DNA of 64,000 bases, taken from the NCBI RefSeq assembly GCF_026283925.1, contig NZ_JAPDPF010000005.1, positions 186,001-250,000 on the forward strand. Reading direction: 5' to 3'. Position 1 is the stretch's first letter. Each line of letters starts with the position of its first letter. Positions 1-64,000 of the stretch are shown here, in pieces. The notes under the pieces were generated by a model. The model made no database searches. It had not been told where the DNA came from and saw nothing but the letters and a program-made list of their open reading frames with translations. This stretch comes from Dyella halodurans. Lineage in GTDB: Bacteria > Pseudomonadota > Gammaproteobacteria > Xanthomonadales > Rhodanobacteraceae. Position numbers and translations under genes: made by a program.

Positions 1-188
1 CGGCGCAGGTACTCGCCCGGATCGACCTGGTAACCGGAGAACCAGTCGCGGTAGGCCTTGACGACGCGCTTGGGGGTGTCCAGCAGACCCTCGCGACCGG
101 GATCTTCGCCCGACCAGCGCAGCAGAACACGCACGGCCTCCTCGGCCTGTTCGCGGGTGACGTCGGTCGGTTCGTGGCGGTCGCTCAT
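1..188 (-). CDS. folE: GTP cyclohydrolase I, N-terminal part (runs off the window)
   Basis: Only the first ~62 residues are present; the gene continues beyond the window start. The reading [20 protein letters not shown] and the later [16 protein letters not shown] match the N-terminal helices of bacterial FolE, which converts GTP to 7,8-dihydroneopterin triphosphate, the first step of folate (and pterin) synthesis, in the cytoplasm. The catalytic zinc residues lie in the missing part. The ATG complements bases 186-188. The neighbouring gene runs the same way, but a 78-base gap separates them and nothing links their jobs. Confidence 0.85.
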
Positions 189-266
189 GCGGGGTCCTTC
201 GGCTACAGCACAGACCCGTCAGTGTAACGCCCTCGTCAAGTTTTGCGGCCTCCAGGCCGGGGCAGG

Positions 267-1073
267 TCATTGGGGATCGGGTACGAAATGGCCCGGGAAG
301 GGCGTGGGCAGGCCAGGTTGCGGCAGGCCGGGCGAGGGGATCACGCCCTGGGCAAGCAGGTGCTCGCGCGTGTCGTAGTACAGCGTGATCACCTCGTCCG
401 GCGTGGTGGAGGCACGCTTGAAGTCGGTATAGCTCACCGACGAGTCCTCTCGCGGGCCGTGGCCGGTACCAAGCGGGCCGCTGGCATCGAGGACAGGCAC
501 CCGCGGTGCGATGGCCGCGACGGAAGCTGGAGCCGACGGTGGCAAAGGGCTGGTGCCGACGGACTCAGCGGCTTGCCGGGCCCCGCTCGCCGCCTCCGGC
601 CTCATCGGCAGGATCGGGTGCGGAAACGGCCGGGCGCGGAACACCGCTACGCCGATTACCCCGACATTGTCTGGTCGACCCGTGCGGGTTGCGTAGCTCT
701 GTGCGGCATCGGCAAAGACGAAGTCCGCCACTTGCTCCAGGCTCTTGCGCCAACCGCGTATATCGGTGGACGTGTAGGCGCCGAGCACATAGCCCGTTTG
801 TGACCAGTCGGCCGTGTCGCCCGATATGGCGTTGACGCCATCGACCGAAATCACGCTCAGGATGCGCTCGCCTTCGATGTTGCGCAGGTGGATCTCGTAG
901 CGGTGGCCAGGTTGTCCCGCCACGTAATAGCGCCCCTGGTAGCGGTAGACCGGCAGCTCCTGTTCGCTGGTGCGGTCATACACGCCCAAATCCACCCATC
1001 GGCCCACCGCAGCAGCCTGGGGGCTAGCGCCCAGCACGGTCAACAGAGCAAACGCCAGGAATGGGGTTTTCAT
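267..1073 (-). CDS. Secreted hypothetical protein with Pro-rich tail
   Basis: 268 residues. The first ~22 residues (MKTPFLAFALLTVLGASPQA, then AA) form a clear signal peptide, so it is exported. The mature part begins GRWVDLGVYDRTSEQELPVY and contains a compact region with a Tyr-rich segment (YRYQGRYYVAG), followed by a low-complexity Ala/Pro stretch around residues 155-190 and a C-terminal end rich in PGLP-type repeats. A GGAG lies 7 bases upstream of the ATG. I do not recognise a family. The N-terminal half looks like a small beta-rich periplasmic domain, and the C-terminal half looks disordered. The coding assignment rests on the signal peptide, the ribosome site and codon pattern. Confidence 0.6.
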   Translation of the reverse strand: MKTPFLAFALLTVLGASPQAAAVGRWVDLGVYDRTSEQELPVYRYQGRYYVAGQPGHRYEIHLRNIEGERILSVISVDGVNAISGDTADWSQTGYVLGAYTSTDIRGWRKSLEQVADFVFADAAQSYATRTGRPDNVGVIGVAVFRARPFPHPILPMRPEAASGARQAAESVGTSPLPPSAPASVAAIAPRVPVLDASGPLGTGHGPREDSSVSYTDFKRASTTPDEVITLYYDTREHLLAQGVIPSPGLPQPGLPTPFPGHFVPDPQ

Positions 1074-1219
1074 GCGACGACTCCGGCAAGCACCGCCAAT
1101 CGATGCATTAGCTATAACGGTGCAATGAGCCGAACGGGGTTGAGAGCCGCGATATTGCCGGGCCTCAAGATCTGGCGCGGCCTGCCGATAGTCCAGGCGG
1201 ACCTCCAGAGAACGCCTGC

Positions 1220-1690
1220 GTGAACATCACAATCAACGCTGACCGTAGTTCCATCCCGGTGACGATCACGGGCACGTCGACGAACACGGCTCCGTCAACA
1301 TCCACCTCGTCGTCGACTTCCACCAAGTCGGGCTCGACCCCTGGCTCGTCATCAACCACGGCGTCGACGGCAAAGAGCAAGCAGGCGTCGGCTGCCGGAG
1401 CGGCCTCGGGCACCTCCGGCAGCGGCAGCAGTTCCAGCGCCACGGTGCAGGCCTTGCAGCGGCAGATTGCCCAACTGCAGAAACAGCTCACCAAGCAGCA
1501 ACAGCAGCTGCAGAAGGCGACTGCGCAGAATAAGGGCGGTGATCAGGCGCGAGCCGCCGCGGTCGCCACCTTGCAATCGGCGGTGACCACCACCTCGAGC
1601 CAGCTGCAGGTGGCCGTCACCGAGTTGGCCGCCGCCGTACTGGCTGAGGGTGGCAGCAGTACCGGCGCGCTGGTCAGCACTTCGGCTTGA
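1220..1690 (+). CDS. Ser/Thr-rich protein with central coiled coil, possibly FlxA-like
   Basis: 156 residues with a GTG start (GTG AAC ATC ACA). Residues ~10-75 are almost only Ser, Thr, Gly, Ala and Lys. Residues ~75-108 form a Gln/Lys coiled coil (ALQRQIAQLQKQLTKQQQQL), and the rest is an Ala-rich helix. The arrangement of a Ser-rich N-terminus beginning with an MN-(I/V)-T-I type start followed by a Gln-rich coiled coil resembles the FlxA-like family, whose E. coli member is controlled by the flagellar sigma factor. No signal peptide is visible and no flagellar gene is near, so the family call is weak. The composition is biased enough that homology searches would be noisy. Confidence 0.5.
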   Translation: MNITINADRSSIPVTITGTSTNTAPSTSTSSSTSTKSGSTPGSSSTTASTAKSKQASAAGAASGTSGSGSSSSATVQALQRQIAQLQKQLTKQQQQLQKATAQNKGGDQARAAAVATLQSAVTTTSSQLQVAVTELAAAVLAEGGSSTGALVSTSA

Positions 1691-1876
1691 GTGCTGCCGT
1701 GCGACCCCGTCGGGATAGCAAGAAATCCGTCACGGCATCGTGTATGACCACGACGGGGATACAGGACCTTGCCGGGATCACGCGCCATGACGGGCAGCAC
1801 GGCTGCCCGGCAAACAGCACTCTCGCACTTGCCGGCCGAAACATCGCGTGCCGGTGTCGACGCGGGTCGCTCTGAC

Positions 1877-2728
1877 TCAGGTCCTTTCCCACTCCATCAA
1901 AAACCACGCGGTCATGGATGCGCCAGGGGTAAGGTAGGCGGTGGGAGCGAGGTTGAAAGCGTCCGGTGGGCCGCTTTGCGGTTCGACGCAGGTCGCATGG
2001 GCGGTTTCGTCGTAGACCACCCAGTGCTTGCAATCGGACGTCAGCCGAACGCTTTGTCCATCGCGATGAAGCAGTACCGGTTTGTCGTTGAGGAAGCAGT
2101 CGTCCCACGGGCCCGGCGGGGGCGTCGCCAAGGGCAGCGAAGCGATGCCCTCGGCGTCGCGCGGGTAGTAGCGGCTGGGCGCGAAATCGAGCCGCTCCGG
2201 TTTGCGGAACCACGGATGCCATCCGATGGTGACCGGCATGGCCTGCGCGCCGGCGGTGACAGTCAACACCAGCCGCAATTGGTTCTCCGCGATCTCGATG
2301 CGCTGTTGGGCGGTACCGCCAAATGGCCAGCCCTCATCCTCGGGCAATTGCAGCAAGAGACTTAGCTGCGACGCTGTCTGTTCTTCGACCTGCCACGGCA
2401 CGCCGAAGCCAACGCCGTGGATGGCGTGGCCGCCCAGATTGAGCGGGAGCCGGTAGGGCTGCCCGCGGAAAGCAAACTGGCCGTGCCGAATGCGCCCGGC
2501 CCACGGCAGCATCGGATAACTTCCCCACGCGATCATCGCTTGGTTCTGGCTATCGTGGCCGACCAGCCAGGGCACGCCGTCAAACGTGATCTGCGCGATA
2601 CGACCACCGGCGGCGGGGGCGATGTCGACCGCGAGCGCACCACGTTCGATGCGCAGCAAAGGTCCGGGGGCCAGCGGGCTCAGCGCGTCGTCGTGCGGCG
2701 GCACCTGATCGGGGAGATCACTTGCCAT
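1877..2728 (-). CDS. Aldose 1-epimerase (mutarotase)
   Basis: 283 residues, cytosolic. It interconverts alpha and beta anomers of a sugar. The GalM fold residues are visible: NLGGHAIHG (first catalytic His), the GWHPWFR motif (second His) and the C-terminal CVEPQSGPPDA carrying the catalytic Glu. I chose the ATG at 2728, not the longer frame at 2764, because ATGGCAAGTGA overlaps the stop of the upstream GH43 gene by 11 bases, which is typical of translational coupling. Last gene of the unit TonB receptor - GPH symporter - GH43 - epimerase, so it probably mutarotates xylose or arabinose released from oligosaccharides by the GH43 before the isomerase step. Confidence 0.85.
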   Translation of the reverse strand: MASDLPDQVPPHDDALSPLAPGPLLRIERGALAVDIAPAAGGRIAQITFDGVPWLVGHDSQNQAMIAWGSYPMLPWAGRIRHGQFAFRGQPYRLPLNLGGHAIHGVGFGVPWQVEEQTASQLSLLLQLPEDEGWPFGGTAQQRIEIAENQLRLVLTVTAGAQAMPVTIGWHPWFRKPERLDFAPSRYYPRDAEGIASLPLATPPPGPWDDCFLNDKPVLLHRDGQSVRLTSDCKHWVVYDETAHATCVEPQSGPPDAFNLAPTAYLTPGASMTAWFLMEWERT

Positions 2729-3734
2729 AGGGATGGAGCGTGATGATCTTGCCCTGCTCGTCATAGCGCAGCTCGGTCATCTTGATCGAACGCAGGTGGG
2801 TGACGCCGCCGGACAAGATGGAGTCGTGATAGAACAGATACCACTTGCCGTCGACCTCGCAAATCGAGTGGTGCGTGGTCCAGCCGACGACTTCGGTGAG
2901 GATTTGTCCCTGGTAAGTGAACGGGCCATAGGGGTTGTCGCTGGTCGCGTAGCACAGGTAATGCGTATTGCCGGTGGAATAGGACAAGTAATACTTGCCC
3001 TGGTACCGATGCATCCATGGCCCTTCGAAGTAACGGCGATCATGATCGCCCGCCAGCAGGGCGTTGCCCTGCTCGTCGAGGATTCGGATCTCGCGCGGCG
3101 GCTCGGCGAACTGCTTCATGTCGGCGCTGAGCCTTGCCATGCGCGGCCCCAGCGCGAGCTCGTCGTCGCGTGGTTCTTCATGGCTTTCGGCGTAGACATT
3201 GTCGCGATATTTCTGCAACTGCCCGCCCCAGATGCCACCGAAAACCATGTAGTACGCGCCATCGTCATCGGCGTATACGGCCGGATCGATGGAGTAGCTG
3301 CCTTGAATGGCTTCCGGCTCGGGAACGAAGGGACCCTCCGGTCGATCGCCCACGGCGACGCCGATCTGGAAGATGCCGTCGGCGCGCTTGGCCGGGAAAT
3401 ACAGATAGTAGCGGCCGTCCTTGCAGGCGGCATCGGGAGCCCACATCTGCCGCTCGGCCCACGGCACGTCGTTCACATGCAAGGCGACGCCGCAGTCGAC
3501 GGCTGCGCTGTCGGGCGACGCCATGCGGAAGACGTGGTAGTCCTCCATGCAGAAATGATCGCCGTTGTCGTTGAACGGTACGCCGCCTTCGATGTCGTGC
3601 GACGGGTAGATATAGATCGCGCCGTTGAACACATGCGCAGATGGGTCTGCGGTGTAGATATGCGTGACCAGCGGCTGCGAAATGGCCTTGGTGGCCAGGG
3701 AGGACAGATCGGTCGTCATCGTTTCGTCGGACAT
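2718..3734 (-). CDS. GH43 beta-xylosidase/alpha-L-arabinofuranosidase, cytosolic
   Basis: 338 residues with no signal peptide, so a cytosolic enzyme. The GH43 five-bladed propeller residues are all visible: base Asp30 in TADPSAHVF, pKa-modulating Asp150 in YSIDPAVY, and general acid Glu237 in RRYFEGPWM. It follows the stop of the GPH symporter by 18 bases, and this symporter-plus-cytosolic-GH43 pair is the usual arrangement for uptake and hydrolysis of xylobiose or short arabinoxylo-oligosaccharides (compare XynP/XynB pairs). Whether it prefers xylose or arabinose cannot be read from the sequence. A second GH43 in this window (20625-22358) is exported, so the two work in different compartments. 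Confidence 0.88.
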   Translation of the reverse strand: MSDETMTTDLSSLATKAISQPLVTHIYTADPSAHVFNGAIYIYPSHDIEGGVPFNDNGDHFCMEDYHVFRMASPDSAAVDCGVALHVNDVPWAERQMWAPDAACKDGRYYLYFPAKRADGIFQIGVAVGDRPEGPFVPEPEAIQGSYSIDPAVYADDDGAYYMVFGGIWGGQLQKYRDNVYAESHEEPRDDELALGPRMARLSADMKQFAEPPREIRILDEQGNALLAGDHDRRYFEGPWMHRYQGKYYLSYSTGNTHYLCYATSDNPYGPFTYQGQILTEVVGWTTHHSICEVDGKWYLFYHDSILSGGVTHLRSIKMTELRYDEQGKIITLHPYGK

Positions 3735-3752
3735 GGTGGATACCCAGCTAAA

Positions 3753-5237
3753 TCAGGCGCTCGCGCCGGCTGCAAGCCGCCGCTCGCCGAGTTCATGCTC
3801 GATGCGCAACTCGGCGGACTTGTCGATCTTGTAGAAGAACATCAGCACGACGCCGAGCAGGAATGGAATGGAACAGAACAAGCTGACGGTCAGGCGGATG
3901 CCGTTGACGACTTCCGGCGACTGCACGGACAGGTCGGCGCTATAGCCATAGTGGGCGAGGATGCCGGCTACCAGCGCGCCGCCGAGGCTGAGTCCGAACT
4001 TCAGGCCGCACAGCATGGCCGAGAAGATGATCGCGGTGGCGCGGCGATGGTTCTTCCATTCGGAGTAGTCCGCCACGTCGGCAATCATCGCCCACAGCAG
4101 CGGGATCGTGATGCCGTAGAAAAAGCCGTGGAAGATGTACGAAACGACGATCAGGCCAATGGCGCCCGGCGCATAGAAATAGAACGCCAGCAGGAACAGC
4201 GTGGAGACGAACAGCGCGCCGGCAAACACATCGCGTTTGCCAAAGCGGTCGGCAAGCCGCTTGGAAAAGCCGATGCCGACGATCATGAAGATGATGCCGA
4301 GCGCATTGAACAGGCTGAAGGCCGAGGTGGGTGCGTCCTGCGGCCAACGGAACCCGGTCAGCCCCATGCCAGCCAGCAGTCGGTTCAATCCTGCAATGAG
4401 TCCGTTGAAGCCGATCTGATCCAGGAACGAGGCCAGCGTGGGCTCGCTCAGGTAGTACTTGAAGTAGTAGATGTAGGTGCCGCCCTTGAGCGCGAGATTG
4501 ACGAAGATCAGCACGGTGACGAGCAACATGATCTGCCAGGGCCGGTTCTTAGCCAGATCCGCCAGATCTTCGCGGACGCTGGAGTTCTGTCCTGCGGTGG
4601 GAACGATGCGCTCCCTGGTGGTGAAGAACGTGACCAGGAAGAACACCGTGCCCACGATGGCGAACAGCGCCATGGTGTGCTGGAAGCCGCGGGCCTTGTC
4701 GCCGTTGCCCAGAATCAGCACGAGCGGCAGCAGCAGCACCTGGATGATGAACTGCGCCACCATCACCGCCACGAAGCGATAGGACGAAAGACTGTTGCGT
4801 TGCTCCATGCTGCCGGTCAGCACGCCGCTCAGGGCGGAATAGGGCAGGTTGTTGGCCACATAAACCAGCACCAGCAGGCTATACGTCGCCAAGGCATAGG
4901 TGATCTTGCCTTGCTCGCCCAGGTTCGGCGTACTGAAGGCGAGCAGGGATAGCGCACCAAACGGGAGCGCGGTCCACAGCACCCAGGGACGGAACTTGCC
5001 CCAGCGCGTATGCGTGCGGTCGGCGATCAAGCCCATGATGGGCGTGAAGACGAACGCGCCGAGGATGCCGACGATGAAGATGATCGTGGCGGCCGACCCG
5101 GCCGGAATGCGATAGACGTCGGTATAGAAGAAAGCGAGGAACGTCACCAGGGTCTGGAAGATCAGGTTCGCAGACAAGTCGCCGAGGCTGTAGCCGACTT
5201 TTTCGGTAACCGAGAGTTTTTGAGAAGTGCTGTTCAT
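3753..5237 (-). CDS. GPH-family sugar:cation symporter (XynP-like)
   Basis: 494 residues, about 12 membrane segments. The start of the protein, KVGYSLGDLSANLIFQ, and the loop MGLIADRTHTRWGKFRPW are characteristic of the glycoside-pentoside-hexuronide symporters, which import sugars and oligosaccharides with H+ or Na+. The frame is open further upstream, but the extra 39 residues are Arg/Cys-rich and unlike the family, so I set the start at the ATG at 5237. It sits between the TonB receptor and the cytosolic GH43, which suggests that it carries xylobiose or arabinoxylo-oligosaccharides across the inner membrane. A strong hairpin (5308-5343) separates it from the receptor gene. Confidence 0.88.
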   Translation of the reverse strand: MNSTSQKLSVTEKVGYSLGDLSANLIFQTLVTFLAFFYTDVYRIPAGSAATIIFIVGILGAFVFTPIMGLIADRTHTRWGKFRPWVLWTALPFGALSLLAFSTPNLGEQGKITYALATYSLLVLVYVANNLPYSALSGVLTGSMEQRNSLSSYRFVAVMVAQFIIQVLLLPLVLILGNGDKARGFQHTMALFAIVGTVFFLVTFFTTRERIVPTAGQNSSVREDLADLAKNRPWQIMLLVTVLIFVNLALKGGTYIYYFKYYLSEPTLASFLDQIGFNGLIAGLNRLLAGMGLTGFRWPQDAPTSAFSLFNALGIIFMIVGIGFSKRLADRFGKRDVFAGALFVSTLFLLAFYFYAPGAIGLIVVSYIFHGFFYGITIPLLWAMIADVADYSEWKNHRRATAIIFSAMLCGLKFGLSLGGALVAGILAHYGYSADLSVQSPEVVNGIRLTVSLFCSIPFLLGVVLMFFYKIDKSAELRIEHELGERRLAAGASA

Positions 5238-5307
5238 GCGCGCTCGTTGCTGGGTACAGACCATTCGACAGTATCGCGTGCAACCGGCTGCCTGGTTATG
5301 AGACGGA

Positions 5308-5343
5308 GCGGCCCGTCCGGTACGTTGTAACCGGACGGGCCGC
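5308..5343 (-). terminator. Intercistronic GC-rich hairpin after the TonB receptor gene
   Basis: A perfect 14-base stem (5308-5321 pairing with 5330-5343) with an 8-base loop lies 27 bases beyond the stop of the receptor gene and 71 bases before the symporter start. There is no run of T after it on the minus strand, so it is more likely an attenuator or an mRNA-stabilising stem that sets receptor expression above that of the downstream genes than a full intrinsic terminator. Confidence 0.6.
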
Positions 5344-5369
5344 GGGCGCATCACGCGTTGAATCCGCGC

Positions 5370-8306
5370 TTAGAACGTGCCACGTATGCCGAGCATGATC
5401 GTATAGCCCGGGGTGTAGTAGGTATACGCGGCATTGTCGTAGGTGAAGGTGGTGCGCAGGGCTGCCTTGGTCATGTTGATGGCGTTCAACGTGATGGTCG
5501 GCTTCGACTTCCACTGGGCGAACTGATAGCTGGCCGACAGATCAAGCTGTCCACGCGCGTCCGTCCTGATCTGGCCGTAGGGCAGGCCGTTCTGGTTGGC
5601 CGAGGAGCTGATCTGCGCCGCATTCCACACGTACGACAGGCGGACCATCGCACCGTAGTTTTCCCAGTACGTCGTCACGTTATAGGTATGCGGCGAAATG
5701 CCGATCGCCTGTGCCGGCACGCCGCTGCCGATGTTCTTCTGCGAGACAACGGTCCAGTTTGCGGTGACACCAAGACCCTTGGTGATGAAGTCCAGCGGCT
5801 GCACCCAGTTCGCTTCCGCGCCCTTAATGAACAGCGTGCCGTCGGCATTCACCTGCTGCGTGACCTCCACCTCCGCCGCGCTGGGGCCGCCGCGCAGGTT
5901 GATGGCTGCCTGCTGCGTCGCATTCAGCGTGGCAAACGGAATGCCGAGCTGGTTGAACGGAATCAGGTTGGTGCCGTTGACGGTGAAGCCGGTGATGCGC
6001 TTGCCGAACAGGTCGAGGCCGACGTAGCCCTCGCCGCCGGTATACCACTCGCCACCAAAGTCCAGGTTGGTGGACAGGTACGGCTTCAGGTTCGGATTGC
6101 CCTGGGAGGCGATTTCAGCCGCGGGATCGCTGAAGTTGGTGCTGGGCACCATCGCGCTGGGGTCGGGACGGGTCATCGAGCGCGAGGCCGCCAGGCGCAC
6201 GATGATGTCTTCCGCCGCGTTATAGGCCAGGTTGAACGACGGCAGGTAGTAGCCGTAGTTGTTCGACAGCGAGATGTTCTGCAGCTGGCCATTGATCGAC
6301 GACGGACCGGAGATGTTCTGGTTGGTATAGGCATGGCGCACACCGCCGTTGACGCGCAGATCGTTGCCCCACAGGTCGTACTTGCCGTTGCCTTCAATGA
6401 ACCAGGCCCAGGTTCTTTCACTGATGTCGCTGCTGTTGGCGCCCGTGGCGGCGGACGTGGTGAGCGGCGCGGTGGCGTTGAGATAGTCGTAGTTGCTGAT
6501 GGCCTGCAGCGCAGCGAAATTCGCCGTGATGAAGCCGTTGGGGCCGGCCGACAGGTACTGCGGCAACGACGACGCGGGCACGGCGGACTCGATCGACTTC
6601 TGCCACGCCGCGCTGTTGTCGTAGGCATTGATCTGGCGCGAGATGTCGTCGAAGGCGATGCCGCCCTTGATGTTGTTGCTGTCGTCGCCCCACTGCAGAT
6701 CCTGGCTGAAGCCACGATTGTCGGTCACGCGCCGTTCTTTCTGCAGGTTGACGCGATACCACTGCCAGCCCAGGTTCGGGTTGTTCAGGTCGACGTTCGA
6801 CGTGATGCTCGGGAAGTTGCCGCCAGTGTTGCTGTAGTTGGCCGTAGTGCCCTGGCCCATCGGCGTCTGCACCAGGATCGACGGCTGCTCGTTGAGATAC
6901 CAGCTGCGCTGCACGTAGCCCTGGAAGTCGAGCTTGAATTCATCATTGGTGCCGAACAGCAGGGTGCCGCCCGGGTTGATGTTGAAGAACTTGACGTGCT
7001 CGTCGTACTGCCGCTGTTCCAGGAAGTACTGGGCATTGGCGAACGTGGCCTGGGTCACGACGTTGTTCGAGTCGACCTGCATGTTGGTCGGGATCATCTG
7101 ACCGCTGCGACCGACCAGGTTCATGTCGTAGCGATTGAAGTCCTGTTCCTTCTTGGAGAACAGGGTGTCGAGGTAGAAGTGCGCCTCTGTGCTGGGACGG
7201 AATTCGAACGACATCATGCCGGCCTGATGGTCGTTCGTGCCGTCGATGTACATGGGACGGCCCAGACGCGGAATCAGCGCATTGGCGATCTGCCCGGTGC
7301 TCAGGCCCGGGTTGTTGGCAAGCAGCCAGGCGTTGTTGATCGGGGTGCCCGCGACCAGCCCGGCGCCGGCGCCGGCCGGTACCGTCGAGGGAATGACCCA
7401 GCTGCCGCCGGCGGGGCTGCACGAACCCGAGGCGATGCCGCATTGGGCAGCACTCAGATGCGGCGTGGTCCAGCCAACCGATTCGAAGCCCTTGACGTCG
7501 TAATCGGACCTCGACCCGGTTAAGCCGATCAGGGCGCCGAAGGTATTGTCAGCATTGGTCCAGCTGCCGATGAGGGCGCCGCGCGGCTTGGTGTCGCCGC
7601 CGAGCGAGCTATAGCTAGCCTGCGCGGAATAGGTCAGGTGGGTGCCGGGATTGTCGAACGGACGCGCGGTGCGCATGTCGACCACGCCCGCGATGCCGCC
7701 TTCCGTCTGGCTCGCTTCCGCCGTCTTGTTCACCGTCAGCTGGGTGAAGAATTCGGTGGGCAGCAGGTTCAGGTCGACTTCGCGGTTCTGGTTCTGCGAA
7801 TCGAGCGTGCCGGAGGAGGCAATGGCCGCCTGGTTGCCATTGAGCAGGATCTTGGTGAAGTCGGTGCCCAGGCCACGGACCTGGATATTCACGCCCTCGC
7901 CGGTGACGTCGCGTGAGATCTGCACGCCGGGAACGCGAGCCAGCGCTTCGGCGATATTGGTGGCCGGGAACTTGCCGATGTCCTCGGCGAACACCGTGTC
8001 GATGACATTGGTCGAGTCGCGCTTGGCGTCGGTCGAAAACTGCAGGCTGCTGCGGAAGCTGCCGCTGACATTGACGGCACCAAGCTGTTTGACTGGCGCC
8101 GGCTGATCGCTAGGGCCCTGCGCCGTGCCGGATGCGGCTGGCGTGGTGGTGTTGCCCTGCGTATTGGCCTGGGTCGGCGACGACGATTGAGCTTGCGTGG
8201 ATGTCTGGGCCTGCGCTTGGTCCTCTGCCTGGGCGGTCCCCACCATGCCCAGCAAAGCAAGACTCAAAGCATGCGCCAACACCTTTCTTGCACATTGGAT
8301 CTGCAC
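5370..8306 (-). CDS. TonB-dependent outer-membrane receptor (xylan oligosaccharide import)
   Basis: 978 residues from a GTG at 8306, chosen because AGGGAGGGAG lies 4-5 bases upstream and because it gives a clean signal peptide (MQIQCARKVLAHALSLALLG, cleavage near AQA-ED). A Gln/Ala/Thr linker is followed by KQLGAVNVSGSFRSSLQ (TonB-box region), a plug domain (IAEALARVPGVQISRD, then NIQVRGLG) and a long beta-barrel ending in an aromatic residue (MLGIRGTF). The family imports oligosaccharides across the outer membrane using TonB energy. Its position ahead of a xylo-oligosaccharide symporter and GH43, with xyl-box operators 124 and 288 bases upstream, makes xylan fragments the likely ligand. The ligand itself is an inference. 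Confidence 0.9.
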   Translation of the reverse strand: MQIQCARKVLAHALSLALLGMVGTAQAEDQAQAQTSTQAQSSSPTQANTQGNTTTPAASGTAQGPSDQPAPVKQLGAVNVSGSFRSSLQFSTDAKRDSTNVIDTVFAEDIGKFPATNIAEALARVPGVQISRDVTGEGVNIQVRGLGTDFTKILLNGNQAAIASSGTLDSQNQNREVDLNLLPTEFFTQLTVNKTAEASQTEGGIAGVVDMRTARPFDNPGTHLTYSAQASYSSLGGDTKPRGALIGSWTNADNTFGALIGLTGSRSDYDVKGFESVGWTTPHLSAAQCGIASGSCSPAGGSWVIPSTVPAGAGAGLVAGTPINNAWLLANNPGLSTGQIANALIPRLGRPMYIDGTNDHQAGMMSFEFRPSTEAHFYLDTLFSKKEQDFNRYDMNLVGRSGQMIPTNMQVDSNNVVTQATFANAQYFLEQRQYDEHVKFFNINPGGTLLFGTNDEFKLDFQGYVQRSWYLNEQPSILVQTPMGQGTTANYSNTGGNFPSITSNVDLNNPNLGWQWYRVNLQKERRVTDNRGFSQDLQWGDDSNNIKGGIAFDDISRQINAYDNSAAWQKSIESAVPASSLPQYLSAGPNGFITANFAALQAISNYDYLNATAPLTTSAATGANSSDISERTWAWFIEGNGKYDLWGNDLRVNGGVRHAYTNQNISGPSSINGQLQNISLSNNYGYYLPSFNLAYNAAEDIIVRLAASRSMTRPDPSAMVPSTNFSDPAAEIASQGNPNLKPYLSTNLDFGGEWYTGGEGYVGLDLFGKRITGFTVNGTNLIPFNQLGIPFATLNATQQAAINLRGGPSAAEVEVTQQVNADGTLFIKGAEANWVQPLDFITKGLGVTANWTVVSQKNIGSGVPAQAIGISPHTYNVTTYWENYGAMVRLSYVWNAAQISSSANQNGLPYGQIRTDARGQLDLSASYQFAQWKSKPTITLNAINMTKAALRTTFTYDNAAYTYYTPGYTIMLGIRGTF

Positions 8307-8429
8307 CGTACTCCCTCCCTCATTTCTTGTAACTTTGTGAGTCCCATTGGAGCGCCCCTGCGTGCTCGCCAAATGGACGATTCATTGCAACGACTTACCA
8401 GGGCGATCTGCCTAGATGGCCGAGCCAAA

Positions 8430-8443
8430 CGGTAGCGCTAACA
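8430..8443 (+). promoter_or_regulatory. xyl-box (LacI-family operator), receptor side
   Basis: CGGTAGCGCTAACA differs in one end base from the 14-bp palindromic site TGGTAGCGCTAACA that I recall as the xyl-box of Xanthomonas XylR. The central AGCGCT core is typical for LacI-family operators. It lies 124 bases upstream of the TonB receptor start. Confidence 0.8.
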
Positions 8444-8593
8444 TTTTGAACTCGCACGCTGCATGGCAGCATTGTGTGAATCGGCCGGCTGAACAGCAGA
8501 AAAGGCCTGCAAACAAGCTGAATAGTGAAATTGGAAGGGCGCTGCCAGCGGCCAGAAAATACGAAGTAGCGCGCCCAACAATCCATACTGTAG

Positions 8594-8607
8594 TGTTAGC
8601 GCTACCA
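8594..8607 (-). promoter_or_regulatory. xyl-box (LacI-family operator), exuT/xyn10 side
   Basis: TGTTAGCGCTACCA on the plus strand is an exact match, in reverse orientation, to TGGTAGCGCTAACA. It lies 134 bases upstream of the hexuronate transporter start and 151 bases (first base to first base, 164) from the other copy, in opposite orientation, so one repressor could loop between the two. Confidence 0.85.
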
Positions 8608-8740
8608 CCAAGGCCGCGGACTGGGCTGTCGTCGATGCTGCGGTGCAAAAGAATTCGTGCGTGAATCCACTCGGTGCTGCCGCGTCAACTTCCTTTGAGG
8701 CCGGGGCATGGCTGCGCCGGCCGGAAAGCTTGGATCTGAG

Positions 8741-10078
8741 ATGAACGACGTCAGTCAAACAACGGCAATGCCGACGCTGGGTGCCAAGGTCGGCAGGTAC
8801 CGCTGGCGCGTCTGCGCCATGTTGCTGGCGGCGACCACCATCAATTACATCGACCGCCAGGTGTTTGGCGTGCTCGCGCCGTTCCTGCAGGACAAGATCG
8901 GCTGGAACGAGATCGAATACGGCCACATCGTGACGGCGTTCCAGGCTGCGTATGCGATCGGTCTGCTCTGCGCCGGTGCCGTCATCGACAGATTCGGGAC
9001 CCGCATCGGCTATGCCCTCGCCATCGGTATCTGGAGCCTGGCGGCAATGAGTCACTCGCTGGCTACCGGCGTGCTCGGCTTCGCGGCGGCCCGTTTTGCC
9101 TTGGGCCTGGGCGAGTCGGGCAACTTCCCGGCGGCGATCAAGACGGTCGCCGAATGGTTTCCGCAACGCGAACGCGCGCTGGCCGCCGGTATCTTCAACT
9201 CGGGCTCGAATATCGGCGCCATCGCGGCGCCCTTGCTGGTGCCGATCGTCGCCGCCACCTGGGGCTGGCAGGCGGCCTTTCTCTTCACAGGGGCGCTGAG
9301 CGCCACCTGGCTGATCGTGTGGCTGCTGACGTATCGCACTCCGGATAACCAACCCCGCCTGTCCGCCGCCGAGCGGGCCTATATCGGGCACGAGCCACCT
9401 GGGCCGCGCAGTCGCATGCGATGGTCGCAACTGCTGCGTTATCGGCAGGCCTGGGCCCTGGTCGCCGCCAAGTTCATCACCGATCCGATCTGGTGGTTCT
9501 TCATCTTCTGGCTGCCGAAATTCCTGCATGCCAGCTATGGCCTGTCGTTGTTGGAATTGGGGCCGCCGTTGATCGTGATCTTCGTGCTCGCCGACATCGG
9601 CAGCATCACCGGCGGCTGGCTGGCCGGCCGCCTGATCAAGCTGGGCTGGAGCGCGAACCGCGCGCGCAAGGGCGCGATGCTGATCTGCGCGCTGATGATC
9701 GTGCCGGTCATTTTCGCGGCCAAGGCGCATAACCTGTGGCTCGCCGTGGCCCTGGTCGGGCTGGCGACGGCAGGGCACCAGGGCTGGTCGGCCAACGTCT
9801 ACACGCTGGCCTCGGACATGTTTCCGCGCTTTGCGGTGGCGTCGGTGGTCGGCATCGGCGGCTTTGCCGGGGCGGTGGGCGGCATGCTGATCTCCACCGT
9901 GATCGGCCTGCTGCTGCAAGCCACGGGCAGCTACGTGCCGGTCTTCGCCATGGCTGGCTTCGCTTATCTGTTTGCCCTGATCGTGGTCCATCTGCTGGTC
10001 CCGCGACTGCAACCGGCACGGCTGGACGAGCCCCCACCAGGCAACCCACCTCCTTCACCTATCGCGGCAGCGGAGTAG
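8741..10078 (+). CDS. Hexuronate transporter (MFS, ExuT-like)
   Basis: 445 residues, 12 predicted membrane segments. The stretches INYIDRQVFGVLAPFLQ near the start and GESGNFPAAIKTVAEWFP followed by NSGSNIGA are signatures of the ExuT/anion:cation symporter group, which imports glucuronate or galacturonate with H+. A frame also opens at 8708, but the ATG at 8741 has GGATCTGAG directly upstream and gives the usual family N-terminus. First gene of the operon transporter - GH10 xylanase - glucuronate isomerase, with a perfect xyl-box upstream. The likely cargo is (4-O-methyl-)glucuronate set free in the periplasm by the GH67 enzyme encoded at 25647-27830. Confidence 0.88.
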   Translation: MNDVSQTTAMPTLGAKVGRYRWRVCAMLLAATTINYIDRQVFGVLAPFLQDKIGWNEIEYGHIVTAFQAAYAIGLLCAGAVIDRFGTRIGYALAIGIWSLAAMSHSLATGVLGFAAARFALGLGESGNFPAAIKTVAEWFPQRERALAAGIFNSGSNIGAIAAPLLVPIVAATWGWQAAFLFTGALSATWLIVWLLTYRTPDNQPRLSAAERAYIGHEPPGPRSRMRWSQLLRYRQAWALVAAKFITDPIWWFFIFWLPKFLHASYGLSLLELGPPLIVIFVLADIGSITGGWLAGRLIKLGWSANRARKGAMLICALMIVPVIFAAKAHNLWLAVALVGLATAGHQGWSANVYTLASDMFPRFAVASVVGIGGFAGAVGGMLISTVIGLLLQATGSYVPVFAMAGFAYLFALIVVHLLVPRLQPARLDEPPPGNPPPSPIAAAE

Positions 10079-10085
10079 TTTCGGC

Positions 10086-11099
10086 ATGAAAAACGCACTC
10101 ATCCTGTGGCTCGCGCTGGCGCTGGCGGCGCCCGCCCTGCAGGCGCAAGACAGCCCCTTGGCCGCTGGCCAGCAAAAGTTCCTCGGCAGTGCCTATAGCA
10201 AGAAGCAGGCAGCGGACTTTGCAAGCTACTGGAACAAGCTCACGCCGGAGAATGCCGGCAAGTGGGGCAGCGTGGAGGCGGTGCGCGGCGAGATGAACTG
10301 GACCGCGCTCGACGAGGCCTACCATTACGCCAAGACGCATGGGATGCCGTTCCACATGCACGTGCTGGTATGGGGCCAGCAACAGCCCGAGTGGATCAAG
10401 CACTTGCCGCCCGACGAACAGCGCCGCGAGATCGAGCAGTGGTTTGCCGCCGTGGCCGCGCGCTATCCCGACGCCGACTTTGTCGAAGTGGTCAACGAGC
10501 CGTTGCAGCATCCGCCCACGGGTGGCCACAAAGGCAGCGGCGACTATATCCAGGCATTGGGCGGCAGTGGCGCCAGTGGATGGGACTGGATCCTCACCGC
10601 GTTCCGCATGGCGCGCCAACACTTTCCCCACGCCAAGCTGTTGATCAACGATTACAGCATCACGCGCAGCAGCAAGGACACCAGGCGTTATCGCGAGATC
10701 ATCGAGCTGCTGCAGAAGGAGCAGCTGATCGACGGCATCGGCCTGCAGGAGCATGCCTTCGAGACCAAGCCCGACGTGCCGATGTCGGTGCATCGGGCCA
10801 ACCTGGATGTGCTGGCGGCCACCGGCTTGCCGATCTACATCACCGAGCTCGATATCGATGGCCGCAGCGACGCCCAGCAGCTCAAGGACTACCAGCGCGT
10901 GTTCCCAGTGTTCTGGGAGCATCCCGACGTCAAGGGCATCACGCTATGGGGTTTCCGGCCGGGCTTGTGGCGCGACAAGCAGGGCGCGAACCTGATCCGC
11001 ACGGATGGCAGCGAGCGGCCGGCCCTGGTCTGGCTGCGCGGCTATGTCGGTGACGCAAGCGCACCCGTGCCCGGGTCATCACCGCCGCAAGCGCATTGA
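10086..11099 (+). CDS. GH10 endo-1,4-beta-xylanase, exported
   Basis: 337 residues with a signal peptide (MKNALILWLALALAAPALQA). GH10 signatures are complete: acid/base Glu138 in VEVVNEP and nucleophile Glu254 in IYITELDID, plus LTPENAGKW and HVLVWGQQ of the barrel strands. It cleaves internal beta-1,4 links of xylan or of imported xylo-oligosaccharides. It is a single catalytic domain without a carbohydrate-binding module and is at the short end for the family, which fits a periplasmic enzyme acting on imported oligomers as well as a secreted one. It starts 7 bases after the transporter stop, so the two are cotranscribed. Confidence 0.93.
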   Translation: MKNALILWLALALAAPALQAQDSPLAAGQQKFLGSAYSKKQAADFASYWNKLTPENAGKWGSVEAVRGEMNWTALDEAYHYAKTHGMPFHMHVLVWGQQQPEWIKHLPPDEQRREIEQWFAAVAARYPDADFVEVVNEPLQHPPTGGHKGSGDYIQALGGSGASGWDWILTAFRMARQHFPHAKLLINDYSITRSSKDTRRYREIIELLQKEQLIDGIGLQEHAFETKPDVPMSVHRANLDVLAATGLPIYITELDIDGRSDAQQLKDYQRVFPVFWEHPDVKGITLWGFRPGLWRDKQGANLIRTDGSERPALVWLRGYVGDASAPVPGSSPPQAH

Positions 11100-11177
11100 T
11101 GTCCAGCCGATCCGCCAGCTCGATCCGCGCCCTGTCCTTATTTCACCGCATCACCTGAAGAGAATCGTACTTCCGCC

Positions 11178-12602
11178 ATGACTACCGCAACGCTCCCCCT
11201 GGCCCTGCACGACGATCGCCTGTTTTCTTCCGACCCGGCACAACGCGCCGTCGCCCGTCGCTTGTATGCGCAGGTGGCGAAACTGCCGATCATCAGCCCG
11301 CACGGTCATACGGACCCGTCGTGGTTCGCCGGCAACCAGCCGTTCGCAAACGCGACCGAGCTGCTGCTGCTGCCGGATCACTATGTGTTCCGCATGCTCT
11401 ACAGCCAGGGCATTACGCTGGACGCGCTGGGCATTCCGCGTGGCGACGGCTCGCGCGCCAGCATCGATCCGCGCGAGGCCTGGCGCCTGCTGGCGCAGAA
11501 CTTCCACCTGTTCCGCGGTACGCCCTCATCGATGTGGTTGAACCATGTGTTCCACGATGTCTTCGGCCTGCGCGTGCGCCTGGATGCAGGTACGTCCGAC
11601 CAGTACTACGACCACATCACCGAGGCGCTGCAACAGCCGGCCTTCCTGCCGCGCGCCTTGTTCGAGCGTTTCAATATCGAACTGATCGCGACCACGGAAT
11701 CGCCGCTCGATCCCTTGCAGCACCATGCGGAGATCCGCGCCAGCGGCTGGGGTGGCCGCGTCATCACGGCGTACCGGCCCGATCCCGTGGTCGATCCGGA
11801 GCACGAGCAGTTCCCGTCCGCGCTGCAGATGTTCGGCGAGATCACCGGCGAGGACGTGTATAGCTGGAACGGCTACCTGCGTGCGCACCGGCAGCGCCGC
11901 GCCTACTTCGCCAAGGCAGGCGCGACCTCGACCGATCATGGGCATCCGAGTGCGGCAACCGCCAATCTGTCCCCTGCGGAAGCGAGCAAGCTGTTCGACA
12001 AGGTCGTCAGCGGCAAGGCCACGGCGGCAGATGCGGAGCTGTTCCGCGCGCAGATCCTCACCGAGATGGCGGCCATGAGCCTCGACGATGGCCTGGTGAT
12101 GCAGCTGCACCCGGGCTGCTTCCGCAATCACAACCACCAGTTGTTCGAGCGTTACGGCCGCGACAAGGGCGCCGACATGCCGCTACGCACCGAATACATC
12201 CAGGCGCTCAAGCCGCTGCTGGATCGCTTCGGCAACGAGCCGGGTTTCAAGCTGATCCTGTTCACTCTGGACGAAAGCACGTATAGCCGCGAGCTGGCCC
12301 CATTGGCTGGCCACTATCCCGCGCTGTTCCTCGGGCCGGCGTGGTGGTTCCACGATGCGCCGGAAGGCATGTGGCGTTTCCGCGAACAGACGCTGAGCAG
12401 CGGCGGCTTCTACAACACCGTCGGCTTCAACGACGACACGCGGGCGTTCCTGTCGATTCCGGCGCGCCACGATGTCGCGCGGCGGGTCGATTGCGCGTTC
12501 CTTGCCAAGCTCGTGGCTGAGCACCGCATGGATGAGGACGAGGCGGCGGAGTTGGTGGTTGATCTCGCCTATAACTTGCCGAAAAAGGCCTACAAGCTTT
12601 AA
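11178..12602 (+). CDS. uxaC: Glucuronate isomerase
   Basis: 474 residues, close to the usual ~470. UxaC converts D-glucuronate to D-fructuronate (and galacturonate to tagaturonate) in the cytosol. The amidohydrolase-type metal motif ISPHGHTDPSWFA is near residue 40, and the family blocks FRGTPSSMWLNHVFHDVFG, LHPGCFRNHN and AWWFHDAPEGMWRFREQ are all present. It is the last gene of the plus-strand operon. The next steps, fructuronate reductase, mannonate dehydratase and KDG kinase, are encoded in the opposite-strand aguA operon, so the glucuronate pathway is split between two units that share the same operator type. Confidence 0.95.
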   Translation: MTTATLPLALHDDRLFSSDPAQRAVARRLYAQVAKLPIISPHGHTDPSWFAGNQPFANATELLLLPDHYVFRMLYSQGITLDALGIPRGDGSRASIDPREAWRLLAQNFHLFRGTPSSMWLNHVFHDVFGLRVRLDAGTSDQYYDHITEALQQPAFLPRALFERFNIELIATTESPLDPLQHHAEIRASGWGGRVITAYRPDPVVDPEHEQFPSALQMFGEITGEDVYSWNGYLRAHRQRRAYFAKAGATSTDHGHPSAATANLSPAEASKLFDKVVSGKATAADAELFRAQILTEMAAMSLDDGLVMQLHPGCFRNHNHQLFERYGRDKGADMPLRTEYIQALKPLLDRFGNEPGFKLILFTLDESTYSRELAPLAGHYPALFLGPAWWFHDAPEGMWRFREQTLSSGGFYNTVGFNDDTRAFLSIPARHDVARRVDCAFLAKLVAEHRMDEDEAAELVVDLAYNLPKKAYKL

Positions 12603-12796
12603 GGATATCGCTCGTCATCTCCGCGAAAGTCGGCGCAAAGGCGCGTCACGCTCCCAACCTTCCTCACCGTCATCCCCGCGGACGCGGGAGGCGCTTTACA
12701 ACAGCGAAGCTGGTCATCCAGCGCCTTTCGCTCTGTAGTGATGTGGCCCCGACCGGGCTCGCCTGCGGCGGGCTTCCGAGCCGCTGCCGCGGCCCG

Positions 12797-12915
12797 GGTT
12801 ACTTCTCTTTGCGTGGCCACACGCGTGCTGGAGCACGCGTGAACGGCGAAGCCGGCCCGAAGGGCGGAGGGCAGGATGCCCGGAGTAAAGAGAAGTAACC
12901 AAGAGAAAGGCCACC
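12797..12915 (+). repeat. Copy 1 of the GGTTACTTCTCTTTG inverted-repeat element
   Basis: GGTTACTTCTCTTTG (12797-12811) is answered by AAAGAGAAGTAACC (12887-12900), with AAGAGAAAGGCCACCCC continuing to 12915. The spacer between the arms contains another small palindrome (ACACGCGTGCTGGAGCACGCGTG, only partly symmetric). The same sequence recurs in the opposite orientation at 13380-13433. Confidence 0.7.
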
Positions 12916-13123
12916 CCGATGGCGCGCCTTCCGGGCTGCGCCCTCCAGGTGCGCGGGTGGGTTACGGAGGTTTGTCGACAGGGCCTCCTGCCCTGACGAC
13001 AAACTGGCCGGCATCCCTGCCGGCCACCCTGCGGGCTTTTCCTCCACCCACCCGCCGCGCCATAGGGGACCCGGAGAGCGGAAGAGCCGATCCAAAGCAA
13101 GGCCACGCGGCGCCTGGTTTCCA

Positions 13124-13198
13124 TGTAGGAGCGCACCCAGTGCGCGAAAAACCTACGCAGCGGCAACGCCGTGATCGCGCACTGGGTGCGCTCCTACA
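13124..13198. repeat. 24-base perfect inverted repeat of the GTAGGAGCGC family
   Basis: Arm 13124-13147 (starting TGTAGGAGCGCACCCAGTGC) is the exact reverse complement of 13175-13198. The spacer is 27 bases. A related GTAGGAGCGC sequence occurs at 44161 beside the amino acid permease stop, so it is a family of dispersed elements rather than a one-off. Confidence 0.75.
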
Positions 13199-13394
13199 AC
13201 GTCGGCGTGGCTTTTGACGTGTGGGGCCCCTGTGCGGCGGTGAGGGGCGGACGATCAGGCCCCGTCAGGGGTGCCTGGCAAGGATGCCAGGCACTTTTCG
13301 TCAGGACAGGAGCCCTGTCGAAAAGCCCGGCCGACCCTCACGGACTTGCCGAGCTTAAGCTCGGCAAGCGCCAAGCGGGGGTGCCTTTTCTCTT

Positions 13395-13430
13395 GGTTAC
13401 TTCTCTTTGGGCAAGCAAAGAGAAGTAACC
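13395..13430. repeat. Copy 2 of the GGTTACTTCTCTTTG element (tight hairpin)
   Basis: A perfect 15-base stem, 13395-13409 with 13416-13430, and a 6-base loop. The flank GTGCCTTTTCTCTTG just before it is the reverse complement of the flank after copy 1, so the two copies are inverted relative to each other. Confidence 0.75.
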
Positions 13431-13526
13431 CGGCCTCCGGCAGGAGGACGGAAGCCCGCGGCAGGCGAGCCAGGTCGCTGAGTTCCTCACGCAGGGCGAC
13501 AAAACCAATCCCACAAGCGGCGTCAT

Positions 13527-13574
13527 CGCGAGCACCCGCCCCTCACCCCAGCCCTCTCCCCGGCGGGGAGAGGG
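13527..13574. repeat. CGAGCACCCGCCCCT / CCCTCTCCCC hairpin repeat
   Basis: CGCGAGCACCCGCCCCT (13527-13543) is followed by a 10-base stem (13552-13561 with 13565-13574). The same 17-base lead-in and a similar hairpin occur at 47100-47165, so this is a dispersed intergenic repeat. Here it sits just after the end of the GH35-like gene and may end its transcript. Confidence 0.65.
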
Positions 13575-13616
13575 AGCTGAAGGCAAAGAGCGCGCTCGCG
13601 GTCAGGTCGACATGAC

Positions 13617-15308
13617 TCAGTGATAGCGATAGAGCCGGACCCGGAACACACCGAACTTCCCCGAGGGAAGGCGAAGCTCGCGTCCCTGGTTGCTGTCGTC
13701 GCCATTGATGGTCCGGCCGGCGATCCACGTTCCCTTTTCGAAGCGGCCTTCCTGGATGGATTCGATCCCGGCGATGGGGTTGGCCGGATCCTTCGACGCG
13801 AAGGTCAGGATCATGCCCGTGCCGGCCACAATGAATTCGTCCGCGCCCAGTCGCACGATCAGGCCGCCGTGCGCACCGGGCAACTCGGCTTCTTCCTTGG
13901 CGCCAACCGAGATGCCGGGCAGCTGTTTGAAATGGACGTCGAACCGATAGGGATCGAACGCCACCTGCTGCGGGGATAGATCGACGGTGCCGTCGAATGC
14001 GGCGGGCGTGCGAATGCCGACCAGCTTGCCGGTGCCCTGATTGGCGAGCAGCAGCGGCGACAACTGTTCGATGACGCGATAGGCCTCGCCAAGCGTGGCG
14101 GCTTCCTCGGCCGAAAGAAACTCGGGTGCGTAAGGCGAGAAGCCCATCGCCTGCAGGCTGGCGAACGCATAGAACGCATTCGCCGCCATGTCCGCCGCGC
14201 TGACCCGGCCGGTTTCGGGAATGAAGAATGCATGCCCGGGCTGCGCGTACTTGTTCGCCCATTCGACGAAGTTCGGGAAGTAGAGATCGGGCGCGAGGAA
14301 ATCGAGGGCGGGCGCGGCGGCCTTCCAGACGTCGAACACCTGCGGCAGCGGTCCGCCGCTCGGGTATTGGCCGGGTAGCTTGCCAGGTCGCATCAGGGCA
14401 GCGTTCACGAACATCGGCAGCGGATACACCGCCTTGCCGCTCGCCGCGACCTTGCCGGTGTAGCTCGCCTCGCTCCACGCGTTGAACAGCTCGTCAGTCT
14501 GTGGGCTTTCGCCGAAGGTCGCGGCCCAACTCGCCCCGGTCTTGTAGCCATGGGCTTGCCATGCCTGGCGTAGTGGCGGCGCCAGCGCGTCCTTGTGGGC
14601 GGCGAGATAGTCGATCAGGCGAGCCGGCACGGGCGCGGCAAAAGCGGCATTCGCCGCCGCGCTATGGTCGCGTGCCTCCGGCAGCATGCCGACTTCGTTT
14701 TCGACCTGCACCATCAGCACGGTGTGCTCGTGCGCATCGGTGTCTTTCAGGTGCTGCATCAGCGCAGTAAAGGAGCGGGTATCGGCGTCGAGATTCGCCT
14801 GGCTCAAGGCCGAGAGGATCTCGAGGCCGCTGCCGTCCGTGCGCGCGGCGCGAGGAAAGCGCGCCTGGTCGCGCTTGACCCAGGCCGGCGCGTAACTGGA
14901 CATGCTGTTCTTCCAGCTGCCGAACCAGAGCAGCACCAGCTTCATGCGGTGCTGCCGGGCCGTGGCGACCAGGTGGTCGATGCTGGAGAAATCGAAGTGC
15001 CCTTCCTGCGGTTCGATCAGCTCCCAATAGGCGGGAGCGAGCACCGTGTTGAGGTGCATGGCCTGGAGCCTGGGCCACAGCTCTTGCAGGTAGTCGGCAC
15101 TGGAAGCCGATGAATTCTCCAGCTCGCCGCCGCGCACCAGAAAAGGTGCCCCGTCGACGATCAGCTGGGTCGCGCCGTGCTCAAGGCTCAAATGTGGCAT
15201 GGCGGCGGAGGCTGGCTTGTCCGCCGCAAAGACGGCCTGACCGGAGAGACTGAGCGCACATAGCAGCAGTCCTGCTTGCTTGAACACCGGCTTGATCCTA
15301 TTCAACAC
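13617..15308 (-). CDS. Exported GH35-like glycosidase with DUF5597-type C-terminus
   Basis: 563 residues from a GTG at 15308, preferred because AGGGAGA lies 6 bases upstream and the protein then starts with a standard signal peptide (MLNRIKPVFKQAGLLLCALS, cleavage near VFA-AD). The N-terminal part is a GH-A (beta/alpha)8 barrel of the GH35 beta-galactosidase type: LVRGGELENS, the acid/base pair Asn204-Glu205 in MVQVENEVGML, and nucleophile Glu365 in FFIPETGR. The last ~150 residues form the beta-rich domain annotated as DUF5597 in such proteins. As last gene of the xylan operon, 32 bases behind uxuB, it may remove terminal galactose (or L-arabinopyranose) from xylan side chains. The substrate is an inference. 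Confidence 0.8.
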   Translation of the reverse strand: MLNRIKPVFKQAGLLLCALSLSGQAVFAADKPASAAMPHLSLEHGATQLIVDGAPFLVRGGELENSSASSADYLQELWPRLQAMHLNTVLAPAYWELIEPQEGHFDFSSIDHLVATARQHRMKLVLLWFGSWKNSMSSYAPAWVKRDQARFPRAARTDGSGLEILSALSQANLDADTRSFTALMQHLKDTDAHEHTVLMVQVENEVGMLPEARDHSAAANAAFAAPVPARLIDYLAAHKDALAPPLRQAWQAHGYKTGASWAATFGESPQTDELFNAWSEASYTGKVAASGKAVYPLPMFVNAALMRPGKLPGQYPSGGPLPQVFDVWKAAAPALDFLAPDLYFPNFVEWANKYAQPGHAFFIPETGRVSAADMAANAFYAFASLQAMGFSPYAPEFLSAEEAATLGEAYRVIEQLSPLLLANQGTGKLVGIRTPAAFDGTVDLSPQQVAFDPYRFDVHFKQLPGISVGAKEEAELPGAHGGLIVRLGADEFIVAGTGMILTFASKDPANPIAGIESIQEGRFEKGTWIAGRTINGDDSNQGRELRLPSGKFGVFRVRLYRYH

Positions 15309-15340
15309 GGTATGTCTCCCTGCCGGCATAAGGGCCTCGG

Positions 15341-16834
15341 TCAGTCGGCCTGGTGGACCGCAACCAGCGCACTGGTCACGGCCGCTGGCGTGGCATTGCC
15401 GAGCGCGGCGTAGGCCGCACGCAGCGCCGCCATAAAGCGCTTGTCGGCCGAGAGCGGGGCGAACACCGCATCGAGCTGGAGGAAAGCCGCGACATCGCCG
15501 TCCGGGTCGCCCGTGGTGGCAACAGCAAGGCTGGAAAGCACCTCGTTCAGCGGATCGACCAGGGCCACGCCGTTGCGTGCCTGTCGGCGCACGAAATGCA
15601 TCCACGCGGCGATGGGCAGGCATAGTGGCGCGATCGATCGGCCCAAGGCGAGCGCATCGGCGATCGTACTAAGCAGACGCACCGGCAGCTTCTGCGAACC
15701 GTCCCAGGCGATCTGCGAAAGGCGATGGCGGATCGACGGATTGCGGAAGCGTTCGAGGATCGCATCGATATAGGCACCGGCATCCATGCCTTCCGGCAGG
15801 GCGATGGCCGGTGCAATGGATTCGCGCATCAGGCGTCCCACGAAACCCGCGAGCCTTGGCTCGCTCATGGCATCGCCGACGGTTTCGAGGTCCATCAAGG
15901 AGCCGAGGTAGGCCAGGGATGAATGCGCGCCATTGAGCAGGCGAAGCTTGGCGCGATCGTAACCGGCGATGTCATGGCTCATGGTGGCGCCGACGCACTC
16001 GAACGGTGGACGCTCGTTGCAGAAGCGGTCTTCGATCACCCACTGAGTATATGTCTCGCGCTGGATTGGCCACGCATCCACGCAGCCCAGCTCGCTCTGG
16101 ACGCGCTCGCGCAGCGCATCGTCGGTAGCCGGCGTGATGCTGTCCACCATCGAGCAGGGAAAGGCGACCTCGGCCTCGATCCACTCGGCCAGGTCGGCAT
16201 CGATGCGCTGCGCAAATTGCAGGGCGGCGCGGCGCAGGCGATGGCCGTTGTCAGCAAGATTGTCGCAACTGAGCACGGTATACGGAGCCAGTCCCAGCTG
16301 CCGGCGTGCACGCAGGCCGGCGACGAGATAGCCGATCGCGCTATGCGGCGTCGAAGGCGAGGCGAGGTCATGCACGATGTCAGGATGGCTGACGTCGAGA
16401 TCCTGCCCGGCCAGGCAGTAGCCCTTTTCGGTAATCGTCAGCGTCACCAGTCGTACCGCGGGATCGGCGAGCCGGGCCAGTACCGCGGCAGGTTCCTCGC
16501 GGGCGCACAGCAACTCGCGGATCGAGCCGATCACGCGCAGCTGGCTTTGTTCGCCCAGCAGGGCGAGGGTGTAAAGGCCGTCCTGAGGTTGCAGTGCGTT
16601 GCGGACGTCGGTGCTGTGCAGGGACACGCCGCAAATCGCCCAGTCCGGATGATCGGCCAGCAGGTCGTCGAGATACACCGCCTGATGCGCGCGATGGAAT
16701 GCACCGGGGCCGAGATGGACGATGCCGATGCGGGTATCGGCTGGCTCATAGGCCGGCTTGCGTACGGACGATGGCAGGTTGGCCAGCGCTTGCAGGGATA
16801 GGCGCGTGGCCGCTTGCGATTGCATCCCGGCCAT
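15341..16834 (-). CDS. uxuB: Fructuronate reductase (mannonate oxidoreductase)
   Basis: 497 residues, the usual length. A mannitol-dehydrogenase-family enzyme that reduces D-fructuronate to D-mannonate with NADH. Visible are the N-terminal nucleotide-binding region IGIVHLGPGAFHRAHQ, the conserved VTLTITEKGYC block, and the catalytic Lys...Asn...His motif (KLRLLNGAHSSLAYLG). I use the ATG at 16834 because it overlaps the kdgK stop as TGATG, although an ATG three codons later is also possible. It lies between KDG kinase and the GH35-like gene, next to the mannonate dehydratase in the same operon, which favours fructuronate over tagaturonate or mannitol as substrate. Confidence 0.9.
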   Translation of the reverse strand: MAGMQSQAATRLSLQALANLPSSVRKPAYEPADTRIGIVHLGPGAFHRAHQAVYLDDLLADHPDWAICGVSLHSTDVRNALQPQDGLYTLALLGEQSQLRVIGSIRELLCAREEPAAVLARLADPAVRLVTLTITEKGYCLAGQDLDVSHPDIVHDLASPSTPHSAIGYLVAGLRARRQLGLAPYTVLSCDNLADNGHRLRRAALQFAQRIDADLAEWIEAEVAFPCSMVDSITPATDDALRERVQSELGCVDAWPIQRETYTQWVIEDRFCNERPPFECVGATMSHDIAGYDRAKLRLLNGAHSSLAYLGSLMDLETVGDAMSEPRLAGFVGRLMRESIAPAIALPEGMDAGAYIDAILERFRNPSIRHRLSQIAWDGSQKLPVRLLSTIADALALGRSIAPLCLPIAAWMHFVRRQARNGVALVDPLNEVLSSLAVATTGDPDGDVAAFLQLDAVFAPLSADKRFMAALRAAYAALGNATPAAVTSALVAVHQAD

Positions 16835-17889
16835 CAGCGTTTCACCTCGAAGCCGCCCTGGGCGAGGAACGCGCGCATATCGGCCTCACGCAACAAGTTC
16901 ACGTCGCCGGGTACGGAATGCTTCAAGCAGGCGGCTGCGATGGCGAAGTCGAGTGCGTCCTTGTCGCTCATATGGCGCAGCAGGCCGTGCAGCAGGCCGG
17001 CGGCAAACGCATCGCCGCCGCCAATGCGGTCGACGATGCCGCTCAGCGCATACGCCTTCGTGCTCAGCACCCGTTCGCGCACGGCCAGCATGCCCGCCAG
17101 TTCCTGGTGGTCGACACTGCGGTGCCTGCGTTCCGTCGCCGCCATATGGCGCAGGCGCGGCCACGCCGTGAAGGCGGCGGCCGCGGCGGCGGCAAAGCGC
17201 TCGGCGGCACTCTTGTAGGGAAAGTCCATGCCAAGGATCAGGGCGACGTCGCGGTCGTTGCCAAAGATCAGGTCGGCCTCGGCCACGATCTCGCGCAGCA
17301 GCGCCGGCGCCTCCACCACCCGCGAGCCCCATAGCTTGTTGCGGAAGTTGCAGTCAAACGAGATGGATACGCCCGCTTCGCGCGCTGCCCGCACGGCCGC
17401 CAGGGCGGCCTGCGCCGTGGGTTTGCCCAGGGCCAGGTTGATGCCTGATAGGTGCAGCCACTGCGCGCCGGCAAGCAGGCGAGGCCAGTCGTAAGACTTG
17501 GCCGAGGTGCGCGCGAATACCGAATCCGCGCGGTCGTAGAGCACTTCGGAAGGGCGTTGCATCGCGCCGGGCGAGAGGAAATACAGACCCATCCGACCTT
17601 CGGCATAACGCAGGCTCGAAGTATCCACGCCATGCCGGCGCAGCTCACCCGCACAGGCATGCCCGAGCATATTGTCCGGCAGTGCGGTGATCATGGCGCT
17701 GTCGTGGCCGAGGATGGCGAGCGATGCGGCGACATTCGCTTCCGCGCCGCCGAAGCGCACATCGAAGTGCGGCGACTGCAGCGGCAGCTCATGGCCTGGT
17801 GGCGATAACCGCATCATCAGCTCGCCGAAGAAGACGACGCGGCTCTTGCCGTGGTTGTTCTTGGATTCGTTGCGCATTGCGTTTTCCAT
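16834..17889 (-). CDS. kdgK: 2-keto-3-deoxygluconate kinase
   Basis: 351 residues, PfkB/ribokinase family. It phosphorylates KDG to KDPG using ATP in the cytosol. Early blocks FFGELMMRLSPPGHE and FGGAEANVAASLAILG bind the sugar. The C-terminal IVDRIGGGDAFAAGLL holds the anion hole and catalytic base Asp293; the GGGD form is usual for KDG kinases. Starts and stops overlap with both neighbours as TGATG, showing translational coupling with the GH3 gene and uxuB. KDPG aldolase, needed next, is not in this window. Confidence 0.92.
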   Translation of the reverse strand: MENAMRNESKNNHGKSRVVFFGELMMRLSPPGHELPLQSPHFDVRFGGAEANVAASLAILGHDSAMITALPDNMLGHACAGELRRHGVDTSSLRYAEGRMGLYFLSPGAMQRPSEVLYDRADSVFARTSAKSYDWPRLLAGAQWLHLSGINLALGKPTAQAALAAVRAAREAGVSISFDCNFRNKLWGSRVVEAPALLREIVAEADLIFGNDRDVALILGMDFPYKSAAERFAAAAAAAFTAWPRLRHMAATERRHRSVDHQELAGMLAVRERVLSTKAYALSGIVDRIGGGDAFAAGLLHGLLRHMSDKDALDFAIAAACLKHSVPGDVNLLREADMRAFLAQGGFEVKR

Positions 17890-20612
17890 CAGTGCTGGAC
17901 GACGACGTCCTTGGCCAGGCGGATATCGGCGCTGGATGCGCCGATCTGCACCTGGTACTTACCCGGATCGACGGCATAGGCATGCCGCACGTCGTCGTAA
18001 TACTTGAGATCGTTGGCGGGCGAGACATCGAAGCTGACAGTGCGCTCCTCGCCCGGTTGCAGGTTGACTCGCTGGAAGCCGCGCAGTTCCTTGGTCGCGC
18101 GCGCATGCGGGGCAGCCAGCGGATGCAGGTACAACTGCACCACTTCCTCGCCGGCGCGCTGGCCGGTGTTCTTCACCTTCAGCGTGACTTTCAGGTGATC
18201 GTTCGCCGCCACCGTGTTGCGGTCGAGCTGGAGATCCGCGTAGCTGAACTGCGTATACGAAAGGCCATGGCCAAACGGATACAGCGGCTCGCCCTTGAAG
18301 TAGCGGTAGGTGCGCCCGCTCATGCTGTAGTCGTCGAACGCCGGCAGCTTCTCGTCGCCCTTGTAGAAGGTCACCGGCAAACGGCCGGCGGGATTGACGT
18401 CGCCGAACAACACGTCGGCCACGGCATTGCCGCCGCGCTGGCCGGGATACCAGGCGAACAGGATCGCCGGCACATGCTGCTTGGCCCAGTCGACGGCCAG
18501 CGCCGAGCCGGCGGTCAGCACCAGCACCACGGGCTTGCCCGTCGCCTGCAGCGCTTCCAGCAGCTTTTCCTGCGTTTGCGGCAGGCGCAGATCGGTACGG
18601 TCGCCGCCGGCAAAGCCGGGATAGTTGACCTTCATCTCCTCGCCTTCCACGTCGCCGGTCAGGCCACCGACGAAGACCACCACGTCCGCATGGCGTGCCG
18701 CGTCGAGCGCTTCCTCGAGCGGCGGCTTCGCACCGGGCAGGCGCCAGGCCAGCTGCACGTCGGCGTTCTTCGCGCCCTTCGCGTATTCAAGGCGCAGGTC
18801 GTAGGCCTTGCCCGCGACCAAGTCTACGAAGGCGCTTTGGCTGTGCGGGTTGGTTCCGCCATTCCAAGCATCGATCAGCGGTTTGCCGTCGAGGTAAAGG
18901 CGAAAACCGTCGATGGCCGCAGCGCTCAACTCATAGCGGCCCGTTACCGGCGGCACCAGCTGGCCGCTCCAGCGCACGCTGAAGTGATTGTTTTCCAGGG
19001 CCTGCGCGGCGGGCAGTTCGCCACGGCTGATCAGGTCATCGACCGGCGTGCTGTGATCCCAGCGAAAACTGACCTTGGCGTCCGTGCGCGTCAGCACTGG
19101 CGCCGAGGCAAAGTCGTTGCCGCGGAAATACTCGCCCTTGAGGCCATGCTCCGTCGCGTTGGCCGAGGGACGCAGATAGCTCGGCTCGATCAGGGTCGCC
19201 GCACCCGGCCCATTCAGGCCTTCGACCAGGGCAGCGCCATGGGCATAGCTGACTTGCGCGTTCGGCACGGCCTGGCGGATGCCCTGCAGGATGGTCACCG
19301 GCGCGGCCGGCGTGCCGTAGTAATTGCCCAGCAAGGGCGCGACTTCATCCGCCGTCGGGCCGATGACGGCGATGTGGCGGATGTCGTGCGAAAGCGGCAA
19401 TACGCCATCGTTCTTCAGCAGCACGATCGATTCCCGCGCGGCGCGTCGCGCCAGCTGATCGTGCGCCGGTGACTGGTTGGCGGTAGCGGGAATCTGCGCC
19501 CAGCGCACGCGTTCCGGCGGGTCGAACATGCCAAGCCGGAAGCGGGCGAGCATCAGCCGTTTCAGCGCGGCATCGATCTCGCTTTCGCGGATCAGGCCCT
19601 GGTGCACGGCGGCGGTCAGCGCCGCATAAGTCTTGCCGCAGTTCAGGTCGTCGCCGTTCTTCACCGCGAGTGCCGCCGCCTGTTCGGCGGTGGCCACGAT
19701 CTTGTGATGCAGATAGATGTCTTCGACCGAGTCGCAATCGGACACGACATAGCCGTTGAAGCCCCAGGTCTTGTGCAGGATGTCCTGCAGCAGGCGCGGA
19801 CTGGCCGAGGCCGATTCGCCATTGACGCGGTTGTAGGCGCCCATCACCGCATCGACCTTGGCTTCCTGCACGAGCGCCTGGAACGCTGGCAAATAGGTCT
19901 CGAACAGATCGCGTTCGCTGGGATGCACATCGAATTGATGGCGTTCCGCCTCGGGGCCGCTATGCACGGCGAAGTGCTTGGCGGTCGCGTCGAGCTTGCG
20001 GTACGTCGGGTCATCGCCTTGCAGGCCGCGCACGAAGCTCACGCCCATGCGCGAGGTGAGGAACGGATCTTCGCCGTAGGTTTCCTGCCCGCGACCCCAG
20101 CGTGGATCGCGGAAGATATTGATATTCGGCGACCAGAACGTCAGTCCCTCATAGCGGGCGTGCATGTCGTGCCGCTCGAACTCGTTGTATTTGGCGCGTG
20201 CCTCGTCGCTGATCGCCGTGGCCACCTGGCTCATCAAGGCGGTGTCGAACGTCGCCGAGAGGCCGATCGCCTGCGGGAAAACGGTGGCCTGGCCGGCGCG
20301 CGCAACGCCGTGCAAACCCTCGTTCCACCAATCGTAGGCGGGCACGCCCAGGCGCGGTATCGCCGGCGCACTGTTCTGCATCTGCGCCACCTTTTCCTCC
20401 AGCGTCATGCGCGAGACGAGGTCGGCGGCGCGCTCTTCGAAGCTGCGCTGGAGGTCGAGATAGGCGGGCGTCGGCGCCGGCGCGGCCGTAGCCGGCGCAC
20501 AGAAGGCCTGGGCGCTTAGCGTGAGCAGGGCGGTGGCCGTGATCGCGCGCCATGTCGGCAACGACGAACCAGGGCATCGAGCCATCGATGGTTTCTTGAA
20601 ACGGTTGTGCAT
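17889..20612 (-). CDS. GH3 beta-xylosidase/beta-glucosidase with inserted PA14 domain
   Basis: 907 residues. I start at the second ATG (20612) because AAGAAG lies 8 bases before it; the ATG at 20618 is too close. The N-terminus has a long signal peptide ending around FCAPATAA. Residues ~50-370 are the GH3 barrel with KHFAVHSGPEAERHQFD and nucleophile Asp292 in VVSDCDSV. The alpha/beta sandwich follows (IAVIGPTADE). It is split by a PA14-like domain at ~490-630 (GLKGEYFRGNDF to LRLEYAKGAK), and there is a C-terminal Fn3-like domain after YPFGHGLSYTQFSY. The PA14 insertion and the length resemble GH3 beta-xylosidases of xanthomonads and Bacteroidetes. Probably periplasmic, trimming xylo-oligosaccharides. 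Confidence 0.9.
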   Translation of the reverse strand: MHNRFKKPSMARCPGSSLPTWRAITATALLTLSAQAFCAPATAAPAPTPAYLDLQRSFEERAADLVSRMTLEEKVAQMQNSAPAIPRLGVPAYDWWNEGLHGVARAGQATVFPQAIGLSATFDTALMSQVATAISDEARAKYNEFERHDMHARYEGLTFWSPNINIFRDPRWGRGQETYGEDPFLTSRMGVSFVRGLQGDDPTYRKLDATAKHFAVHSGPEAERHQFDVHPSERDLFETYLPAFQALVQEAKVDAVMGAYNRVNGESASASPRLLQDILHKTWGFNGYVVSDCDSVEDIYLHHKIVATAEQAAALAVKNGDDLNCGKTYAALTAAVHQGLIRESEIDAALKRLMLARFRLGMFDPPERVRWAQIPATANQSPAHDQLARRAARESIVLLKNDGVLPLSHDIRHIAVIGPTADEVAPLLGNYYGTPAAPVTILQGIRQAVPNAQVSYAHGAALVEGLNGPGAATLIEPSYLRPSANATEHGLKGEYFRGNDFASAPVLTRTDAKVSFRWDHSTPVDDLISRGELPAAQALENNHFSVRWSGQLVPPVTGRYELSAAAIDGFRLYLDGKPLIDAWNGGTNPHSQSAFVDLVAGKAYDLRLEYAKGAKNADVQLAWRLPGAKPPLEEALDAARHADVVVFVGGLTGDVEGEEMKVNYPGFAGGDRTDLRLPQTQEKLLEALQATGKPVVLVLTAGSALAVDWAKQHVPAILFAWYPGQRGGNAVADVLFGDVNPAGRLPVTFYKGDEKLPAFDDYSMSGRTYRYFKGEPLYPFGHGLSYTQFSYADLQLDRNTVAANDHLKVTLKVKNTGQRAGEEVVQLYLHPLAAPHARATKELRGFQRVNLQPGEERTVSFDVSPANDLKYYDDVRHAYAVDPGKYQVQIGASSADIRLAKDVVVQH

Positions 20613-20624
20613 GTTCATGGCTTC

Positions 20625-22358
20625 TTATTCGTTACCAAGCTGACGCGCATAAGGTCCCACCACCGCGCCGACGAAGCCGCCGGCCACATCGGTGCTGAGC
20701 AGGGTTCCGTCTTCGTCGCGACCCAGCCACTTCCAACCGGAACCGTCGTCATAGCCGAACGAATAACGGCCACCGTCGGCACTGATTTTCAGCTTCAGTT
20801 GCCGCGTGTCCTTTGGCAGCGTTGCCGTAGCCACCAGTACCTTGCCGTCGCCACGGCGTCGCTCCAGCGACAGCACCACCTGGTCGCCAATCCGCTTCGC
20901 GCCCATGGCATACCAGTAGTGCTCGTTCTGGAAGCTTGCGATGCCGGCTTCGGTGCCGGCCTCTGCCGGCACGCTGAGCGAGGTGCTGGCCTCGAACACC
21001 AGATGTTGTTGGCGGCGTGCCAGGAAGGAAGGGTTGTGCAGCGTGTCCAGGTCGTCCGGCAGCGGGTGGATCGCCAGCTTGCCGGGGTGGCTGCGCAGGT
21101 CGGCCCACTCCTGCTTCGGCACACGCACGTACATCCAGGCGGGATCGAGCGTGGTGCTCGCAAACGTATCGCGCCAGTCGAAGTTGCCGCTCTGCGGTGT
21201 CTGCGTCGAATCGCGCTGCATGAACGTCGGTCCCGCGGCGAGCTGCGGAATCGCGCGGCCATGCGGCAGGATCGTCGGCCAGCCATCCTTCCAGGTGACC
21301 GGCAGCAGGAAGGTCTCGCGGCCGGTGTTGTAGTGCACGCTGTCATACGCACGGCTGGCCAGGAACACCGCCCACCAGCTGCCGTCGGGCGTCTCGACCA
21401 GGTTGGCATGGCCGGCATTGGTGATCGCGTCGGCACGATCGGCAGGAAGATCGCGCTGGGTCAGGATCGGATTGTCTGCGTACGGTGCGTACGGTCCCCA
21501 TACCGAGCGGCTGCGCAGCACCACCTGCGAATGCTGGGGACCGGTGCCGCCTTCGGCGCAGACGAGGTAGTACCAGCCCTGGCGCTTGTACAGGCGCGGT
21601 CCCTCGATCCAGATCGGCTTCTTCGACAGATCGACGCCGCCGTTGATCACCACGCGACGTGGGCCGAACGGCTGGTGATGCGCGAGATCCAGCTCCTGCA
21701 TCCAGATCGCGCGATGCCCTTCGTATAGCGGTTTGCCTTCGGGCGCGTCATTGTTGAGGAGGTAGACCTTGCCGTCGTCGTCGAAAAACAGCGAAGGATC
21801 GATGCCGCCGATGCTGGGCAGCCAGATGGGGTCGGACCACGGACCGGCGGGATTCTTGGCGGTGGCGATGAAGTTGCCGCCGCTGTCGACCGCCGTATTG
21901 ACCACATAAAAGGTGCCGTCGTGATACGCGATGTTTGGCGCGAACACGCCACGCGACAGGCTCAGGCCGTCGAAATTCAGCTGGGACGGCCGCTCGATGA
22001 CGTGGCCGATCGGCGTCCAGTGCACCAGGTCGCGGCTCTCGTACACCGGAATGCCGGGGAAGTAGCCGAAGCTCGAGGTGACCAGGTAGTAGCGGTCGCC
22101 GACCCGGACCACGCTGGGGTCCGGGTTGAAGCCGGTGAGGATGGGATTGCGGTACTGGCCCGGCGCCAGCGGCTGCTCGAAGGCCTGGTCGTGGCCGCGA
22201 TACTCGAACCAGTCGAACAGCACCGGTTCCTGCGCACGCGCGGACATGCCGAGCATGCCGACGATCAGCATGAGGCCGGCACGAAGGGGAGTACGCTTGC
22301 TCCCCTTCGATGCGGAGACAGGGCCTGCGGCGAGGCCGAATAGCCGGGCCAGCGCCAT
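20625..22358 (-). CDS. Exported GH43 arabinofuranosidase/xylosidase with C-terminal beta-sandwich
   Basis: 577 residues from the ATG at 22358, which overlaps the manD stop as TGATG. The frame is open further upstream but lies wholly inside manD. After a longer, basic N-region there is a hydrophobic stretch (AGLMLIVGMLGMSARAQ), so it is exported. The GH43 propeller carries base Asp80 in GFNPDPSVVR, Asp187 in GGIDPSLFFDD and acid Glu252 in IWIEGPRLY. The C-terminal ~200 residues (from about DWRDTFASTTLDPAW) form the beta-sandwich common in GH43 exo-enzymes. It probably removes arabinose or terminal xylose from imported arabinoxylan fragments in the periplasm. Confidence 0.9.
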   Translation of the reverse strand: MALARLFGLAAGPVSASKGSKRTPLRAGLMLIVGMLGMSARAQEPVLFDWFEYRGHDQAFEQPLAPGQYRNPILTGFNPDPSVVRVGDRYYLVTSSFGYFPGIPVYESRDLVHWTPIGHVIERPSQLNFDGLSLSRGVFAPNIAYHDGTFYVVNTAVDSGGNFIATAKNPAGPWSDPIWLPSIGGIDPSLFFDDDGKVYLLNNDAPEGKPLYEGHRAIWMQELDLAHHQPFGPRRVVINGGVDLSKKPIWIEGPRLYKRQGWYYLVCAEGGTGPQHSQVVLRSRSVWGPYAPYADNPILTQRDLPADRADAITNAGHANLVETPDGSWWAVFLASRAYDSVHYNTGRETFLLPVTWKDGWPTILPHGRAIPQLAAGPTFMQRDSTQTPQSGNFDWRDTFASTTLDPAWMYVRVPKQEWADLRSHPGKLAIHPLPDDLDTLHNPSFLARRQQHLVFEASTSLSVPAEAGTEAGIASFQNEHYWYAMGAKRIGDQVVLSLERRRGDGKVLVATATLPKDTRQLKLKISADGGRYSFGYDDGSGWKWLGRDEDGTLLSTDVAGGFVGAVVGPYARQLGNE

Positions 22359-23617
22359 CACCAATCCCACATCGAGCCGTCTTCCAGGCGCGCGATCGGC
22401 AGCTGCTTCGGCGCGTAGGGATAACGTGCCGCCAGCTTCTCGTCGATGGTGACGCCGTGACCCGCCGATTCGCCGCAATGCAGGCGGCCTTCGCGGAAGT
22501 AGTAGTCGTGCGGGAACACTTCGTTCGCTTCGTCCGAATGGAACATGTATTCCTGGATGCCGAAGTTCGGCACCCAGGTATCGAAGTGCAGCGCGGCGCC
22601 CATGCATACCGGCGACAGGTCGGTGGCGCCGTGGAAGCCGGTGCGCACCTGATGCAGGGCGGCGAAGTCGGCCAGGCGACGCAGATGGGTGATGCCGCCA
22701 CCGTGCACGATGGTGGTGCGGATGTAGTCGATCAGCTGGTTCTCGATCAGGTGCTTGCAGTCCCAGATCGAGTTGAACACCTCGCCCACTGCCAATGGCG
22801 TCACCGAATGCTGGCGGATGATCTCGAACGACTTCTGGTTTTCCGCCGGCGTGGCATCTTCCAGCCAGAACATCCGGTACGGCTCCAGGCTGCGTGCCAG
22901 CCGCGCCGCTTCGATCGGGGTCAGGCGGTGATGCGCGTCATGCAGCAGTTCGACGCCGGTGCCGTGGTCGGCGCGCAGGCGCTCGAACAGCTGCGGCACG
23001 ATCTCCAGGTACTTCGGCGTCGACCACACCGTCTCGGCCGGCAGTTCGCTTTCAGCGGGCTCATAGGGCTTGCCGGCGGTGGAAATGCCATAGGCCTTCT
23101 TCACGCCCGGCACGCCGCATTGCGCGCGCACGGCGAGAAAACCCTGCTCGATATAGGCGCCAACCTGTTCGGTGGTCTCGCTGATATCGCGGCCATTGGC
23201 ATGGCAGTACACCAGGGCGCCTTCGCGCGAGCGGCCGCCTAGCAGCTGGTAGACCGGCATGCCGGCGAGCTTGCCCAGGATGTCCCACAGAGCCATGTCG
23301 ACGGCGGCAATCGCGGTCATGGTGACCGGGCCGCGCCGCCAATAGGCACCGCGATAAAGGAACTGCCAGATGTCCTCGATGCGGCCCGCGTCGCGGCCGA
23401 TCAGGTTCGGCACGACGTGTTCCTGCAGGTAGGCAGCCACGGCCAGTTCGCGGCCGTTGAGCGTGGCGTCGCCGATGCCGCTGATGCCCGAGCGCGTCTC
23501 GATCTTCAGCGTGACGAAGTTGCGTCCCGGGCAGGTGACGATGACGCGTGCGGCGATGATTTCGCGGTCGCGCGCCGAACCATTGGCGGTGACTTCAGGG
23601 GAGGGAGTGGGGCTCAT
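22358..23617 (-). CDS. manD: D-mannonate dehydratase, enolase-superfamily ManD type
   Basis: 419 residues. It dehydrates D-mannonate to 2-keto-3-deoxygluconate. Metal ligands of the enolase superfamily are visible as Asp227 (LLHDAHHR), Glu253 (FWLEDATP) and Glu279 (AVGEVFNS), with His329 in [10 protein letters not shown]. The long [11 protein letters not shown] insertion and the C-terminal [16 protein letters not shown] are typical of ManD. This enzyme replaces the unrelated UxuA of E. coli. Overlaps: 4 bases with the upstream esterase (ATGA) and 1 base with the downstream GH43. Some ManD-family members have low or gluconate activity, but the operon (uxuB, kdgK) supports the mannonate role. 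Confidence 0.92.
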
Positions 23618-25629
23618 GGCCGGGTTCCTTGCTTGGCTTCTTGTGTGGGCGTGACGGGCAGCTCGAACGGTCCGGCCGGCAGGCCGGAGCCGTCGTAAAG
23701 CGTGCAGATCGGGCTGTCGGCCCAGCAGTAGCGCACGCGCTTGATCTCGCTGGCGGGCAGCGCCGCGCGCAATACCACCTGATGGCCGTGGATATCGGCG
23801 CTGGCGTAGTGGCAGGAGTCCGCCTGGGCTCCGCAGAGTTCAAAGCCGACGGGTTGCTCAGCGCCGTAGACGATGAGCTGGTCGGTGACGTCGCCAAACG
23901 TGAGCGTGACCGCGTCTCCATGGTGCTGTGCCGACGTGGGCACCGGGCCGGACGGCGGCAAGGCCTCGCCATAGATCACATGGCGCGCGGCGCGGGCGAG
24001 GCGTCGCCCCAGTTCCTGTTTGTTCGCCGGATGGATATCGGAACGCTCGCCGATATCGACCGCCACCGCGAGACCGGAGTGCGGGTCCTGCAATGCAGCC
24101 AGGCGCTGTGCCTCGCGCACCTGGGCCGAGCCGCTTTCCACCGGGTGGGTGGGCGCCGGACCATAACCGGCGAGCTGCACGATCAACATCGGCTGGTTGG
24201 CGCCGAAGCGCGCGCGCAGGTCGTTGCGCAGGCCGTCTAGCAGCGCCAGGTAGTTGGTCGCGCGACTCGTGTTCGATTCGCCCTGGTACCACAGGATGCC
24301 GCGCAGGCCGTAGTGGCCCAAGGGCGCGATCATGCCGTTGTAAATCGTGCTCAGGCCGGAGGTCGACAGCCACGGCGGGCTCGGCGGCTGCCCGTAGGAC
24401 GCAGGCACTACCTGGTACTCCCAGGCGTCGCCCAGGGCCACCGTCGAGCCGTCGGCGAGGCGAAGTGCACGCTTGGCCGTCGGGCCATAGAGGCCATCAT
24501 CGCGATAGGTGCCGAGCACGTTGATGACGACGAGGTTGTCGCCTTCGTGCAGTACGCCGGCCGGCAGCGTGTAGCTGCGATCGTCGCCGCCATAGCCGGT
24601 GCCGACCCAATGGCCGTTGATCCAGGTCTGGTCGGCTTCGTTGACTGTGCCCAGCGACAGCACCGCGCCCTGAGCTGCCTGTGCTGCGGTGAGTTTCACC
24701 GTGGTGCGATACCACAGCATGCCGGTGAAGTTCGCCAGCTCCGGCATCTCCCAGCGCTGCCAGGCGCCGCGCTCGAGCGGTGCCGGGCGCCAACCGTCAT
24801 TGGTGACATGCGCGGGGTTCCAGGGTTCGTCGGTCGCGCTGACGCCGGGGCGCGCATGCCACCAGGCCTGCCACTGCTGCGCCCACTGCTGGCCCGCGCC
24901 GGCCGGGTCCTTGGCGTAGATATTGAGCAGGTCCAGCGACGCGTCGTAGCCGCCGACCTTGCGCAAGGCCTGTGCGCTCATCCACGGCTCGATGCGCGAA
25001 CCGCCCCAGGCCGAGACGATCAGGCCCATCGGCACCTGCACGGTCTTCTGCAGCTCGCGTGCGTAGTAGTAGCAGGCGGCCGAAAACTCCGGAATGTTTT
25101 CCGACGTGGTCTTCAACCAGTGATTGGCGGCAGGGATGCTGTCGCGTGGCGTGACGCTGCTGATGTTGTCGACGGTCAGCATGCGAATGCGATCGTTCGA
25201 GGCGTTCTGGATTTCGGAGCGCGAATCCAGCGTGCGCTTGACCTGCAACACCATATTGGACTGGCCGGAGCACAGGAACACATCACCGACCAGCAGGTCG
25301 TTGAGCGTCTGCGAGCTGCCGTCCGCCGCCGTCACCTTCAGCGTATAAGGGCCGCCCGCGGGCAGGGCCGGCAGCGAGGCCTGCCAGCGTCCGTCGGCTT
25401 CGGCACGCGCATTGATGTTCTTGCCGGCGAAGGCGACCTGCAGCTTTGCGCCGGGCTGGGCCTGTCCCCATACCGGGTTGGCGCGGTCGCGTTGCAGCAC
25501 CGCGTGATCCTGGAACAGGGTGTTGAACAGCGGGGCGTCGTCACTCCTGGCCTGCGCGGCGAAGCTGCACAAGCCTAGCAGTGTGGCGAGCGCGGCGGCG
25601 CGCGGACGGGCCTTGAAATCGTTAGGCAT
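23614..25629 (-). CDS. Sialate O-acetylesterase-type SGNH esterase (probable acetylxylan esterase), exported
   Basis: 671 residues. I start at 25629, with GGTGA about 7 bases upstream; an in-frame ATG at 25644 is an alternative. Signal peptide ends near FAAQA-RS. The SasA/SGNH domain carries nucleophile Ser124 in FLCSGQSNM and the late Asp-x-x-His-like motif in [12 protein letters not shown]. It is split by a galactose-binding-like domain around residues 330-420 ([13 protein letters not shown] to [10 protein letters not shown]). Such proteins sit beside alpha-glucuronidase genes in xanthomonad and Cellvibrio xylan clusters, where they deacetylate xylan. The start lies 17 bases after the aguA stop. 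The exact ester it cleaves is inferred from context. Confidence 0.85.
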
Positions 25630-25646
25630 AGCGTGGGTCACCATGG

Positions 25647-27830
25647 TCAATGGCCAGGTACGTACGGGAAGGAAAGCGACTGGTAATACGCAAGCGGATG
25701 CTGTGGCGGCGCGAAGCCCGGCGGCAGCGGCAGGCCGGAGACACTCTGGAAGTAGGCGATGCTGGCGTCGCGCCACCACTGGGCCTCCTTCTCCTGGATG
25801 GCCAGGAAGGCGGCGACCTGCTGGTAGCGCTCCGCATCGATATGGCTGTCCAGACCGCGCCACGTTTCGCGCATCTGCTTCACCTCATCCACGCCGCGGG
25901 TGTAGTGCGCCACCAGCTCGTACCACAGCGTCTGGCCGGAGCGCATGCGGTAGTCCCACGGCAAGTGGTGGAACCACAGCAGGTCCTGCTCGGGCGTCTG
26001 CGCCGCGTCATTGAACTGCGCGGCGAGCGGCGCCGCGTACTGGGCAACCGCGTTGCTGCCGCTGCTGTCGCGATCGAAGCCGATGCCGTGGCTGTCCGCG
26101 CGGTGGTAGTAGACCGGGGTCCAGTCGGCCCGTGGGCCGCCGTCATACCAGGGCTGCGGGCCGTAATGGTGGCCATTGCCCATCAGGTGATGCAGGCCCA
26201 GCGGCGTCATATAGTCGACCACCGCCTCGCGCGAACCCATCATCATGTCGACGACGGGTTTGACGAAGGCTTCGTCATTGCTGAAGGTCATGCGCACCCA
26301 TTCCTCGGCGATGGCGCGCGACGACAGCGACGGGTTCCAGGCCAGGCGGCCGAAGGCGAACCAGTTGGCCTGGTTGAAGTCCGAACCGGCCCAGTTGCGG
26401 TCCGTGCCGATATTGGCGACGCCGGCCATGCCGGTCAGCGCGTAGCCGTGCAGCGAACCGTCGATCACCCTGGCCACGGTGGAGCCCTTGCCCTGCACCA
26501 TGGTGTCAGCCCGCAAGGTCTCCTCGAACAGCGGGCCCAGATAGGCCAGGTGGGTGGCGAAGCCCAGGTATTCCTTGGTGATCTGGAATTCCATCATCAG
26601 CGGCGTCTTCGGCATCGCGCCAAACAGCGGGCTGAACGGCTCCCTGGGCTGGAAGTCGATCGGGCCGTTCTTCACCTGCAGCAGCACATTGGCGCGGAAG
26701 CGGCCGTCGAGCGGCTTGAATTCCGTATAGGCCTGCTTGGCGCGATCGTCCGGCTGCTCATGCGAATAGACGAAGGCGCGCCAGATCACGATACCGCCAT
26801 GCGGTGCGAGCGCATCGGCCAGCATGTTGGCGCCGTCCGCATGGTTGCGGCCGTAATCCTGCGGACCCGGCTGGCCTTCGGAATTGGCCTTGACCAGGAA
26901 GCCGCCGAAATCCGGCACGTACTGGTAGATCTCGTCGGCTTTCGCCCGCCACCAGCGTTGCACCTGCGGGTCGAGTGGGTCGGCGGTCTTCAGTCCACCG
27001 AGCTCGATCGGCGAGCTGAAGCGCACGCTGAGAAAGACGCGAATGCCATACGGGCGCAGCACGCCGGCCAGTGCCTTCACCTTCTCCAGGTACAGCGGCG
27101 TCAGGATCTGGGCGTTGGCATTGACGTTGTTGAGGACGCTGCCGTTGATGCCGATGGAGGCGTTGGCGCGCGCATAGTCGGCGTAGCGCGGGTCGAGCCA
27201 GTCCGGCAGCTTCTGCCAGTCCCAGATCGAGTTGCCGGCGTAGCCGCGTTCGACATGGCCGTCCAGATTGTCCCAGTGGTCGAGCACGCGCAGCTTGATG
27301 CGCGGCGTTTCGCGCAGGTCGAGATGCGCGATCGATTGGGCGGTTTGCAGCAGGCGCAGGAAATGGAAGGCGCCATACATGACGCCGACATCGTCATTAC
27401 CGACGATGACCGTCGTCGCATGGCCCGCCACGATGACGCTGCGGATCAGATAGCCGTCGCGGCCGAGATCCTTGGTGCTGAGGCGCAACTGCGCAATCAG
27501 CGGTGAAGAAGCGGGCGTGCCGGCGACGATGGCGCCGTCACTGCTGACGCTGTCCGACAGCGGCGGCGCATGGCCAAGCAGCCCACCCAGGCCGCGCAGC
27601 AATTCCTGGCGAGTGACCGTCTGGGTGGGTGTCGCGGCGCCCACGATCAGCTGCGAGGCATGCTGGCGATAGGTCTCCGCTTGCGCGGACCCGAGCGGGC
27701 GGTAGCGCAACCACAGGTCGTAGCCATCCTCCGCCCATGCCTGCATCGCGCACAGGGTCATAGCCAGCATCAGGACGGCCAGCGCGAAGCGGCGGCAAAG
27801 CGAACGCTTGCGCGCATGGCCGCCGGGCAT
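25647..27830 (-). CDS. aguA: Alpha-glucuronidase, GH67, exported
   Basis: 727 residues, the usual GH67 length. It releases 4-O-methyl-D-glucuronate from the non-reducing end of aldouronic acids made by xylanases. Signal peptide: MPGGHARKRSLCRRFALAVL and following hydrophobic residues to AQAWA-ED. The family features are the N-terminal ..GYDLWLRYRPL, the barrel motif VKANSEGQPGPQDYGR and the later QVKNGPIDFQPREPFSP, which hold the acid and base carboxylates, and the C-terminal WDYRMRSGQTLW. I choose the ATG at 27830 for the signal peptide, as longer frames would run through the operator. First gene of the eight-gene operon, 40 bases from an operator. Confidence 0.93.
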   Translation of the reverse strand: MPGGHARKRSLCRRFALAVLMLAMTLCAMQAWAEDGYDLWLRYRPLGSAQAETYRQHASQLIVGAATPTQTVTRQELLRGLGGLLGHAPPLSDSVSSDGAIVAGTPASSPLIAQLRLSTKDLGRDGYLIRSVIVAGHATTVIVGNDDVGVMYGAFHFLRLLQTAQSIAHLDLRETPRIKLRVLDHWDNLDGHVERGYAGNSIWDWQKLPDWLDPRYADYARANASIGINGSVLNNVNANAQILTPLYLEKVKALAGVLRPYGIRVFLSVRFSSPIELGGLKTADPLDPQVQRWWRAKADEIYQYVPDFGGFLVKANSEGQPGPQDYGRNHADGANMLADALAPHGGIVIWRAFVYSHEQPDDRAKQAYTEFKPLDGRFRANVLLQVKNGPIDFQPREPFSPLFGAMPKTPLMMEFQITKEYLGFATHLAYLGPLFEETLRADTMVQGKGSTVARVIDGSLHGYALTGMAGVANIGTDRNWAGSDFNQANWFAFGRLAWNPSLSSRAIAEEWVRMTFSNDEAFVKPVVDMMMGSREAVVDYMTPLGLHHLMGNGHHYGPQPWYDGGPRADWTPVYYHRADSHGIGFDRDSSGSNAVAQYAAPLAAQFNDAAQTPEQDLLWFHHLPWDYRMRSGQTLWYELVAHYTRGVDEVKQMRETWRGLDSHIDAERYQQVAAFLAIQEKEAQWWRDASIAYFQSVSGLPLPPGFAPPQHPLAYYQSLSFPYVPGH

Positions 27831-27869
27831 CGACGATGTCGCGCGGATTGTTTTGCTGGAAGCAGATCC

Positions 27870-27883
27870 TGGTACCGCTAACA
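27870..27883 (+). promoter_or_regulatory. xyl-box (LacI-family operator) between aguA and xylR
   Basis: TGGTACCGCTAACA differs from TGGTAGCGCTAACA at one central position. It lies 40 bases upstream of aguA and about 105 bases upstream of the divergent regulator, so it could serve both repression of the operon and autoregulation. The central mismatch suggests weaker binding than at the perfect sites. Confidence 0.75.
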
Positions 27884-27988
27884 TATGCAAGAATTTCCCC
27901 GTATCCGATCCCATCTCACGACGGATATCGCTCGATGGCCACCGTGACGCGACTTGTGCGGCAGCGAACCCGCTAGAAGGAAACGGCA

Positions 27989-29068
27989 TTGAAGAAGACA
28001 AGCAAGAAATCGGTTCGTCGCAAGGGCTTCGCCGTCACCATCGATGAGGTGGCGGCGCTGGCCAAGGTGTCGCCGATGACGGTGTCGCGCGTCGTCAATG
28101 GTCACAGCACGGTACGCGAATCGACCCGCGAGCGCGTGATGCAGGCCGTGAGCGAACTGGGCTATATCCCGAACCAGGCCGCGAGTTCGCTGGCAGCCGC
28201 CCAGGATGCGCGCATCGCCCTGATCTACACCAACCCCAGTGCCGGCTACCTGCGCGAGCTGCTGCTTGGCGCCCTGCACGGCACGGCGCGCACGGCGGCG
28301 CAGCTGGTCATCGATGACTGGGACGGGCTCGACACCAGTGCCGAGCGCAAGGCGGCACGGGCGCTGGCCAAGGGCGTGGCCGGCGTGATCCTGCCGCCGC
28401 CGTTGTGCGAGTCCAAGGTGGTGATCGAAGAACTGGTCAGTGCCGGGGTGCCCGCCGTGGCGATCGCCTCGGGACGCTTCAACCACGAAATTTCCAGCGT
28501 GCGCGTCGACGACTTCCTGGCCAGCAAGGAGCTCACCGAATACCTGATCCAGATGGGCCACACGCGCATCGGCTGCATCAAGGGCCATCCCAACCAGACG
28601 GCCAGCACGCGCCGTTTCGAGGGCTACCAGGCGGCGCTCAAGGAAGCCGGCATTCCGTTCGACGCGGCCCTGGTCCAGCAGGGTTACTTCACCTATCGCT
28701 CCGCCCTGCCGGCCGTGGAAACCTTGCTGGCCCTGCGCAAGCCGCCGAGCGCGATCTTCGCCGGCAACGACGACATGGCGGCCGCGGCGATCTCGGTGGC
28801 GCATCGGCGTGGCCTGGATGTGCCGCGCGATCTCTCCATCGTGGGCTTCGACGACACCTCGGCCGCGACCACGGTCTGGCCCGAGCTCACCACCATCCGC
28901 CAGCCGATCGCGACCATGGCCGATTCGGCCATCGACATCCTGCTGCGCACGATTCGCCGCAAGGAGAACGACACCCGCGTGGTGGTCGATCATGTCGTCG
29001 CGCATCAACTGGTCAAGCGCGACTCCGTCGCGCCCTACACCGCGCCCAACGGCAAGTCGCGGGGCTGA
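27989..29068 (+). CDS. LacI-family regulator, XylR-like
   Basis: 359 residues with a TTG start at 27989, supported by AGAAGG 8 bases upstream. The helix-turn-helix at ~17-36 reads TIDEVAALAKVSPMTVSRVV, followed by the hinge helix (NQAASSLAAA). The remainder is a periplasmic-binding-protein-like effector domain (ISSVRVDDF, MGHTRIGCIKG, FAGNDDMAAAA, SIVGFDDTSAA). It is divergent from aguA. Four operators of one LacI-type pattern lie at the heads of every xylan/xylose unit in the window, so I infer that this protein represses them and is released by a xylan-derived sugar, as XylR does in Xanthomonas. No other LacI regulator is encoded here. Confidence 0.88.
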   Translation: MKKTSKKSVRRKGFAVTIDEVAALAKVSPMTVSRVVNGHSTVRESTRERVMQAVSELGYIPNQAASSLAAAQDARIALIYTNPSAGYLRELLLGALHGTARTAAQLVIDDWDGLDTSAERKAARALAKGVAGVILPPPLCESKVVIEELVSAGVPAVAIASGRFNHEISSVRVDDFLASKELTEYLIQMGHTRIGCIKGHPNQTASTRRFEGYQAALKEAGIPFDAALVQQGYFTYRSALPAVETLLALRKPPSAIFAGNDDMAAAAISVAHRRGLDVPRDLSIVGFDDTSAATTVWPELTTIRQPIATMADSAIDILLRTIRRKENDTRVVVDHVVAHQLVKRDSVAPYTAPNGKSRG

Positions 29069-29132
29069 CGAACAGCCCCGCTTCTCGTCAACGGCTTCGG
29101 TGGGGCGAAGCCGAGCCTCGGTGGGGCGAGGC
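29061..29132. repeat. Three tandem small hairpins between convergent genes
   Basis: GGGGCTG/CAGCCCC (29061-29079, overlapping the regulator stop), GGCTTCG/CGAAGCC (29093-29112) and GCCTCG/CGAGGC (29115-29132). The last two share the loop GTGGGG and look like a degenerate tandem duplication. They lie between the ends of the regulator and sugar porter genes and may stop transcription from either side, although no T-run follows. Confidence 0.5.
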
Positions 29133-29156
29133 CAGGCGGGCGAGGGTGCGTTCACC

Positions 29157-30590
29157 CTAGCCCTCCATCTGTTCCAGTTCCTTGCCGCGGGTCTCGTGCA
29201 CATAGCGCTGCACGAAGAACACCGACACCACGGCAGCGGCGGCATAGAGACCGTAGGCGCCGGCCAGGCCGATGCCGGCCAGCAGGATGGGGAAACTCAC
29301 GGTGATGACGAAGTTCGAGGTCCACTGCGCGGCGCCGGCCACGGCCAGGCCCGAGCCGCGGATCTGGTTGGGGAACATTTCGCCCAACATCACCCACATC
29401 ACCGGGCCCCACGACATATTGAAAAAGGCCACGTAGACGTTGGCGGCGACGAGGGCCAGCGTGCCCATCGGATGGGACAGCGCCAGCTTGCCGTTCGCAT
29501 CCACCCCGGCGTTGGCGAACGCGACGGTGACCAGGATCAGGCTGACGGCCATGCCGAGCGAGCCGATCCACAACAGCGGCTTGCGGCCGACCTTGTCGAT
29601 CAGCATCACGGCGACCAGGCAGGCGCCGATGCTCAAGGCGCCGGAAAGCACATTGATCAGCAGCGCATCGTTCTCGGAAAAGCCGACGGCTTGCCACAAC
29701 ACTGCGCCGTAATAGAACACCACGTTGATGCCGACCAGTTGCTGGAACGTGGCCAGGCCGACGCCGACCCAGACGATGGGACGGATCTTGCCGCTGACTT
29801 TGTCCACCAGGTCGGACAGGCGCGGGCGATGGCGGTCGTGCGCCAGCGAGGCGCCGATCTCGGCCAGCATGCTGCGTGCCTTGCCTTCGCCATACAGCTG
29901 GGTCAGCACCGCCGAGGCTTCCGCATCGCGCTTGCGCACCACCAGATAGCGCGGGCTTTCAGGGATGAACAGCAGCGAGACGAAGAACAGCGAGGACGGC
30001 AGCGCCTGCATCCAGAACATCCAGCGCCAGGCGGCCTGGTTCAGCCATAGCGTCTCGGTCGACGCGCCGGCCGCCTTGGCCAGCAGGTAATTGCTGAGGA
30101 AGGCACAGAACAGTCCGCCGATGATGGCGATCTGCTGCACCGTCGCCAGTCGGCCGCGGTAGCGTGCCGGTGCGACTTCGGCGATATACGCGGGAGCGAT
30201 GACGCTGGCGGCGCCGACGGCGAAGCCGCCCATCACGCGCGCAGCCACAAACAACAACGCCGTTCCCGCGGCGCCGGCGCCCAGCGCCGACAGCAGGAAC
30301 AACACGGCGGAGATGATCAGGACCGCGCGTCGGCCCCACAGGTCGGACACGCGCCCGGCGAAAAACGCGCCGAGCGCGCAGCCCAGCAGCATCGAGGCGA
30401 CCACCAGGCCGACGACGGTCGAACTGGCGTGGAAGGTGGTGCTGAGTCCTTCGACCGTGCCGTTGATGACGCCACTGTCGAAGCCAAACAAAAAGCCGCC
30501 AAGCGTGGCGACACAACTGATCTGCACGATGAGCCGGGTGTTCTCTTCAGCCCTCGCGGGGAGGGCTCTTTCCAACAGGACGTTATCCAT
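29157..30590 (-). CDS. Sugar porter, D-xylose:H+ symporter type (XylE-like)
   Basis: 477 residues, 12 membrane segments. Sugar-porter signatures: GGFLFGFDSGVING in the first helix, RVSDLWGRRAVL after helix 2, PESPRYLVVRKR in the middle loop, DKVGRKPLL and the C-terminal VHETRGKELEQME. It imports a monosaccharide with a proton across the inner membrane. It follows xylA and xylB on the same strand, so xylose is the expected cargo. A 13-base-pair stem (30659-30693) separates it from xylA and may adjust its expression. Confidence 0.87.
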   Translation of the reverse strand: MDNVLLERALPARAEENTRLIVQISCVATLGGFLFGFDSGVINGTVEGLSTTFHASSTVVGLVVASMLLGCALGAFFAGRVSDLWGRRAVLIISAVLFLLSALGAGAAGTALLFVAARVMGGFAVGAASVIAPAYIAEVAPARYRGRLATVQQIAIIGGLFCAFLSNYLLAKAAGASTETLWLNQAAWRWMFWMQALPSSLFFVSLLFIPESPRYLVVRKRDAEASAVLTQLYGEGKARSMLAEIGASLAHDRHRPRLSDLVDKVSGKIRPIVWVGVGLATFQQLVGINVVFYYGAVLWQAVGFSENDALLINVLSGALSIGACLVAVMLIDKVGRKPLLWIGSLGMAVSLILVTVAFANAGVDANGKLALSHPMGTLALVAANVYVAFFNMSWGPVMWVMLGEMFPNQIRGSGLAVAGAAQWTSNFVITVSFPILLAGIGLAGAYGLYAAAAVVSVFFVQRYVHETRGKELEQMEG

Positions 30591-30658
30591 ACTTTAGGTA
30601 TCTCTTGGCCATAGTCTGGGTTCCGTCCACCTGTGAGTTGTGGCCCGGCGCACCGTGG

Positions 30659-30693
30659 ATGGCGCCTCTCCCGGGAGGGTGGAGAGGCGCCAT
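30659..30693 (-). terminator. Perfect intercistronic hairpin between xylA and the xylose porter
   Basis: 13-base arms, 30659-30671 and 30681-30693 (ATGGCGCCTCTCC and its complement), with a 9-base loop, starting 8 bases after the xylA stop. No T-run follows on the minus strand, so partial termination or protection of the xylBA mRNA 3' end is more likely than full termination. Confidence 0.6.
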
Positions 30694-30700
30694 CCCGTCT

Positions 30701-32038
30701 TCAACGCGATAGATGCAGGTTGAGCAGGTTCTCGTAGCGTTCCTGCTTGCCGCTGCGCTGGGTCGGCTCACCGTTCTTCACGGCCAGGGCACGCAGGTCG
30801 TCCAGGCTCAGCTTGGCCTGTTCGAAGTCGCGGCCGGGACCGTTGTCGAAGCTGGCGTAGCGATCCGCACGCCACTGTTCCCACGGCGAAGCGGTCAGCA
30901 GCGAATGGGCGACTTCCAGGCCGCGGGCGAACGAGTCCATGCCGCCAATGTGGGCGAGGAACAAGTCGTCGGCGTCGGTGGATTCGCGGCGCACCTTGGC
31001 GTCGAAATTCAGGCCGCCCGGGGCGAGTCCACCCTGGCGCAGGACCACCAGCATGGCGCCCACGGTGTCGTAGAGGTCGGTCGGGAACTGGTCGGTATCC
31101 CAGCCGTTCTGCGCATTGCCGCGATTCGCGTCGATGCTGCCGAGCAGGCCGTGGTTGGATGCCACCTGCAGATCGTGCTCAAACGTATGGCCGGCCAGGG
31201 TGGCGTGGTTCGCTTCGATATTGAGCTTGAAGTCCTTGTCCAGGCCGTACTGCTGCAGGAAGCCGGCGACGGTGGCGGAGTCGAAGTCGTACTGATGGTT
31301 CATCGGCTCCATCGGCTTCGGCTCGATCAGGAAGTTGCCCTTGAAGCCGATGCTGCGGCCATAGTCGCGCGCCATGGTCAGGAAGCGGCCGAAGTGTTCC
31401 AACTCGCGCTTCATATTGGTGTTGTGCAGCGAGGCGTAACCTTCGCGACCACCCCAGAACACGTAGTTGCTGCCGCCGAGTTCGACGGTGGCGTCCAGCG
31501 CGGCCTTGATCTGCACGGCGGCGCGAGACACGACGGCGAAATCGGGATTGGTCGCCGCGCCGTTCATGTAGCGGGGATGGCTGAACAGGTTCGCCGTACC
31601 CCAGAGCAGCTTGACGCCGGTGGCGTTCTGGCGCTCCTTGGCCAGCGCGACCATGTGCTTCAGGTTCTTCTCGTACTCGCCGATGTCATCGGCATCGGGC
31701 GCCATGTCGATGTCGTGGAAGCAGTAATACGGCACGCCGAGCTTGGTGAAGAACTCGAACGCGGCATCGATCTTCGCTTCGGCGCGGCCGAGCGGCGTGG
31801 ACTCCACGTCCCACGGATAGTGGCGCGTGCCCGGGCCGAACGGATCGTGGCCCATGTTGCAGAAGCTGTGCCAGTAGCACACGGCGAAGCGCAGATGCTC
31901 GGCCATGGTCTTGTCGCCGATCTTCTTGTTGGCGTCGTAGTGCTTGAACGCCAGCGGATTGTCCGACTGGCGGCCTTCGAACGGGATGCTGCCGATGCCC
32001 GGGAAGTATTCGCGTTTGCCGATGAAAGGGGTGCTCAT
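30701..32038 (-). CDS. xylA: Xylose isomerase
   Basis: 445 residues from the ATG at 32038; the open frame continues upstream but the family N-terminus is [15 protein letters not shown]. It isomerises D-xylose to D-xylulose, cytosolic, using two divalent metals. Class II features are complete: [15 protein letters not shown] with the catalytic His, [38 protein letters not shown] and [13 protein letters not shown] for metal binding. AAGGA lies ~10 bases upstream. It is 67 bases downstream of xylB and feeds xylulose to it. Confidence 0.97.
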
Positions 32039-32105
32039 GAGGTTCAAATCCTTGTCGAGGAGTGAGGGCGTCGGAGTCGGCGACGCATCAAACGGTGTGC
32101 GTGGA

Positions 32106-33602
32106 TTAACGATTCGCGTAGAAGGAGACGGCTGCGTCCAGGTGGCGCAGGAACTGGCGATAGGAATTTCGGTAGGCGGTGGCCGCCTTGGCGTCCGGGC
32201 GCGTGGAAAGCGCCGGTTCGATGAGCACATGCTCGCGCGCCAGGTCGGCAAGCGCCGTGCTTCCGCCATTCGCGTGGTCATGCGCCCATAGCGCCTGCAA
32301 GGCCGCGCCAAAGGCGGCGCCTTCGGCCTGGGTCGGCACGTCCACCGGAAGCTCGAATACGTCGGCCACCATCTGCCGCCACGCGGCGCTATGGCTGCCG
32401 CCGCCCGTGAGGCGAATGGCGTCGAAGCGCAGGCCGGCCTTCAGCCAGGCGTCGTAGCCGTTGCGCAACGCATAGGTGGCGCCTTCCATCGCGGCACGAT
32501 AGGCATTGCCGCGCGTGAGGTTGGCCATGTCGACGCCGAGCAGGCTGGCGCGTGCGTTTGGCATGTCCGGCGTGCGCTCGCCGTTGAAGAACGGCAGCAT
32601 GACCAGGCCGGCGGCGCCAGGCGCGGTATCGGCCATCACCGAATCGCCATCACGGCTGCTGAAACCAAACGCACGCGCCACGCTCTCGGTGGCGACCGTG
32701 CAATTCATGGTGCAGATCAGCGGCAGCCAACCGCCGGTCGACGAGCAGAACGCCGCCCAGCTGGCGTCATTGCTCACCACCGGCTGGTCGGCGTAGGCGA
32801 ACAGCGTGCCGGACGTGCCCAGGCTCATGCTCAGCACGCCAGGCACCACGTTGCCGGTGCCGATCGCCGCCATCATGTTGTCGCCGCCACCGGCAGAGAC
32901 GCGCACGTTGCCCGGCAGGCCGAGTTCGTCGGCGATGGCCGGCGCGATGGCAAAGCTCGCGTCCGCCTCGACCAGCGGCGGCAGGCACGCCGCGAGGTCG
33001 CGCTGCGGATCCGTCGCGGCCAGCATCGACGCGGACCATTGACGCGTGCGCACATCCAGCCAGCCGGTACCCGATGCGTCGCCGCATTCCATCCAGCGTT
33101 CGCCGGTGAGCCAGAAGTTCACGTAGTCATGCGGCAGCAGGATCGTCGCCAACTGCTGATAGACGCCCGGCCGGTGCTTGCGCGTCCACGGCAGCTTCGA
33201 TGCGGTATAGCCGGCAAGGATGGGATTGCCCGCCAGCTCCAGGCAGTGCTGTACGCCGCCGGCGTTCGCGGTGATCTCGTCGCACTCAAGCTGCGTGCTG
33301 GTATCGCACCACAACTTGGCCGGTGCCAGGACCTTGCCGGCCGCGTCGACCGGCACGAAACCATGTTGCTGTCCCGAAACGCCAACGGCGATCACGCGTG
33401 CGCGCAGGCTCGGATCGAGTTTCGCGAAGCAGGCGCGGATCGCGTCGATCCACCACTCGGCATGTTGCTCGCGGCTGCCGTCGTCGCCAGCGATCAATTC
33501 CAGCGCGTGACCATGCGTGGCGACGACGCGACGCAGGGAAGGATCGTAAGCAACAAGCTTGACGCTTTGGGTGCCGACATCAAGTCCAACAACAAGGCTC
33601 AT
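32106..33602 (-). CDS. xylB: Xylulokinase
   Basis: 498 residues. FGGY-family kinase producing xylulose-5-phosphate. N-terminal phosphate-binding [30 protein letters not shown], and the C-terminal ATPase block [15 protein letters not shown] followed by [12 protein letters not shown]. Two ATGs are possible (33608 and 33602); GTGGA sits 6 bases before the second, which I prefer. The perfect xyl-box at 33623-33636 is only 21 bases upstream, so repressor binding should block transcription of xylB-xylA-porter directly. Confidence 0.96.
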
Positions 33603-33622
33603 CTGCATTCCACGACGGTAAA

Positions 33623-33636
33623 TGTTAGCGCTACCA
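33623..33636 (-). promoter_or_regulatory. xyl-box (LacI-family operator) upstream of xylB
   Basis: TGTTAGCGCTACCA on the plus strand is an exact copy, in reverse orientation, of TGGTAGCGCTAACA. It lies 21 bases from the xylB start and marks the right edge of the xylan/xylose island. Confidence 0.85.
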
Positions 33637-34201
33637 CTTAAGCTAACGGAGAAGCATGAGGCTGGCAAGAACGGCTCGCATGTCATTTGCACGGGGAGAA
33701 AAACCAGGCGCGAGCGACGCCACGAGTGCGCACGTCAAAAGCCATGCCGCATTGCAAAAATTACGTCGGGCAGTTGTTCGAAATGGCGGCGTTGGGAGGA
33801 AGGTCGATGCCCACGCGGGAAGACCCGGCTGCTGCGTAGCGTCGCCCCAAGCAGGCATGCCCATCCCGAGGATGGATTTCGCAAGCCGCGTCGCTAGGCC
33901 AATTCAAGTCGCGTGCTCGCGATGGAGCGCGCATGAAGGGCGAGGGCGAGCCTGCCGGGCCTGAGCATCATTTCCTGCCGCTTGGATGTGCGCGAGAAAA
34001 TGCTGTGGTGCGTCAGAAGCTGGGCTCTCATGGCGGCGTGACGCTCACAGGCCAATGCCATGCCGGTGAACCCACAGGGTGGATTCTGGGATGCATCACC
34101 CGGCATGGCCGCCCAGGTGTCCGCTTTCGGGGTGGCCGGGCCCGCCCAGTGAAGCGCCGGGCCTGCTGGTCCGCCTTGCGGTGACTGGCCGGGTGCCCGT
34201 C
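33637..34201. other. Gap with no recognisable gene
   Basis: 565 bases. Short frames exist on both strands but show no ribosome site, signal or family resemblance. The base composition is more even than in the flanking genes. I see no hairpin-type repeat, tRNA or insertion-sequence end. It probably holds the xylB promoter at its left edge and 3' flanking sequence of the membrane protein gene at its right edge. Confidence 0.5.
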
Positions 34202-35080
34202 CTAGCCGGCGGACGGATTCGCGATGTAAGCGCCGAACCCGGATCGCGCCGTTGCGCGATAGGCGCCAGCGACCAGCCACGCGCCTCCGGCAATCGCGAA
34301 CGAGATGATCAGTGCCGTCCACTGGGTTCGGTCCGTCGGTGTGGCGATCACCCCAGGCCCCCAGACGAGCAGGGTGATGATGCTCAGCATGGCCGCTTCC
34401 AGTGTGGCGGCCAGGCGCGGAACGACGCCAAACAGGATGGCAAGGCTGGCGGCGATGCTGGCTGCGCCGGTCAGGTAGACCCAGGCCAGGCGAAACGGCA
34501 GCCACGCGGGCACGAAGGCGACGGTCTGTTCGCTATAGAAGAAATGGGAGAGTCCGATCATCGGCAGCGAAAGGGCAAACAGCACGCGCGCACAGCGGAT
34601 AGCCGTCCTGCCCGAGAGGAAGCCCTGCTTCCTGCCGCCATCGGCGAGCGAGGCGTGGAGCGTCCAGCCGCCAGCGAAGATCACCGCGATCTCGCCAAAG
34701 CCCAGCCAGGTCGCTTCGAGCTGCGGCATGACCACGACGGCTGGCACCTTCAGCAGCAGCCACAGCAGCAGATAGACGGCCAATGCAGCGGCAGCGAATC
34801 TGCTCGTGCCGCGAAACAGCAGGCCCAGCCCCAGGATCAGCTCAATCGCTGCGCAGGCATAGGCGATCAGCTGCCGGCCCGGCAAATGGTCGATCGGGAT
34901 GCGCTGCCAGACCATGGCGAAGTCGCCATAGATCAGCCCGACGATACCCAGACCGATCATGGTCAGTGCAAAGAATACGCGTGCCGGGCTGGGGCTTGCG
35001 GCGGAGGCCGTATGGCGGTCGTCAGTGCTGAGCACCGGCGAGCCAAATCGCGTGTGGTCCGGTCGAGCTGATCTTCCCAT
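34202..35080 (-). CDS. DoxX-like multi-pass membrane protein
   Basis: 292 residues with AGGAGG 6 bases before the ATG. After ~30 polar residues there are about eight hydrophobic helices in two similar four-helix halves (first half from VFFALTMIGLGIVGLIYG; second from CARVLFALSLPMIGLSHFFY). The pattern of a polar His/Tyr pair after the first helix (SHFFYSEQTVAFVP in the second half) and a WVYLTGAASIAASLAIL segment resemble DoxX/SURF4-like proteins, whose biochemical role is not settled. The internal duplication is my reading. It has no obvious partner; it is followed upstream by an esterase gene on the same strand. Confidence 0.65.
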   Translation of the reverse strand: MGRSARPDHTRFGSPVLSTDDRHTASAASPSPARVFFALTMIGLGIVGLIYGDFAMVWQRIPIDHLPGRQLIAYACAAIELILGLGLLFRGTSRFAAAALAVYLLLWLLLKVPAVVVMPQLEATWLGFGEIAVIFAGGWTLHASLADGGRKQGFLSGRTAIRCARVLFALSLPMIGLSHFFYSEQTVAFVPAWLPFRLAWVYLTGAASIAASLAILFGVVPRLAATLEAAMLSIITLLVWGPGVIATPTDRTQWTALIISFAIAGGAWLVAGAYRATARSGFGAYIANPSAG

Positions 35081-35206
35081 ACCCCGCCTCCTTCACCGTG
35101 TGAGTCACTCGCGGACATCGGTACTGGCCCTGCCCGGACCTGACTCGCCATTCGGCGGTCGAGCCCCGTTGCCACGAACCTGAGCAGGCTTGCAACGACT
35201 GGTGGA

Positions 35207-36244
35207 TCAAGGAACGCCCGATAGGCGCTGCGCCAATTCGACGCTGCGTGGTGCGGCAAGTCCCCCGTAATGCGTGTCGATCTGGTCGAGCAATTGCCTT
35301 GCCGGCCCGCTTGCGCCGCTGGCGATCAGGCCTTGGGCCTGGTCGAGCTGCTGGCTGAGCAGGCTGTCCATGCTGGCACGGCAGCTGGCGAGTTTGCCCG
35401 GTTCCGCGCTCCGATGCACGGCGAGCGACTTCAGCGCTCGTTCCAGCGACGAGCCATCGGCCAGTTCGTGCCCGGTCCAGGGCATGGTCTGGTTGTCGAC
35501 ATCGAACACGCACCAGGTCCGCAGCGATTGCCGGCTTCGCTGGTCGGCATCCTCGTGGAAGACATCGCGCTCACCGGTGAGGTAGACCAGGCGCGTCGAT
35601 TCCTGGAACCGGTAGAGCAGGTCACGCGGCGGACTGGGGATCTGTTCGCCGATGACATCGCTGCCGGCATCGAGCAGGGCGCCGCGGAACAGGTCGGGAT
35701 AACCGAGGGCCAGGCGCAGGGCTACGCGGGAGCCGCCGGAAAAGCCGCCGATGAAAACCCGGGCTGGGTCGACGTGGTAGCGCGACATGACATTGTGTGC
35801 GGCCAGCAGTGCGAGCGGATCGCGTCGGTCGAGCACATTCGCATCGTTGCCGGCGTTGGCCGCGCTGACCAGGATCACGCCCAGGCGCTCCAGCGCCGGT
35901 ATCCAGCGCGGCGGGATTTCGGCCTGCGGCCAGGGCGGCACGAACACCAGCAAGGCGTAACCCGCGGCTGGTTCGCGGGCGGGTACATACAGGGCAAAGT
36001 GTTCCCGCGCCAGATCGATCGGCTGCTCGCTGATGCCCACATGCGTTGCAGCGGCCTGGTGCTGCAGGCGCAGCACATTCAAAGGGCTTACCAGACGGCG
36101 CGCCAGTTCCGCGCTGCTCGCATAGGTCGAGTACTCGGTAAACGTCACATCGCCAAGCAGGCCCGTCTTTGCGGCGGCAGCGTCCCCTGCGGCCACCGTC
36201 AACGGCAGCAGCGTGCCCAGGGCAAGCAGGTGACGCCAGATCAT
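35207..36244 (-). CDS. Exported alpha/beta hydrolase (esterase/PHB-depolymerase-like)
   Basis: 345 residues with a signal peptide (MIWRHLLALGTLLPLTVAAG). The hydrolase core contains VFVPPWPQAEIPP in the place of the oxyanion loop, and the nucleophile elbow GGFSGGSRVAL preceded by YHVDPARVFI, the usual arrangement in PHB-depolymerase/feruloyl-esterase-like proteins. A candidate acid/His region follows (YLTGERDVFHEDAD and MPWTGHELADG). The C-terminal ~60 residues form a helical tail. Substrate unknown. It lies next to the xylan island, so a feruloyl or acetyl esterase role is conceivable, but no operator links it. Confidence 0.7.
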   Translation of the reverse strand: MIWRHLLALGTLLPLTVAAGDAAAAKTGLLGDVTFTEYSTYASSAELARRLVSPLNVLRLQHQAAATHVGISEQPIDLAREHFALYVPAREPAAGYALLVFVPPWPQAEIPPRWIPALERLGVILVSAANAGNDANVLDRRDPLALLAAHNVMSRYHVDPARVFIGGFSGGSRVALRLALGYPDLFRGALLDAGSDVIGEQIPSPPRDLLYRFQESTRLVYLTGERDVFHEDADQRSRQSLRTWCVFDVDNQTMPWTGHELADGSSLERALKSLAVHRSAEPGKLASCRASMDSLLSQQLDQAQGLIASGASGPARQLLDQIDTHYGGLAAPRSVELAQRLSGVP

Positions 36245-36418
36245 CCGTGCAGGCTAGCATCGGCTGCCGGGTCAGTGATCGCCCCGCGGGTCCAGCAAAT
36301 CCATCAAGCCTGCCGAGCCCCCGCCCGCCGCCGCGCCACGGCGCAGGGAGTCACCCGCGGGAGCTACGTTGCCGCAGGCCGTTCCCCCGAGGTCGCGACT
36401 TGGACGCCAAGATCGCCA

Positions 36419-37747
36419 TCAAGGTGTTTGCGCTGTTTTTGCGGGTCCCGGCGCAGGCCTGGGATAGCTCACCTGGCTGGCGCCGTACGGTGCATGCCAC
36501 TGGCCCAGCGCGTAGTCGATGGTCATGCGCATATAGCCTTCCGAGTAGCGAGTGGAAAGGCGCGAGCCATCCGCCTGCAGTTGGAATTCGGTCATGCCGT
36601 GCTCGGCATGCGGGAACAAAGCGGTGGTGATGGGCAGGCCCTGGGCCTGCAGCGACTTCAGGCGGCGCAAGGTCTCCCCGCTCGGCGCGTCGATATCGTC
36701 CTCGCCCAGCATCCACAGTTGCGGGGTCGTGAGCTTGCGAAGCACCGCCATCGAGTCGTAATGCCAGGGCGTATGGAACATGAAGGCCTTGCCCTTCTCG
36801 CGAACCTCGTCGGCGCTATACGGCAGCACCAGATAGCTGAAGTCGCCGCGCACATCCTTGTACCAGGGCTCGTTGCGGTACTTGTTGCGCGCTGCATCGA
36901 GCTGCTCGTAGCCCTGGGTCAGCTGGCTGGACAGGATCAGCCCGATCGCATCGGAGATTTCCCATGCCTTGTCGATGGTGGCCTGGTCATAGCCCTTGAG
37001 GCGAAGCTGGAAGGCCACCGCCTCGCGGTCCTCTTCCAGCGGCGAAATGGCGAGTCCATAACCGACCATCACGAAGTCGACCCTGGTACGCGTGGCGGCC
37101 AGTGGTGCCACCCAGCCGCCCTGGCTGCCGCCGCGGAAGCCGACGCGTCCGGCACGCGCACCGGCCAGCGCGCGTGCTTCCTTGACGGCCGCCACCGCAT
37201 CGTTGGCGAGCACGCTGTAATCCTGCGTATAGGTGCCGTCCGAACCGCCAGTGCCGCGCTTGTCGTAGACAAAGGCACCGACGCCCTCCGCCGGCAGCTG
37301 GCGCTGCATGTGGTCATCGATGCGCGCGGAGTCGTGCTCGGAGCCGTGGATCAGCACCACGATCGGCACCTTGGCCTTGCCTTCGGGAAGGATCAAGCGA
37401 CCGACCAGCCGGGTGCCGCCTTCGCCCTTGAACTCCACCTCCTGCACGTCGAAGTGGATGCGCTGGCCGGCCATGCCGCCGAACGTGATGCCACCCTTGG
37501 CGCAGTCGGTGAAGCTCACGTCCTTGCCATCGGGGCGGGGCGTCCAGCCGGCGGTGCTGGTCCACACATCGTTTTGGCCATGGGTCAGCTTGCCCGTGGT
37601 GCCGTCGATGCGGCGCCAGCGCAGGGCGCCGTCATCGCCGGGCGCAATGTCCAGCGAGCTCCCGTCGGCCATTCGATAGGCCCCAACGTGACAGTCGATA
37701 CTGGGCTGGGCGCTGCTGAGCAGGGTGGCTAACAGTAGGGATAGCAT
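36419..37747 (-). CDS. Exported alpha/beta hydrolase (serine peptidase S9/DLH-like)
   Basis: 442 residues from the ATG at 37747 (MLSLLLATLLSSAQPS is a short signal peptide). Residues ~20-110 form a small beta domain. The hydrolase domain has the oxyanion motif VLIHGSEHDSAR, nucleophile Ser208 in GFRGGSQGGW, a late LGEDDIDAPS Asp and HAEHGMTEF His. This layout matches periplasmic hydrolases annotated as dienelactone-hydrolase or S9-like, often of unknown substrate. It is the same strand as the preceding esterase but 174 bases apart. Confidence 0.72.
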   Translation of the reverse strand: MLSLLLATLLSSAQPSIDCHVGAYRMADGSSLDIAPGDDGALRWRRIDGTTGKLTHGQNDVWTSTAGWTPRPDGKDVSFTDCAKGGITFGGMAGQRIHFDVQEVEFKGEGGTRLVGRLILPEGKAKVPIVVLIHGSEHDSARIDDHMQRQLPAEGVGAFVYDKRGTGGSDGTYTQDYSVLANDAVAAVKEARALAGARAGRVGFRGGSQGGWVAPLAATRTRVDFVMVGYGLAISPLEEDREAVAFQLRLKGYDQATIDKAWEISDAIGLILSSQLTQGYEQLDAARNKYRNEPWYKDVRGDFSYLVLPYSADEVREKGKAFMFHTPWHYDSMAVLRKLTTPQLWMLGEDDIDAPSGETLRRLKSLQAQGLPITTALFPHAEHGMTEFQLQADGSRLSTRYSEGYMRMTIDYALGQWHAPYGASQVSYPRPAPGPAKTAQTP

Positions 37748-37994
37748 GCGCGTCCGCTGCGTGGCGTGGGTGATGATGACCGTAGCACCGGCATGCGACG
37801 GGGCCATTGGCCGCAAGTCATGCACGGCCACAAGTCATGGTTTGCGCCATGCTGGCGCAAAGGCGATGGTGGAGGGAGATTCATCAGGTGTGCGGTCGCC
37901 GCGTGGCATCCATGAATCGGCGTGCCGCTGATGCAGGATCGTCAGATGGGTCGCGCCGCCTCGGCGTCATGAAACCAATCACAAAGGTTTGGCC

Positions 37995-39101
37995 ATGCTT
38001 CGTCTAAGCTGTTTGTTGGTATTCGCTGCAGGCATGTTGGTCATGGCCCCTGATGGGCAGACGAAGGAAGCGCCGATTGCCACGCGCGTGCTGGTGATCG
38101 GGCATCGAGGCGCGAGTGCCTTGCGGCCGGAACACACGCTGGCTTCCTATGCCAAGGCGATTGCCGATGGGGCCGATTTCATCGAGCCGGACCTGGTGAT
38201 GACACGCGACGGCGTGCTGGTCGCTCGCCACGAGAACGAAATCAGCGGCACCACCGACGTTGCGCAGCATCCCGAGTTCGCCGCGCGCAAAACCACCAGG
38301 ACCATCGATGGCCATGCAATCACCGGCTGGTTCACCGAAGACTTCATGCTGGACGAGCTGAAGATGCTACGTGCACGCGAACGCCTGCCAGCGTTTCGCA
38401 GCACGGCTTATGACGGCCAGTTCCAGATTCCCACCCTGGACGAAATCATCGATTTCGTCGCCAGCGAAGCGGCCACCAGCGGGCGCATGATCGGCATCAT
38501 TCCTGAAATCAAGCACGGCACGTATTTCCAGCAGATCGGCCTGCCCATGGAAGATCGCGTGCTGGCGACGCTTGCCGCGCACGCTTACACGCGCACCGCG
38601 CCGGTGGAGATCCAGTCGTTCGAGGTCGCCAACCTGCGCTATCTGCGCCATAAGCTGGGCAAGACCCATCCGAATATCCGCCTGCTGCAGCTGATCGATG
38701 AAGCGACTGCGCATCCCTACGATGTCGCCGCCGCGGGCGGCAAGCTGAGCTATGGCGACATGATCACGCCGGCAGGCCTGCACGAGATCGCCAGCTATGC
38801 CGATGCGATTGGCCCGAACATCCGCGCCATCATCCCGCTCGCTGCCGATGGCACGCTGGGCGCGCCAACCCCGCTGGTGCGCGATGCGCATGCCGCGAAG
38901 CTGGAAGTGCACGCGTATACGTTCCGCCCGGAAAACCACTACCAGGCCAGGAACTTCTGGCAGGGCAATGACCCGAACACTTTCAACGAGGCCGGCTCCG
39001 TGGCCGAGATACGCGCTTACCTCGATGCAGGGATCGATGCCTTCTTCACTGATGATCCGGCTCTGGGCCGCCGCGCCATCGACGGCCGCCAGGCGCTATA
39101 A
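37995..39101 (+). CDS. Glycerophosphodiester phosphodiesterase, GlpQ type, exported
   Basis: 368 residues from the ATG at 37995, with AAAGG ~8 bases before it. Signal peptide MLRLSCLLVFAAGMLVMAPD. GDPD motifs: VIGHRGASALRPEHTLASY with the catalytic His/Arg, then FIEPDLVMTRDGVLVARHE with metal-binding Glu/Asp and second His, as in E. coli GlpQ; the C-terminal FFTDDPALGR ends the barrel. It hydrolyses glycerophosphodiesters to glycerol-3-phosphate plus an alcohol in the periplasm. Followed 51 bases later by an NPP-type phosphodiesterase, so lipid-derived phosphodiesters may be the common theme. Confidence 0.92.
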   Translation: MLRLSCLLVFAAGMLVMAPDGQTKEAPIATRVLVIGHRGASALRPEHTLASYAKAIADGADFIEPDLVMTRDGVLVARHENEISGTTDVAQHPEFAARKTTRTIDGHAITGWFTEDFMLDELKMLRARERLPAFRSTAYDGQFQIPTLDEIIDFVASEAATSGRMIGIIPEIKHGTYFQQIGLPMEDRVLATLAAHAYTRTAPVEIQSFEVANLRYLRHKLGKTHPNIRLLQLIDEATAHPYDVAAAGGKLSYGDMITPAGLHEIASYADAIGPNIRAIIPLAADGTLGAPTPLVRDAHAAKLEVHAYTFRPENHYQARNFWQGNDPNTFNEAGSVAEIRAYLDAGIDAFFTDDPALGRRAIDGRQAL

Positions 39102-39152
39102 GATGGCTGCCGCGACGGGTCACGACACCATCTCTCCTGCTGGGATCCTCTT

Positions 39153-40481
39153 ATGCGTAGCGCCATGCGTCGTATTGCCGGCACCCTATTGGCACTCGGT
39201 CTGGCCGTGCCCGTGGCGGCGGCCCCGGTCGTGCTCATTTCCATTGACGGCCTGCGACCGGTCGACGTACTGGACGCGCAACATCGCGGCCTGAAGATCC
39301 CGAACCTGCAGAGCTTCATCACGCAGGGCGCCTATGCGCAAAGCGTGCGCGGCGTGCTGCCCACGACCACCTACCCCAGCCACGCCACCCTGATGACGGG
39401 CGTATCACCGGGCAAGCATGGCATTGGTGGCAACCTCACGTTTGATCCGTACAGCAAGAACCAGCGGGGATGGGACTGGTACGCCAGCGATATCAAGGTG
39501 CCCACCTTGTGGGATGCCGCTCACGACGCGGGCTTGAGCACGGCCAACGTGCACTGGCCGGTGAGCGTGGGCGCGCAGGTGGACTGGAACCTGCCGCAAA
39601 TATGGCGCACCGGTACAGCCGATGACCGCAAGCTGCTGGCTGCGCTGGCTACCCCGGGCCTGTTGCCAGCTCTGGAGGCGCGGCTCGGCCCCTATGCCAA
39701 TGGCATTGACGAGAACCTGGCCGCCGACCAGACGCGTGCGCGCTTCGCCGTCGCGCTGCTGGAAGCGCGCAAGCCTGATTTCATGACGGTCTATCTCACC
39801 GCGCTCGACCACCAGCAACACGAGAGCGGGCCAGATACGCCACCATCGCGCGCCGTGCTGGAACAGATCGACGTGCTGGTGGGCAATCTGATGCAGGCAT
39901 CACGACGCGTGCATCCTGATGGTGTGATCGCGGTGGTATCCGATCACGGCTTTTCGCCCGTACAGAGCGATGTGAATCTCTACGCGCCCTTTGTCCAGGC
40001 CGGGCTGGTCACGTTGAAGGAAGGCGTGGTGGCCGACTGGCAGGCGATGCCGTGGAACGATGGCGGCAGTGCCGCGATTGTGCTGCGTGATCCAGCCAAT
40101 GCCACGGTGCACGGGAAAGTGGCCGCCTTGCTCGCTCAGTTGGGGCGCGATCCGGCCTACGGCATCGACCACGTGATCGACAAGGCGGACGTGCTCAGGC
40201 AAGGCGGCACCCCGCAAGCCGAATGGTTCGTGCTGTTCAAGCCAGGCTACGAGATGGGCTCGAAGCTCGATGCGCCGATGCTGTCGCCAAGCCCTTATCG
40301 CGGCGAGCACGGCTACGATCCGGCGCTTCCGCAGATGCGCGCCACCTTCCTGATCGAAGGCAAGGGGATCAAGGCGGGCAAGAACCTGGGCGAGATCGAC
40401 ATGCGCGACGTGGCCCCGACGATTGCCCACGTGCTTGGTGTGAAACTGCCGCAGGCGGAAGGCAAGTCGCTGCTGCCCTGA
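39153..40481 (+). CDS. Exported NPP-type nucleotide pyrophosphatase/phosphodiesterase
   Basis: 442 residues with a signal peptide (MRSAMRRIAGTLLALGLAVP). Alkaline-phosphatase-superfamily fold of the ectonucleotide pyrophosphatase/phosphodiesterase group: metal Asp32 in ISIDGLRP, nucleophile Thr73 in LPTTTYPSHATLMTG, LTALDHQQHESGP, VVSDHGFSP and the late EHGYDP. Depending on the member these enzymes cleave nucleotide phosphodiesters, lysophospholipids or glycerophosphocholine. Substrate cannot be read here. Its place directly after a GlpQ-type enzyme and before two ether-lipid enzymes favours a lipid-head-group role, as an inference. Confidence 0.88.
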   Translation: MRSAMRRIAGTLLALGLAVPVAAAPVVLISIDGLRPVDVLDAQHRGLKIPNLQSFITQGAYAQSVRGVLPTTTYPSHATLMTGVSPGKHGIGGNLTFDPYSKNQRGWDWYASDIKVPTLWDAAHDAGLSTANVHWPVSVGAQVDWNLPQIWRTGTADDRKLLAALATPGLLPALEARLGPYANGIDENLAADQTRARFAVALLEARKPDFMTVYLTALDHQQHESGPDTPPSRAVLEQIDVLVGNLMQASRRVHPDGVIAVVSDHGFSPVQSDVNLYAPFVQAGLVTLKEGVVADWQAMPWNDGGSAAIVLRDPANATVHGKVAALLAQLGRDPAYGIDHVIDKADVLRQGGTPQAEWFVLFKPGYEMGSKLDAPMLSPSPYRGEHGYDPALPQMRATFLIEGKGIKAGKNLGEIDMRDVAPTIAHVLGVKLPQAEGKSLLP

Positions 40482-40522
40482 AGCGTGTCCAAGGCCTCTG
40501 CAGCGGCTACGGCATGCTCGTT

Positions 40523-40550
40523 CCTCATCCCCGCGAACGCCGGGATGAGG
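40523..40550. repeat. Small CATCCCCGCG-type intergenic hairpin
   Basis: CCTCATCCC (40523-40531) pairs with GGGATGAGG (40542-40550) after the NPP gene stop. It belongs to the same CATCCCCGCG family seen near 12666. No T-run follows. Confidence 0.5.
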
Positions 40551-40637
40551 CATGGGAAGGCGAGCGAACTCGTGCCGGTCACGGAAATCTTCAACAGGCT
40601 CTAAGATCGCGGCTCTACCCGGGCACAGGGGCCGTGC

Positions 40638-41366
40638 ATGTCCTATCCGTCCATCGCCGACAAGGCGACTTCATTCCGCCGGCCGGGTCTGCCGGTGGGG
40701 TTGCTGGCGTTCGGGGCCATCCTCGGTGCCGTGCTGGCCGGTCCGCTTGCTGCCGACGGCTGGCAATGGCTGCACTGGATCTGCAAGCCGTTGACCACCG
40801 TGCTGATCGCGTGGACCGCATGGCGAATGGCGCCGCCGCTGTCGGAGCGCTACCGGCGCTGGATCGTCATCGGCATGTTGTTCTCGCTGGTTGGCGATAT
40901 TTTCCTGATGCTGCCGCAGGACGCCTTCGTCCCTGGCCTGGTGGCCTTCCTGTTCGCGCACGTCTGCTTTATCCGGGCCGTGCTGGACGATGCGCGCTTT
41001 GCAGCGCGGCCATGGGCCCTGCTGGTCTGCCTGGCGTATGCGGCGCTCAACCTGTGGCTGCTGTGGCCGTCGCTGCCGCCGGCGCTGTATGCCCCGGTGG
41101 TGGTTTATGTGGTGGTGCTGGCTTGCATGGCCGGCCAGGCGGCGTCTCGCGCCTGGTGGCACGCCGGGGACGCGCTGGCCGTCCCGGCCCGTTGGGCGGC
41201 GGCAGGCGCGCTGCTGTTCATGCTCAGCGATACACTGATTGCCTGGAACCGGTTCCGCCTGGCCATCCCATGGGCGGCCTTGTGGATACTGGCCACGTAC
41301 TATGCGGCGCTGTGGTGTCTGGCGCGATCGATACAACGGGTGAGCGGGGCGGGTAGGCACGCGTGA
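40638..41366 (+). CDS. Lysoplasmalogenase (YhhN/TMEM86 family)
   Basis: 242 residues with about eight membrane helices. Family markers are KPLTTVLIAW, SLVGDIFLMLP and the late MLSDTLIAWNRF, which hold the conserved acidic and Asn residues. Enzymes of this family hydrolyse the vinyl-ether bond of lysoplasmalogens to an aldehyde and a glycerophospho-base in the inner membrane. It overlaps the next gene by 4 bases, so the two are coupled. Confidence 0.88.
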   Translation: MSYPSIADKATSFRRPGLPVGLLAFGAILGAVLAGPLAADGWQWLHWICKPLTTVLIAWTAWRMAPPLSERYRRWIVIGMLFSLVGDIFLMLPQDAFVPGLVAFLFAHVCFIRAVLDDARFAARPWALLVCLAYAALNLWLLWPSLPPALYAPVVVYVVVLACMAGQAASRAWWHAGDALAVPARWAAAGALLFMLSDTLIAWNRFRLAIPWAALWILATYYAALWCLARSIQRVSGAGRHA

Positions 41367-42631
41367 ATACGCAGGAAATCATCATTACCTGGGCCACCCC
41401 GGTGTTCTTTGCGCTGATCGCGCTGGAACTGCTGGTGGCGAAGCTGCGTGGGCGCGTGGTCTATCACAGCAGCGACGCCATCAACAGCCTCGGCCTGGGC
41501 GTGATTTCGCAGATCGCGGCGGTCTTCAGCAAGCTGCTGACGCTGGGTATCTATGCTTGGTGCGTGCAGCACTTCGCGGTGTTCGCGCTGCCGGCGAACA
41601 GCATCTGGGTCTGGATCAGCGCCTTGCTGCTGTACGACTTTTGCTACTACTGGCTGCATCGCTGCGGCCATGAAGTGAACATCCTCTGGGCCGCACACGT
41701 GGTGCATCACCAGAGCGAGGACTACAACCTGAGCACCGCGCTGCGCCAGACCGGCAGCGGCGTGTTGCTGGGCTGGCTGTTCTACCTGCCAATGGCGGTC
41801 ATCGGCTATCCGCTGGAAGTGTTCGTGGTGGTCGCGCTGATCGACCTGCTGTACCAGTTCTGGGTACACACCGAACTGGTCGGGCGGCTGGGCTGGTTCG
41901 ATCGCGTGTTCTGTTCGCCATCCAACCATCGCGCGCATCATGCGGTGAACGATCGCTACCTCGATCGCAACTACGGCGGCATCCTCATCATCTGGGATCG
42001 CCTGTTCGGCAGCTTTGTCGAGGAAGACGACACCGATCCGCCGATCTATGGCACGCGCTCGCCGCTGCGCAGCTGGAACCCCCTGTGGGCGAACGCCGAG
42101 GTGTATTGGGCCACCTTGAAGGACGCCTGGCATGCGCGTCGCTGGCGCGACAAGCTGTTGATCTGGCTGAAGCCACCGGGCTGGCGACCGGCCGATGTGG
42201 CCGAGCGATTCCCCAAGCCGGCGTTCGACATCCAGCGCGAGCGCTATGCGCCCCAGCTATCGCGCGGCCTGGTCATCTACAGCCTGGTGCAGTTCGCCTT
42301 GCTGCTGGGGATGGGCGTGCAGTTCCTTGACCTGGCCAAGCACTTGCCGGCTTTGTCGCTGATCGGCTACGCCATCTTCCTCCTGCTGAGCCTGTATGCG
42401 CTGGGGGCGCTGACCGAAGGGCATCGCGGCGGCGTGGGGCTGGAACTGGCGCGACTGCTCGCCACCGCGGCCATCCCGCTGTTCACCGGCGGCTGGTTTG
42501 GCGTCGCCCATCTGGACATGCGCATCGTCGGTGCGCTGGTGGCCATTCCTGTACTCAGTGCGCTCGTCCTGGGTTGGCTGAGCCTGGGTACGCACGGGCA
42601 GGCAGGCAGCGGCAAGACTATCCCCGGGTGA
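41363..42631 (+). CDS. Alkylglycerol-monooxygenase-like di-iron membrane hydroxylase (sterol desaturase family)
   Basis: 422 residues starting with GTG in a GTGA overlap with the lysoplasmalogenase gene. The three His clusters of the fatty-acid-hydroxylase superfamily are present: HRCGH, HVVHH and NHRAHH. The context ILWAAHVVHHQSEDYNLST and then ALRQ is the form seen in alkylglycerol monooxygenase (TMEM195) rather than in sterol desaturases. Four further hydrophobic helices form the C-terminal third, which is also AGMO-like. AGMO cleaves the ether bond of alkylglycerols using O2 and tetrahydrobiopterin. Pairing with lysoplasmalogenase supports a role in ether-lipid breakdown. Confidence 0.82.
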   Translation: MNTQEIIITWATPVFFALIALELLVAKLRGRVVYHSSDAINSLGLGVISQIAAVFSKLLTLGIYAWCVQHFAVFALPANSIWVWISALLLYDFCYYWLHRCGHEVNILWAAHVVHHQSEDYNLSTALRQTGSGVLLGWLFYLPMAVIGYPLEVFVVVALIDLLYQFWVHTELVGRLGWFDRVFCSPSNHRAHHAVNDRYLDRNYGGILIIWDRLFGSFVEEDDTDPPIYGTRSPLRSWNPLWANAEVYWATLKDAWHARRWRDKLLIWLKPPGWRPADVAERFPKPAFDIQRERYAPQLSRGLVIYSLVQFALLLGMGVQFLDLAKHLPALSLIGYAIFLLLSLYALGALTEGHRGGVGLELARLLATAAIPLFTGGWFGVAHLDMRIVGALVAIPVLSALVLGWLSLGTHGQAGSGKTIPG

Positions 42632-42716
42632 GCTTCGGCGGGGCCTCGCGCAGCTGCAGCATGGCAGCGGCAGGGGCATTCGCTATGATCGCGGCTCGCT
42701 TCCCGGGGATGACTAG

Positions 42717-44153
42717 ATGAGTTTCTTGAGCAAGTTGATACGCCACAAGCCTGTGGAGCTGTTGCAGGCGGAGGCGGGCAAGCGCGGTGATTTCCGCCGC
42801 GTGCTGGGTCTTTGGCAACTCACCGCGATCGGCATCGGCGGCATCATTGGCGTGGGTGTGTTCGTGCTGGCGGGCCAGCAGGCGGCGATCAACGCGGGTC
42901 CGGCGGTGGCCTTGTCCTTTCTCATCGCGGGCATCGCCAGCGCGGCGGCGGCACTCTGCTACGCCGAGTTCGCCGGCATGATTCCCGTCACCGGCAGCGC
43001 CTACACCTACGGTTATGCCGTGCTCGGCGAGCTGGCCGCCTGGCTGATCGGCTGGGATCTGCTGCTCGAATATGCGCTGATCGTGGCGGTGGTGGCGATC
43101 GGTTGGTCCGGCTATGTGCAATCGGCACTGGCCAGTATGGGTTGCCACCTGCCGGTATGGGCGCAAGGCGCCATCGGCACCGGCGAAGGGCACGTGTTCA
43201 ACGTCGTCGCCGCCGTGGTGACCCTGGGTGTGTCGGCGCTGCTGATTTTCCGCACCGAATGGGGTGCGCGCTTCAATACGCTGGTGGTGGCGATCAAGGT
43301 GGCCGCCGTGGCGCTGGTGATCGGCGTCGGTGCGTTCTACGTCAATCCGGCCAATTGGGTGCCCTTCATTCCCGAGCGCGTGATGGGTCCCGATGGCGTG
43401 GGTCATTTCGGTTTCCAGGGCGTCGCTTCGGCGGCTGCCGTGGTGTTCTTCGCGGTCTTCGGCTACGACACGCTCACCACGGCGGCCGAGGAGTCGAAGA
43501 ATCCCCAGCGCGATCTGCCGCGTGCGGTGCTGCTGTCGCTGGGCATCTCGATGACGATGTACCTGGCGGTATCGATGGTGCTTACTGGCATCGCCCACTA
43601 CACCACGCTGAAGACCGACGCTCCGGTGGCCGATGCGTTCAAGGGCCTGGGCCTGCACTGGGTGGCCTTGACGGTTTCGGTGTCGGCGGTGTTTGGCCTG
43701 ATCAGCGTGCTGTTCGCCTTCATGCTGGGCGCCACGCGCATCTGGTTTGCGCTCGCCCGCGATGGCCTGCTGCCGGGCTGGTTCGCCAAGGTGCATCCGC
43801 GCTACGGCACGCCGCACCGGCCCACCATCGTGTTGGGCGTGTTCACCGCGCTGGTGGCAGGCCTGTTGCCGATCGAGGAAGTGGCCAAGCTGGTGAACAT
43901 CGGCGTGCTGTCGGCCTTTATCGTGATCTGTTCCTCGGTGATCCTGCTGCGCATCCGCAAGCCGGACCTGCACCGCAACTTCCGCACGCCGCTGGTGCCG
44001 CTGATTCCGCTGATCGGTATCGCGTTCTCGATCTGGCTGCTGGCGGAGCTGCCGGCGATCACCTGGAAGGTCTTCCTGATCTGGGTGAGCCTGGGCCTGG
44101 TGGTCTATTTCACTTACGGCATGCACCACAGCAAGCTGGAAAAGACCTCGTAA
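42717..44153 (+). CDS. APC-family amino acid permease (cationic amino acid transporter type)
   Basis: 478 residues, 12 or more membrane helices. The first helix AIGIGGIIGVGVFVLAGQQA carries the GxG(I)IG substrate-binding motif. MIPVTGSAYTYGY, FFAVFGYDTLTTAAEESKNP and the ALARDGLLPGWFAKVHPRYG loop are typical of the CAT/YfnA-like branch of the APC superfamily. Imports an amino acid; which one is not visible. Single gene with its own intrinsic terminator 57 bases beyond the stop. Confidence 0.9.
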   Translation: MSFLSKLIRHKPVELLQAEAGKRGDFRRVLGLWQLTAIGIGGIIGVGVFVLAGQQAAINAGPAVALSFLIAGIASAAAALCYAEFAGMIPVTGSAYTYGYAVLGELAAWLIGWDLLLEYALIVAVVAIGWSGYVQSALASMGCHLPVWAQGAIGTGEGHVFNVVAAVVTLGVSALLIFRTEWGARFNTLVVAIKVAAVALVIGVGAFYVNPANWVPFIPERVMGPDGVGHFGFQGVASAAAVVFFAVFGYDTLTTAAEESKNPQRDLPRAVLLSLGISMTMYLAVSMVLTGIAHYTTLKTDAPVADAFKGLGLHWVALTVSVSAVFGLISVLFAFMLGATRIWFALARDGLLPGWFAKVHPRYGTPHRPTIVLGVFTALVAGLLPIEEVAKLVNIGVLSAFIVICSSVILLRIRKPDLHRNFRTPLVPLIPLIGIAFSIWLLAELPAITWKVFLIWVSLGLVVYFTYGMHHSKLEKTS

Positions 44154-44209
44154 CGATGTTGTAGGAGCGCATCCCGGGAAATGCGGGGTGCGGCGAGCCT
44201 TCCGCGCAT

Positions 44210-44241
44210 AAAAAAACGGCCGCTGATGCGGCCGTTTTTTT
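44210..44241. terminator. Bidirectional intrinsic terminator
   Basis: A-run, then AACGGCCGC, loop TGAT, GCGGCCGTT, then an eight-T run. The A-run in front makes it work for both the permease (plus) and the outer-membrane protein gene (minus), which converge here. Confidence 0.92.
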
Positions 44242-44261
44242 TGCTGCAGTGTGCGCAAAAC

Positions 44262-44846
44262 TCAGAAGCGGTATTCGACCGACGCCGAGTAGGCTGCCAC
44301 ATTGGTGTTGACCTGCGACTGGCTGGCGCCGGCGCGGCCGTACTTGACGTGGTAGTTGTCGTAGTTCAGGGCGAGGCTGACGTTCTTGGTCACGTCGTAG
44401 CCCACGCCTGCACCCGCGTACCAGCCGTTGTTCCAGCTGCGCTGCGAAGCGGATACGTCGCCCACGGTGACGCCAGCGGTAGTGCGCGAACGCAGGTAGC
44501 CGCCATGACCGGTGACGTACCAGTTGTTGTAGAAGTTGTACTTGGCGGTGACGCCGAGCTGGCCCACGCGCGGCTTGGCGTAGGCGGTCGCGTAGTCAAC
44601 CGTGTTCTTGGCCTGGCCGAGGTAGGCGTAGCCGATTTCGGCACCGACGAGACCGTTCCAGCGCCAGCCGAAGCGCACGTTCTGGAACACGTCGGACTTA
44701 TCGGAAATACCGCCGATGCGGTAGTTGCTCTGGCCCAGGTTGCCGGCCACGAAGAAGTTGTCGAGCTGGTTGTTTTCGTCGGCCTTGGCGGCGAACGGCG
44801 ACACAGCGGCGACGGCCAAGACGGCCGCAAGAAGAGGCTTGTGCAT
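44262..44846 (-). CDS. Small outer-membrane beta-barrel protein (OmpX/OmpA-like)
   Basis: 194 residues from the ATG at 44846, chosen for TGGAG 6 bases upstream and for the signal peptide MHKPLLAAVLAVAAVSPFAA (cleavage at AKA-DE). The mature protein is made of alternating strands rich in Tyr and Gly (FGWRWNGLVGAEIGYAYLG, NLALNYDNYHVKYG-like) and ends in SASVEYRF, the C-terminal Phe signal for the BAM machine. About eight strands fit, so it resembles OmpX/OmpW-size barrels. Function unknown; ligand binding or adhesion is typical. Ends at the shared bidirectional terminator. Confidence 0.82.
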   Translation of the reverse strand: MHKPLLAAVLAVAAVSPFAAKADENNQLDNFFVAGNLGQSNYRIGGISDKSDVFQNVRFGWRWNGLVGAEIGYAYLGQAKNTVDYATAYAKPRVGQLGVTAKYNFYNNWYVTGHGGYLRSRTTAGVTVGDVSASQRSWNNGWYAGAGVGYDVTKNVSLALNYDNYHVKYGRAGASQSQVNTNVAAYSASVEYRF

Positions 44847-45105
44847 GGAATGCTCCATTCTTTTTGTGATGCCGCCACGACGTCTAAGGGGGAGTGTCGT
44901 GGCAGTCCGCGTGGGGATCGCGGTCGCAAAAGCATACGGGTTTTTAACGCGTAGGTAGCGTTTCCAAAGCTTCGCGGGACGGGCGAGGTTCAGGCATCGC
45001 CATGACCTCTGGCAGGGGTTGCCATGCGCCATCGCCCACTAGCATCGCCTGTTTATGTTCCGCGTGGCTGCAGCGGCGGGGCACGGATTTCGTCAGGAGA
45101 AAACT

Positions 45106-47004
45106 TTGAAAGCCTCGCGTCTCGCTTCCGCCATCCTTGCTTCAGCCCTTGGCCTGGGCAGCTTTGCCGCTCTCGCCGATGTGGCTGCACCGCAGGACGT
45201 TCCGTTCAATGGCACGCTCAAGATCAACGTCGATGCCACCGACATCGCGCATCGCGCATTCCGCGTGCACGAAACGGTGCCGGCGCAGCCGGGTCCGCTG
45301 ACCCTGCTGTATCCGCAGTGGCTGCCGGGCAATCATTCGCCGACGGGTCCGATCGACAAGCTCGCGGGCCTGGTGGTGACGGCGAACGGCAAGACGCTGC
45401 CGTGGAAGCGCGATCCGCTCAATGTGTATGCGTTCCATGTCGACGTGCCGGAAGGTGCGAGCAGCGTGGACGTCGAGTTCCAGTTCCTTTCGCCGCAGGA
45501 CACGCGCCAAGGCCGCGTGGTGATGACGCCGGAAATGCTCAACCTGCAGTGGAACGCGGTGTCGCTGTATCCGGCGGGCTACTACGCCAACCGCATCAAG
45601 GCCGAGACCAGCGTGAAGTTCCCCGCCGGCTGGCAGTACGGCAGCGCACTGGAGCTGGCTTCGCGCGATGGCGATACCGTGCATTTCAAGCCGATCGACT
45701 ATGCCAACCTGGTCGATTCGCCGATCTACGCGGGCAAGTACTTCAAGCGCGTGGACCTGGACCCGGGTGCGAAGACGCCGGTGTTCCTCAACATCGTCGC
45801 CGATGATGCGAAATTCCTTGAGATCAAGCCCGAGCAGCTGAAGGTGCATCAGAACCTGGTGCAGCAGATGTACAAGCTGTACGGCGCGCACCACTACGAT
45901 CACTACGACTTCCTGTTCTCGCTCAGCGACAAGATGTCGGGCAATGGGCTGGAGCATCACCGCTCCAGCGAGAATGGCGTCGGCACCGGCTACTTCACCG
46001 AGTGGGACAAGAGTGCGGTGATGCGCGACCTGCTCTCGCACGAGTTCAACCACTCCTGGGACGGCAAGTACCGCCGCGGCGCCGATCTCGCCACGCCGAG
46101 CTTCAACGTGCCGATGCAGGACAGCCTGCTGTGGGTGTACGAAGGCCAGACGCAGTTCTGGGGCTATGTGATGGCTGCGCGCTCGGGCCTGTGGAAGGAA
46201 GACGAGGCGCGCGACATGCTTGCCCTGGTTGCCGCCACTTACGACAAGGGCCGTCCGGGCCTGCAGCAGTGGCGCACTATCCAGGACACGACTAACGATC
46301 CGATCATCGCGATGCGTCGCCCGCTGCCGTACCGCAACTACCAGATGAGCGAGGATTACTATTCCGGCGGCCAGATGATCTGGCTGGACGTGGACGGCAA
46401 ACTGCGCGACCTCACCGGCGACAAGCGTTCCATCGACGATTTCGCCAAGGCGTTCTTCGGCATGGACAACGGCAGCTGGACCGTCAACACCTACACCTTC
46501 GAAGACGTGGTGAAGACGCTCAACGACATCGCGCCGTATGACTGGACCAGCTACCTGCGCGAGCGCCTGGATGGTCATGGCCCGCTGATCGGTGGCTTCG
46601 AGGCGAACGGCTGGAAGCTGGTCTACAACGACAAGCCCTCGGCCTCGGCGAAGGCGGTGGAAGCGCGCGTCGGCGGTGCCAACCTCACCTATTCGCTGGG
46701 CGTATCGTTCGGCAAGGGTGGCGACACTCTTGACGTGCTGTGGGACGGCCCCGCGTTCAAGGCCGGCCTGTCGCCGGGCATGAAGGTGATTGCGGTGAAC
46801 GGCAAGGAGTTCTCCAACGATGCCATCAAGGACGCGGTCGACGCGTCGGCGAAGGACAAGAGCCAGCCGGTCGAACTGCTGGTGAAGAACTTCGACGAGT
46901 ACAAGACCCTGCGCATCGACTACCACGACGGCCTGAAGTACCCGCACCTGGAGCGTATTGCCGGCAAGCCGGATCGCCTGAGCGAATTGCTCAAGGCACG
47001 TTGA
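45106..47004 (+). CDS. M61-family metallopeptidase with PDZ domain, exported
   Basis: 632 residues from a TTG at 45106 with AGGAGA 6 bases upstream; this gives a signal peptide (SAILASALGLGSFAALA-DV). The N-terminal beta domain is followed by the thermolysin-like core with zinc motif H312-E-F-N-H316 (LLSHEFNHSWDGKYRR) and the downstream Glu in LLWVYEGQTQFWGY. A PDZ domain lies near the C-terminus (GPAFKAGLSPGMKVIAVNG). Family members act as glycyl aminopeptidases in the periplasm or outside. Stands alone between an outer-membrane barrel gene and tRNA-Arg. Confidence 0.92.
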   Translation: MKASRLASAILASALGLGSFAALADVAAPQDVPFNGTLKINVDATDIAHRAFRVHETVPAQPGPLTLLYPQWLPGNHSPTGPIDKLAGLVVTANGKTLPWKRDPLNVYAFHVDVPEGASSVDVEFQFLSPQDTRQGRVVMTPEMLNLQWNAVSLYPAGYYANRIKAETSVKFPAGWQYGSALELASRDGDTVHFKPIDYANLVDSPIYAGKYFKRVDLDPGAKTPVFLNIVADDAKFLEIKPEQLKVHQNLVQQMYKLYGAHHYDHYDFLFSLSDKMSGNGLEHHRSSENGVGTGYFTEWDKSAVMRDLLSHEFNHSWDGKYRRGADLATPSFNVPMQDSLLWVYEGQTQFWGYVMAARSGLWKEDEARDMLALVAATYDKGRPGLQQWRTIQDTTNDPIIAMRRPLPYRNYQMSEDYYSGGQMIWLDVDGKLRDLTGDKRSIDDFAKAFFGMDNGSWTVNTYTFEDVVKTLNDIAPYDWTSYLRERLDGHGPLIGGFEANGWKLVYNDKPSASAKAVEARVGGANLTYSLGVSFGKGGDTLDVLWDGPAFKAGLSPGMKVIAVNGKEFSNDAIKDAVDASAKDKSQPVELLVKNFDEYKTLRIDYHDGLKYPHLERIAGKPDRLSELLKAR

Positions 47005-47016
47005 TTGAGCGCTTTT

Positions 47017-47165
47017 CCCTCTCCCCTTTGGGGACAGGGTAGGGTGAGGGGTCAATCTTGCGAGCGGCTGGATGGAAGCGGGCTTTCTAGCGAGCTTTTC
47101 GCGAGCACCCGCCCCTTACCCCCTCTTCGGGGCTCATCCCGGCCTTCTCCCCGAAGGGGAGAAGG
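47017..47165. repeat. Two CTCTCCCC/GGGGAGA hairpin repeats downstream of the M61 gene
   Basis: The first (47017-47040) folds CCCTCTCCCC with GGGGACAGGG imperfectly. The second is a perfect 10-base stem with a 3-base loop (47143-47152 with 47156-47165), preceded by CGCGAGCACCCGCCCCT (47100-47116), the same lead-in as the repeat at 13527. They may act as transcript ends for the peptidase gene. Confidence 0.65.
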
Positions 47166-47250
47166 AGAAGTGCGAGGCAGCCCCCAACTCCGCTATACTG
47201 CGCGTCCGCCGTGCGGCGTGGGTCTGCCCCCTGCACGTGCCGACGCTAAT

Positions 47251-47327
47251 GCGCCCGTAGCTCAGCCGGATAGAGTAGTGGCTTCCGAAGCCATTGGTCG
47301 GGGGTTCGAATCCCTCCGGGCGCGCCA
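47251..47327 (+). tRNA. tRNA-Arg (anticodon CCG)
   Basis: 77 bases including an encoded CCA. The acceptor stem GCGCCCG pairs with CGGGCGC, the discriminator is G, the anticodon stem GTGGC/GCCAT encloses the loop TTCCGAA with anticodon CCG (reads CGG), and the T arm is GGGGGTTCGAATCCC(T). No duplicated 3' end that would mark an integrated element is visible downstream. Confidence 0.95.
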
Positions 47328-47672
47328 CTTTCCACGCCTCAAGACGCCACCCGCGCCGGCTACCGGCGTCCGCGCTGACAGCGGAATGCGCTGCGCATCA
47401 GAACCTCAAAGCTTCATCGGGACAGCCGGTGGAGCTTTTTTGTTGCGGCATGCCTGGCGACGAGGATGTCGCACGGGCCAGCTTCGGTCCCGAGGCCCCT
47501 CCGCAATGGCGAGGTTGGCACGGTGGACCGATCTGCATAATCTCCATGGCAGGCACCCGGAGATATTGACGAGAGGCGTGAGGACGCTGCTCACGCTCGA
47601 CACGCGGTCACGCCTTGCGCTACCTGTCGTATCAAGCCACTGCCGCACGTCGATGCCGAGGAGCTCCACCCC
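47328..47672. other. Gap between tRNA-Arg and the GH63 gene
   Basis: 345 bases without a supported gene, integrase fragment or repeat of the tRNA end. The last ~20 bases hold the GAGGAG ribosome site of the GH63 gene. Confidence 0.5.
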
Positions 47673-49712
47673 ATGCACCCAGCCGTAAGATCCGTGATCC
47701 TTGCCTTGAGCCTCGGTGCATTGGCAGGCGGCAGCGGTCGAGCATGCGCCGATGCGACGGCAGATTCGCATGACACGGATGCGCGCTACTTTGACTTGCT
47801 CGATCTGCATGGCACGCCAAGGACAGCCTCGGATCGAAGCTTCAATATCTTTTTCGATGCCGGCTCCTGGCACGGTTACAGCCTGCCTCCCGTCGATGAT
47901 CCGGCCACGGGCTTTACCGGACCGTTCGTGCACAGCTTGCGCGCCGGCCAGTGGGTCGGCCTGCGCATGGCCGAACTGCAACTGCAGGATGCGGCGACGC
48001 ATCGGGACATCGCGCTGGTGCCGCTGGAAAGTCATGCAGCGCCCGGCTATCTGGTGCGCAGCTTTCAAGCCCCGGCCTTGGCGGTGAAGCAGGCGCTCTT
48101 CTTCGCCGATTCCTGGCATGCGCTGGTGCGTATCGAACTCACCTCATCGACGGCGCAAGACGTCGACCTGGGTATCGCAGGGCAGGTGATGCCGTCGCTG
48201 GCAGCAGGTCTCGCCCAGGAAGGCGATAGCGTGGTGCAGACGTTTCCCCGCTCCCGCTCCAGGCTGACCACAAGACTCCATGTTGATGACGCAGCCGCCT
48301 ATCGCGTCACGCTTGCCGGCGCTAATTACCGCATCGACTCTACGCAGGCGATGCATCTGCAGCCGAACCAGACCGTCGTGGTGTTCGTCGATCAAACCTT
48401 GGTCTATGACGCGCAGGCGGAAACACCGCCGCCGGTCGATGACGCCAAGGCCTGGTTGCAGGATCGCGCACGCTGGGCGGATTACCTCAAGTCCATCGCA
48501 GCCAGCGAACGTCCCGACCTTGCCGATGACGTGACGCGGCGTGTCGCCGTCAAGGCGGCGATGACGCTGTTGGGCAACTGGCGAGCAGCGCGGGGCGATC
48601 TGCACCATGACGGGGTCATACCGTCCTATGCCAACCCCGACTTCAACGGGTTCTGGGCCTGGGACTCCTGGAAGCATGCCGCCGCGCTGGCGCAGTTCGC
48701 ACCCGAGCTCGCACGCAACCAGATGCGCGCCATGTTCGACTACCAGGCGACCGACGGCATGGTTCCCGACTGCGTCTTTCTCGACCAGGCCGGCAACAAC
48801 TGGCGCGATAGCAAGCCACCGCTGGCCGCGTGGGCAACGCTGGAAATCTTTCGCGCTACCGGCGACACGGCGTTTCTGGCCGAGATGTACGACAAGCTGG
48901 TGCGCTATCACCGCTGGTGGTTCCAGGCGCGCGACCATGATCACAATGGCCTGGCCGAATATGGATCGACCGACGGCACCCGCAAGGCGGCGGCCTGGGA
49001 AAGTGGCATGGACAATGCCGTGCGCTTTGATGGCATCCACATGCTGCAGAACGGCAGGAACGCCTGGTCGATCGACCAGGAGTCGGTCGATCTCAATGCT
49101 TATCTGTACGCGGAAAAGCGCGATCTCGCTCAGATCGCGGAGAAGCTCGGCCGTGGCCAGGAGCAAAAGCAATGGCTGGAGGAAGCCGCGGCCATGCGAC
49201 GCGCCATCCAGACGCGCATGTTTGACCCGGCGGACGGTTACTTCTTTGACGCCAAACTTGGGCGCGATGAACGCGTGCGTGTCTATGGTTCGGAAGGCTG
49301 GGCTCCGCTGTGGGCGGGCGTGGCCGATGCCGATCAGGCCGCGGCCGTGGTGCGGGTGATGCTCGACCCGGGCAAGTTCGCCACCTTCCTGCCGTTTCCT
49401 ACCCTGGCAAAGGACGATTCGAAATTCTCACCGATCAAGGGCTACTGGCGCGGGCCGGTATGGCTGGATCAGGCTTATTTCGGGGTCGAGGCGCTTCGGC
49501 GTTATGGCTATGAGCAGCAGGCGAACGAGATGACCCACCGGCTGGTGCTCCATGCGAGAGGCCTGACCGAACAGGCGCCGTTCTATGAAAACTACGATCC
49601 ACTGACCGGTCAGGGCTACCAGTCACGCCATTTCAGCTGGGCCGCCGCCAGCTATCTGTTGCTGTTGCGCCGGAGTGCGAGTGGCGAGCACGGCGATCGT
49701 CAAATCGAGTAA
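47673..49712 (+). CDS. Exported GH63 (YgjK-like) alpha-glucosidase
   Basis: 679 residues; GAGGAG lies 9 bases before the ATG. The N-terminus is a signal peptide (MHPAVRSVILALSLGALAGG, to ACA-DA). Residues ~40-250 form a beta-sandwich, and ~285-675 an (alpha/alpha)6 barrel. Barrel motifs of GH63: GFWAWDSWKHAAALA, acid Asp447 in AWESGMDNAVRFD, QESVDLNAYLYAEK, KGYWRGPVWLDQAYFG and base Glu639 in PFYENYDPLTGQ. E. coli YgjK hydrolyses alpha-1,3-glucosyl disaccharides; the true substrate here is open. It is not in an operon; the next gene converges on it. Confidence 0.88.
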   Translation: MHPAVRSVILALSLGALAGGSGRACADATADSHDTDARYFDLLDLHGTPRTASDRSFNIFFDAGSWHGYSLPPVDDPATGFTGPFVHSLRAGQWVGLRMAELQLQDAATHRDIALVPLESHAAPGYLVRSFQAPALAVKQALFFADSWHALVRIELTSSTAQDVDLGIAGQVMPSLAAGLAQEGDSVVQTFPRSRSRLTTRLHVDDAAAYRVTLAGANYRIDSTQAMHLQPNQTVVVFVDQTLVYDAQAETPPPVDDAKAWLQDRARWADYLKSIAASERPDLADDVTRRVAVKAAMTLLGNWRAARGDLHHDGVIPSYANPDFNGFWAWDSWKHAAALAQFAPELARNQMRAMFDYQATDGMVPDCVFLDQAGNNWRDSKPPLAAWATLEIFRATGDTAFLAEMYDKLVRYHRWWFQARDHDHNGLAEYGSTDGTRKAAAWESGMDNAVRFDGIHMLQNGRNAWSIDQESVDLNAYLYAEKRDLAQIAEKLGRGQEQKQWLEEAAAMRRAIQTRMFDPADGYFFDAKLGRDERVRVYGSEGWAPLWAGVADADQAAAVVRVMLDPGKFATFLPFPTLAKDDSKFSPIKGYWRGPVWLDQAYFGVEALRRYGYEQQANEMTHRLVLHARGLTEQAPFYENYDPLTGQGYQSRHFSWAAASYLLLLRRSASGEHGDRQIE

Positions 49713-49768
49713 CGAACCGCGGCACTCGGTGGTCACGCCGCCCGTGGGCAACGGCCCGCGAAACCCGA

Positions 49769-50452
49769 TCAGCGTTTGGACGTCTTCTTCGGCGACGAGG
49801 CCAGGCGTTCGACCTGGCTTGCCATGCTCGCGGCGACCACTTGCATGACGGCCATCGGATCCAGCGTCGGATCGTCGAACAGCATTTCCAGGGCAGCATA
49901 GGCCATGCTGTCGGCCACCCGGCTGAACAGCTTCATCTGCTCCGGATCAGCGCCAGGAAACGCTTCGGCCAGTTGTGCAGTTACCTGTGCGACCACCTCC
50001 CGTGCCGAGGCAAGGCGCACTTCCTGCAACACGGGTATGGCGCGTAGCGCGCGCATGATCCAGATACCGCCCGTGGTCTCGCGCGTGACCTGGAAGGTTG
50101 CCAGCAGCAGCGTCGTCAGCGCCTCGTTCAGTTGCCCGGTGGTGCCGCGAAAGGCGTCGGGCGTCAGTGACTCTGCGATCAGCGCATTCTGCTGTTCCAT
50201 CAAGCGGCGACCCAGTTCGTGGAGCAGGGCGTACTTGTTCGGAAAGTAGCGATACAGCGCTGGCGGCGACAGCTTGGCGCGCTCGCACACCAGGTTGGTG
50301 GTGAGCTTCTCGAAGCCCACCTCCGCGAGGACCTGGGCCGCCACGTGCAGCAGGTGTTCGTAGGTTTCCGACGAACGCGCCTGCGCCGGCATCAGCTTCG
50401 GCGCTAGTTTGACCTTGGGGCGCTTGACGGCCCCGGAGCGGGACGAAGGCAC
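49769..50452 (-). CDS. TetR-family regulator of the adjacent operon
   Basis: 227 residues from a GTG at 50452; an ATG 20 codons in (50392) is also possible since the first residues are only basic (KRPKVKLAPKL). The helix-turn-helix is at ~28-75: EHLLHVAAQVLAEVGFEKLT, then NLVCERAKLSPPALYRYFPN. The C-terminal domain is all-helical and unlike any ligand class I know. It is divergent from the FGGY kinase gene, with two inverted repeats in the 87-base A/T-rich gap, the standard layout of a TetR repressor controlling a neighbouring operon. The C-terminus is Lys/Ser-rich. Confidence 0.88.
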   Translation of the reverse strand: MPSSRSGAVKRPKVKLAPKLMPAQARSSETYEHLLHVAAQVLAEVGFEKLTTNLVCERAKLSPPALYRYFPNKYALLHELGRRLMEQQNALIAESLTPDAFRGTTGQLNEALTTLLLATFQVTRETTGGIWIMRALRAIPVLQEVRLASAREVVAQVTAQLAEAFPGADPEQMKLFSRVADSMAYAALEMLFDDPTLDPMAVMQVVAASMASQVERLASSPKKTSKR

Positions 50453-50486
50453 GGGGTGTGGGTCTTTGAAAGGGGATTGCGCAAAT

Positions 50487-50502
50487 TATAGCAAAAACTA
50501 TA
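50487..50502. promoter_or_regulatory. Candidate TetR operator 1
   Basis: TATAGCAAAAACTATA: perfect 5-base arms around a 6-base spacer, in the gap between the TetR gene and the kinase operon. Its A/T richness contrasts sharply with the genome, so the kinase promoter likely overlaps it. Confidence 0.65.
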
Positions 50503-50504
50503 TC

Positions 50505-50518
50505 GTAGCTAAAACTAC
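50505..50518. promoter_or_regulatory. Candidate TetR operator 2
   Basis: GTAGCTAAAACTAC: 4-base arms around a 6-base spacer. It shares TAGC-AAAACTA with site 1 and its centre is 17 bases away, so two dimers could bind on nearby faces of the helix. It ends 22 bases before the kinase ATG. Confidence 0.65.
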
Positions 50519-50539
50519 CATTTTGACTTCGGATCGATC

Positions 50540-52168
50540 ATGGCAAGCCGGCCGCCAGCAGAGGTGCCTTTGGAGAGCGAACGCCTCGTGCTGGCGGTCG
50601 ACCTGGGCACGTCCGGGTGCAAGTGCGCCCTGGTTGGGCTGAGTGGCCGCGTGCATGCCTGGGCGTTTCGGCCGGTGCCGCTTTACCTGGTCGGTGAATT
50701 TGGCGTGGAGCAGGACGCCGAGGACTGGTGGCGCGCGTTTCTTGGCGCTGCCCAGGAAGTGCTCGAGGGTGATGCGGAGCGTCGCCGGCGCGTCGTGGCG
50801 GTTTGTGTTTCCGCCTTCGGCGAATGCACGGTACCGGTGGATGAGGCCGGGCGCGCGCTGGCGCGCGCGATGCTGTGGCTGGACATGCGCGGAGCCGAGT
50901 CGATCCGTCGGCGCGCGCGCAGCGGCAAGCTCAACGTGCAGGGCTACGGACCGCTGAAGCTGGCGCGCTGGCTGCGGCTCACCGGTGGTGCGCCGTCGCT
51001 GTCGGGCAAGGACCCTGCCGGCCACATCGCCTGGCTGCATGATCATCACCAGCCGCTGGTCGAACGCACGCACAAGTTTCTCAACGCACTGGATTTCATG
51101 AACCTGCGCCTCACCGGGCGCTACTGCGCGACGCACGACTCGGCGCTGACCACCTGGGCCACCGACAACCGCGATCTCTCGCGCGTGCGCTATGACGACA
51201 AGCTGTTGCGCTTGCTGGAAATCGATCACGAGCGCCTGCCGGAGCTGGTGTCGTCGACCGAGGTCATCGGTCATCTGATGCCGGCGGTCGCCAGTGCACT
51301 CGGCCTGGCACCGACCACCAAGGTGGTGGCCGGCGCGGTGGACAATTCCGCGGCGGCGATCGGTGCGGGAACCGTGCGTGACGGCGATTTGCATCTTTAC
51401 CTTGGCACGTCGTCATGGCTTGGCGCGCACATACCCAGGAAGCGCACGCACCTGAGCGCGTTCATTGCGTCGGTGCCGTGCGCGCAGAAGGATCGCTACC
51501 TGGCCATGGCGATGCAGTCGGCGGCCTGCAGCAACCTGACCATGCTACGCGACCGCATCCTGTTCCATGCGGATGAGCTTTCCGGCAACCACGAGCGGCA
51601 GGATGACTATGCGCTACTCGATCGCATTGCCGAGCGTGTCCAGCCGGGCGCACGTGGACTGATCTATCTGCCCTGGCTGCAGGGCGAGCGCACGCCAGTG
51701 GATGATAGGCACCTGCGTGCCGGCTTGCTGAACCTCTCGCTGGAGCACACGCGGGAAGACATCATTCGCGCGTTCCTCGAAGGCGTGGCGTTGAATACAC
51801 GCTGGATGCTGGAGCCCATGCTGCGTTTCGTCGGCAGCGAGAAGGGCAGCGCCATGACCATCGTCGGCGGTGGCGCCCAGTCGCAGGTGTGGTGCCAGAT
51901 CATGGCCGACGTCACCGGCATGGTGATCCGGCAACCGCACATGCCGATCCAGGCCAATGCGATGGGTGCGGCCTTCATTGCCGGCGTCGGCCTGGGCGAA
52001 TTGTCGTTCTCCGACGTGCCGTCGCTGTGCGGCATCGCCCGTACGTTCGAACCGCGCGACACCGTACGCGGTCTTTACGATGATCGCTTCGGCACCTTCA
52101 AGGAGCTTCACCGAAGACTCGCGCCTGTCTATCGCAAAATCCGCCGACAACTGGAGGCGACCGCATGA
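50540..52168 (+). CDS. FGGY-family carbohydrate kinase, substrate unknown
   Basis: 542 residues. N-terminal ATPase motif LAVDLGTSGCKCALVGL (Asp21), AVCVSAFGECTVPVDEAG, catalytic-base region VAGAVDNSAAAIGAGTV, and C-terminal IVGGGAQSQVWCQIMADVTG with NAMGAAFIAG. It is longer than xylulokinase (about 500) and only distantly similar to XylB at 32106-33602. FGGY kinases phosphorylate polyols, ketoses or their relatives. It heads an operon with a class II aldolase (4-base ATGA overlap), so the product is presumably a phosphorylated ketose or acid that the aldolase splits. No substrate assignment is justified. Confidence 0.88.
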   Translation: MASRPPAEVPLESERLVLAVDLGTSGCKCALVGLSGRVHAWAFRPVPLYLVGEFGVEQDAEDWWRAFLGAAQEVLEGDAERRRRVVAVCVSAFGECTVPVDEAGRALARAMLWLDMRGAESIRRRARSGKLNVQGYGPLKLARWLRLTGGAPSLSGKDPAGHIAWLHDHHQPLVERTHKFLNALDFMNLRLTGRYCATHDSALTTWATDNRDLSRVRYDDKLLRLLEIDHERLPELVSSTEVIGHLMPAVASALGLAPTTKVVAGAVDNSAAAIGAGTVRDGDLHLYLGTSSWLGAHIPRKRTHLSAFIASVPCAQKDRYLAMAMQSAACSNLTMLRDRILFHADELSGNHERQDDYALLDRIAERVQPGARGLIYLPWLQGERTPVDDRHLRAGLLNLSLEHTREDIIRAFLEGVALNTRWMLEPMLRFVGSEKGSAMTIVGGGAQSQVWCQIMADVTGMVIRQPHMPIQANAMGAAFIAGVGLGELSFSDVPSLCGIARTFEPRDTVRGLYDDRFGTFKELHRRLAPVYRKIRRQLEATA

Positions 52169-52827
52169 AGTTTCCGGAGATCCGCGAACAGGTGGTCAGG
52201 ATGAGCGTGATGCTCGCCGACCACGGTTTCTTCGCCGCGACGGGCGGTAACCTCGCCCTGAAGGTCGACGCCGAGCATATCGCCGTCACGCCTTCGGCCG
52301 TGGACTATTACCAGATGGGTCCCGATGACGTGTGCATCCTGCGCTTGCGGGACCTGGCCAAGGTGGATGGTGAGCGCAAGCCGTCGGTGGAAACCGGCAT
52401 GCATGCCAAGGTCTTGCAGGCACGCCCGGACTGCGCCGCCAGCATCCACACGCATCAACCGATCGCAAGCGCCTGCACGCTGATTGGCAAGCCGCTGCGC
52501 GTGACGGGGGCCGGACCGCGGGAGCTGCTTGGCGACAACGTGCCGATCGTGGGATACGCGCCATCGGGCACGTCCTGGTTGTCGAAGAAGCTGGCCAAGG
52601 CACTGCGGCCGGATGCAAACGCCTACCTGCTGCGTACGCACGGCGCGATCTGTTGTGGCACCAGCGCCGAGCGCGCCTTGCAGGCGATCGTCGCGCTCGA
52701 GGCGCTGGCCCTGGACTACTTGCGTGGCCGCATTGCCGCGCGTGCCGCCCTGCTGCCGCAAGAGGCCGCCTTGCAGCGCCTGCTGACAACGCTCAACACC
52801 GAACTCGTCCGGGATATGGTCCTATGA
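52165..52827 (+). CDS. Class II (zinc) aldolase, fuculose-phosphate-aldolase family
   Basis: 220 residues. All class II aldolase/adducin residues are in place: phosphate loop TGGNL (27-30), catalytic Glu76 in SVETGMH, zinc His95 and His97 in SIHTHQP, and His159 in LLRTHGA. Such enzymes cleave phosphorylated ketoses to dihydroxyacetone phosphate plus an aldehyde, or epimerise ribulose-phosphate (AraD type), or decarboxylate acids. It overlaps the kinase gene by 4 bases and the aminotransferase gene by 4 bases. Confidence 0.88.
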   Translation: MKFPEIREQVVRMSVMLADHGFFAATGGNLALKVDAEHIAVTPSAVDYYQMGPDDVCILRLRDLAKVDGERKPSVETGMHAKVLQARPDCAASIHTHQPIASACTLIGKPLRVTGAGPRELLGDNVPIVGYAPSGTSWLSKKLAKALRPDANAYLLRTHGAICCGTSAERALQAIVALEALALDYLRGRIAARAALLPQEAALQRLLTTLNTELVRDMVL

Positions 52828-54296
52828 ATTTCCACGATACCTCCAGCGCGCCGGCCCAAAGCGGCATCTCCCAGTGGCCCGACACGGATGCGCTGTACCC
52901 GCGCTTTGAAGCCTTGGTGAAACAGCCGCTGCGGCCGATCCGGCGCGCCGCGATGACGGACGTGTTGAACTACTTCGAACAGCGCTGCCAAGGCTCCGCG
53001 CGCCTGGCGGAGCAGGCCAAGGCGGTGATTCCCGGCGGCGTGCAGCACAACCTCGCGTTCAATTATCCGTTCCCGCTGGCCATCAAGGAGGCGCGCGGGG
53101 CGCATATGACGGATGTGGACGGCAATCGCTACATCGACTTCCTGCAAGCCGGCGGGCCGACCTTGCTGGGATCCAATCATCCCGTGGTGCTCGAACGGGT
53201 CAAGGGCCTGCTCGACGAATGCGGCCCCACCACCGGCCTCTTGCACGAGTACGAAGTCAAGCTGGCCGAGCTGGTTTGCCAGGTCATGCCTGGCGTGGAC
53301 ATGCTGCGCATGATGGGCTCCGGCACCGAGGCGGTGATGGGCGCCATCCGCCTCGCGCGCGCCTACTCGGGCAAGAAGCGCGTGATCAAGATCGGCGGCG
53401 GCTATCACGGCTGGAGCGACCAGATGGTCTACGGCATGCGCTTGCCCAAGACCGGGCGCATGGAGGCGATTGGCATCCCGCGCGGCGCCACCGCGGCCAC
53501 GCAGGAGAGTCTGCCGAATGACCTGGAAGCGATCCGCCGCAAGCTGAAATGGAACCGCCTGCGCGGCGGTACCGCGGCGGTGATCGTCGAGCCGTTCGGG
53601 CCGGAAAGTGGCACGCGGCCGGTCACGCGGAACTTCAATGCAGCCTTGCGCAAGTTGTGCGACGAGTTCGACACCTTGCTCATCTTCGACGAAGTCGTCA
53701 CCGGATTTCGCGCGGGCATGGGCGGCGCGCAAGGGTACTTCGGCGTTACGCCGGACCTCACCGTGCTCGGCAAGTGCCTCACCGGCGGTTACCCGATGGC
53801 CGGCGCGATCGGCGGCCGACGCGACATCATGATGATGCTGGTGGGCGGTATCGGCACCACCACCAAGCGCGCGTTCGTCGGTGGCACGCTGACCGCGAAT
53901 CCGCTGTCGTGTGCGGCCGGCTATTTCGCCCTGCAGGAAATGCGGCGCACCGATGCGGCCTTCAAGGCCGGCCAGGCGGGCGATCGCATGCGCAACGGCC
54001 TCGAGCAAATCATCGAGCGCCTGGGCCTGCCCTATGTTGCCTACAACATGGGTTCCATCGTGCACCTGCAGACCTCGGGCGTCATGCTGCTCGACACCAG
54101 CAGCCTGCTGAAACTCGCGCGCGTGAAGAACGAGGCCAAGGAGCGCAAGCACATGATGGAGGAGATGGGCGCCGCCTACAGTGCGCATGGCGTGATCACC
54201 CTGGCCGGCAGCCGCATCTACACCAGCCTGGCTGACTCGGACGAGGTCATCGACGATGCGCTCAACCGCTTTGAAGACGTGTTGAAGCTGGTATGA
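52824..54296 (+). CDS. Class III PLP aminotransferase (glutamate-1-semialdehyde aminomutase-like)
   Basis: 490 residues from the ATG at 52824, which overlaps the aldolase stop. Fold type I PLP enzyme: GSGTEAVMGAIRLARA (cofactor phosphate), Asp289 in LIFDEVVTGFR and Schiff-base Lys317 in VLGKCLTGGYPMAGAIGG. The match is to the GSA-aminomutase subgroup, but the first ~60 residues are an extra helical extension and its company is not haem synthesis. Placed between two aldolase-fold genes, it probably moves an amino group to or from a sugar-derived aldehyde or ketone. A branch member of unknown substrate. Confidence 0.87.
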   Translation: MNFHDTSSAPAQSGISQWPDTDALYPRFEALVKQPLRPIRRAAMTDVLNYFEQRCQGSARLAEQAKAVIPGGVQHNLAFNYPFPLAIKEARGAHMTDVDGNRYIDFLQAGGPTLLGSNHPVVLERVKGLLDECGPTTGLLHEYEVKLAELVCQVMPGVDMLRMMGSGTEAVMGAIRLARAYSGKKRVIKIGGGYHGWSDQMVYGMRLPKTGRMEAIGIPRGATAATQESLPNDLEAIRRKLKWNRLRGGTAAVIVEPFGPESGTRPVTRNFNAALRKLCDEFDTLLIFDEVVTGFRAGMGGAQGYFGVTPDLTVLGKCLTGGYPMAGAIGGRRDIMMMLVGGIGTTTKRAFVGGTLTANPLSCAAGYFALQEMRRTDAAFKAGQAGDRMRNGLEQIIERLGLPYVAYNMGSIVHLQTSGVMLLDTSSLLKLARVKNEAKERKHMMEEMGAAYSAHGVITLAGSRIYTSLADSDEVIDDALNRFEDVLKLV

Positions 54297-54922
54297 CGAC
54301 CATGCCGATCGCCGCTGAGCTGCAGGACGCGATACGTCGATTGGACGGCAAGCATCTGCTTGGCGATGGCGCCAGCGTTTCCGTGCGCCTACCCGGCAGC
54401 GGGGCCATGCTGCTTGGGGTGCCAGACGGCGAGCCGCTACGCATCCTGCTCACCGACGATACGGATGCGGTGGCGCGACAGCACGCCGACGTCTATCGCG
54501 CGCGCCCCGATGTCGGGGCCATCGCGCTGGGCGCGGGCACCTATGGGCATCTGCTCCCCGACGTCGCCGGGGTCCTGCCGCAGGTGTTCGATGAACAGGC
54601 CAGGCATCTCGGGCGCACCGCACGCACGGCAAGCGGCCGGCCGGACGATATCAAGCGGAGCCTGGCCGACGGTGGCAACGCCTGGGTACATGGATCGAGC
54701 CTGCTGGTCTTTGGCACGACCCTGCATCGGCTGGTGTTGAATGCCGAACTGTTGGAGAAATGCGCGAAGGCCTATGTGCTGGCCGCCGGCACCGACGAGC
54801 CGTTGCACACCTTGCCCTGGTGGGTATGCCGCATTGCCAATGGGCGCTTGAAGAAGGACCAGAAGCGCGCGGCGGAACGGTTTGCACAAGGCTTGTTGCC
54901 GGAAGAAGTGAAGGGCTACTGA
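54293..54922 (+). CDS. Degenerate class II aldolase-fold protein
   Basis: 209 residues, start overlapping the aminotransferase stop (ATGA). The class II aldolase plan is recognisable: GDGASVSVRLPGSG for the phosphate loop, HADVYRARPDVGAIALGAG, and NAWVHGSSLLVFGTTLHRLV then LNAELLEKCAKAYVLAAG. Yet the residues needed for catalysis are gone: aligned on HxxVYRARPD, the Glu is Val60, and the two zinc His are Leu79 and Ala81; only His133 remains. Its C-terminus (WWVCRIANGRLKKDQKRAAE) is extended. It may be a regulatory or structural partner of the intact aldolase in the same operon, or a new activity on the old fold. Confidence 0.75.
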   Translation: MTTMPIAAELQDAIRRLDGKHLLGDGASVSVRLPGSGAMLLGVPDGEPLRILLTDDTDAVARQHADVYRARPDVGAIALGAGTYGHLLPDVAGVLPQVFDEQARHLGRTARTASGRPDDIKRSLADGGNAWVHGSSLLVFGTTLHRLVLNAELLEKCAKAYVLAAGTDEPLHTLPWWVCRIANGRLKKDQKRAAERFAQGLLPEEVKGY

Positions 54923-54989
54923 CGCTCTGCCGCAACTGGGTGCCGGCCTTCGCCGGCTCGACGATCAACAGCGCTGAACCGGAGTGCCC

Positions 54990-56180
54990 GTGACGACATC
55001 CGCTTCGATCGATTTTCGATTCTCGGAAATAACCTCCGCGCTGGTGGTGGGCTGCGTCGCGCTGATGGTGCTTGGACTGCAACCGGCGCTGCTGGGCGAC
55101 CTGATCGAGCAGCAGCGGATTTCCCTGGAGGGCGTGGGCCTGGTGGCGATGGGCGAAATCTTCGCCCTCGGCGTGGGCGTCGTGCTGGCCGAGAAGTGGC
55201 TGCCCCTGCACAGGATCCGCCTGGTAGCCGTGTTGAGCAGCCTTTACCTGGTGGCCGTCAACCTGCTGACCTTGCGCGTGCACGGGGATCTCGCGTGCAC
55301 GGCGATGCGCGTGGCCGCCGGGCTGGGCGAGGCCAGCCTGTTCTGGATCACCACCGTCGTACTCGTCCGTTCCCGCCAACCCGATCGTCTCTCCGGCATC
55401 TTCCTGACCATGCAGACGTTGGCGCAGGCGCTGGTCGCCCTGATGCTGGCGAGGCTGACGATGCCGTTCCTTGGTGGACAGAAGGGCTTTGTGGTGCTCG
55501 CCGTCATTTCGGCGCTGCCGCTGCTGCTGGCAGCGCGCCTGCCGGCCACGGTGCCGCCGCATGAGGAGGCAACCAAGCCAGCGGTCGCCACGCTTCGAGG
55601 CTTTTTCAGCCTGTTGGTACCCTTCGCGCATTTGTCGGCCGTGGGCACCATCTGGGCCTATTTCGAGCCGCTGGAAAAAGCGGCCGGCGTGGCCGCCAGC
55701 CAGGCGAACCTGCTGGTGGCGCTGGTGCTGGTGATGCAGATAGCCGGCGGCGGCATGGCGGCGGTGGCGGTGCGCCATTGGCGCGCGCCACGCGTGGTCG
55801 CGGCAAGCGCGGTCGCGTTTGCCGCAATTGGCGTGTTGATGCATCTGCTGGCCGGACACAGTGTGCTGGTCTTCACTGCCTTGTGCGTGGCGTTCGGCTT
55901 TCTGTGGCTGTTCCAGATGCCGTTCCACTACCGCCTGGCCTTCGATGTCGACCCCCAGGGGCGCATCGCGATGCTGGTGCCGGCGGCGCAGCTGCTCGGC
56001 TCGGGCTTCGGGCCGCTGGCTGCCTCGTTCTTCGTGCGTGGCGAAAACGTGCAAGGCATTCCGCTGATTGCATCCGGGTTTGCTTCCTGCGCGCTGCTTG
56101 CCGTGATCCTGGTGGCATCCCGCGTGTTTCAGGGAACCGGGCGGGGCAGGACTTCGCCTTGCGAAGAGAGCCCGCACTGA
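54990..56180 (+). CDS. MFS transporter of the kinase-aldolase operon
   Basis: 396 residues from a GTG at 54990, with GGAG 5 bases upstream; the GTG at 54984 is too close to it. Twelve hydrophobic helices, starting ITSALVVGCVALMVLGLQPA. It lacks the sharp sugar-porter motifs; the conserved loop (RSRQPDRLSGIFLTMQTLAQ) is only generic MFS. It lies 67 bases after the degenerate aldolase gene, same strand, so it is probably cotranscribed and carries the operon's substrate or product. Confidence 0.8.
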   Translation: MTTSASIDFRFSEITSALVVGCVALMVLGLQPALLGDLIEQQRISLEGVGLVAMGEIFALGVGVVLAEKWLPLHRIRLVAVLSSLYLVAVNLLTLRVHGDLACTAMRVAAGLGEASLFWITTVVLVRSRQPDRLSGIFLTMQTLAQALVALMLARLTMPFLGGQKGFVVLAVISALPLLLAARLPATVPPHEEATKPAVATLRGFFSLLVPFAHLSAVGTIWAYFEPLEKAAGVAASQANLLVALVLVMQIAGGGMAAVAVRHWRAPRVVAASAVAFAAIGVLMHLLAGHSVLVFTALCVAFGFLWLFQMPFHYRLAFDVDPQGRIAMLVPAAQLLGSGFGPLAASFFVRGENVQGIPLIASGFASCALLAVILVASRVFQGTGRGRTSPCEESPH

Positions 56181-56385
56181 GCAAGCGTCCAGGGCGGCGC
56201 CCGCGATGGGCGCGCGTCCGCTTCGATGGCCTGCAATGGCGGGTCGGCTAGAAGCGCGACCTCGCCATGACCTGTTCGCGCAGCTACCTGATGCTGCCGT
56301 TGGCAAGTGCGCGGCGAGGAGTGGTCCGCACCCGTTCAGCGATGCGTTCCGCTCGAGTCACGCGTCCGGCGAACCTGGCGCCGCA

Positions 56386-57777
56386 TCAGCCGCCGATGTC
56401 GCGCAAGCGCTTGCCGTGCATCAGGTTGCGTTCGATTTGTTCCAGCGTCGCGCCCTTGGTTTCCGGCACCAGCCAGAACGTCACCACGATGAAGAGCAGG
56501 TTGAGCCCGGCGTAGATCAGGAAGGTGGACGAGTTGCCGATGCCGTTGAGCAGGCTGAGGAAGGTTGCGCCCACCACCATGTTGGCGATCCAGTTGGTGA
56601 AGGTGGAGCAGCCAATGCCGAAGTCGCGGCCCTTGAGCGGCTGGATCTCCGAGCACAGGGTCCACACCAGCGGTCCGGCGGACATGGCAAAGCCCACGAT
56701 GAACACCAGCAGCATGCTGACGGTGAAGATCTGCGCGGCATGGCCGGCGATGCCGCCGTGCATCATCACGCCGACGACGCCAAGTCCGGTGGCCATGACC
56801 GCGAAGCCGGTGTAGAGAATCGGCTTGCGGCCCCAGCGATCGATCAGCGCAATGGCGATGAAGGTGGCCAGCATGTTGGTGATGCCGACCAGGGCGGTGA
56901 ACCACATCTGCGCGCTGGTGTCGTAGCCCATCTCCTGGAAGATGCGTGGGGCGTAGTACATCACCACGTTCATGCCGGTGAACTGCTGCATCAGCTGCAG
57001 CAGCACGCCCAGGCCCACCGAGCGGCGAAAGTTCGCGTTCTCGAGAAACAGATGCCAGCCGCGCTGCGGCGTCTTGAGCTGCTCTTCGATATCGGCCGCT
57101 TCGCGCGCGACGACAGCGGCATCGTTGCGCAGGCGATGCAGGATGCGCATGGCCTCGTCGCGCCGGCCGCGCATGAACAGCCAGCGCGGGCTGTCCGGCA
57201 GCACCAGCACGCCCAGCAGGAACAGCACGCCGGGCACCGCAATGATGCCGAGCATCCAGCGCCATGCGCCGGAGTAGCTGAGCACGGTATCGGACAGAAA
57301 CGCCACCAGGATGCCGACGGTGATCATCAGCTGGTAGGTGGAGATCATTGCGCCGCGGATCCGCTCCGGCGCCACTTCCGCCAGATACAGCGGAGCGGCG
57401 AAGGTGGCCACGCCAATGGCCAGGCCGAGCACGACGCGCGCCGCGATCAGCGAGGCGGGCGACCAGGCATAGCCGGAGAGCAGCGAGCCGAGCACGAACA
57501 GCATGGCGCCCAGCACGAGCGAGCGCTTGCGCCCCAGGGCTGCCGACAGCCACCCCGCCGCGAGGGCGCCGACCGCGGCGCCGAGCATCATGGCGCTGAC
57601 GATCCATTCGACGATGTGATCGCTGACCTTGAATTCGGCCTGGATGAACTGGGTGGCCCCGGAGATGACGCCGATGTCCAGGCCGAACATCAGGCCTGCC
57701 AGGGCGGCCAGCAGGCAGGTGAAGACCACGGTGGCCCTGGATTGGAAAGTGGATGACGCGATGACTTCGGCGTTCAT
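56386..57777 (-). CDS. Sugar porter MFS transporter (galactose/arabinose:H+ type)
   Basis: 463 residues from the ATG at 57777 (GGGGGAG 8 bases upstream; a TTG two codons earlier is less likely). Sugar-porter motifs: GLMFGLDIGVISGATQFI, AALGRKRSLVLG, PDSPRWLFMRGRRDEA, DRWGRKPILYTG and VPETKGATLEQIERNLM, close to the GalP/AraE group. Imports a hexose or pentose with H+. It is the last gene of the oxidative galactose operon, 59 bases after the lactonase gene, so D-galactose is the likely cargo. Confidence 0.88.
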   Translation of the reverse strand: MNAEVIASSTFQSRATVVFTCLLAALAGLMFGLDIGVISGATQFIQAEFKVSDHIVEWIVSAMMLGAAVGALAAGWLSAALGRKRSLVLGAMLFVLGSLLSGYAWSPASLIAARVVLGLAIGVATFAAPLYLAEVAPERIRGAMISTYQLMITVGILVAFLSDTVLSYSGAWRWMLGIIAVPGVLFLLGVLVLPDSPRWLFMRGRRDEAMRILHRLRNDAAVVAREAADIEEQLKTPQRGWHLFLENANFRRSVGLGVLLQLMQQFTGMNVVMYYAPRIFQEMGYDTSAQMWFTALVGITNMLATFIAIALIDRWGRKPILYTGFAVMATGLGVVGVMMHGGIAGHAAQIFTVSMLLVFIVGFAMSAGPLVWTLCSEIQPLKGRDFGIGCSTFTNWIANMVVGATFLSLLNGIGNSSTFLIYAGLNLLFIVVTFWLVPETKGATLEQIERNLMHGKRLRDIGG

Positions 57778-57836
57778 GAACAATGCTCCCCCGCTTGCTA
57801 TGAAGAATGGTCTTTCGAGTGGTGCATCCGCGTCCG

Positions 57837-58751
57837 TCAGCTGGATGCGGTGGCGATGACGTGCTCCGGTGGTCCCGCAAAACGTGGCTCGGGCAGGCCG
57901 GCGACGTCGACCTGTGCCGCAAACAACGAGCCGGCCAGCGGCTGGGCCGCGAGCGACCTGGCGTCGAGGCCAAGGCGTGCACTGGTGATATAGAGCGTGG
58001 AGCGATCGGCGCCACCGAGGGCCATGCGCGTGGGTTGCGATGCCGGCACCTCGATGCAGCTATCGAGGCGGCCCTCCGGCGTGTAGCGAACGACACGTCC
58101 CAGCCCCCACTGGGCATTCCACAGTCCACCGGCGATGTCGACGATCGAGCCATCCGGTTCGCCATGCGCATCGTCGATCCGGGCAAACTCGCTGGTCGCG
58201 CCGCAGTCGTCGCCGTAGTCGCAGACCCGGATCACCGGCGTGGTGGAATCGCAGAAATACATGCGCTCGCCGCCGGGACTGAAGGCGATGCTGTTGCTGA
58301 TCGCCACGCCGGGCAGGGACAGGCGTTCGAGCGAGAGATTGCGGTTGAGGCGATAAAAGGACCCGACCGGCAGGCGGGCGCCACCATCGGCCGGCTCATG
58401 GAACGTGCCGAACACGAAGCGACCGCTGCGGTCGCAGGCACCGTCGTTGATGCGCGTGGGCTGTTGCGCCTCCACCTCGGTGATGGGCGTCAGGGTTTGG
58501 CTAGCCGGGTGGAAGAACGCCAGCCGGGACGCCAATCCCAGCAGCAGCCAGCCGTCCACCTCGCATAGCGCAAAGCAGCCCAGTCGTTCCGGCAGCAGCC
58601 AGTGGTCGAGCGCACCTTCATCGATGCGATAGCGCCACAGCGTCGACGCCTGGATGTCGGTCCAGTACAGCGCCTGCTCCCGCTCGCACCAGACGATGCC
58701 TTCGCCCAACTCGTTCTGCAGCAGGACAGCGACGCCAGCGACGTCGTTCAT
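57837..58751 (-). CDS. SMP-30/gluconolactonase-family sugar lactonase (galactonolactonase)
   Basis: 304 residues from the ATG at 58751, which overlaps the SDR stop by 4 bases. Six-bladed propeller with metal residues in ELGEGIVWCEREQALYWTDI, TRINDGACDRSGRFVFGT, AISNSIAFSPGG and GEPDGSIVDIAGGLWNAQWG. These enzymes hydrolyse sugar-1,4- or 1,5-lactones to aldonates. Placed directly after a dehydrogenase and beside DgoD, it should open D-galactonolactone; an L-arabinolactone role is a less likely alternative because the operon has DgoK and DgoA. Confidence 0.9.
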   Translation of the reverse strand: MNDVAGVAVLLQNELGEGIVWCEREQALYWTDIQASTLWRYRIDEGALDHWLLPERLGCFALCEVDGWLLLGLASRLAFFHPASQTLTPITEVEAQQPTRINDGACDRSGRFVFGTFHEPADGGARLPVGSFYRLNRNLSLERLSLPGVAISNSIAFSPGGERMYFCDSTTPVIRVCDYGDDCGATSEFARIDDAHGEPDGSIVDIAGGLWNAQWGLGRVVRYTPEGRLDSCIEVPASQPTRMALGGADRSTLYITSARLGLDARSLAAQPLAGSLFAAQVDVAGLPEPRFAGPPEHVIATASS

Positions 58752-59512
58752 GCCCAGCCGCCATCCACGATGAACTGTTGGCCGGTACACATGCGGCTGT
58801 CGTCGGCGGCCAGGAACAGCGCGGCGCGCGCGATGTCATCCGCCAGCAGGTAGCCCGGCAGGCATTGCAGCCGGGCGATGTCCGCCTCGCCGGCGGCATC
58901 GAGCCATAGTTCGCGCTGCTTCGGCGTGATCACCCAGCCGGGCACCAGGGCGTTGATGCGGATGCGCTCCTTGCCCAGCTCGCGCGCGAGCCCGTTGACG
59001 AGGCCGAGGATGGCGGCCTTGGCCGCGGCATACACCGGGTAGCCGGCGTTCTTCTTCATCCACCCGGTGGAGCCCAGGCAGATCACCGAGCCGGCGCCGA
59101 GTTCGCGCATGTCGTCGCGCACCGCCTGCGTGGCGAAGTAGTGGTGCCGCAGGTTGACGGCGATATTGCGATCGAAATCCTGTGGCGTGGTCGCGTCGAA
59201 CGCGTGGCGCACATCATTGGCGGCGTTGTTGATCAGCACGCCGATGGGGCCATGCGCGGCGCGGGCGGCGTCGATGGCCGCCTTGAGGGCGTCAAGATCG
59301 GTGACGTCGCAGCTGAGGAATCGTGGTCGATGGCGTGCATGGCCGAGCGCATCGACGAGTAGCTTGCCGTTGGCCTCGTCGATATCGACGAAGCTCACCC
59401 GGCTGCCCTGGTCGGCAAAATGTTCCACCAGGGCCGCGCCGATCCCGCTGGCGCCGCCCGAGATGAAGACGTGCCGATCGACGAGGCTGGGGTAGGTCGC
59501 AAAGGGGCTCAT
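58748..59512 (-). CDS. SDR-family sugar dehydrogenase (galactose dehydrogenase)
   Basis: 254 residues from the ATG at 59512 (GGAG 8 bases upstream). Classical short-chain dehydrogenase: SGGASGIG at 18-25, INNAAND, Ser148, and Tyr161/Lys165 in YPVYAAAKAAI; Asp43 in FVDIDE suggests NAD preference. It begins 2 bases after the dgoD stop. In the operon it supplies the first oxidation, D-galactose to D-galactonolactone. Several homologues act on L-fucose, L-arabinose or xylose, so substrate rests on context. Confidence 0.85.
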   Translation of the reverse strand: MSPFATYPSLVDRHVFISGGASGIGAALVEHFADQGSRVSFVDIDEANGKLLVDALGHARHRPRFLSCDVTDLDALKAAIDAARAAHGPIGVLINNAANDVRHAFDATTPQDFDRNIAVNLRHHYFATQAVRDDMRELGAGSVICLGSTGWMKKNAGYPVYAAAKAAILGLVNGLARELGKERIRINALVPGWVITPKQRELWLDAAGEADIARLQCLPGYLLADDIARAALFLAADDSRMCTGQQFIVDGGWA

Positions 59513-59514
59513 GC

Positions 59515-60663
59515 TCACCACTCCGCCACGCTGCCGTCGGCGTGACGCCAGACGGGGTTGCGCCAGCGATGCCCCACGGCGGCCCGCTCGGCGACGTAGG
59601 CCTCATTGACCGTGATGCCGAGGCCCGGGCCGCCCGGAATCGCCACGCAGCCGTCGTGGTAGGCGAATACGCTGCGGTCCTCGACGTAGTCCAGCAGGTC
59701 GTTCGTCGCGTTGTAATGGATGCCCAGGCTCTGCTCCTGGATGAAGGCGTTGTGGCACAAGGCATCGAGCTGCAGATTGGCCGCCAGCGCGATCGGGCCG
59801 AGCGGGCAGTGAAACGCGACGGCCACGTCATAGGCTTCGGCCATCGCGGCAATCTTGCGCGTTTCGGTGATGCCGCCGGCGTGTGACGGATCGGGCTGCA
59901 GGATGTCGACGCCGCCCATCGCCAGCACGCGCTTGAAGTCGGTGCGGTGGTACAGGCGCTCGCCCAGCGCGATCGGCGCCGGCGAGAGCGCGGCCAGTTC
60001 GGGCAACGCCTCCAGGTGTTCGGACAGCACTGGCTCTTCGATGAACATCAGCTTGAACGGCGCCAGTTCGCGCATCAGCACCTTGGCCATCGGCTTGTGC
60101 ACGCGACCATGGAAGTCCAGCCCGATGCCTATCTGCGGTCCTACCGCATCGCGAACCGCCTGCACGTTGGCCAGCACCTGCTCGACCTTGGCGAAAGTGT
60201 CGACATACTGCAGTTCTTCCGTGGCATTCATCTTCACCGCGGTGAAACCAGCGGCGACGGCCTGCTGCGCGGCGCGCGCCGTGTCGGCCGGCCGGTCGCC
60301 GCCTATCCAGCTATACACGCGTATGCGTTCGCGCACCGGGCCGCCCAGCAAGGCATGCACGGGCTGGCCCAGGTCCTTGCCCTTGATGTCCCACAAAGCC
60401 TGGTCGATGCCGGCGATGGCGCTCATCAGCACGGGGCCACCGCGGTAGAAACCGGAGCGATACATCACGCTCCACAGGTCCTCGATATGACGGGGATCCT
60501 TGCCGATCAGGTAATCCGACAATTCGTCCACCGCCGCTGCCACGGTGTGGGCGCGCCCTTCGACGATGGGTTCGCCCCATCCGCATAGGCCTTCGTCGGT
60601 GTCGATGCGCAGGAACAGCCAGCGCGGCGGGACGATGAAGGTGGTGAGGCCTGTGATCTTCAT
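59515..60663 (-). CDS. dgoD: D-galactonate dehydratase
   Basis: 382 residues from the ATG at 60663, the same length as E. coli DgoD. Residue positions also fit exactly: Asp183 and His185 (GLDFHGRVH), Glu209 (MFIEEPVL), Glu235 (ALGERLYHR) and His285 (VAFHCPLGP). It dehydrates D-galactonate to 2-keto-3-deoxygalactonate. Overlaps dgoA by 4 bases (ATGA). The longer open frame upstream lies in the aldolase gene and is not used. Confidence 0.95.
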   Translation of the reverse strand: MKITGLTTFIVPPRWLFLRIDTDEGLCGWGEPIVEGRAHTVAAAVDELSDYLIGKDPRHIEDLWSVMYRSGFYRGGPVLMSAIAGIDQALWDIKGKDLGQPVHALLGGPVRERIRVYSWIGGDRPADTARAAQQAVAAGFTAVKMNATEELQYVDTFAKVEQVLANVQAVRDAVGPQIGIGLDFHGRVHKPMAKVLMRELAPFKLMFIEEPVLSEHLEALPELAALSPAPIALGERLYHRTDFKRVLAMGGVDILQPDPSHAGGITETRKIAAMAEAYDVAVAFHCPLGPIALAANLQLDALCHNAFIQEQSLGIHYNATNDLLDYVEDRSVFAYHDGCVAIPGGPGLGITVNEAYVAERAAVGHRWRNPVWRHADGSVAEW

Positions 60664-61298
60664 GCGGCATCGCCCTTGGCAGCGAGGTCGGACTGCCAGG
60701 CATCGGCGAAGGCGCGCGCGCGCAAGGCGACGTCGCTGGCTTGGCGGCCTGGTGCGTAGAGGGATGACCCGATGCCGAAACCAGCGGCACCCGCAGCCAG
60801 CCATGGCGCCATCGCGTCGGGCGTCACGCCTCCCACTGGCAACACGGCTGTTCCAGGTGGCAGCACGGCAAGCCATGCCTTGAGTGCGGCGGGGCCGATC
60901 TGTTCGGCGGGAAACAATTTGAGTGCGTCGGCACCCGCGGCCAGTGCGGCGAACGCTTCGGTAGGTGTCGCCACGCCGGGCACGCAGTACAGGCCGGCCC
61001 GCTTGCTTGCGCGGATCACCTCGCCATCGCCGTGCGGCATGACGATCAACCGTCCACCCACGGCGGCGACGTCATGCACCCGGGCGGGATCGATCACGGT
61101 GCCCGCGCCGACCAGCGCGCGCTCACCGAAGGCCTCGACCAGGCGGCGAATGCTTTCCACGGGCTCGGGCGAGTTGAGCGGCACTTCGAGCACGCGAAAG
61201 CCGGCCTCGATCAGCACGGCGCCGATGTCCACGGCCTCCTCGGGACGGAGTCCGCGTAGGATGGCGACCAGGGGAAAGGATGTCAGCCAGTCGTTCAT
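60660..61298 (-). CDS. dgoA: 2-dehydro-3-deoxy-6-phosphogalactonate aldolase
   Basis: 212 residues from the ATG at 61298, which overlaps the dgoK stop as TGATG. KDPG/KDPGal aldolase family, class I: VAILRGLRPEEA with the carboxylate Arg, VLEVPLNSPEP (Glu), VGAGTVIDP and Schiff-base Lys127 in DALKLFPAEQIG. The ending VPVGGVTPD-like phosphate site is GGVTPDAMAPWLAAGAAGFG. It splits KDPGal to pyruvate and glyceraldehyde-3-phosphate. Confidence 0.94.
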   Translation of the reverse strand: MNDWLTSFPLVAILRGLRPEEAVDIGAVLIEAGFRVLEVPLNSPEPVESIRRLVEAFGERALVGAGTVIDPARVHDVAAVGGRLIVMPHGDGEVIRASKRAGLYCVPGVATPTEAFAALAAGADALKLFPAEQIGPAALKAWLAVLPPGTAVLPVGGVTPDAMAPWLAAGAAGFGIGSSLYAPGRQASDVALRARAFADAWQSDLAAKGDAA

Positions 61299-62221
61299 CA
61301 GGTCATCGCGTGAGATGGGAGCAGTGAGGCCAGGCAGGCAAGGTGCCACAGGCCTGCCGCCGCCGTGTCCCCGGCGGCCTTGAGCAGGTGCAGGTCGAAG
61401 GTTTCCGCAGCGCGCTGGTAACGCGTGACGAGTGCTTCGTCGCCCACGATGTGCAAGGTGGCCTGCGGTTTCGTCCAGCCGGCAGCCAGCGCAGCGCGGA
61501 ACTCCTCGCCAATCAACAGGCCGGAGAGGTAGTCGGCCACGGAGGTGGGTGCAAGTTCGCCATCGAGCATCAGCGTGCGGGCCAAAAAAATGCGCGACAA
61601 CACGCCCGCCGCACCACTCTCCCGTGCCGTCAGCACGCCTTGCCGAAATGCCTGCTCATCGGTCGTGGGCGCCGGCAGCGATGCACCCAGCACCGAGTGC
61701 TGATACAGCAAGTGAAACAGCTCGCCGGTCATCGCGGTGGCCAGGCGCGCGACCTTGCCATGGCGCACGCGCACCCATTTGCTGTGCGTGCCCGGAAGGA
61801 TGATGTCCGACTCGCGCACAGCGCCCGGCTCGCGCGCGAGTAGCCCCGCGATCTGGGTTTCCTCGCCGCGCATCACGTCGGGGCGCGCGGGATCGCGCAG
61901 GCCAGGGACGATGTAAAGCTGGCGTCCTTGCGCGGTAGACAGTCGCAGCAGGGACGCCGCCAGAGCGTCGGTGCTGGCCGGCACGTCCAGGTACGGCGCT
62001 TCGCGCCAGCCGTTACGACTGCCGACCATGCCGCAGGCGATCACCGGCGTTGGCGGCCAGCCGTCCACCGCCTCGGCGAAGGCACCCTCGAAACCGGTGT
62101 CGGGCAAGTGCGCGACACCCCAGGGCAGGGCGCGCGCCTCCAGCACCTCGCCACGCACACCGAGCCGATATGCCCGCAGTTGCGTGCTGCCCCAGTCGAG
62201 TGCGATGAGCGCGGTGGTCAC
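61298..62221 (-). CDS. dgoK: 2-dehydro-3-deoxygalactonokinase
   Basis: 307 residues with a GTG start (AAGG about 7 bases upstream). The N-terminal IALDWGSTQLRAYRL and the block VIACGMVGSRNGWREAPYLD with VMRGEETQIAGLL, LPGTHSKWVRV and GELFHLLYQHSVLG are diagnostic of DgoK, which phosphorylates 2-keto-3-deoxygalactonate. It follows the GntR stop by 2 bases. Confidence 0.94.
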   Translation of the reverse strand: MTTALIALDWGSTQLRAYRLGVRGEVLEARALPWGVAHLPDTGFEGAFAEAVDGWPPTPVIACGMVGSRNGWREAPYLDVPASTDALAASLLRLSTAQGRQLYIVPGLRDPARPDVMRGEETQIAGLLAREPGAVRESDIILPGTHSKWVRVRHGKVARLATAMTGELFHLLYQHSVLGASLPAPTTDEQAFRQGVLTARESGAAGVLSRIFLARTLMLDGELAPTSVADYLSGLLIGEEFRAALAAGWTKPQATLHIVGDEALVTRYQRAAETFDLHLLKAAGDTAAAGLWHLACLASLLPSHAMT

Positions 62222-62223
62222 GG

Positions 62224-62943
62224 CTAGGCCTTTTTGCGCTTGCGCTTGCGGTCGCGCTGCAGGCTCGCGTGCGAGTCGGCAATCATGGTCAGCATGGCCT
62301 TGCGCGCGGCTTCAGGCTGTTTGCGGCGAATCGCGTCCAGGACCTTCTGGTGGTGCGGCAGCGAATACTTGAAGTCACTCACGTTGCGGGCCGACAGCGT
62401 GAAGAACGTGCCGAGCGAAGACTCGACCACCGAGAACAGCGATTGCAGCAACTCGTTGCAGGTCGCGCGCAGCACGGCATCGTGGAACTGCAGGTCGGCC
62501 TCGGTCCATGCCTCGAGCGTCTGCGCCGCTTCCATGGCCCGAAACGCCTGCTCGATCTGGGCCAGCTGGGCGCTGGTGCGCCGCCGGGCTGCCGCGGCGG
62601 CCGCCGCCGGCTCGATGATTTCGCGCATCTCGACCAGCTTGTCGACGAAGTCGTCGGTGGGCATGGAGGCGCAGCGCCAGGCGAGCACGTCAGCGTCAAG
62701 CTGGTTCCAGTGCTGCTCTTCGAGCACGCGGGCACCCACCCCCGTGCGCGATTCGATCAGGCCCTTGGCGGATAGCACCTTGAGTGCTTCACGCAAGGCC
62801 GTGCGGCTGACATCGAGGCTTTCCGCCAGCGTCTCTTCGCGCGGCAGCACATCACCCGGCTTGACCTTGCCACTGACGATGCGCTGGCCGAGTTCGTGCA
62901 TCACGTGTCCGTAAAGGCTGCGGACGGCGTTCGACTTCCTCAT
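62224..62943 (-). CDS. GntR/FadR-family regulator of the galactonate operon
   Basis: 239 residues from the ATG at 62943; an ATG at 62973 is an alternative. The frame is open to 63015, but that ATG lies inside an operator-like sequence. The winged helix-turn-helix is DVLPREETLAESLDVSRTAL with REALKVLSAKGLIESR. The FCD ligand domain carries the metal residues in DLQFHDAVLRATCN and PHHQKVLDAI. The tail is strongly basic (RDRKRKRKKA). First gene of the operon, so autoregulated together with dgoKAD. The likely inducer is galactonate, as for DgoR in E. coli; this is an inference from context. Confidence 0.87.
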   Translation of the reverse strand: MRKSNAVRSLYGHVMHELGQRIVSGKVKPGDVLPREETLAESLDVSRTALREALKVLSAKGLIESRTGVGARVLEEQHWNQLDADVLAWRCASMPTDDFVDKLVEMREIIEPAAAAAAARRRTSAQLAQIEQAFRAMEAAQTLEAWTEADLQFHDAVLRATCNELLQSLFSVVESSLGTFFTLSARNVSDFKYSLPHHQKVLDAIRRKQPEAARKAMLTMIADSHASLQRDRKRKRKKA

Positions 62944-63005
62944 GAGATACCCCGGCTCCCCTGTTCCGACCATGCTCGATGTGCTGCGCAGCGCGCTGCT
63001 CGAAG

Positions 63006-63023
63006 CAATTGTCATACAAATTG
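63006..63023 (-). promoter_or_regulatory. Candidate GntR operator (half-site) upstream of the galactonate operon
   Basis: CAATTTGTATGACAATTG on the minus strand. It shares the half-site TTGTATGA with the better palindrome at 63271-63289 and has its own CAATT/AATTG arms. It lies 63 bases upstream of the chosen regulator start. Confidence 0.55.
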
Positions 63024-63689
63024 ACTATAAGCATCCGCAGGCGATCTGCCAAGCAATGCTTCGCGCTGCTTGTCATGACGCGATGGGCCCGCCGCGAGCG
63101 CGGCACGATCCCTGATGACGCACTGCGATAAGAGGCATCCATTCCATGGATCTCCCGTGTCGCGAACTTGCTGCTCACATCAGGCGCTGCGGTGATGGAT
63201 CGCTCAGCGCGATCACCCGGTCATGCCCGTGCCGCATCGCACAAGCGGACTCGATCCCGTCGAAAGCTGCTTGCATGATAATCATACAATGTGATTGCAT
63301 GCTCCCCGTCAGTCATGCGTCAGGGGGCGCTTGATGGATGCGCTACGCAGGGTCGCAGCGCGCGATGCCAGCTTGGTTGCGCCGTCATGTTGGCGCTCGA
63401 CTGGCGGGCAGCCGGGTCTCCACGACGGAGGCCTGCTGCAGAACGTGAGTGCGGACAACGCCAGCCCGGGGAGGAGCACGCTGGCGATGTTCGGGGAGAC
63501 GTCCCTCGTATCAGAACAGGGACCTGTCAACCCCGCTTTTTGAGGGGGGCGAACAAGCCGTGGGTAGTGGAAGGTGCGCCGTTGGATGGGGGCGAGGGGG
63601 ACTTATGCGCCAAACGCCAGCTTCATCCGCATCAAGCCGCCGTCGTTCCAATCATGCGAACTGGCAAGTCAAAGGGGAGATTCTTGCTC
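63016..63689. promoter_or_regulatory. Divergent control region between the GntR operon and the second TonB receptor
   Basis: 674 bases with no supported gene. The left part is A/T-rich and carries the GntR-like sites. The right 400 bases are ordinary in composition; I see no repeat or RNA. The long leader before the receptor start may contain its promoter, but I could not place -35/-10 boxes. Confidence 0.5.
63271..63289. promoter_or_regulatory. Candidate GntR operator, 19-bp near-palindrome
   Basis: TTGCATGATAATCATACAA: arms TTGYATGAT and ATCATRCAA around one central base, with a single mismatch. TTGT...ACAA ends and length fit FadR-family operators. It is about 400 bases from the receptor ATG and 328 from the regulator start. 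Confidence 0.7.
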
Positions 63690-64000
63690 ATGCGTCAACG
63701 ACTACTACCGGGATATCTGCGCAGCGTGCTCTATGGCGGCGTGGCGATCGCGCTTTGCGCGCCGTTCACCGCCAGGGCGGACGACACGGGGCAGCAGGCC
63801 AAGGGCGATACCGCCACCAGCGCCGCGCCGTCCTCCACGGCGCCTGATGCGAGCAAGGCCAAGCAGCTGGGCAAGATCGTCGTGACGGCGCAGACGCGCA
63901 GCCAGGAAATGCAGGAGGTGCCGATTCCGCTGCAGATCATCACCGCGCAGCAGATCCAGACGCTGGCCGCCACCGACCTGAGCAAGATTGCGATCTTCGT
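63690..64000 (+). CDS. TonB-dependent receptor, N-terminal part (runs off the window)
   Basis: The first 103 residues of a receptor from the ATG at 63690, with GGGGAGA 9 bases upstream. Signal peptide MRQRLLPGYLRSVLYGGVAI with cleavage near ARA-DD, an Ala/Ser/Thr linker, then KQLGKIVVTAQTRSQEMQEV and PIPLQIITAQQIQ, the TonB box and first part of the plug domain. The gene was long overlooked by frame length alone because its stop is outside the window. Facing the galactonate operon across a shared operator, it probably imports a galactoside or galactan fragment. Confidence 0.88.
   Translation, partial: MRQRLLPGYLRSVLYGGVAIALCAPFTARADDTGQQAKGDTATSAAPSSTAPDASKAKQLGKIVVTAQTRSQEMQEVPIPLQIITAQQIQTLAATDLSKIAIF

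What the first reader, a model, noticed from the sequence alone, without database searches (positions are those of the whole stretch)
50487..56180. Unassigned catabolic operon: FGGY kinase, class II aldolase, GSA-type aminotransferase, degenerate aldolase, MFS transporter
Four genes overlap stop-to-start by 4 bases each and are followed by a transporter, all behind a divergent TetR gene. Each part is a familiar family, but I know no described pathway that joins an FGGY kinase and class II aldolase with a class III aminotransferase and a second aldolase-fold protein. A possible scheme is uptake, phosphorylation, aldol cleavage, and amino transfer to or from the resulting aldehyde, for example for an amino-sugar or aminopolyol. 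The order of steps is a guess. This is the best candidate for an undescribed system in the window.
Basis: partly seen in the sequence, partly recalled or inferred. Interest (0 to 1): 0.75.

Follow-up and report, generated by a model that had tools for sequence, protein, structure and literature searches.

The report
Candidate bacterial phytosphingosine-degrading operon
A widespread four-gene bacterial cassette of sugar-type enzymes is repeatedly found beside known sphingosine-processing genes, so it may break down plant and fungal sphingoid lipids rather than a sugar, by a route I have not found described.

Summary
FGGY kinase, class II aldolase, GSAM-type aminotransferase and a degenerate aldolase are joined by three 4-base overlaps, followed by an MFS gene, behind a divergent TetR gene. 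All 80 relatives kept by the search carry all four genes. In 17 of 80 loci the cassette lies beside relatives of P. aeruginosa SphC (38-77% identical), mostly with SphB and SphD, and in 4 beside a neutral ceramidase. Of 16 cassette genomes (of 49 tested) with an above-cut-off SphC relative, 15 have it inside the locus (about 0.07 expected). I propose catabolism of 4-hydroxy sphingoid bases: C1 phosphorylation, C2 transamination, aldol cleavage to DHAP plus a C15 aldehyde. Linkage supports the substrate class; the chemistry is inferred. Against it: 62 of 80 loci show neither SphC nor ceramidase, no match to either was found in this genome, and three acidobacterial copies sit among glycosidase genes. 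No paper listed by my searches describes it (two listings were capped).

The parts
49769..50452 (-). TetR-family regulator, divergent from the operon
   Evidence: TetR_N 1.9e-14; a TetR gene of the window's cluster in 64 of 80 relatives, and of a second cluster in 10 others (the second named by sequence similarity and by eye)
50487..50518 (.). putative TetR operator: two tandem near-palindromes, TATAGCAAAAACTATA (50487-50502) and GTAGCTAAAACTAC (50505-50518)
   Evidence: similar near-palindromes stand in the corresponding region of many, not all, of 16 relatives inspected by eye; the derived pattern matches once in the whole own genome at up to 1 mismatch, against 6 matches of the reversed control pattern; function inferred
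50540..52168 (+). FGGY-family kinase; proposed sphingoid-base (or keto-sphingoid) 1-kinase
   Evidence: Pfam FGGY_N and FGGY_C; best NCBIfam model XylB, 255.1 bits, below its cut-off of 380.25; D268 and E95 invariant in 45 of 45 aligned rows; AlphaFold model (mean pLDDT 87.4) matches gluconate/xylulose and glycerol kinase structures
52165..52827 (+). class II aldolase AldA with the catalytic residues kept (E76, H95, H97, H159)
   Evidence: Aldolase_II 1.8e-39; these columns are kept in at least 97% of 83 rows; nearest solved structure DrdA, 6btd/6btg, E 6.2e-21
52824..54296 (+). GSAM-like class III aminotransferase AT3 (proposed PLP lysine K317, inferred from the family)
   Evidence: Aminotran_3 7.8e-56; nearest curated models are GSAM, below their cut-offs; 70-90% identity in 80 of 80 relatives
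54293..54922 (+). AldB, aldolase-fold protein without the metal HxH; proposed partner subunit of AldA
   Evidence: 4.9e-5; model and Foldseek; 34-68% identity in 80 of 80 relatives
54984..56180 (+). MFS transporter
   Evidence: MFS_1 below its cut-off; a relative in 68 of 80 loci

Best explanation
The cassette is a catabolic operon for sphingoid bases, most likely the 4-hydroxylated kind (phytosphingosine, typical of plants and fungi). The FGGY kinase phosphorylates the C1 hydroxyl, and the GSAM-type aminotransferase converts the C2 amine to a ketone (the order of these two is open). The product, 1-phospho-2-keto-3,4-dihydroxy-octadecane, is a ketose-1-phosphate with an alkyl tail. The class II aldolase AldA, perhaps with AldB as a non-catalytic partner, cleaves C3-C4 to dihydroxyacetone phosphate and pentadecanal; an aldehyde dehydrogenase (near the cassette in 43 of 80 relatives, elsewhere in this genome) oxidises the aldehyde for beta-oxidation. 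TetR represses the operon from an operator in the intergenic region; the MFS protein moves substrate or product. Shown: the gene set, its conservation, its linkage to sphingosine genes in part of the relatives, the kept catalytic residues. Inferred: every reaction, the substrate, and the role and ligand of TetR.
For: (1) SphB, SphC, SphD and SphR of P. aeruginosa, translated from an annotated record with the order cytochrome c - D-arabinono-1,4-lactone oxidase - DSD1-type PLP enzyme - transporter - sphR - argB, match cassette loci: SphC 17 of 80 (38-77% identity), SphB 15 (33-74%), SphD 16 at 42-78% plus 3 at 24%, SphR 18 (27-39%). (2) Linkage: the SphC family TIGR01679 is over its cut-off in 16 of 49 cassette genomes, one hit each; 15 of the 16 lie in the cassette locus, about 0.07 expected; on a quick AT3 tree of 83 rows the linked state needs 10 changes. 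In Marinobacterium (L040) FGGY-AldA-AT3-AldB-MFS-ALDH-SphB-SphC-SphD follow one another on one strand. (3) A neutral ceramidase (Ceramidase_alk 2.1e-181) lies in 4 of 80 loci; of the 5 genomes with a ceramidase among 49, 4 have it there. G248 has a SphBCD-AraC-DUF1302-DUF1329-ceramidase island without the cassette, G385 the cassette inside such an island. [quoted passage not shown]); the SphR regulon is sphA, sphBCD and cerN, with argB changed in the opposite sense (PMC3900636, passages); SphR binds phytosphingosine too (PMC5150637, passages). (5) AldA's nearest solved relative is DrdA, which makes DHAP and acetaldehyde from 5-deoxyribulose-1-phosphate (PMC6079011, passages), the same head with a methyl tail. 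(6) A class III aminotransferase that acts on a sphingoid-like molecule is known: FumI removes the C2 amine of hydrolysed fumonisin B1 (PMC2933618, search listing); an 'aminopentol aminotransferase', which I take from memory to be FumI, is a distant PDB hit of AT3 (E 6e-27). (7) The own relative (68%) of the aldehyde dehydrogenase that follows the cassette in other Dyella lies beside a FadL-family gene.
Against: No ceramidase was found in 147 genomes of the own family, the own one included (the same family does ring), and no SphC match in the own genome (a search without a positive control in the same call). 62 of 80 loci have neither SphC nor ceramidase in the DNA held, and 44 of 49 genomes have no ceramidase. 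In 199 Pseudomonas-group genomes SphC is not significantly commoner with the cassette (6 of 13 against 39 of 186, p 0.078), and in two of those six it lies far away. The four ceramidase-linked loci are close relatives, probably one event; the protein scores 517 bits against a cut-off of 1200 for the NCBIfam neutral ceramidase equivalog. SphA has no match in the 80 loci at E 1e-5 over half its length, so the TorF porin near 48 cassettes is not SphA. Three acidobacterial copies stand beside GH35/DUF5597, GH92 or GH31 genes. FGGY kinases of known function act on polar sugars and polyols (recalled); a C14 tail must fit. A FucA phosphate-site serine is valine (V75) in AldA (FucA numbering recalled). 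No pocket analysis was possible.
Confidence: 0.58

Rival explanations
1. One reading: catabolism of a water-soluble amino-sugar or aminopolyol by uptake, phosphorylation, transamination and aldol cleavage to DHAP plus a small aldehyde.
For: All four enzyme families are best known for small polar substrates (families; the generalisation is recalled); the kinase is nearest to xylulokinase; three acidobacterial copies have glycosidase neighbours; the window copy lies between a YgjK-like glycosidase gene and a sugar-porter gene.
Against: Linkage to SphBCD, a SphR-like regulator and neutral ceramidase in part of the relatives; of six family relatives examined, only the one nearly identical in the cassette shares the window's sugar-gene flanks; among neighbour clusters found in 7 or more loci and identified by Pfam or by eye, none is a sugar isomerase or a sugar-specific transporter, though the MFS specificity is unknown and smaller clusters were not all scanned.
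Confidence: 0.22
2. The cassette acts on non-4-hydroxylated sphingoid bases (sphingosine, sphinganine) or on sphingoid-like fungal toxins, with AldA doing something other than a C3-C4 retro-aldol (for example dehydration or decarboxylation, as other family members do).
For: The linkage evidence does not tell sphingoid bases apart; sphBC matter for, and SphR binds, all three common ones; AldA also scores with dehydratase and decarboxylase models; FumI precedent on a fungal sphingoid analogue (listing).
Against: Only a 4-hydroxyl gives the aldolase a ketose-1-phosphate to cleave (chemical reasoning); AldA's best solved relatives are ketose-1-phosphate aldolases.
Confidence: 0.15
3. The cassette handles a small fragment made by SphC/SphD from the sphingoid head, not the long-chain base itself.
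For: Gene linkage with SphBCD.
Against: 63 of 80 loci have no SphC within the DNA held and no match was found in the own genome; the predicted C2 fragment gives a class II aldolase no bond to cleave (reasoning).
Confidence: 0.05

Closest known systems
P. aeruginosa SphR regulon: sphA, sphBCD, cerN (PMC3900636, PMC11893366)
   Same: Sphingoid-base processing; relatives of SphB, SphC, SphD and SphR, and a neutral ceramidase, stand beside the cassette in part of the relatives
   Different: SphB and SphC are described as periplasmic cytochrome and oxidase, SphD as a PLP aldolase-like enzyme; the cassette is a kinase, aminotransferase and class II aldolase set with its own TetR, and no SphC match was found in this genome
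5-deoxyribose disposal DrdK/DrdI/DrdA and the fucose/rhamnose pathways (PMC6079011, passages)
   Same: Kinase plus class II aldolase giving DHAP and an aldehyde; DrdA is the nearest solved structure to AldA
   Different: An aminotransferase stands where the isomerase is; the kinase is FGGY-type, not 5-methylthioribose-kinase-like; the proposed substrate carries a long alkyl tail
Sphingosine-1-phosphate lyase route (recalled, not searched)
   Same: Phosphorylation of a sphingoid base and C-C cleavage to a long-chain aldehyde
   Different: The lyase cuts C2-C3 to ethanolamine phosphate; here transamination and a class II aldolase would cut C3-C4 to DHAP
Fumonisin catabolism, FumI aminotransferase (PMC2933618, search listing; PDB 6hbs/6hbv by recall)
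   Same: Class III aminotransferase removing the C2 amine of a sphingoid-like molecule
   Different: Distant in sequence (6hbs: E 6e-27); the listing that I saw names no FGGY kinase or class II aldolase

Membership tests
FGGY carbohydrate kinase | both FGGY domains and the catalytic Asp | tested here: met
   FGGY_N and FGGY_C over cut-off; D268 invariant in 45 of 45 aligned rows and aligned with the Asp of xylulokinase GGDN (its catalytic role is recalled)
Xylulokinase (XylB equivalog) | score over the TIGR01312 cut-off | tested here: not met
   255.1 bits against 380.25
Class II aldolase (FucA/DrdA-like ketose-1-phosphate aldolase) | catalytic Glu and three metal His | tested here: met
   E76, H95, H97, H159 kept in at least 97% of 83 rows; DrdA uses Glu76; roles by homology
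Class II aldolase (FucA/DrdA-like ketose-1-phosphate aldolase) | ketose-1-phosphate cleaved to DHAP | not testable with these tools
   needs an enzyme assay; the FucA phosphate-site serine pair (recalled) is S74-V75 here
AldB as an active class II aldolase | metal-binding HxH | tested here: not met
   fold kept, HxH absent from the conserved columns
Glutamate-1-semialdehyde aminomutase (HemL) | score over the TIGR00713 cut-off | tested here: not met
   285.7 bits against 527.3; the genome holds another class III gene, 37% identical, that may be HemL (not tested)
Sphingoid-base catabolic system | linked to known sphingosine genes beyond chance | tested here: met
   15 of 16 above-cut-off SphC relatives lie within the locus; ceramidase adjacent in 4 of the 5 genomes, of 49, that have one. 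Not uniform: SphC x cassette in 199 Pseudomonas-group genomes p 0.078
Sphingoid-base catabolic system | sphingoid base consumed by the cassette | not testable with these tools
   needs growth, LC-MS or enzyme assays
SphR regulon as in P. aeruginosa | SphC or neutral ceramidase in the same genome | tested here: not met
   no match in G000 (without a positive control of its own)

The most novel reading that the evidence does not exclude
A lipid-degrading pathway built from sugar enzymes: an FGGY kinase, a GSAM-type aminotransferase and a class II aldolase with a pseudoenzyme partner turn phytosphingosine into the glycolytic intermediate DHAP plus an odd-chain (C15) aldehyde. To my knowledge it would be the first FGGY kinase with a long-chain lipid substrate, and a bacterial sphingoid-base route without S1P lyase or SphBC, patchily spread over Pseudomonadota and Acidobacteriota and found once on a plasmid typed conjugative.
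Probability: 0.48. Interest if true: 0.85.

Novelty: new variant of a known kind. Interest (0 to 1): 0.7.

Why it matters
How soil and plant-associated bacteria use or detoxify sphingoid bases is an open question: the direct product of SphBC was not identified, and the authors write that one strain, P. fluorescens WCS365, must have an alternate mechanism (PMC11893366, Discussion read). The cassette is a concrete candidate for such a mechanism (I did not test whether that strain has it) and can be tested by one deletion and a coupled DHAP assay. If right, it assigns a widespread aminotransferase family that the two plasmid records I read name only 'aminotransferase class III-fold pyridoxal phosphate-dependent enzyme', and adds lipids to the substrates of FGGY kinases and class II aldolases.

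Tried and rejected
Considered and rejected: plain heme biosynthesis (AT3 is far below the HemL cut-off); xylulose/gluconate catabolism (the kinase is below the cut-off of each of the 12 NCBIfam models listed); the TorF porin as SphA (no SphA match in 80 loci); cluster 20 of some Pseudomonas loci as SphD (24% identity in three); a wider TetR regulon (operator pattern found once in the own genome). Weak and not leaned on: the Mpo1-like fragment in L099 (one IS-bordered locus), the 3-ketodihydrosphingosine-reductase-like score of an SDR (far below cut-off and not its best model), an SCP2-type protein near one Marinobacterium cassette. Led nowhere: paper searches for the gene set and for bacterial phytosphingosine catabolism; pocket analysis, since no model coordinates are in the Python box. 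Ceramidase x cassette in 199 genomes (p 0.00085; 0.0020 with the weak fifth ceramidase hit) rests on one clade.

The gene caller misses many genes in GC-rich loci; the counts cited are those (tblastn, at least half of the query and 30% identity). Seven of the 24 loci that one search lists with any SphB/C/D-like gene or ceramidase have no SphC: six count only through cluster 20, which is not SphD, and L096 through the ceramidase; hence 18 of 80 is the strict count.
Full report
OBSERVATION. The operon is as described: TetR 49769-50452 (-), then on the + strand FGGY kinase 50540-52168, class II aldolase (AldA) 52165-52827, class III aminotransferase (AT3) 52824-54296, degenerate aldolase (AldB) 54293-54922 and MFS 54984-56180. 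Three 4-base overlaps join the four enzyme genes. The window lies in a 4.69-Mb genome, G000, contig 21; the nearest AT3 rows on a tree are Dyella.

CONSERVATION. All 80 carry FGGY (57-77% identity), AldA (47-77%), AT3 (70-90%) and AldB (34-68%). 64 carry a TetR gene of the window's cluster and 10 others one of a second cluster; 68 the MFS, 50 a DUF2147 protein, 48 a TorF-family porin, 43 an aldehyde dehydrogenase of one cluster (some loci are cut by contig ends). Hosts include Dyella, Xanthomonas, Pseudomonas, Marinobacterium, many Burkholderiales, two alphaproteobacterial bins and three acidobacterial records. A copy exists in Burkholderia ambifaria on a plasmid typed conjugative, with IS5 and Tn3-family transposase genes nearby, and a three-gene version without an AldB match (AT3 54%) on a Butyrivibrio plasmid. 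Distribution is patchy: AldB matches in 10 of 147 genomes of the own family, one of them marginal (E 7e-4), and AT3 at E 1e-150 in 13 of 199 genomes of the genus of one Pseudomonas locus.

THE FOUR PROTEINS. The kinase has both FGGY domains. D268, aligned with the Asp of xylulokinase GGDN, is invariant; where xylulokinase has QMHG the family has a segment with an invariant E95 (consensus QxEG, FGEC in the window) (sequence). Its model (mean pLDDT 87.4) resembles gluconate/xylulose and glycerol kinases. It reaches no curated cut-off. AldA keeps E76, H95, H97 and H159; its nearest solved relatives are DrdA (6btd/6btg) and fuculose-phosphate aldolases. AT3 is GSAM-like but far below the HemL cut-off, with a PGGVQHNLAFN motif kept in the family; K317 as the PLP lysine is inferred. 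AldB has an aldolase fold (mean pLDDT 93.8), no conserved HxH, and its own invariant positions (F99, D100, E101, Q102, R104 among them; 49 rows), so it looks like a conserved non-catalytic relative rather than a decaying gene.

LINKAGE TO SPHINGOSINE GENES. Neighbour clusters proved to be a D-arabinono-1,4-lactone-oxidase-type FAD enzyme, a small cytochrome c, an Ala_racemase_N PLP enzyme, an AraC regulator, and in four Pseudomonas loci a neutral ceramidase (E 2.1e-181; though 517 bits against 1200 for the NCBIfam equivalog). These are the families of the P. aeruginosa SphR regulon and its regulator (PMC3900636, passages). I checked it directly: an annotated P. aeruginosa record gives cytochrome c - D-arabinono-1,4-lactone oxidase - DSD1-type enzyme - transporter - sphR - argB, and its proteins match cassette loci: SphC in 17 of 80 (38-77%), SphB in 15 (33-74%), SphD in 16 at 42-78% and 3 at 24%, SphR in 18 (27-39%), SphA in none. 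AraC regulators are a large family, so the SphR matches alone say little. Counting SphC or ceramidase only, 18 of 80 loci are linked and 62 are not.

IS THE LINKAGE CHANCE? I gave 50 of the 80 loci, chosen by hand to spread over genera and leaving out some metagenome bins and near relatives; they lie in 49 genomes. The SphC family TIGR01679 is over its cut-off in 16 of 49, with one such hit each (weak matches to the wider FAD family are in nearly all). 15 of the 16 lie inside the cassette locus, that is within about 10 kb of AT3; the exception is the alphaproteobacterial bin of L060. About 0.07 would be expected. The linked loci span Pseudomonas, Marinobacterium and several Burkholderiales, with different orders and orientations, and the state needs 10 changes on a quick AT3 tree of 83 rows, 17 of them labelled linked; many branches of that tree are weak. 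Ceramidase occurs in 5 of 49 genomes; in 4 it is in the cassette locus. Among 199 genomes of one Pseudomonas group ceramidase is in 5 (4 strong), 3 of them with the cassette (p 0.00085; 0.0020 with the weak one), one clade; SphC shows no significant association with the cassette (6 of 13 against 39 of 186, p 0.078), and in two of those six it is far away. G248 has SphBCD, the AraC gene, DUF1302, DUF1329 and ceramidase together and no AT3 match; G385 has the cassette between DUF1302/TetR and AraC/SphDCB of the same kind of island, and no ceramidase match in the genome. Gain and loss cannot be told apart, but the cassette is one module of a sphingolipid island there.

MECHANISM. Phytosphingosine is 2-amino-1,3,4-octadecanetriol. 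Phosphorylated at C1 and transaminated at C2 it becomes a ketose-1-phosphate with an alkyl tail, the substrate type of class II aldolases; cleavage of C3-C4 gives DHAP and pentadecanal. DrdA does this on 5-deoxyribulose-1-phosphate, where the tail is a methyl group (PMC6079011, passages). From textbook stereochemistry (my own reasoning) the keto form has the 3S,4R arrangement of D-xylulose, which suits an XylB-like kinase but proves nothing, since XylB acts on C5. Sphinganine and sphingosine lack the 4-hydroxyl and could not be cleaved so; this is the reason to prefer phytosphingosine. All reactions are inferred. FumI shows that an aminotransferase can remove the C2 amine of a sphingoid analogue (PMC2933618, search listing).

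THE OWN GENOME. No SphC match (no positive control in that call) and no ceramidase (the family rings elsewhere) were found, so the cassette would have to work on free sphingoid bases. The aldehyde dehydrogenase that follows the cassette in L020-L023 has a 68% relative on contig 24, beside a FadL-family gene and a beta-helix gene and a TonB-receptor-like gene (by eye); genes of these kinds flank the cassette in L020-L023. Of six family relatives examined, only the one nearly identical in the cassette shares the window's flanking sugar genes. The operator pattern occurs once in the genome at up to one mismatch, so TetR looks local.

WHAT SPEAKS AGAINST. Most of the 80 loci show no sphingosine gene in reach. 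The acidobacterial loci carry glycosidase genes of families 35, 92 and 31. I know of no FGGY kinase that acts on a lipid (recalled). Linkage tells the substrate class, not the reaction. I put about 0.75 on sphingoid-base metabolism in general and about 0.5 on the phytosphingosine/DHAP route; the field value 0.58 is for the statement as a whole.

NOVELTY. None of the papers listed by searches describes the gene set or a bacterial phytosphingosine route, judged by titles and abstract starts. Searches listed only 20 of 695 and 12 of 1,313, and most subscription papers are not in the library. The 2025 sphBC paper leaves the product of SphBC and sphBC-independent mechanisms open (Discussion read). 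I rate it a new variant of a known kind: kinase-aldolase catabolism turned to a lipid.

Noticed in passing
L099 (Burkholderia ambifaria plasmid NZ_CP152372.1): The cassette lies on a plasmid typed conjugative, near IS5 and Tn3-family transposase genes, with an 83-aa Mpo1-like (2-hydroxy-palmitic acid dioxygenase family) gene next to an IS5 transposase gene.
   Followed up: partly
L162 (G248) and L164 (G385): The same kind of sphingolipid island without and with the cassette; a natural presence/absence pair, except that G385 has no ceramidase match.
   Followed up: partly
G000 contig 24, L180:7664-15711: FadL-family, aldehyde dehydrogenase, TonB-receptor-like, an unassigned 453-aa ORF and a beta-helix gene; in L020-L023 the cassette stands inside genes of these kinds.
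   Followed up: partly
L073, L075, L079: Acidobacterial cassettes lie among GH35/DUF5597, GH92 or GH31 genes; a large outer-membrane barrel gene stands beside them in L073.
   Followed up: partly
L100 (Butyrivibrio fibrisolvens pNP243): Three-gene version with FGGY kinase, a longer class II aldolase and AT3, with a GtrA-family gene inside and no AldB match.
   Followed up: no
window 47673-49712 and 56386-60700: YgjK-like glycosidase gene upstream, and sugar porter, SMP-30-like, SDR and enolase-superfamily-like genes downstream, apparently a separate sugar cluster (glycosidase and porter; the other names by eye).
   Followed up: no
G000 contig 18:20527-21420 (L003): A 2436-residue open frame holds an aminotransferase domain, possibly a PKS/NRPS-type enzyme (the guess is not tested).
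   Followed up: no
L032, L034, L038, L042, L043, L046, L047: A second Ala_racemase_N-type gene (cluster 20), matched by SphD at only 24% in three of these loci, lies in the cassette locus.
   Followed up: no
L040:854-1168 and 3635-3949: SCP2 (sterol transfer) family genes, one scanned and a near copy beside it, upstream of a Marinobacterium cassette.
   Followed up: no
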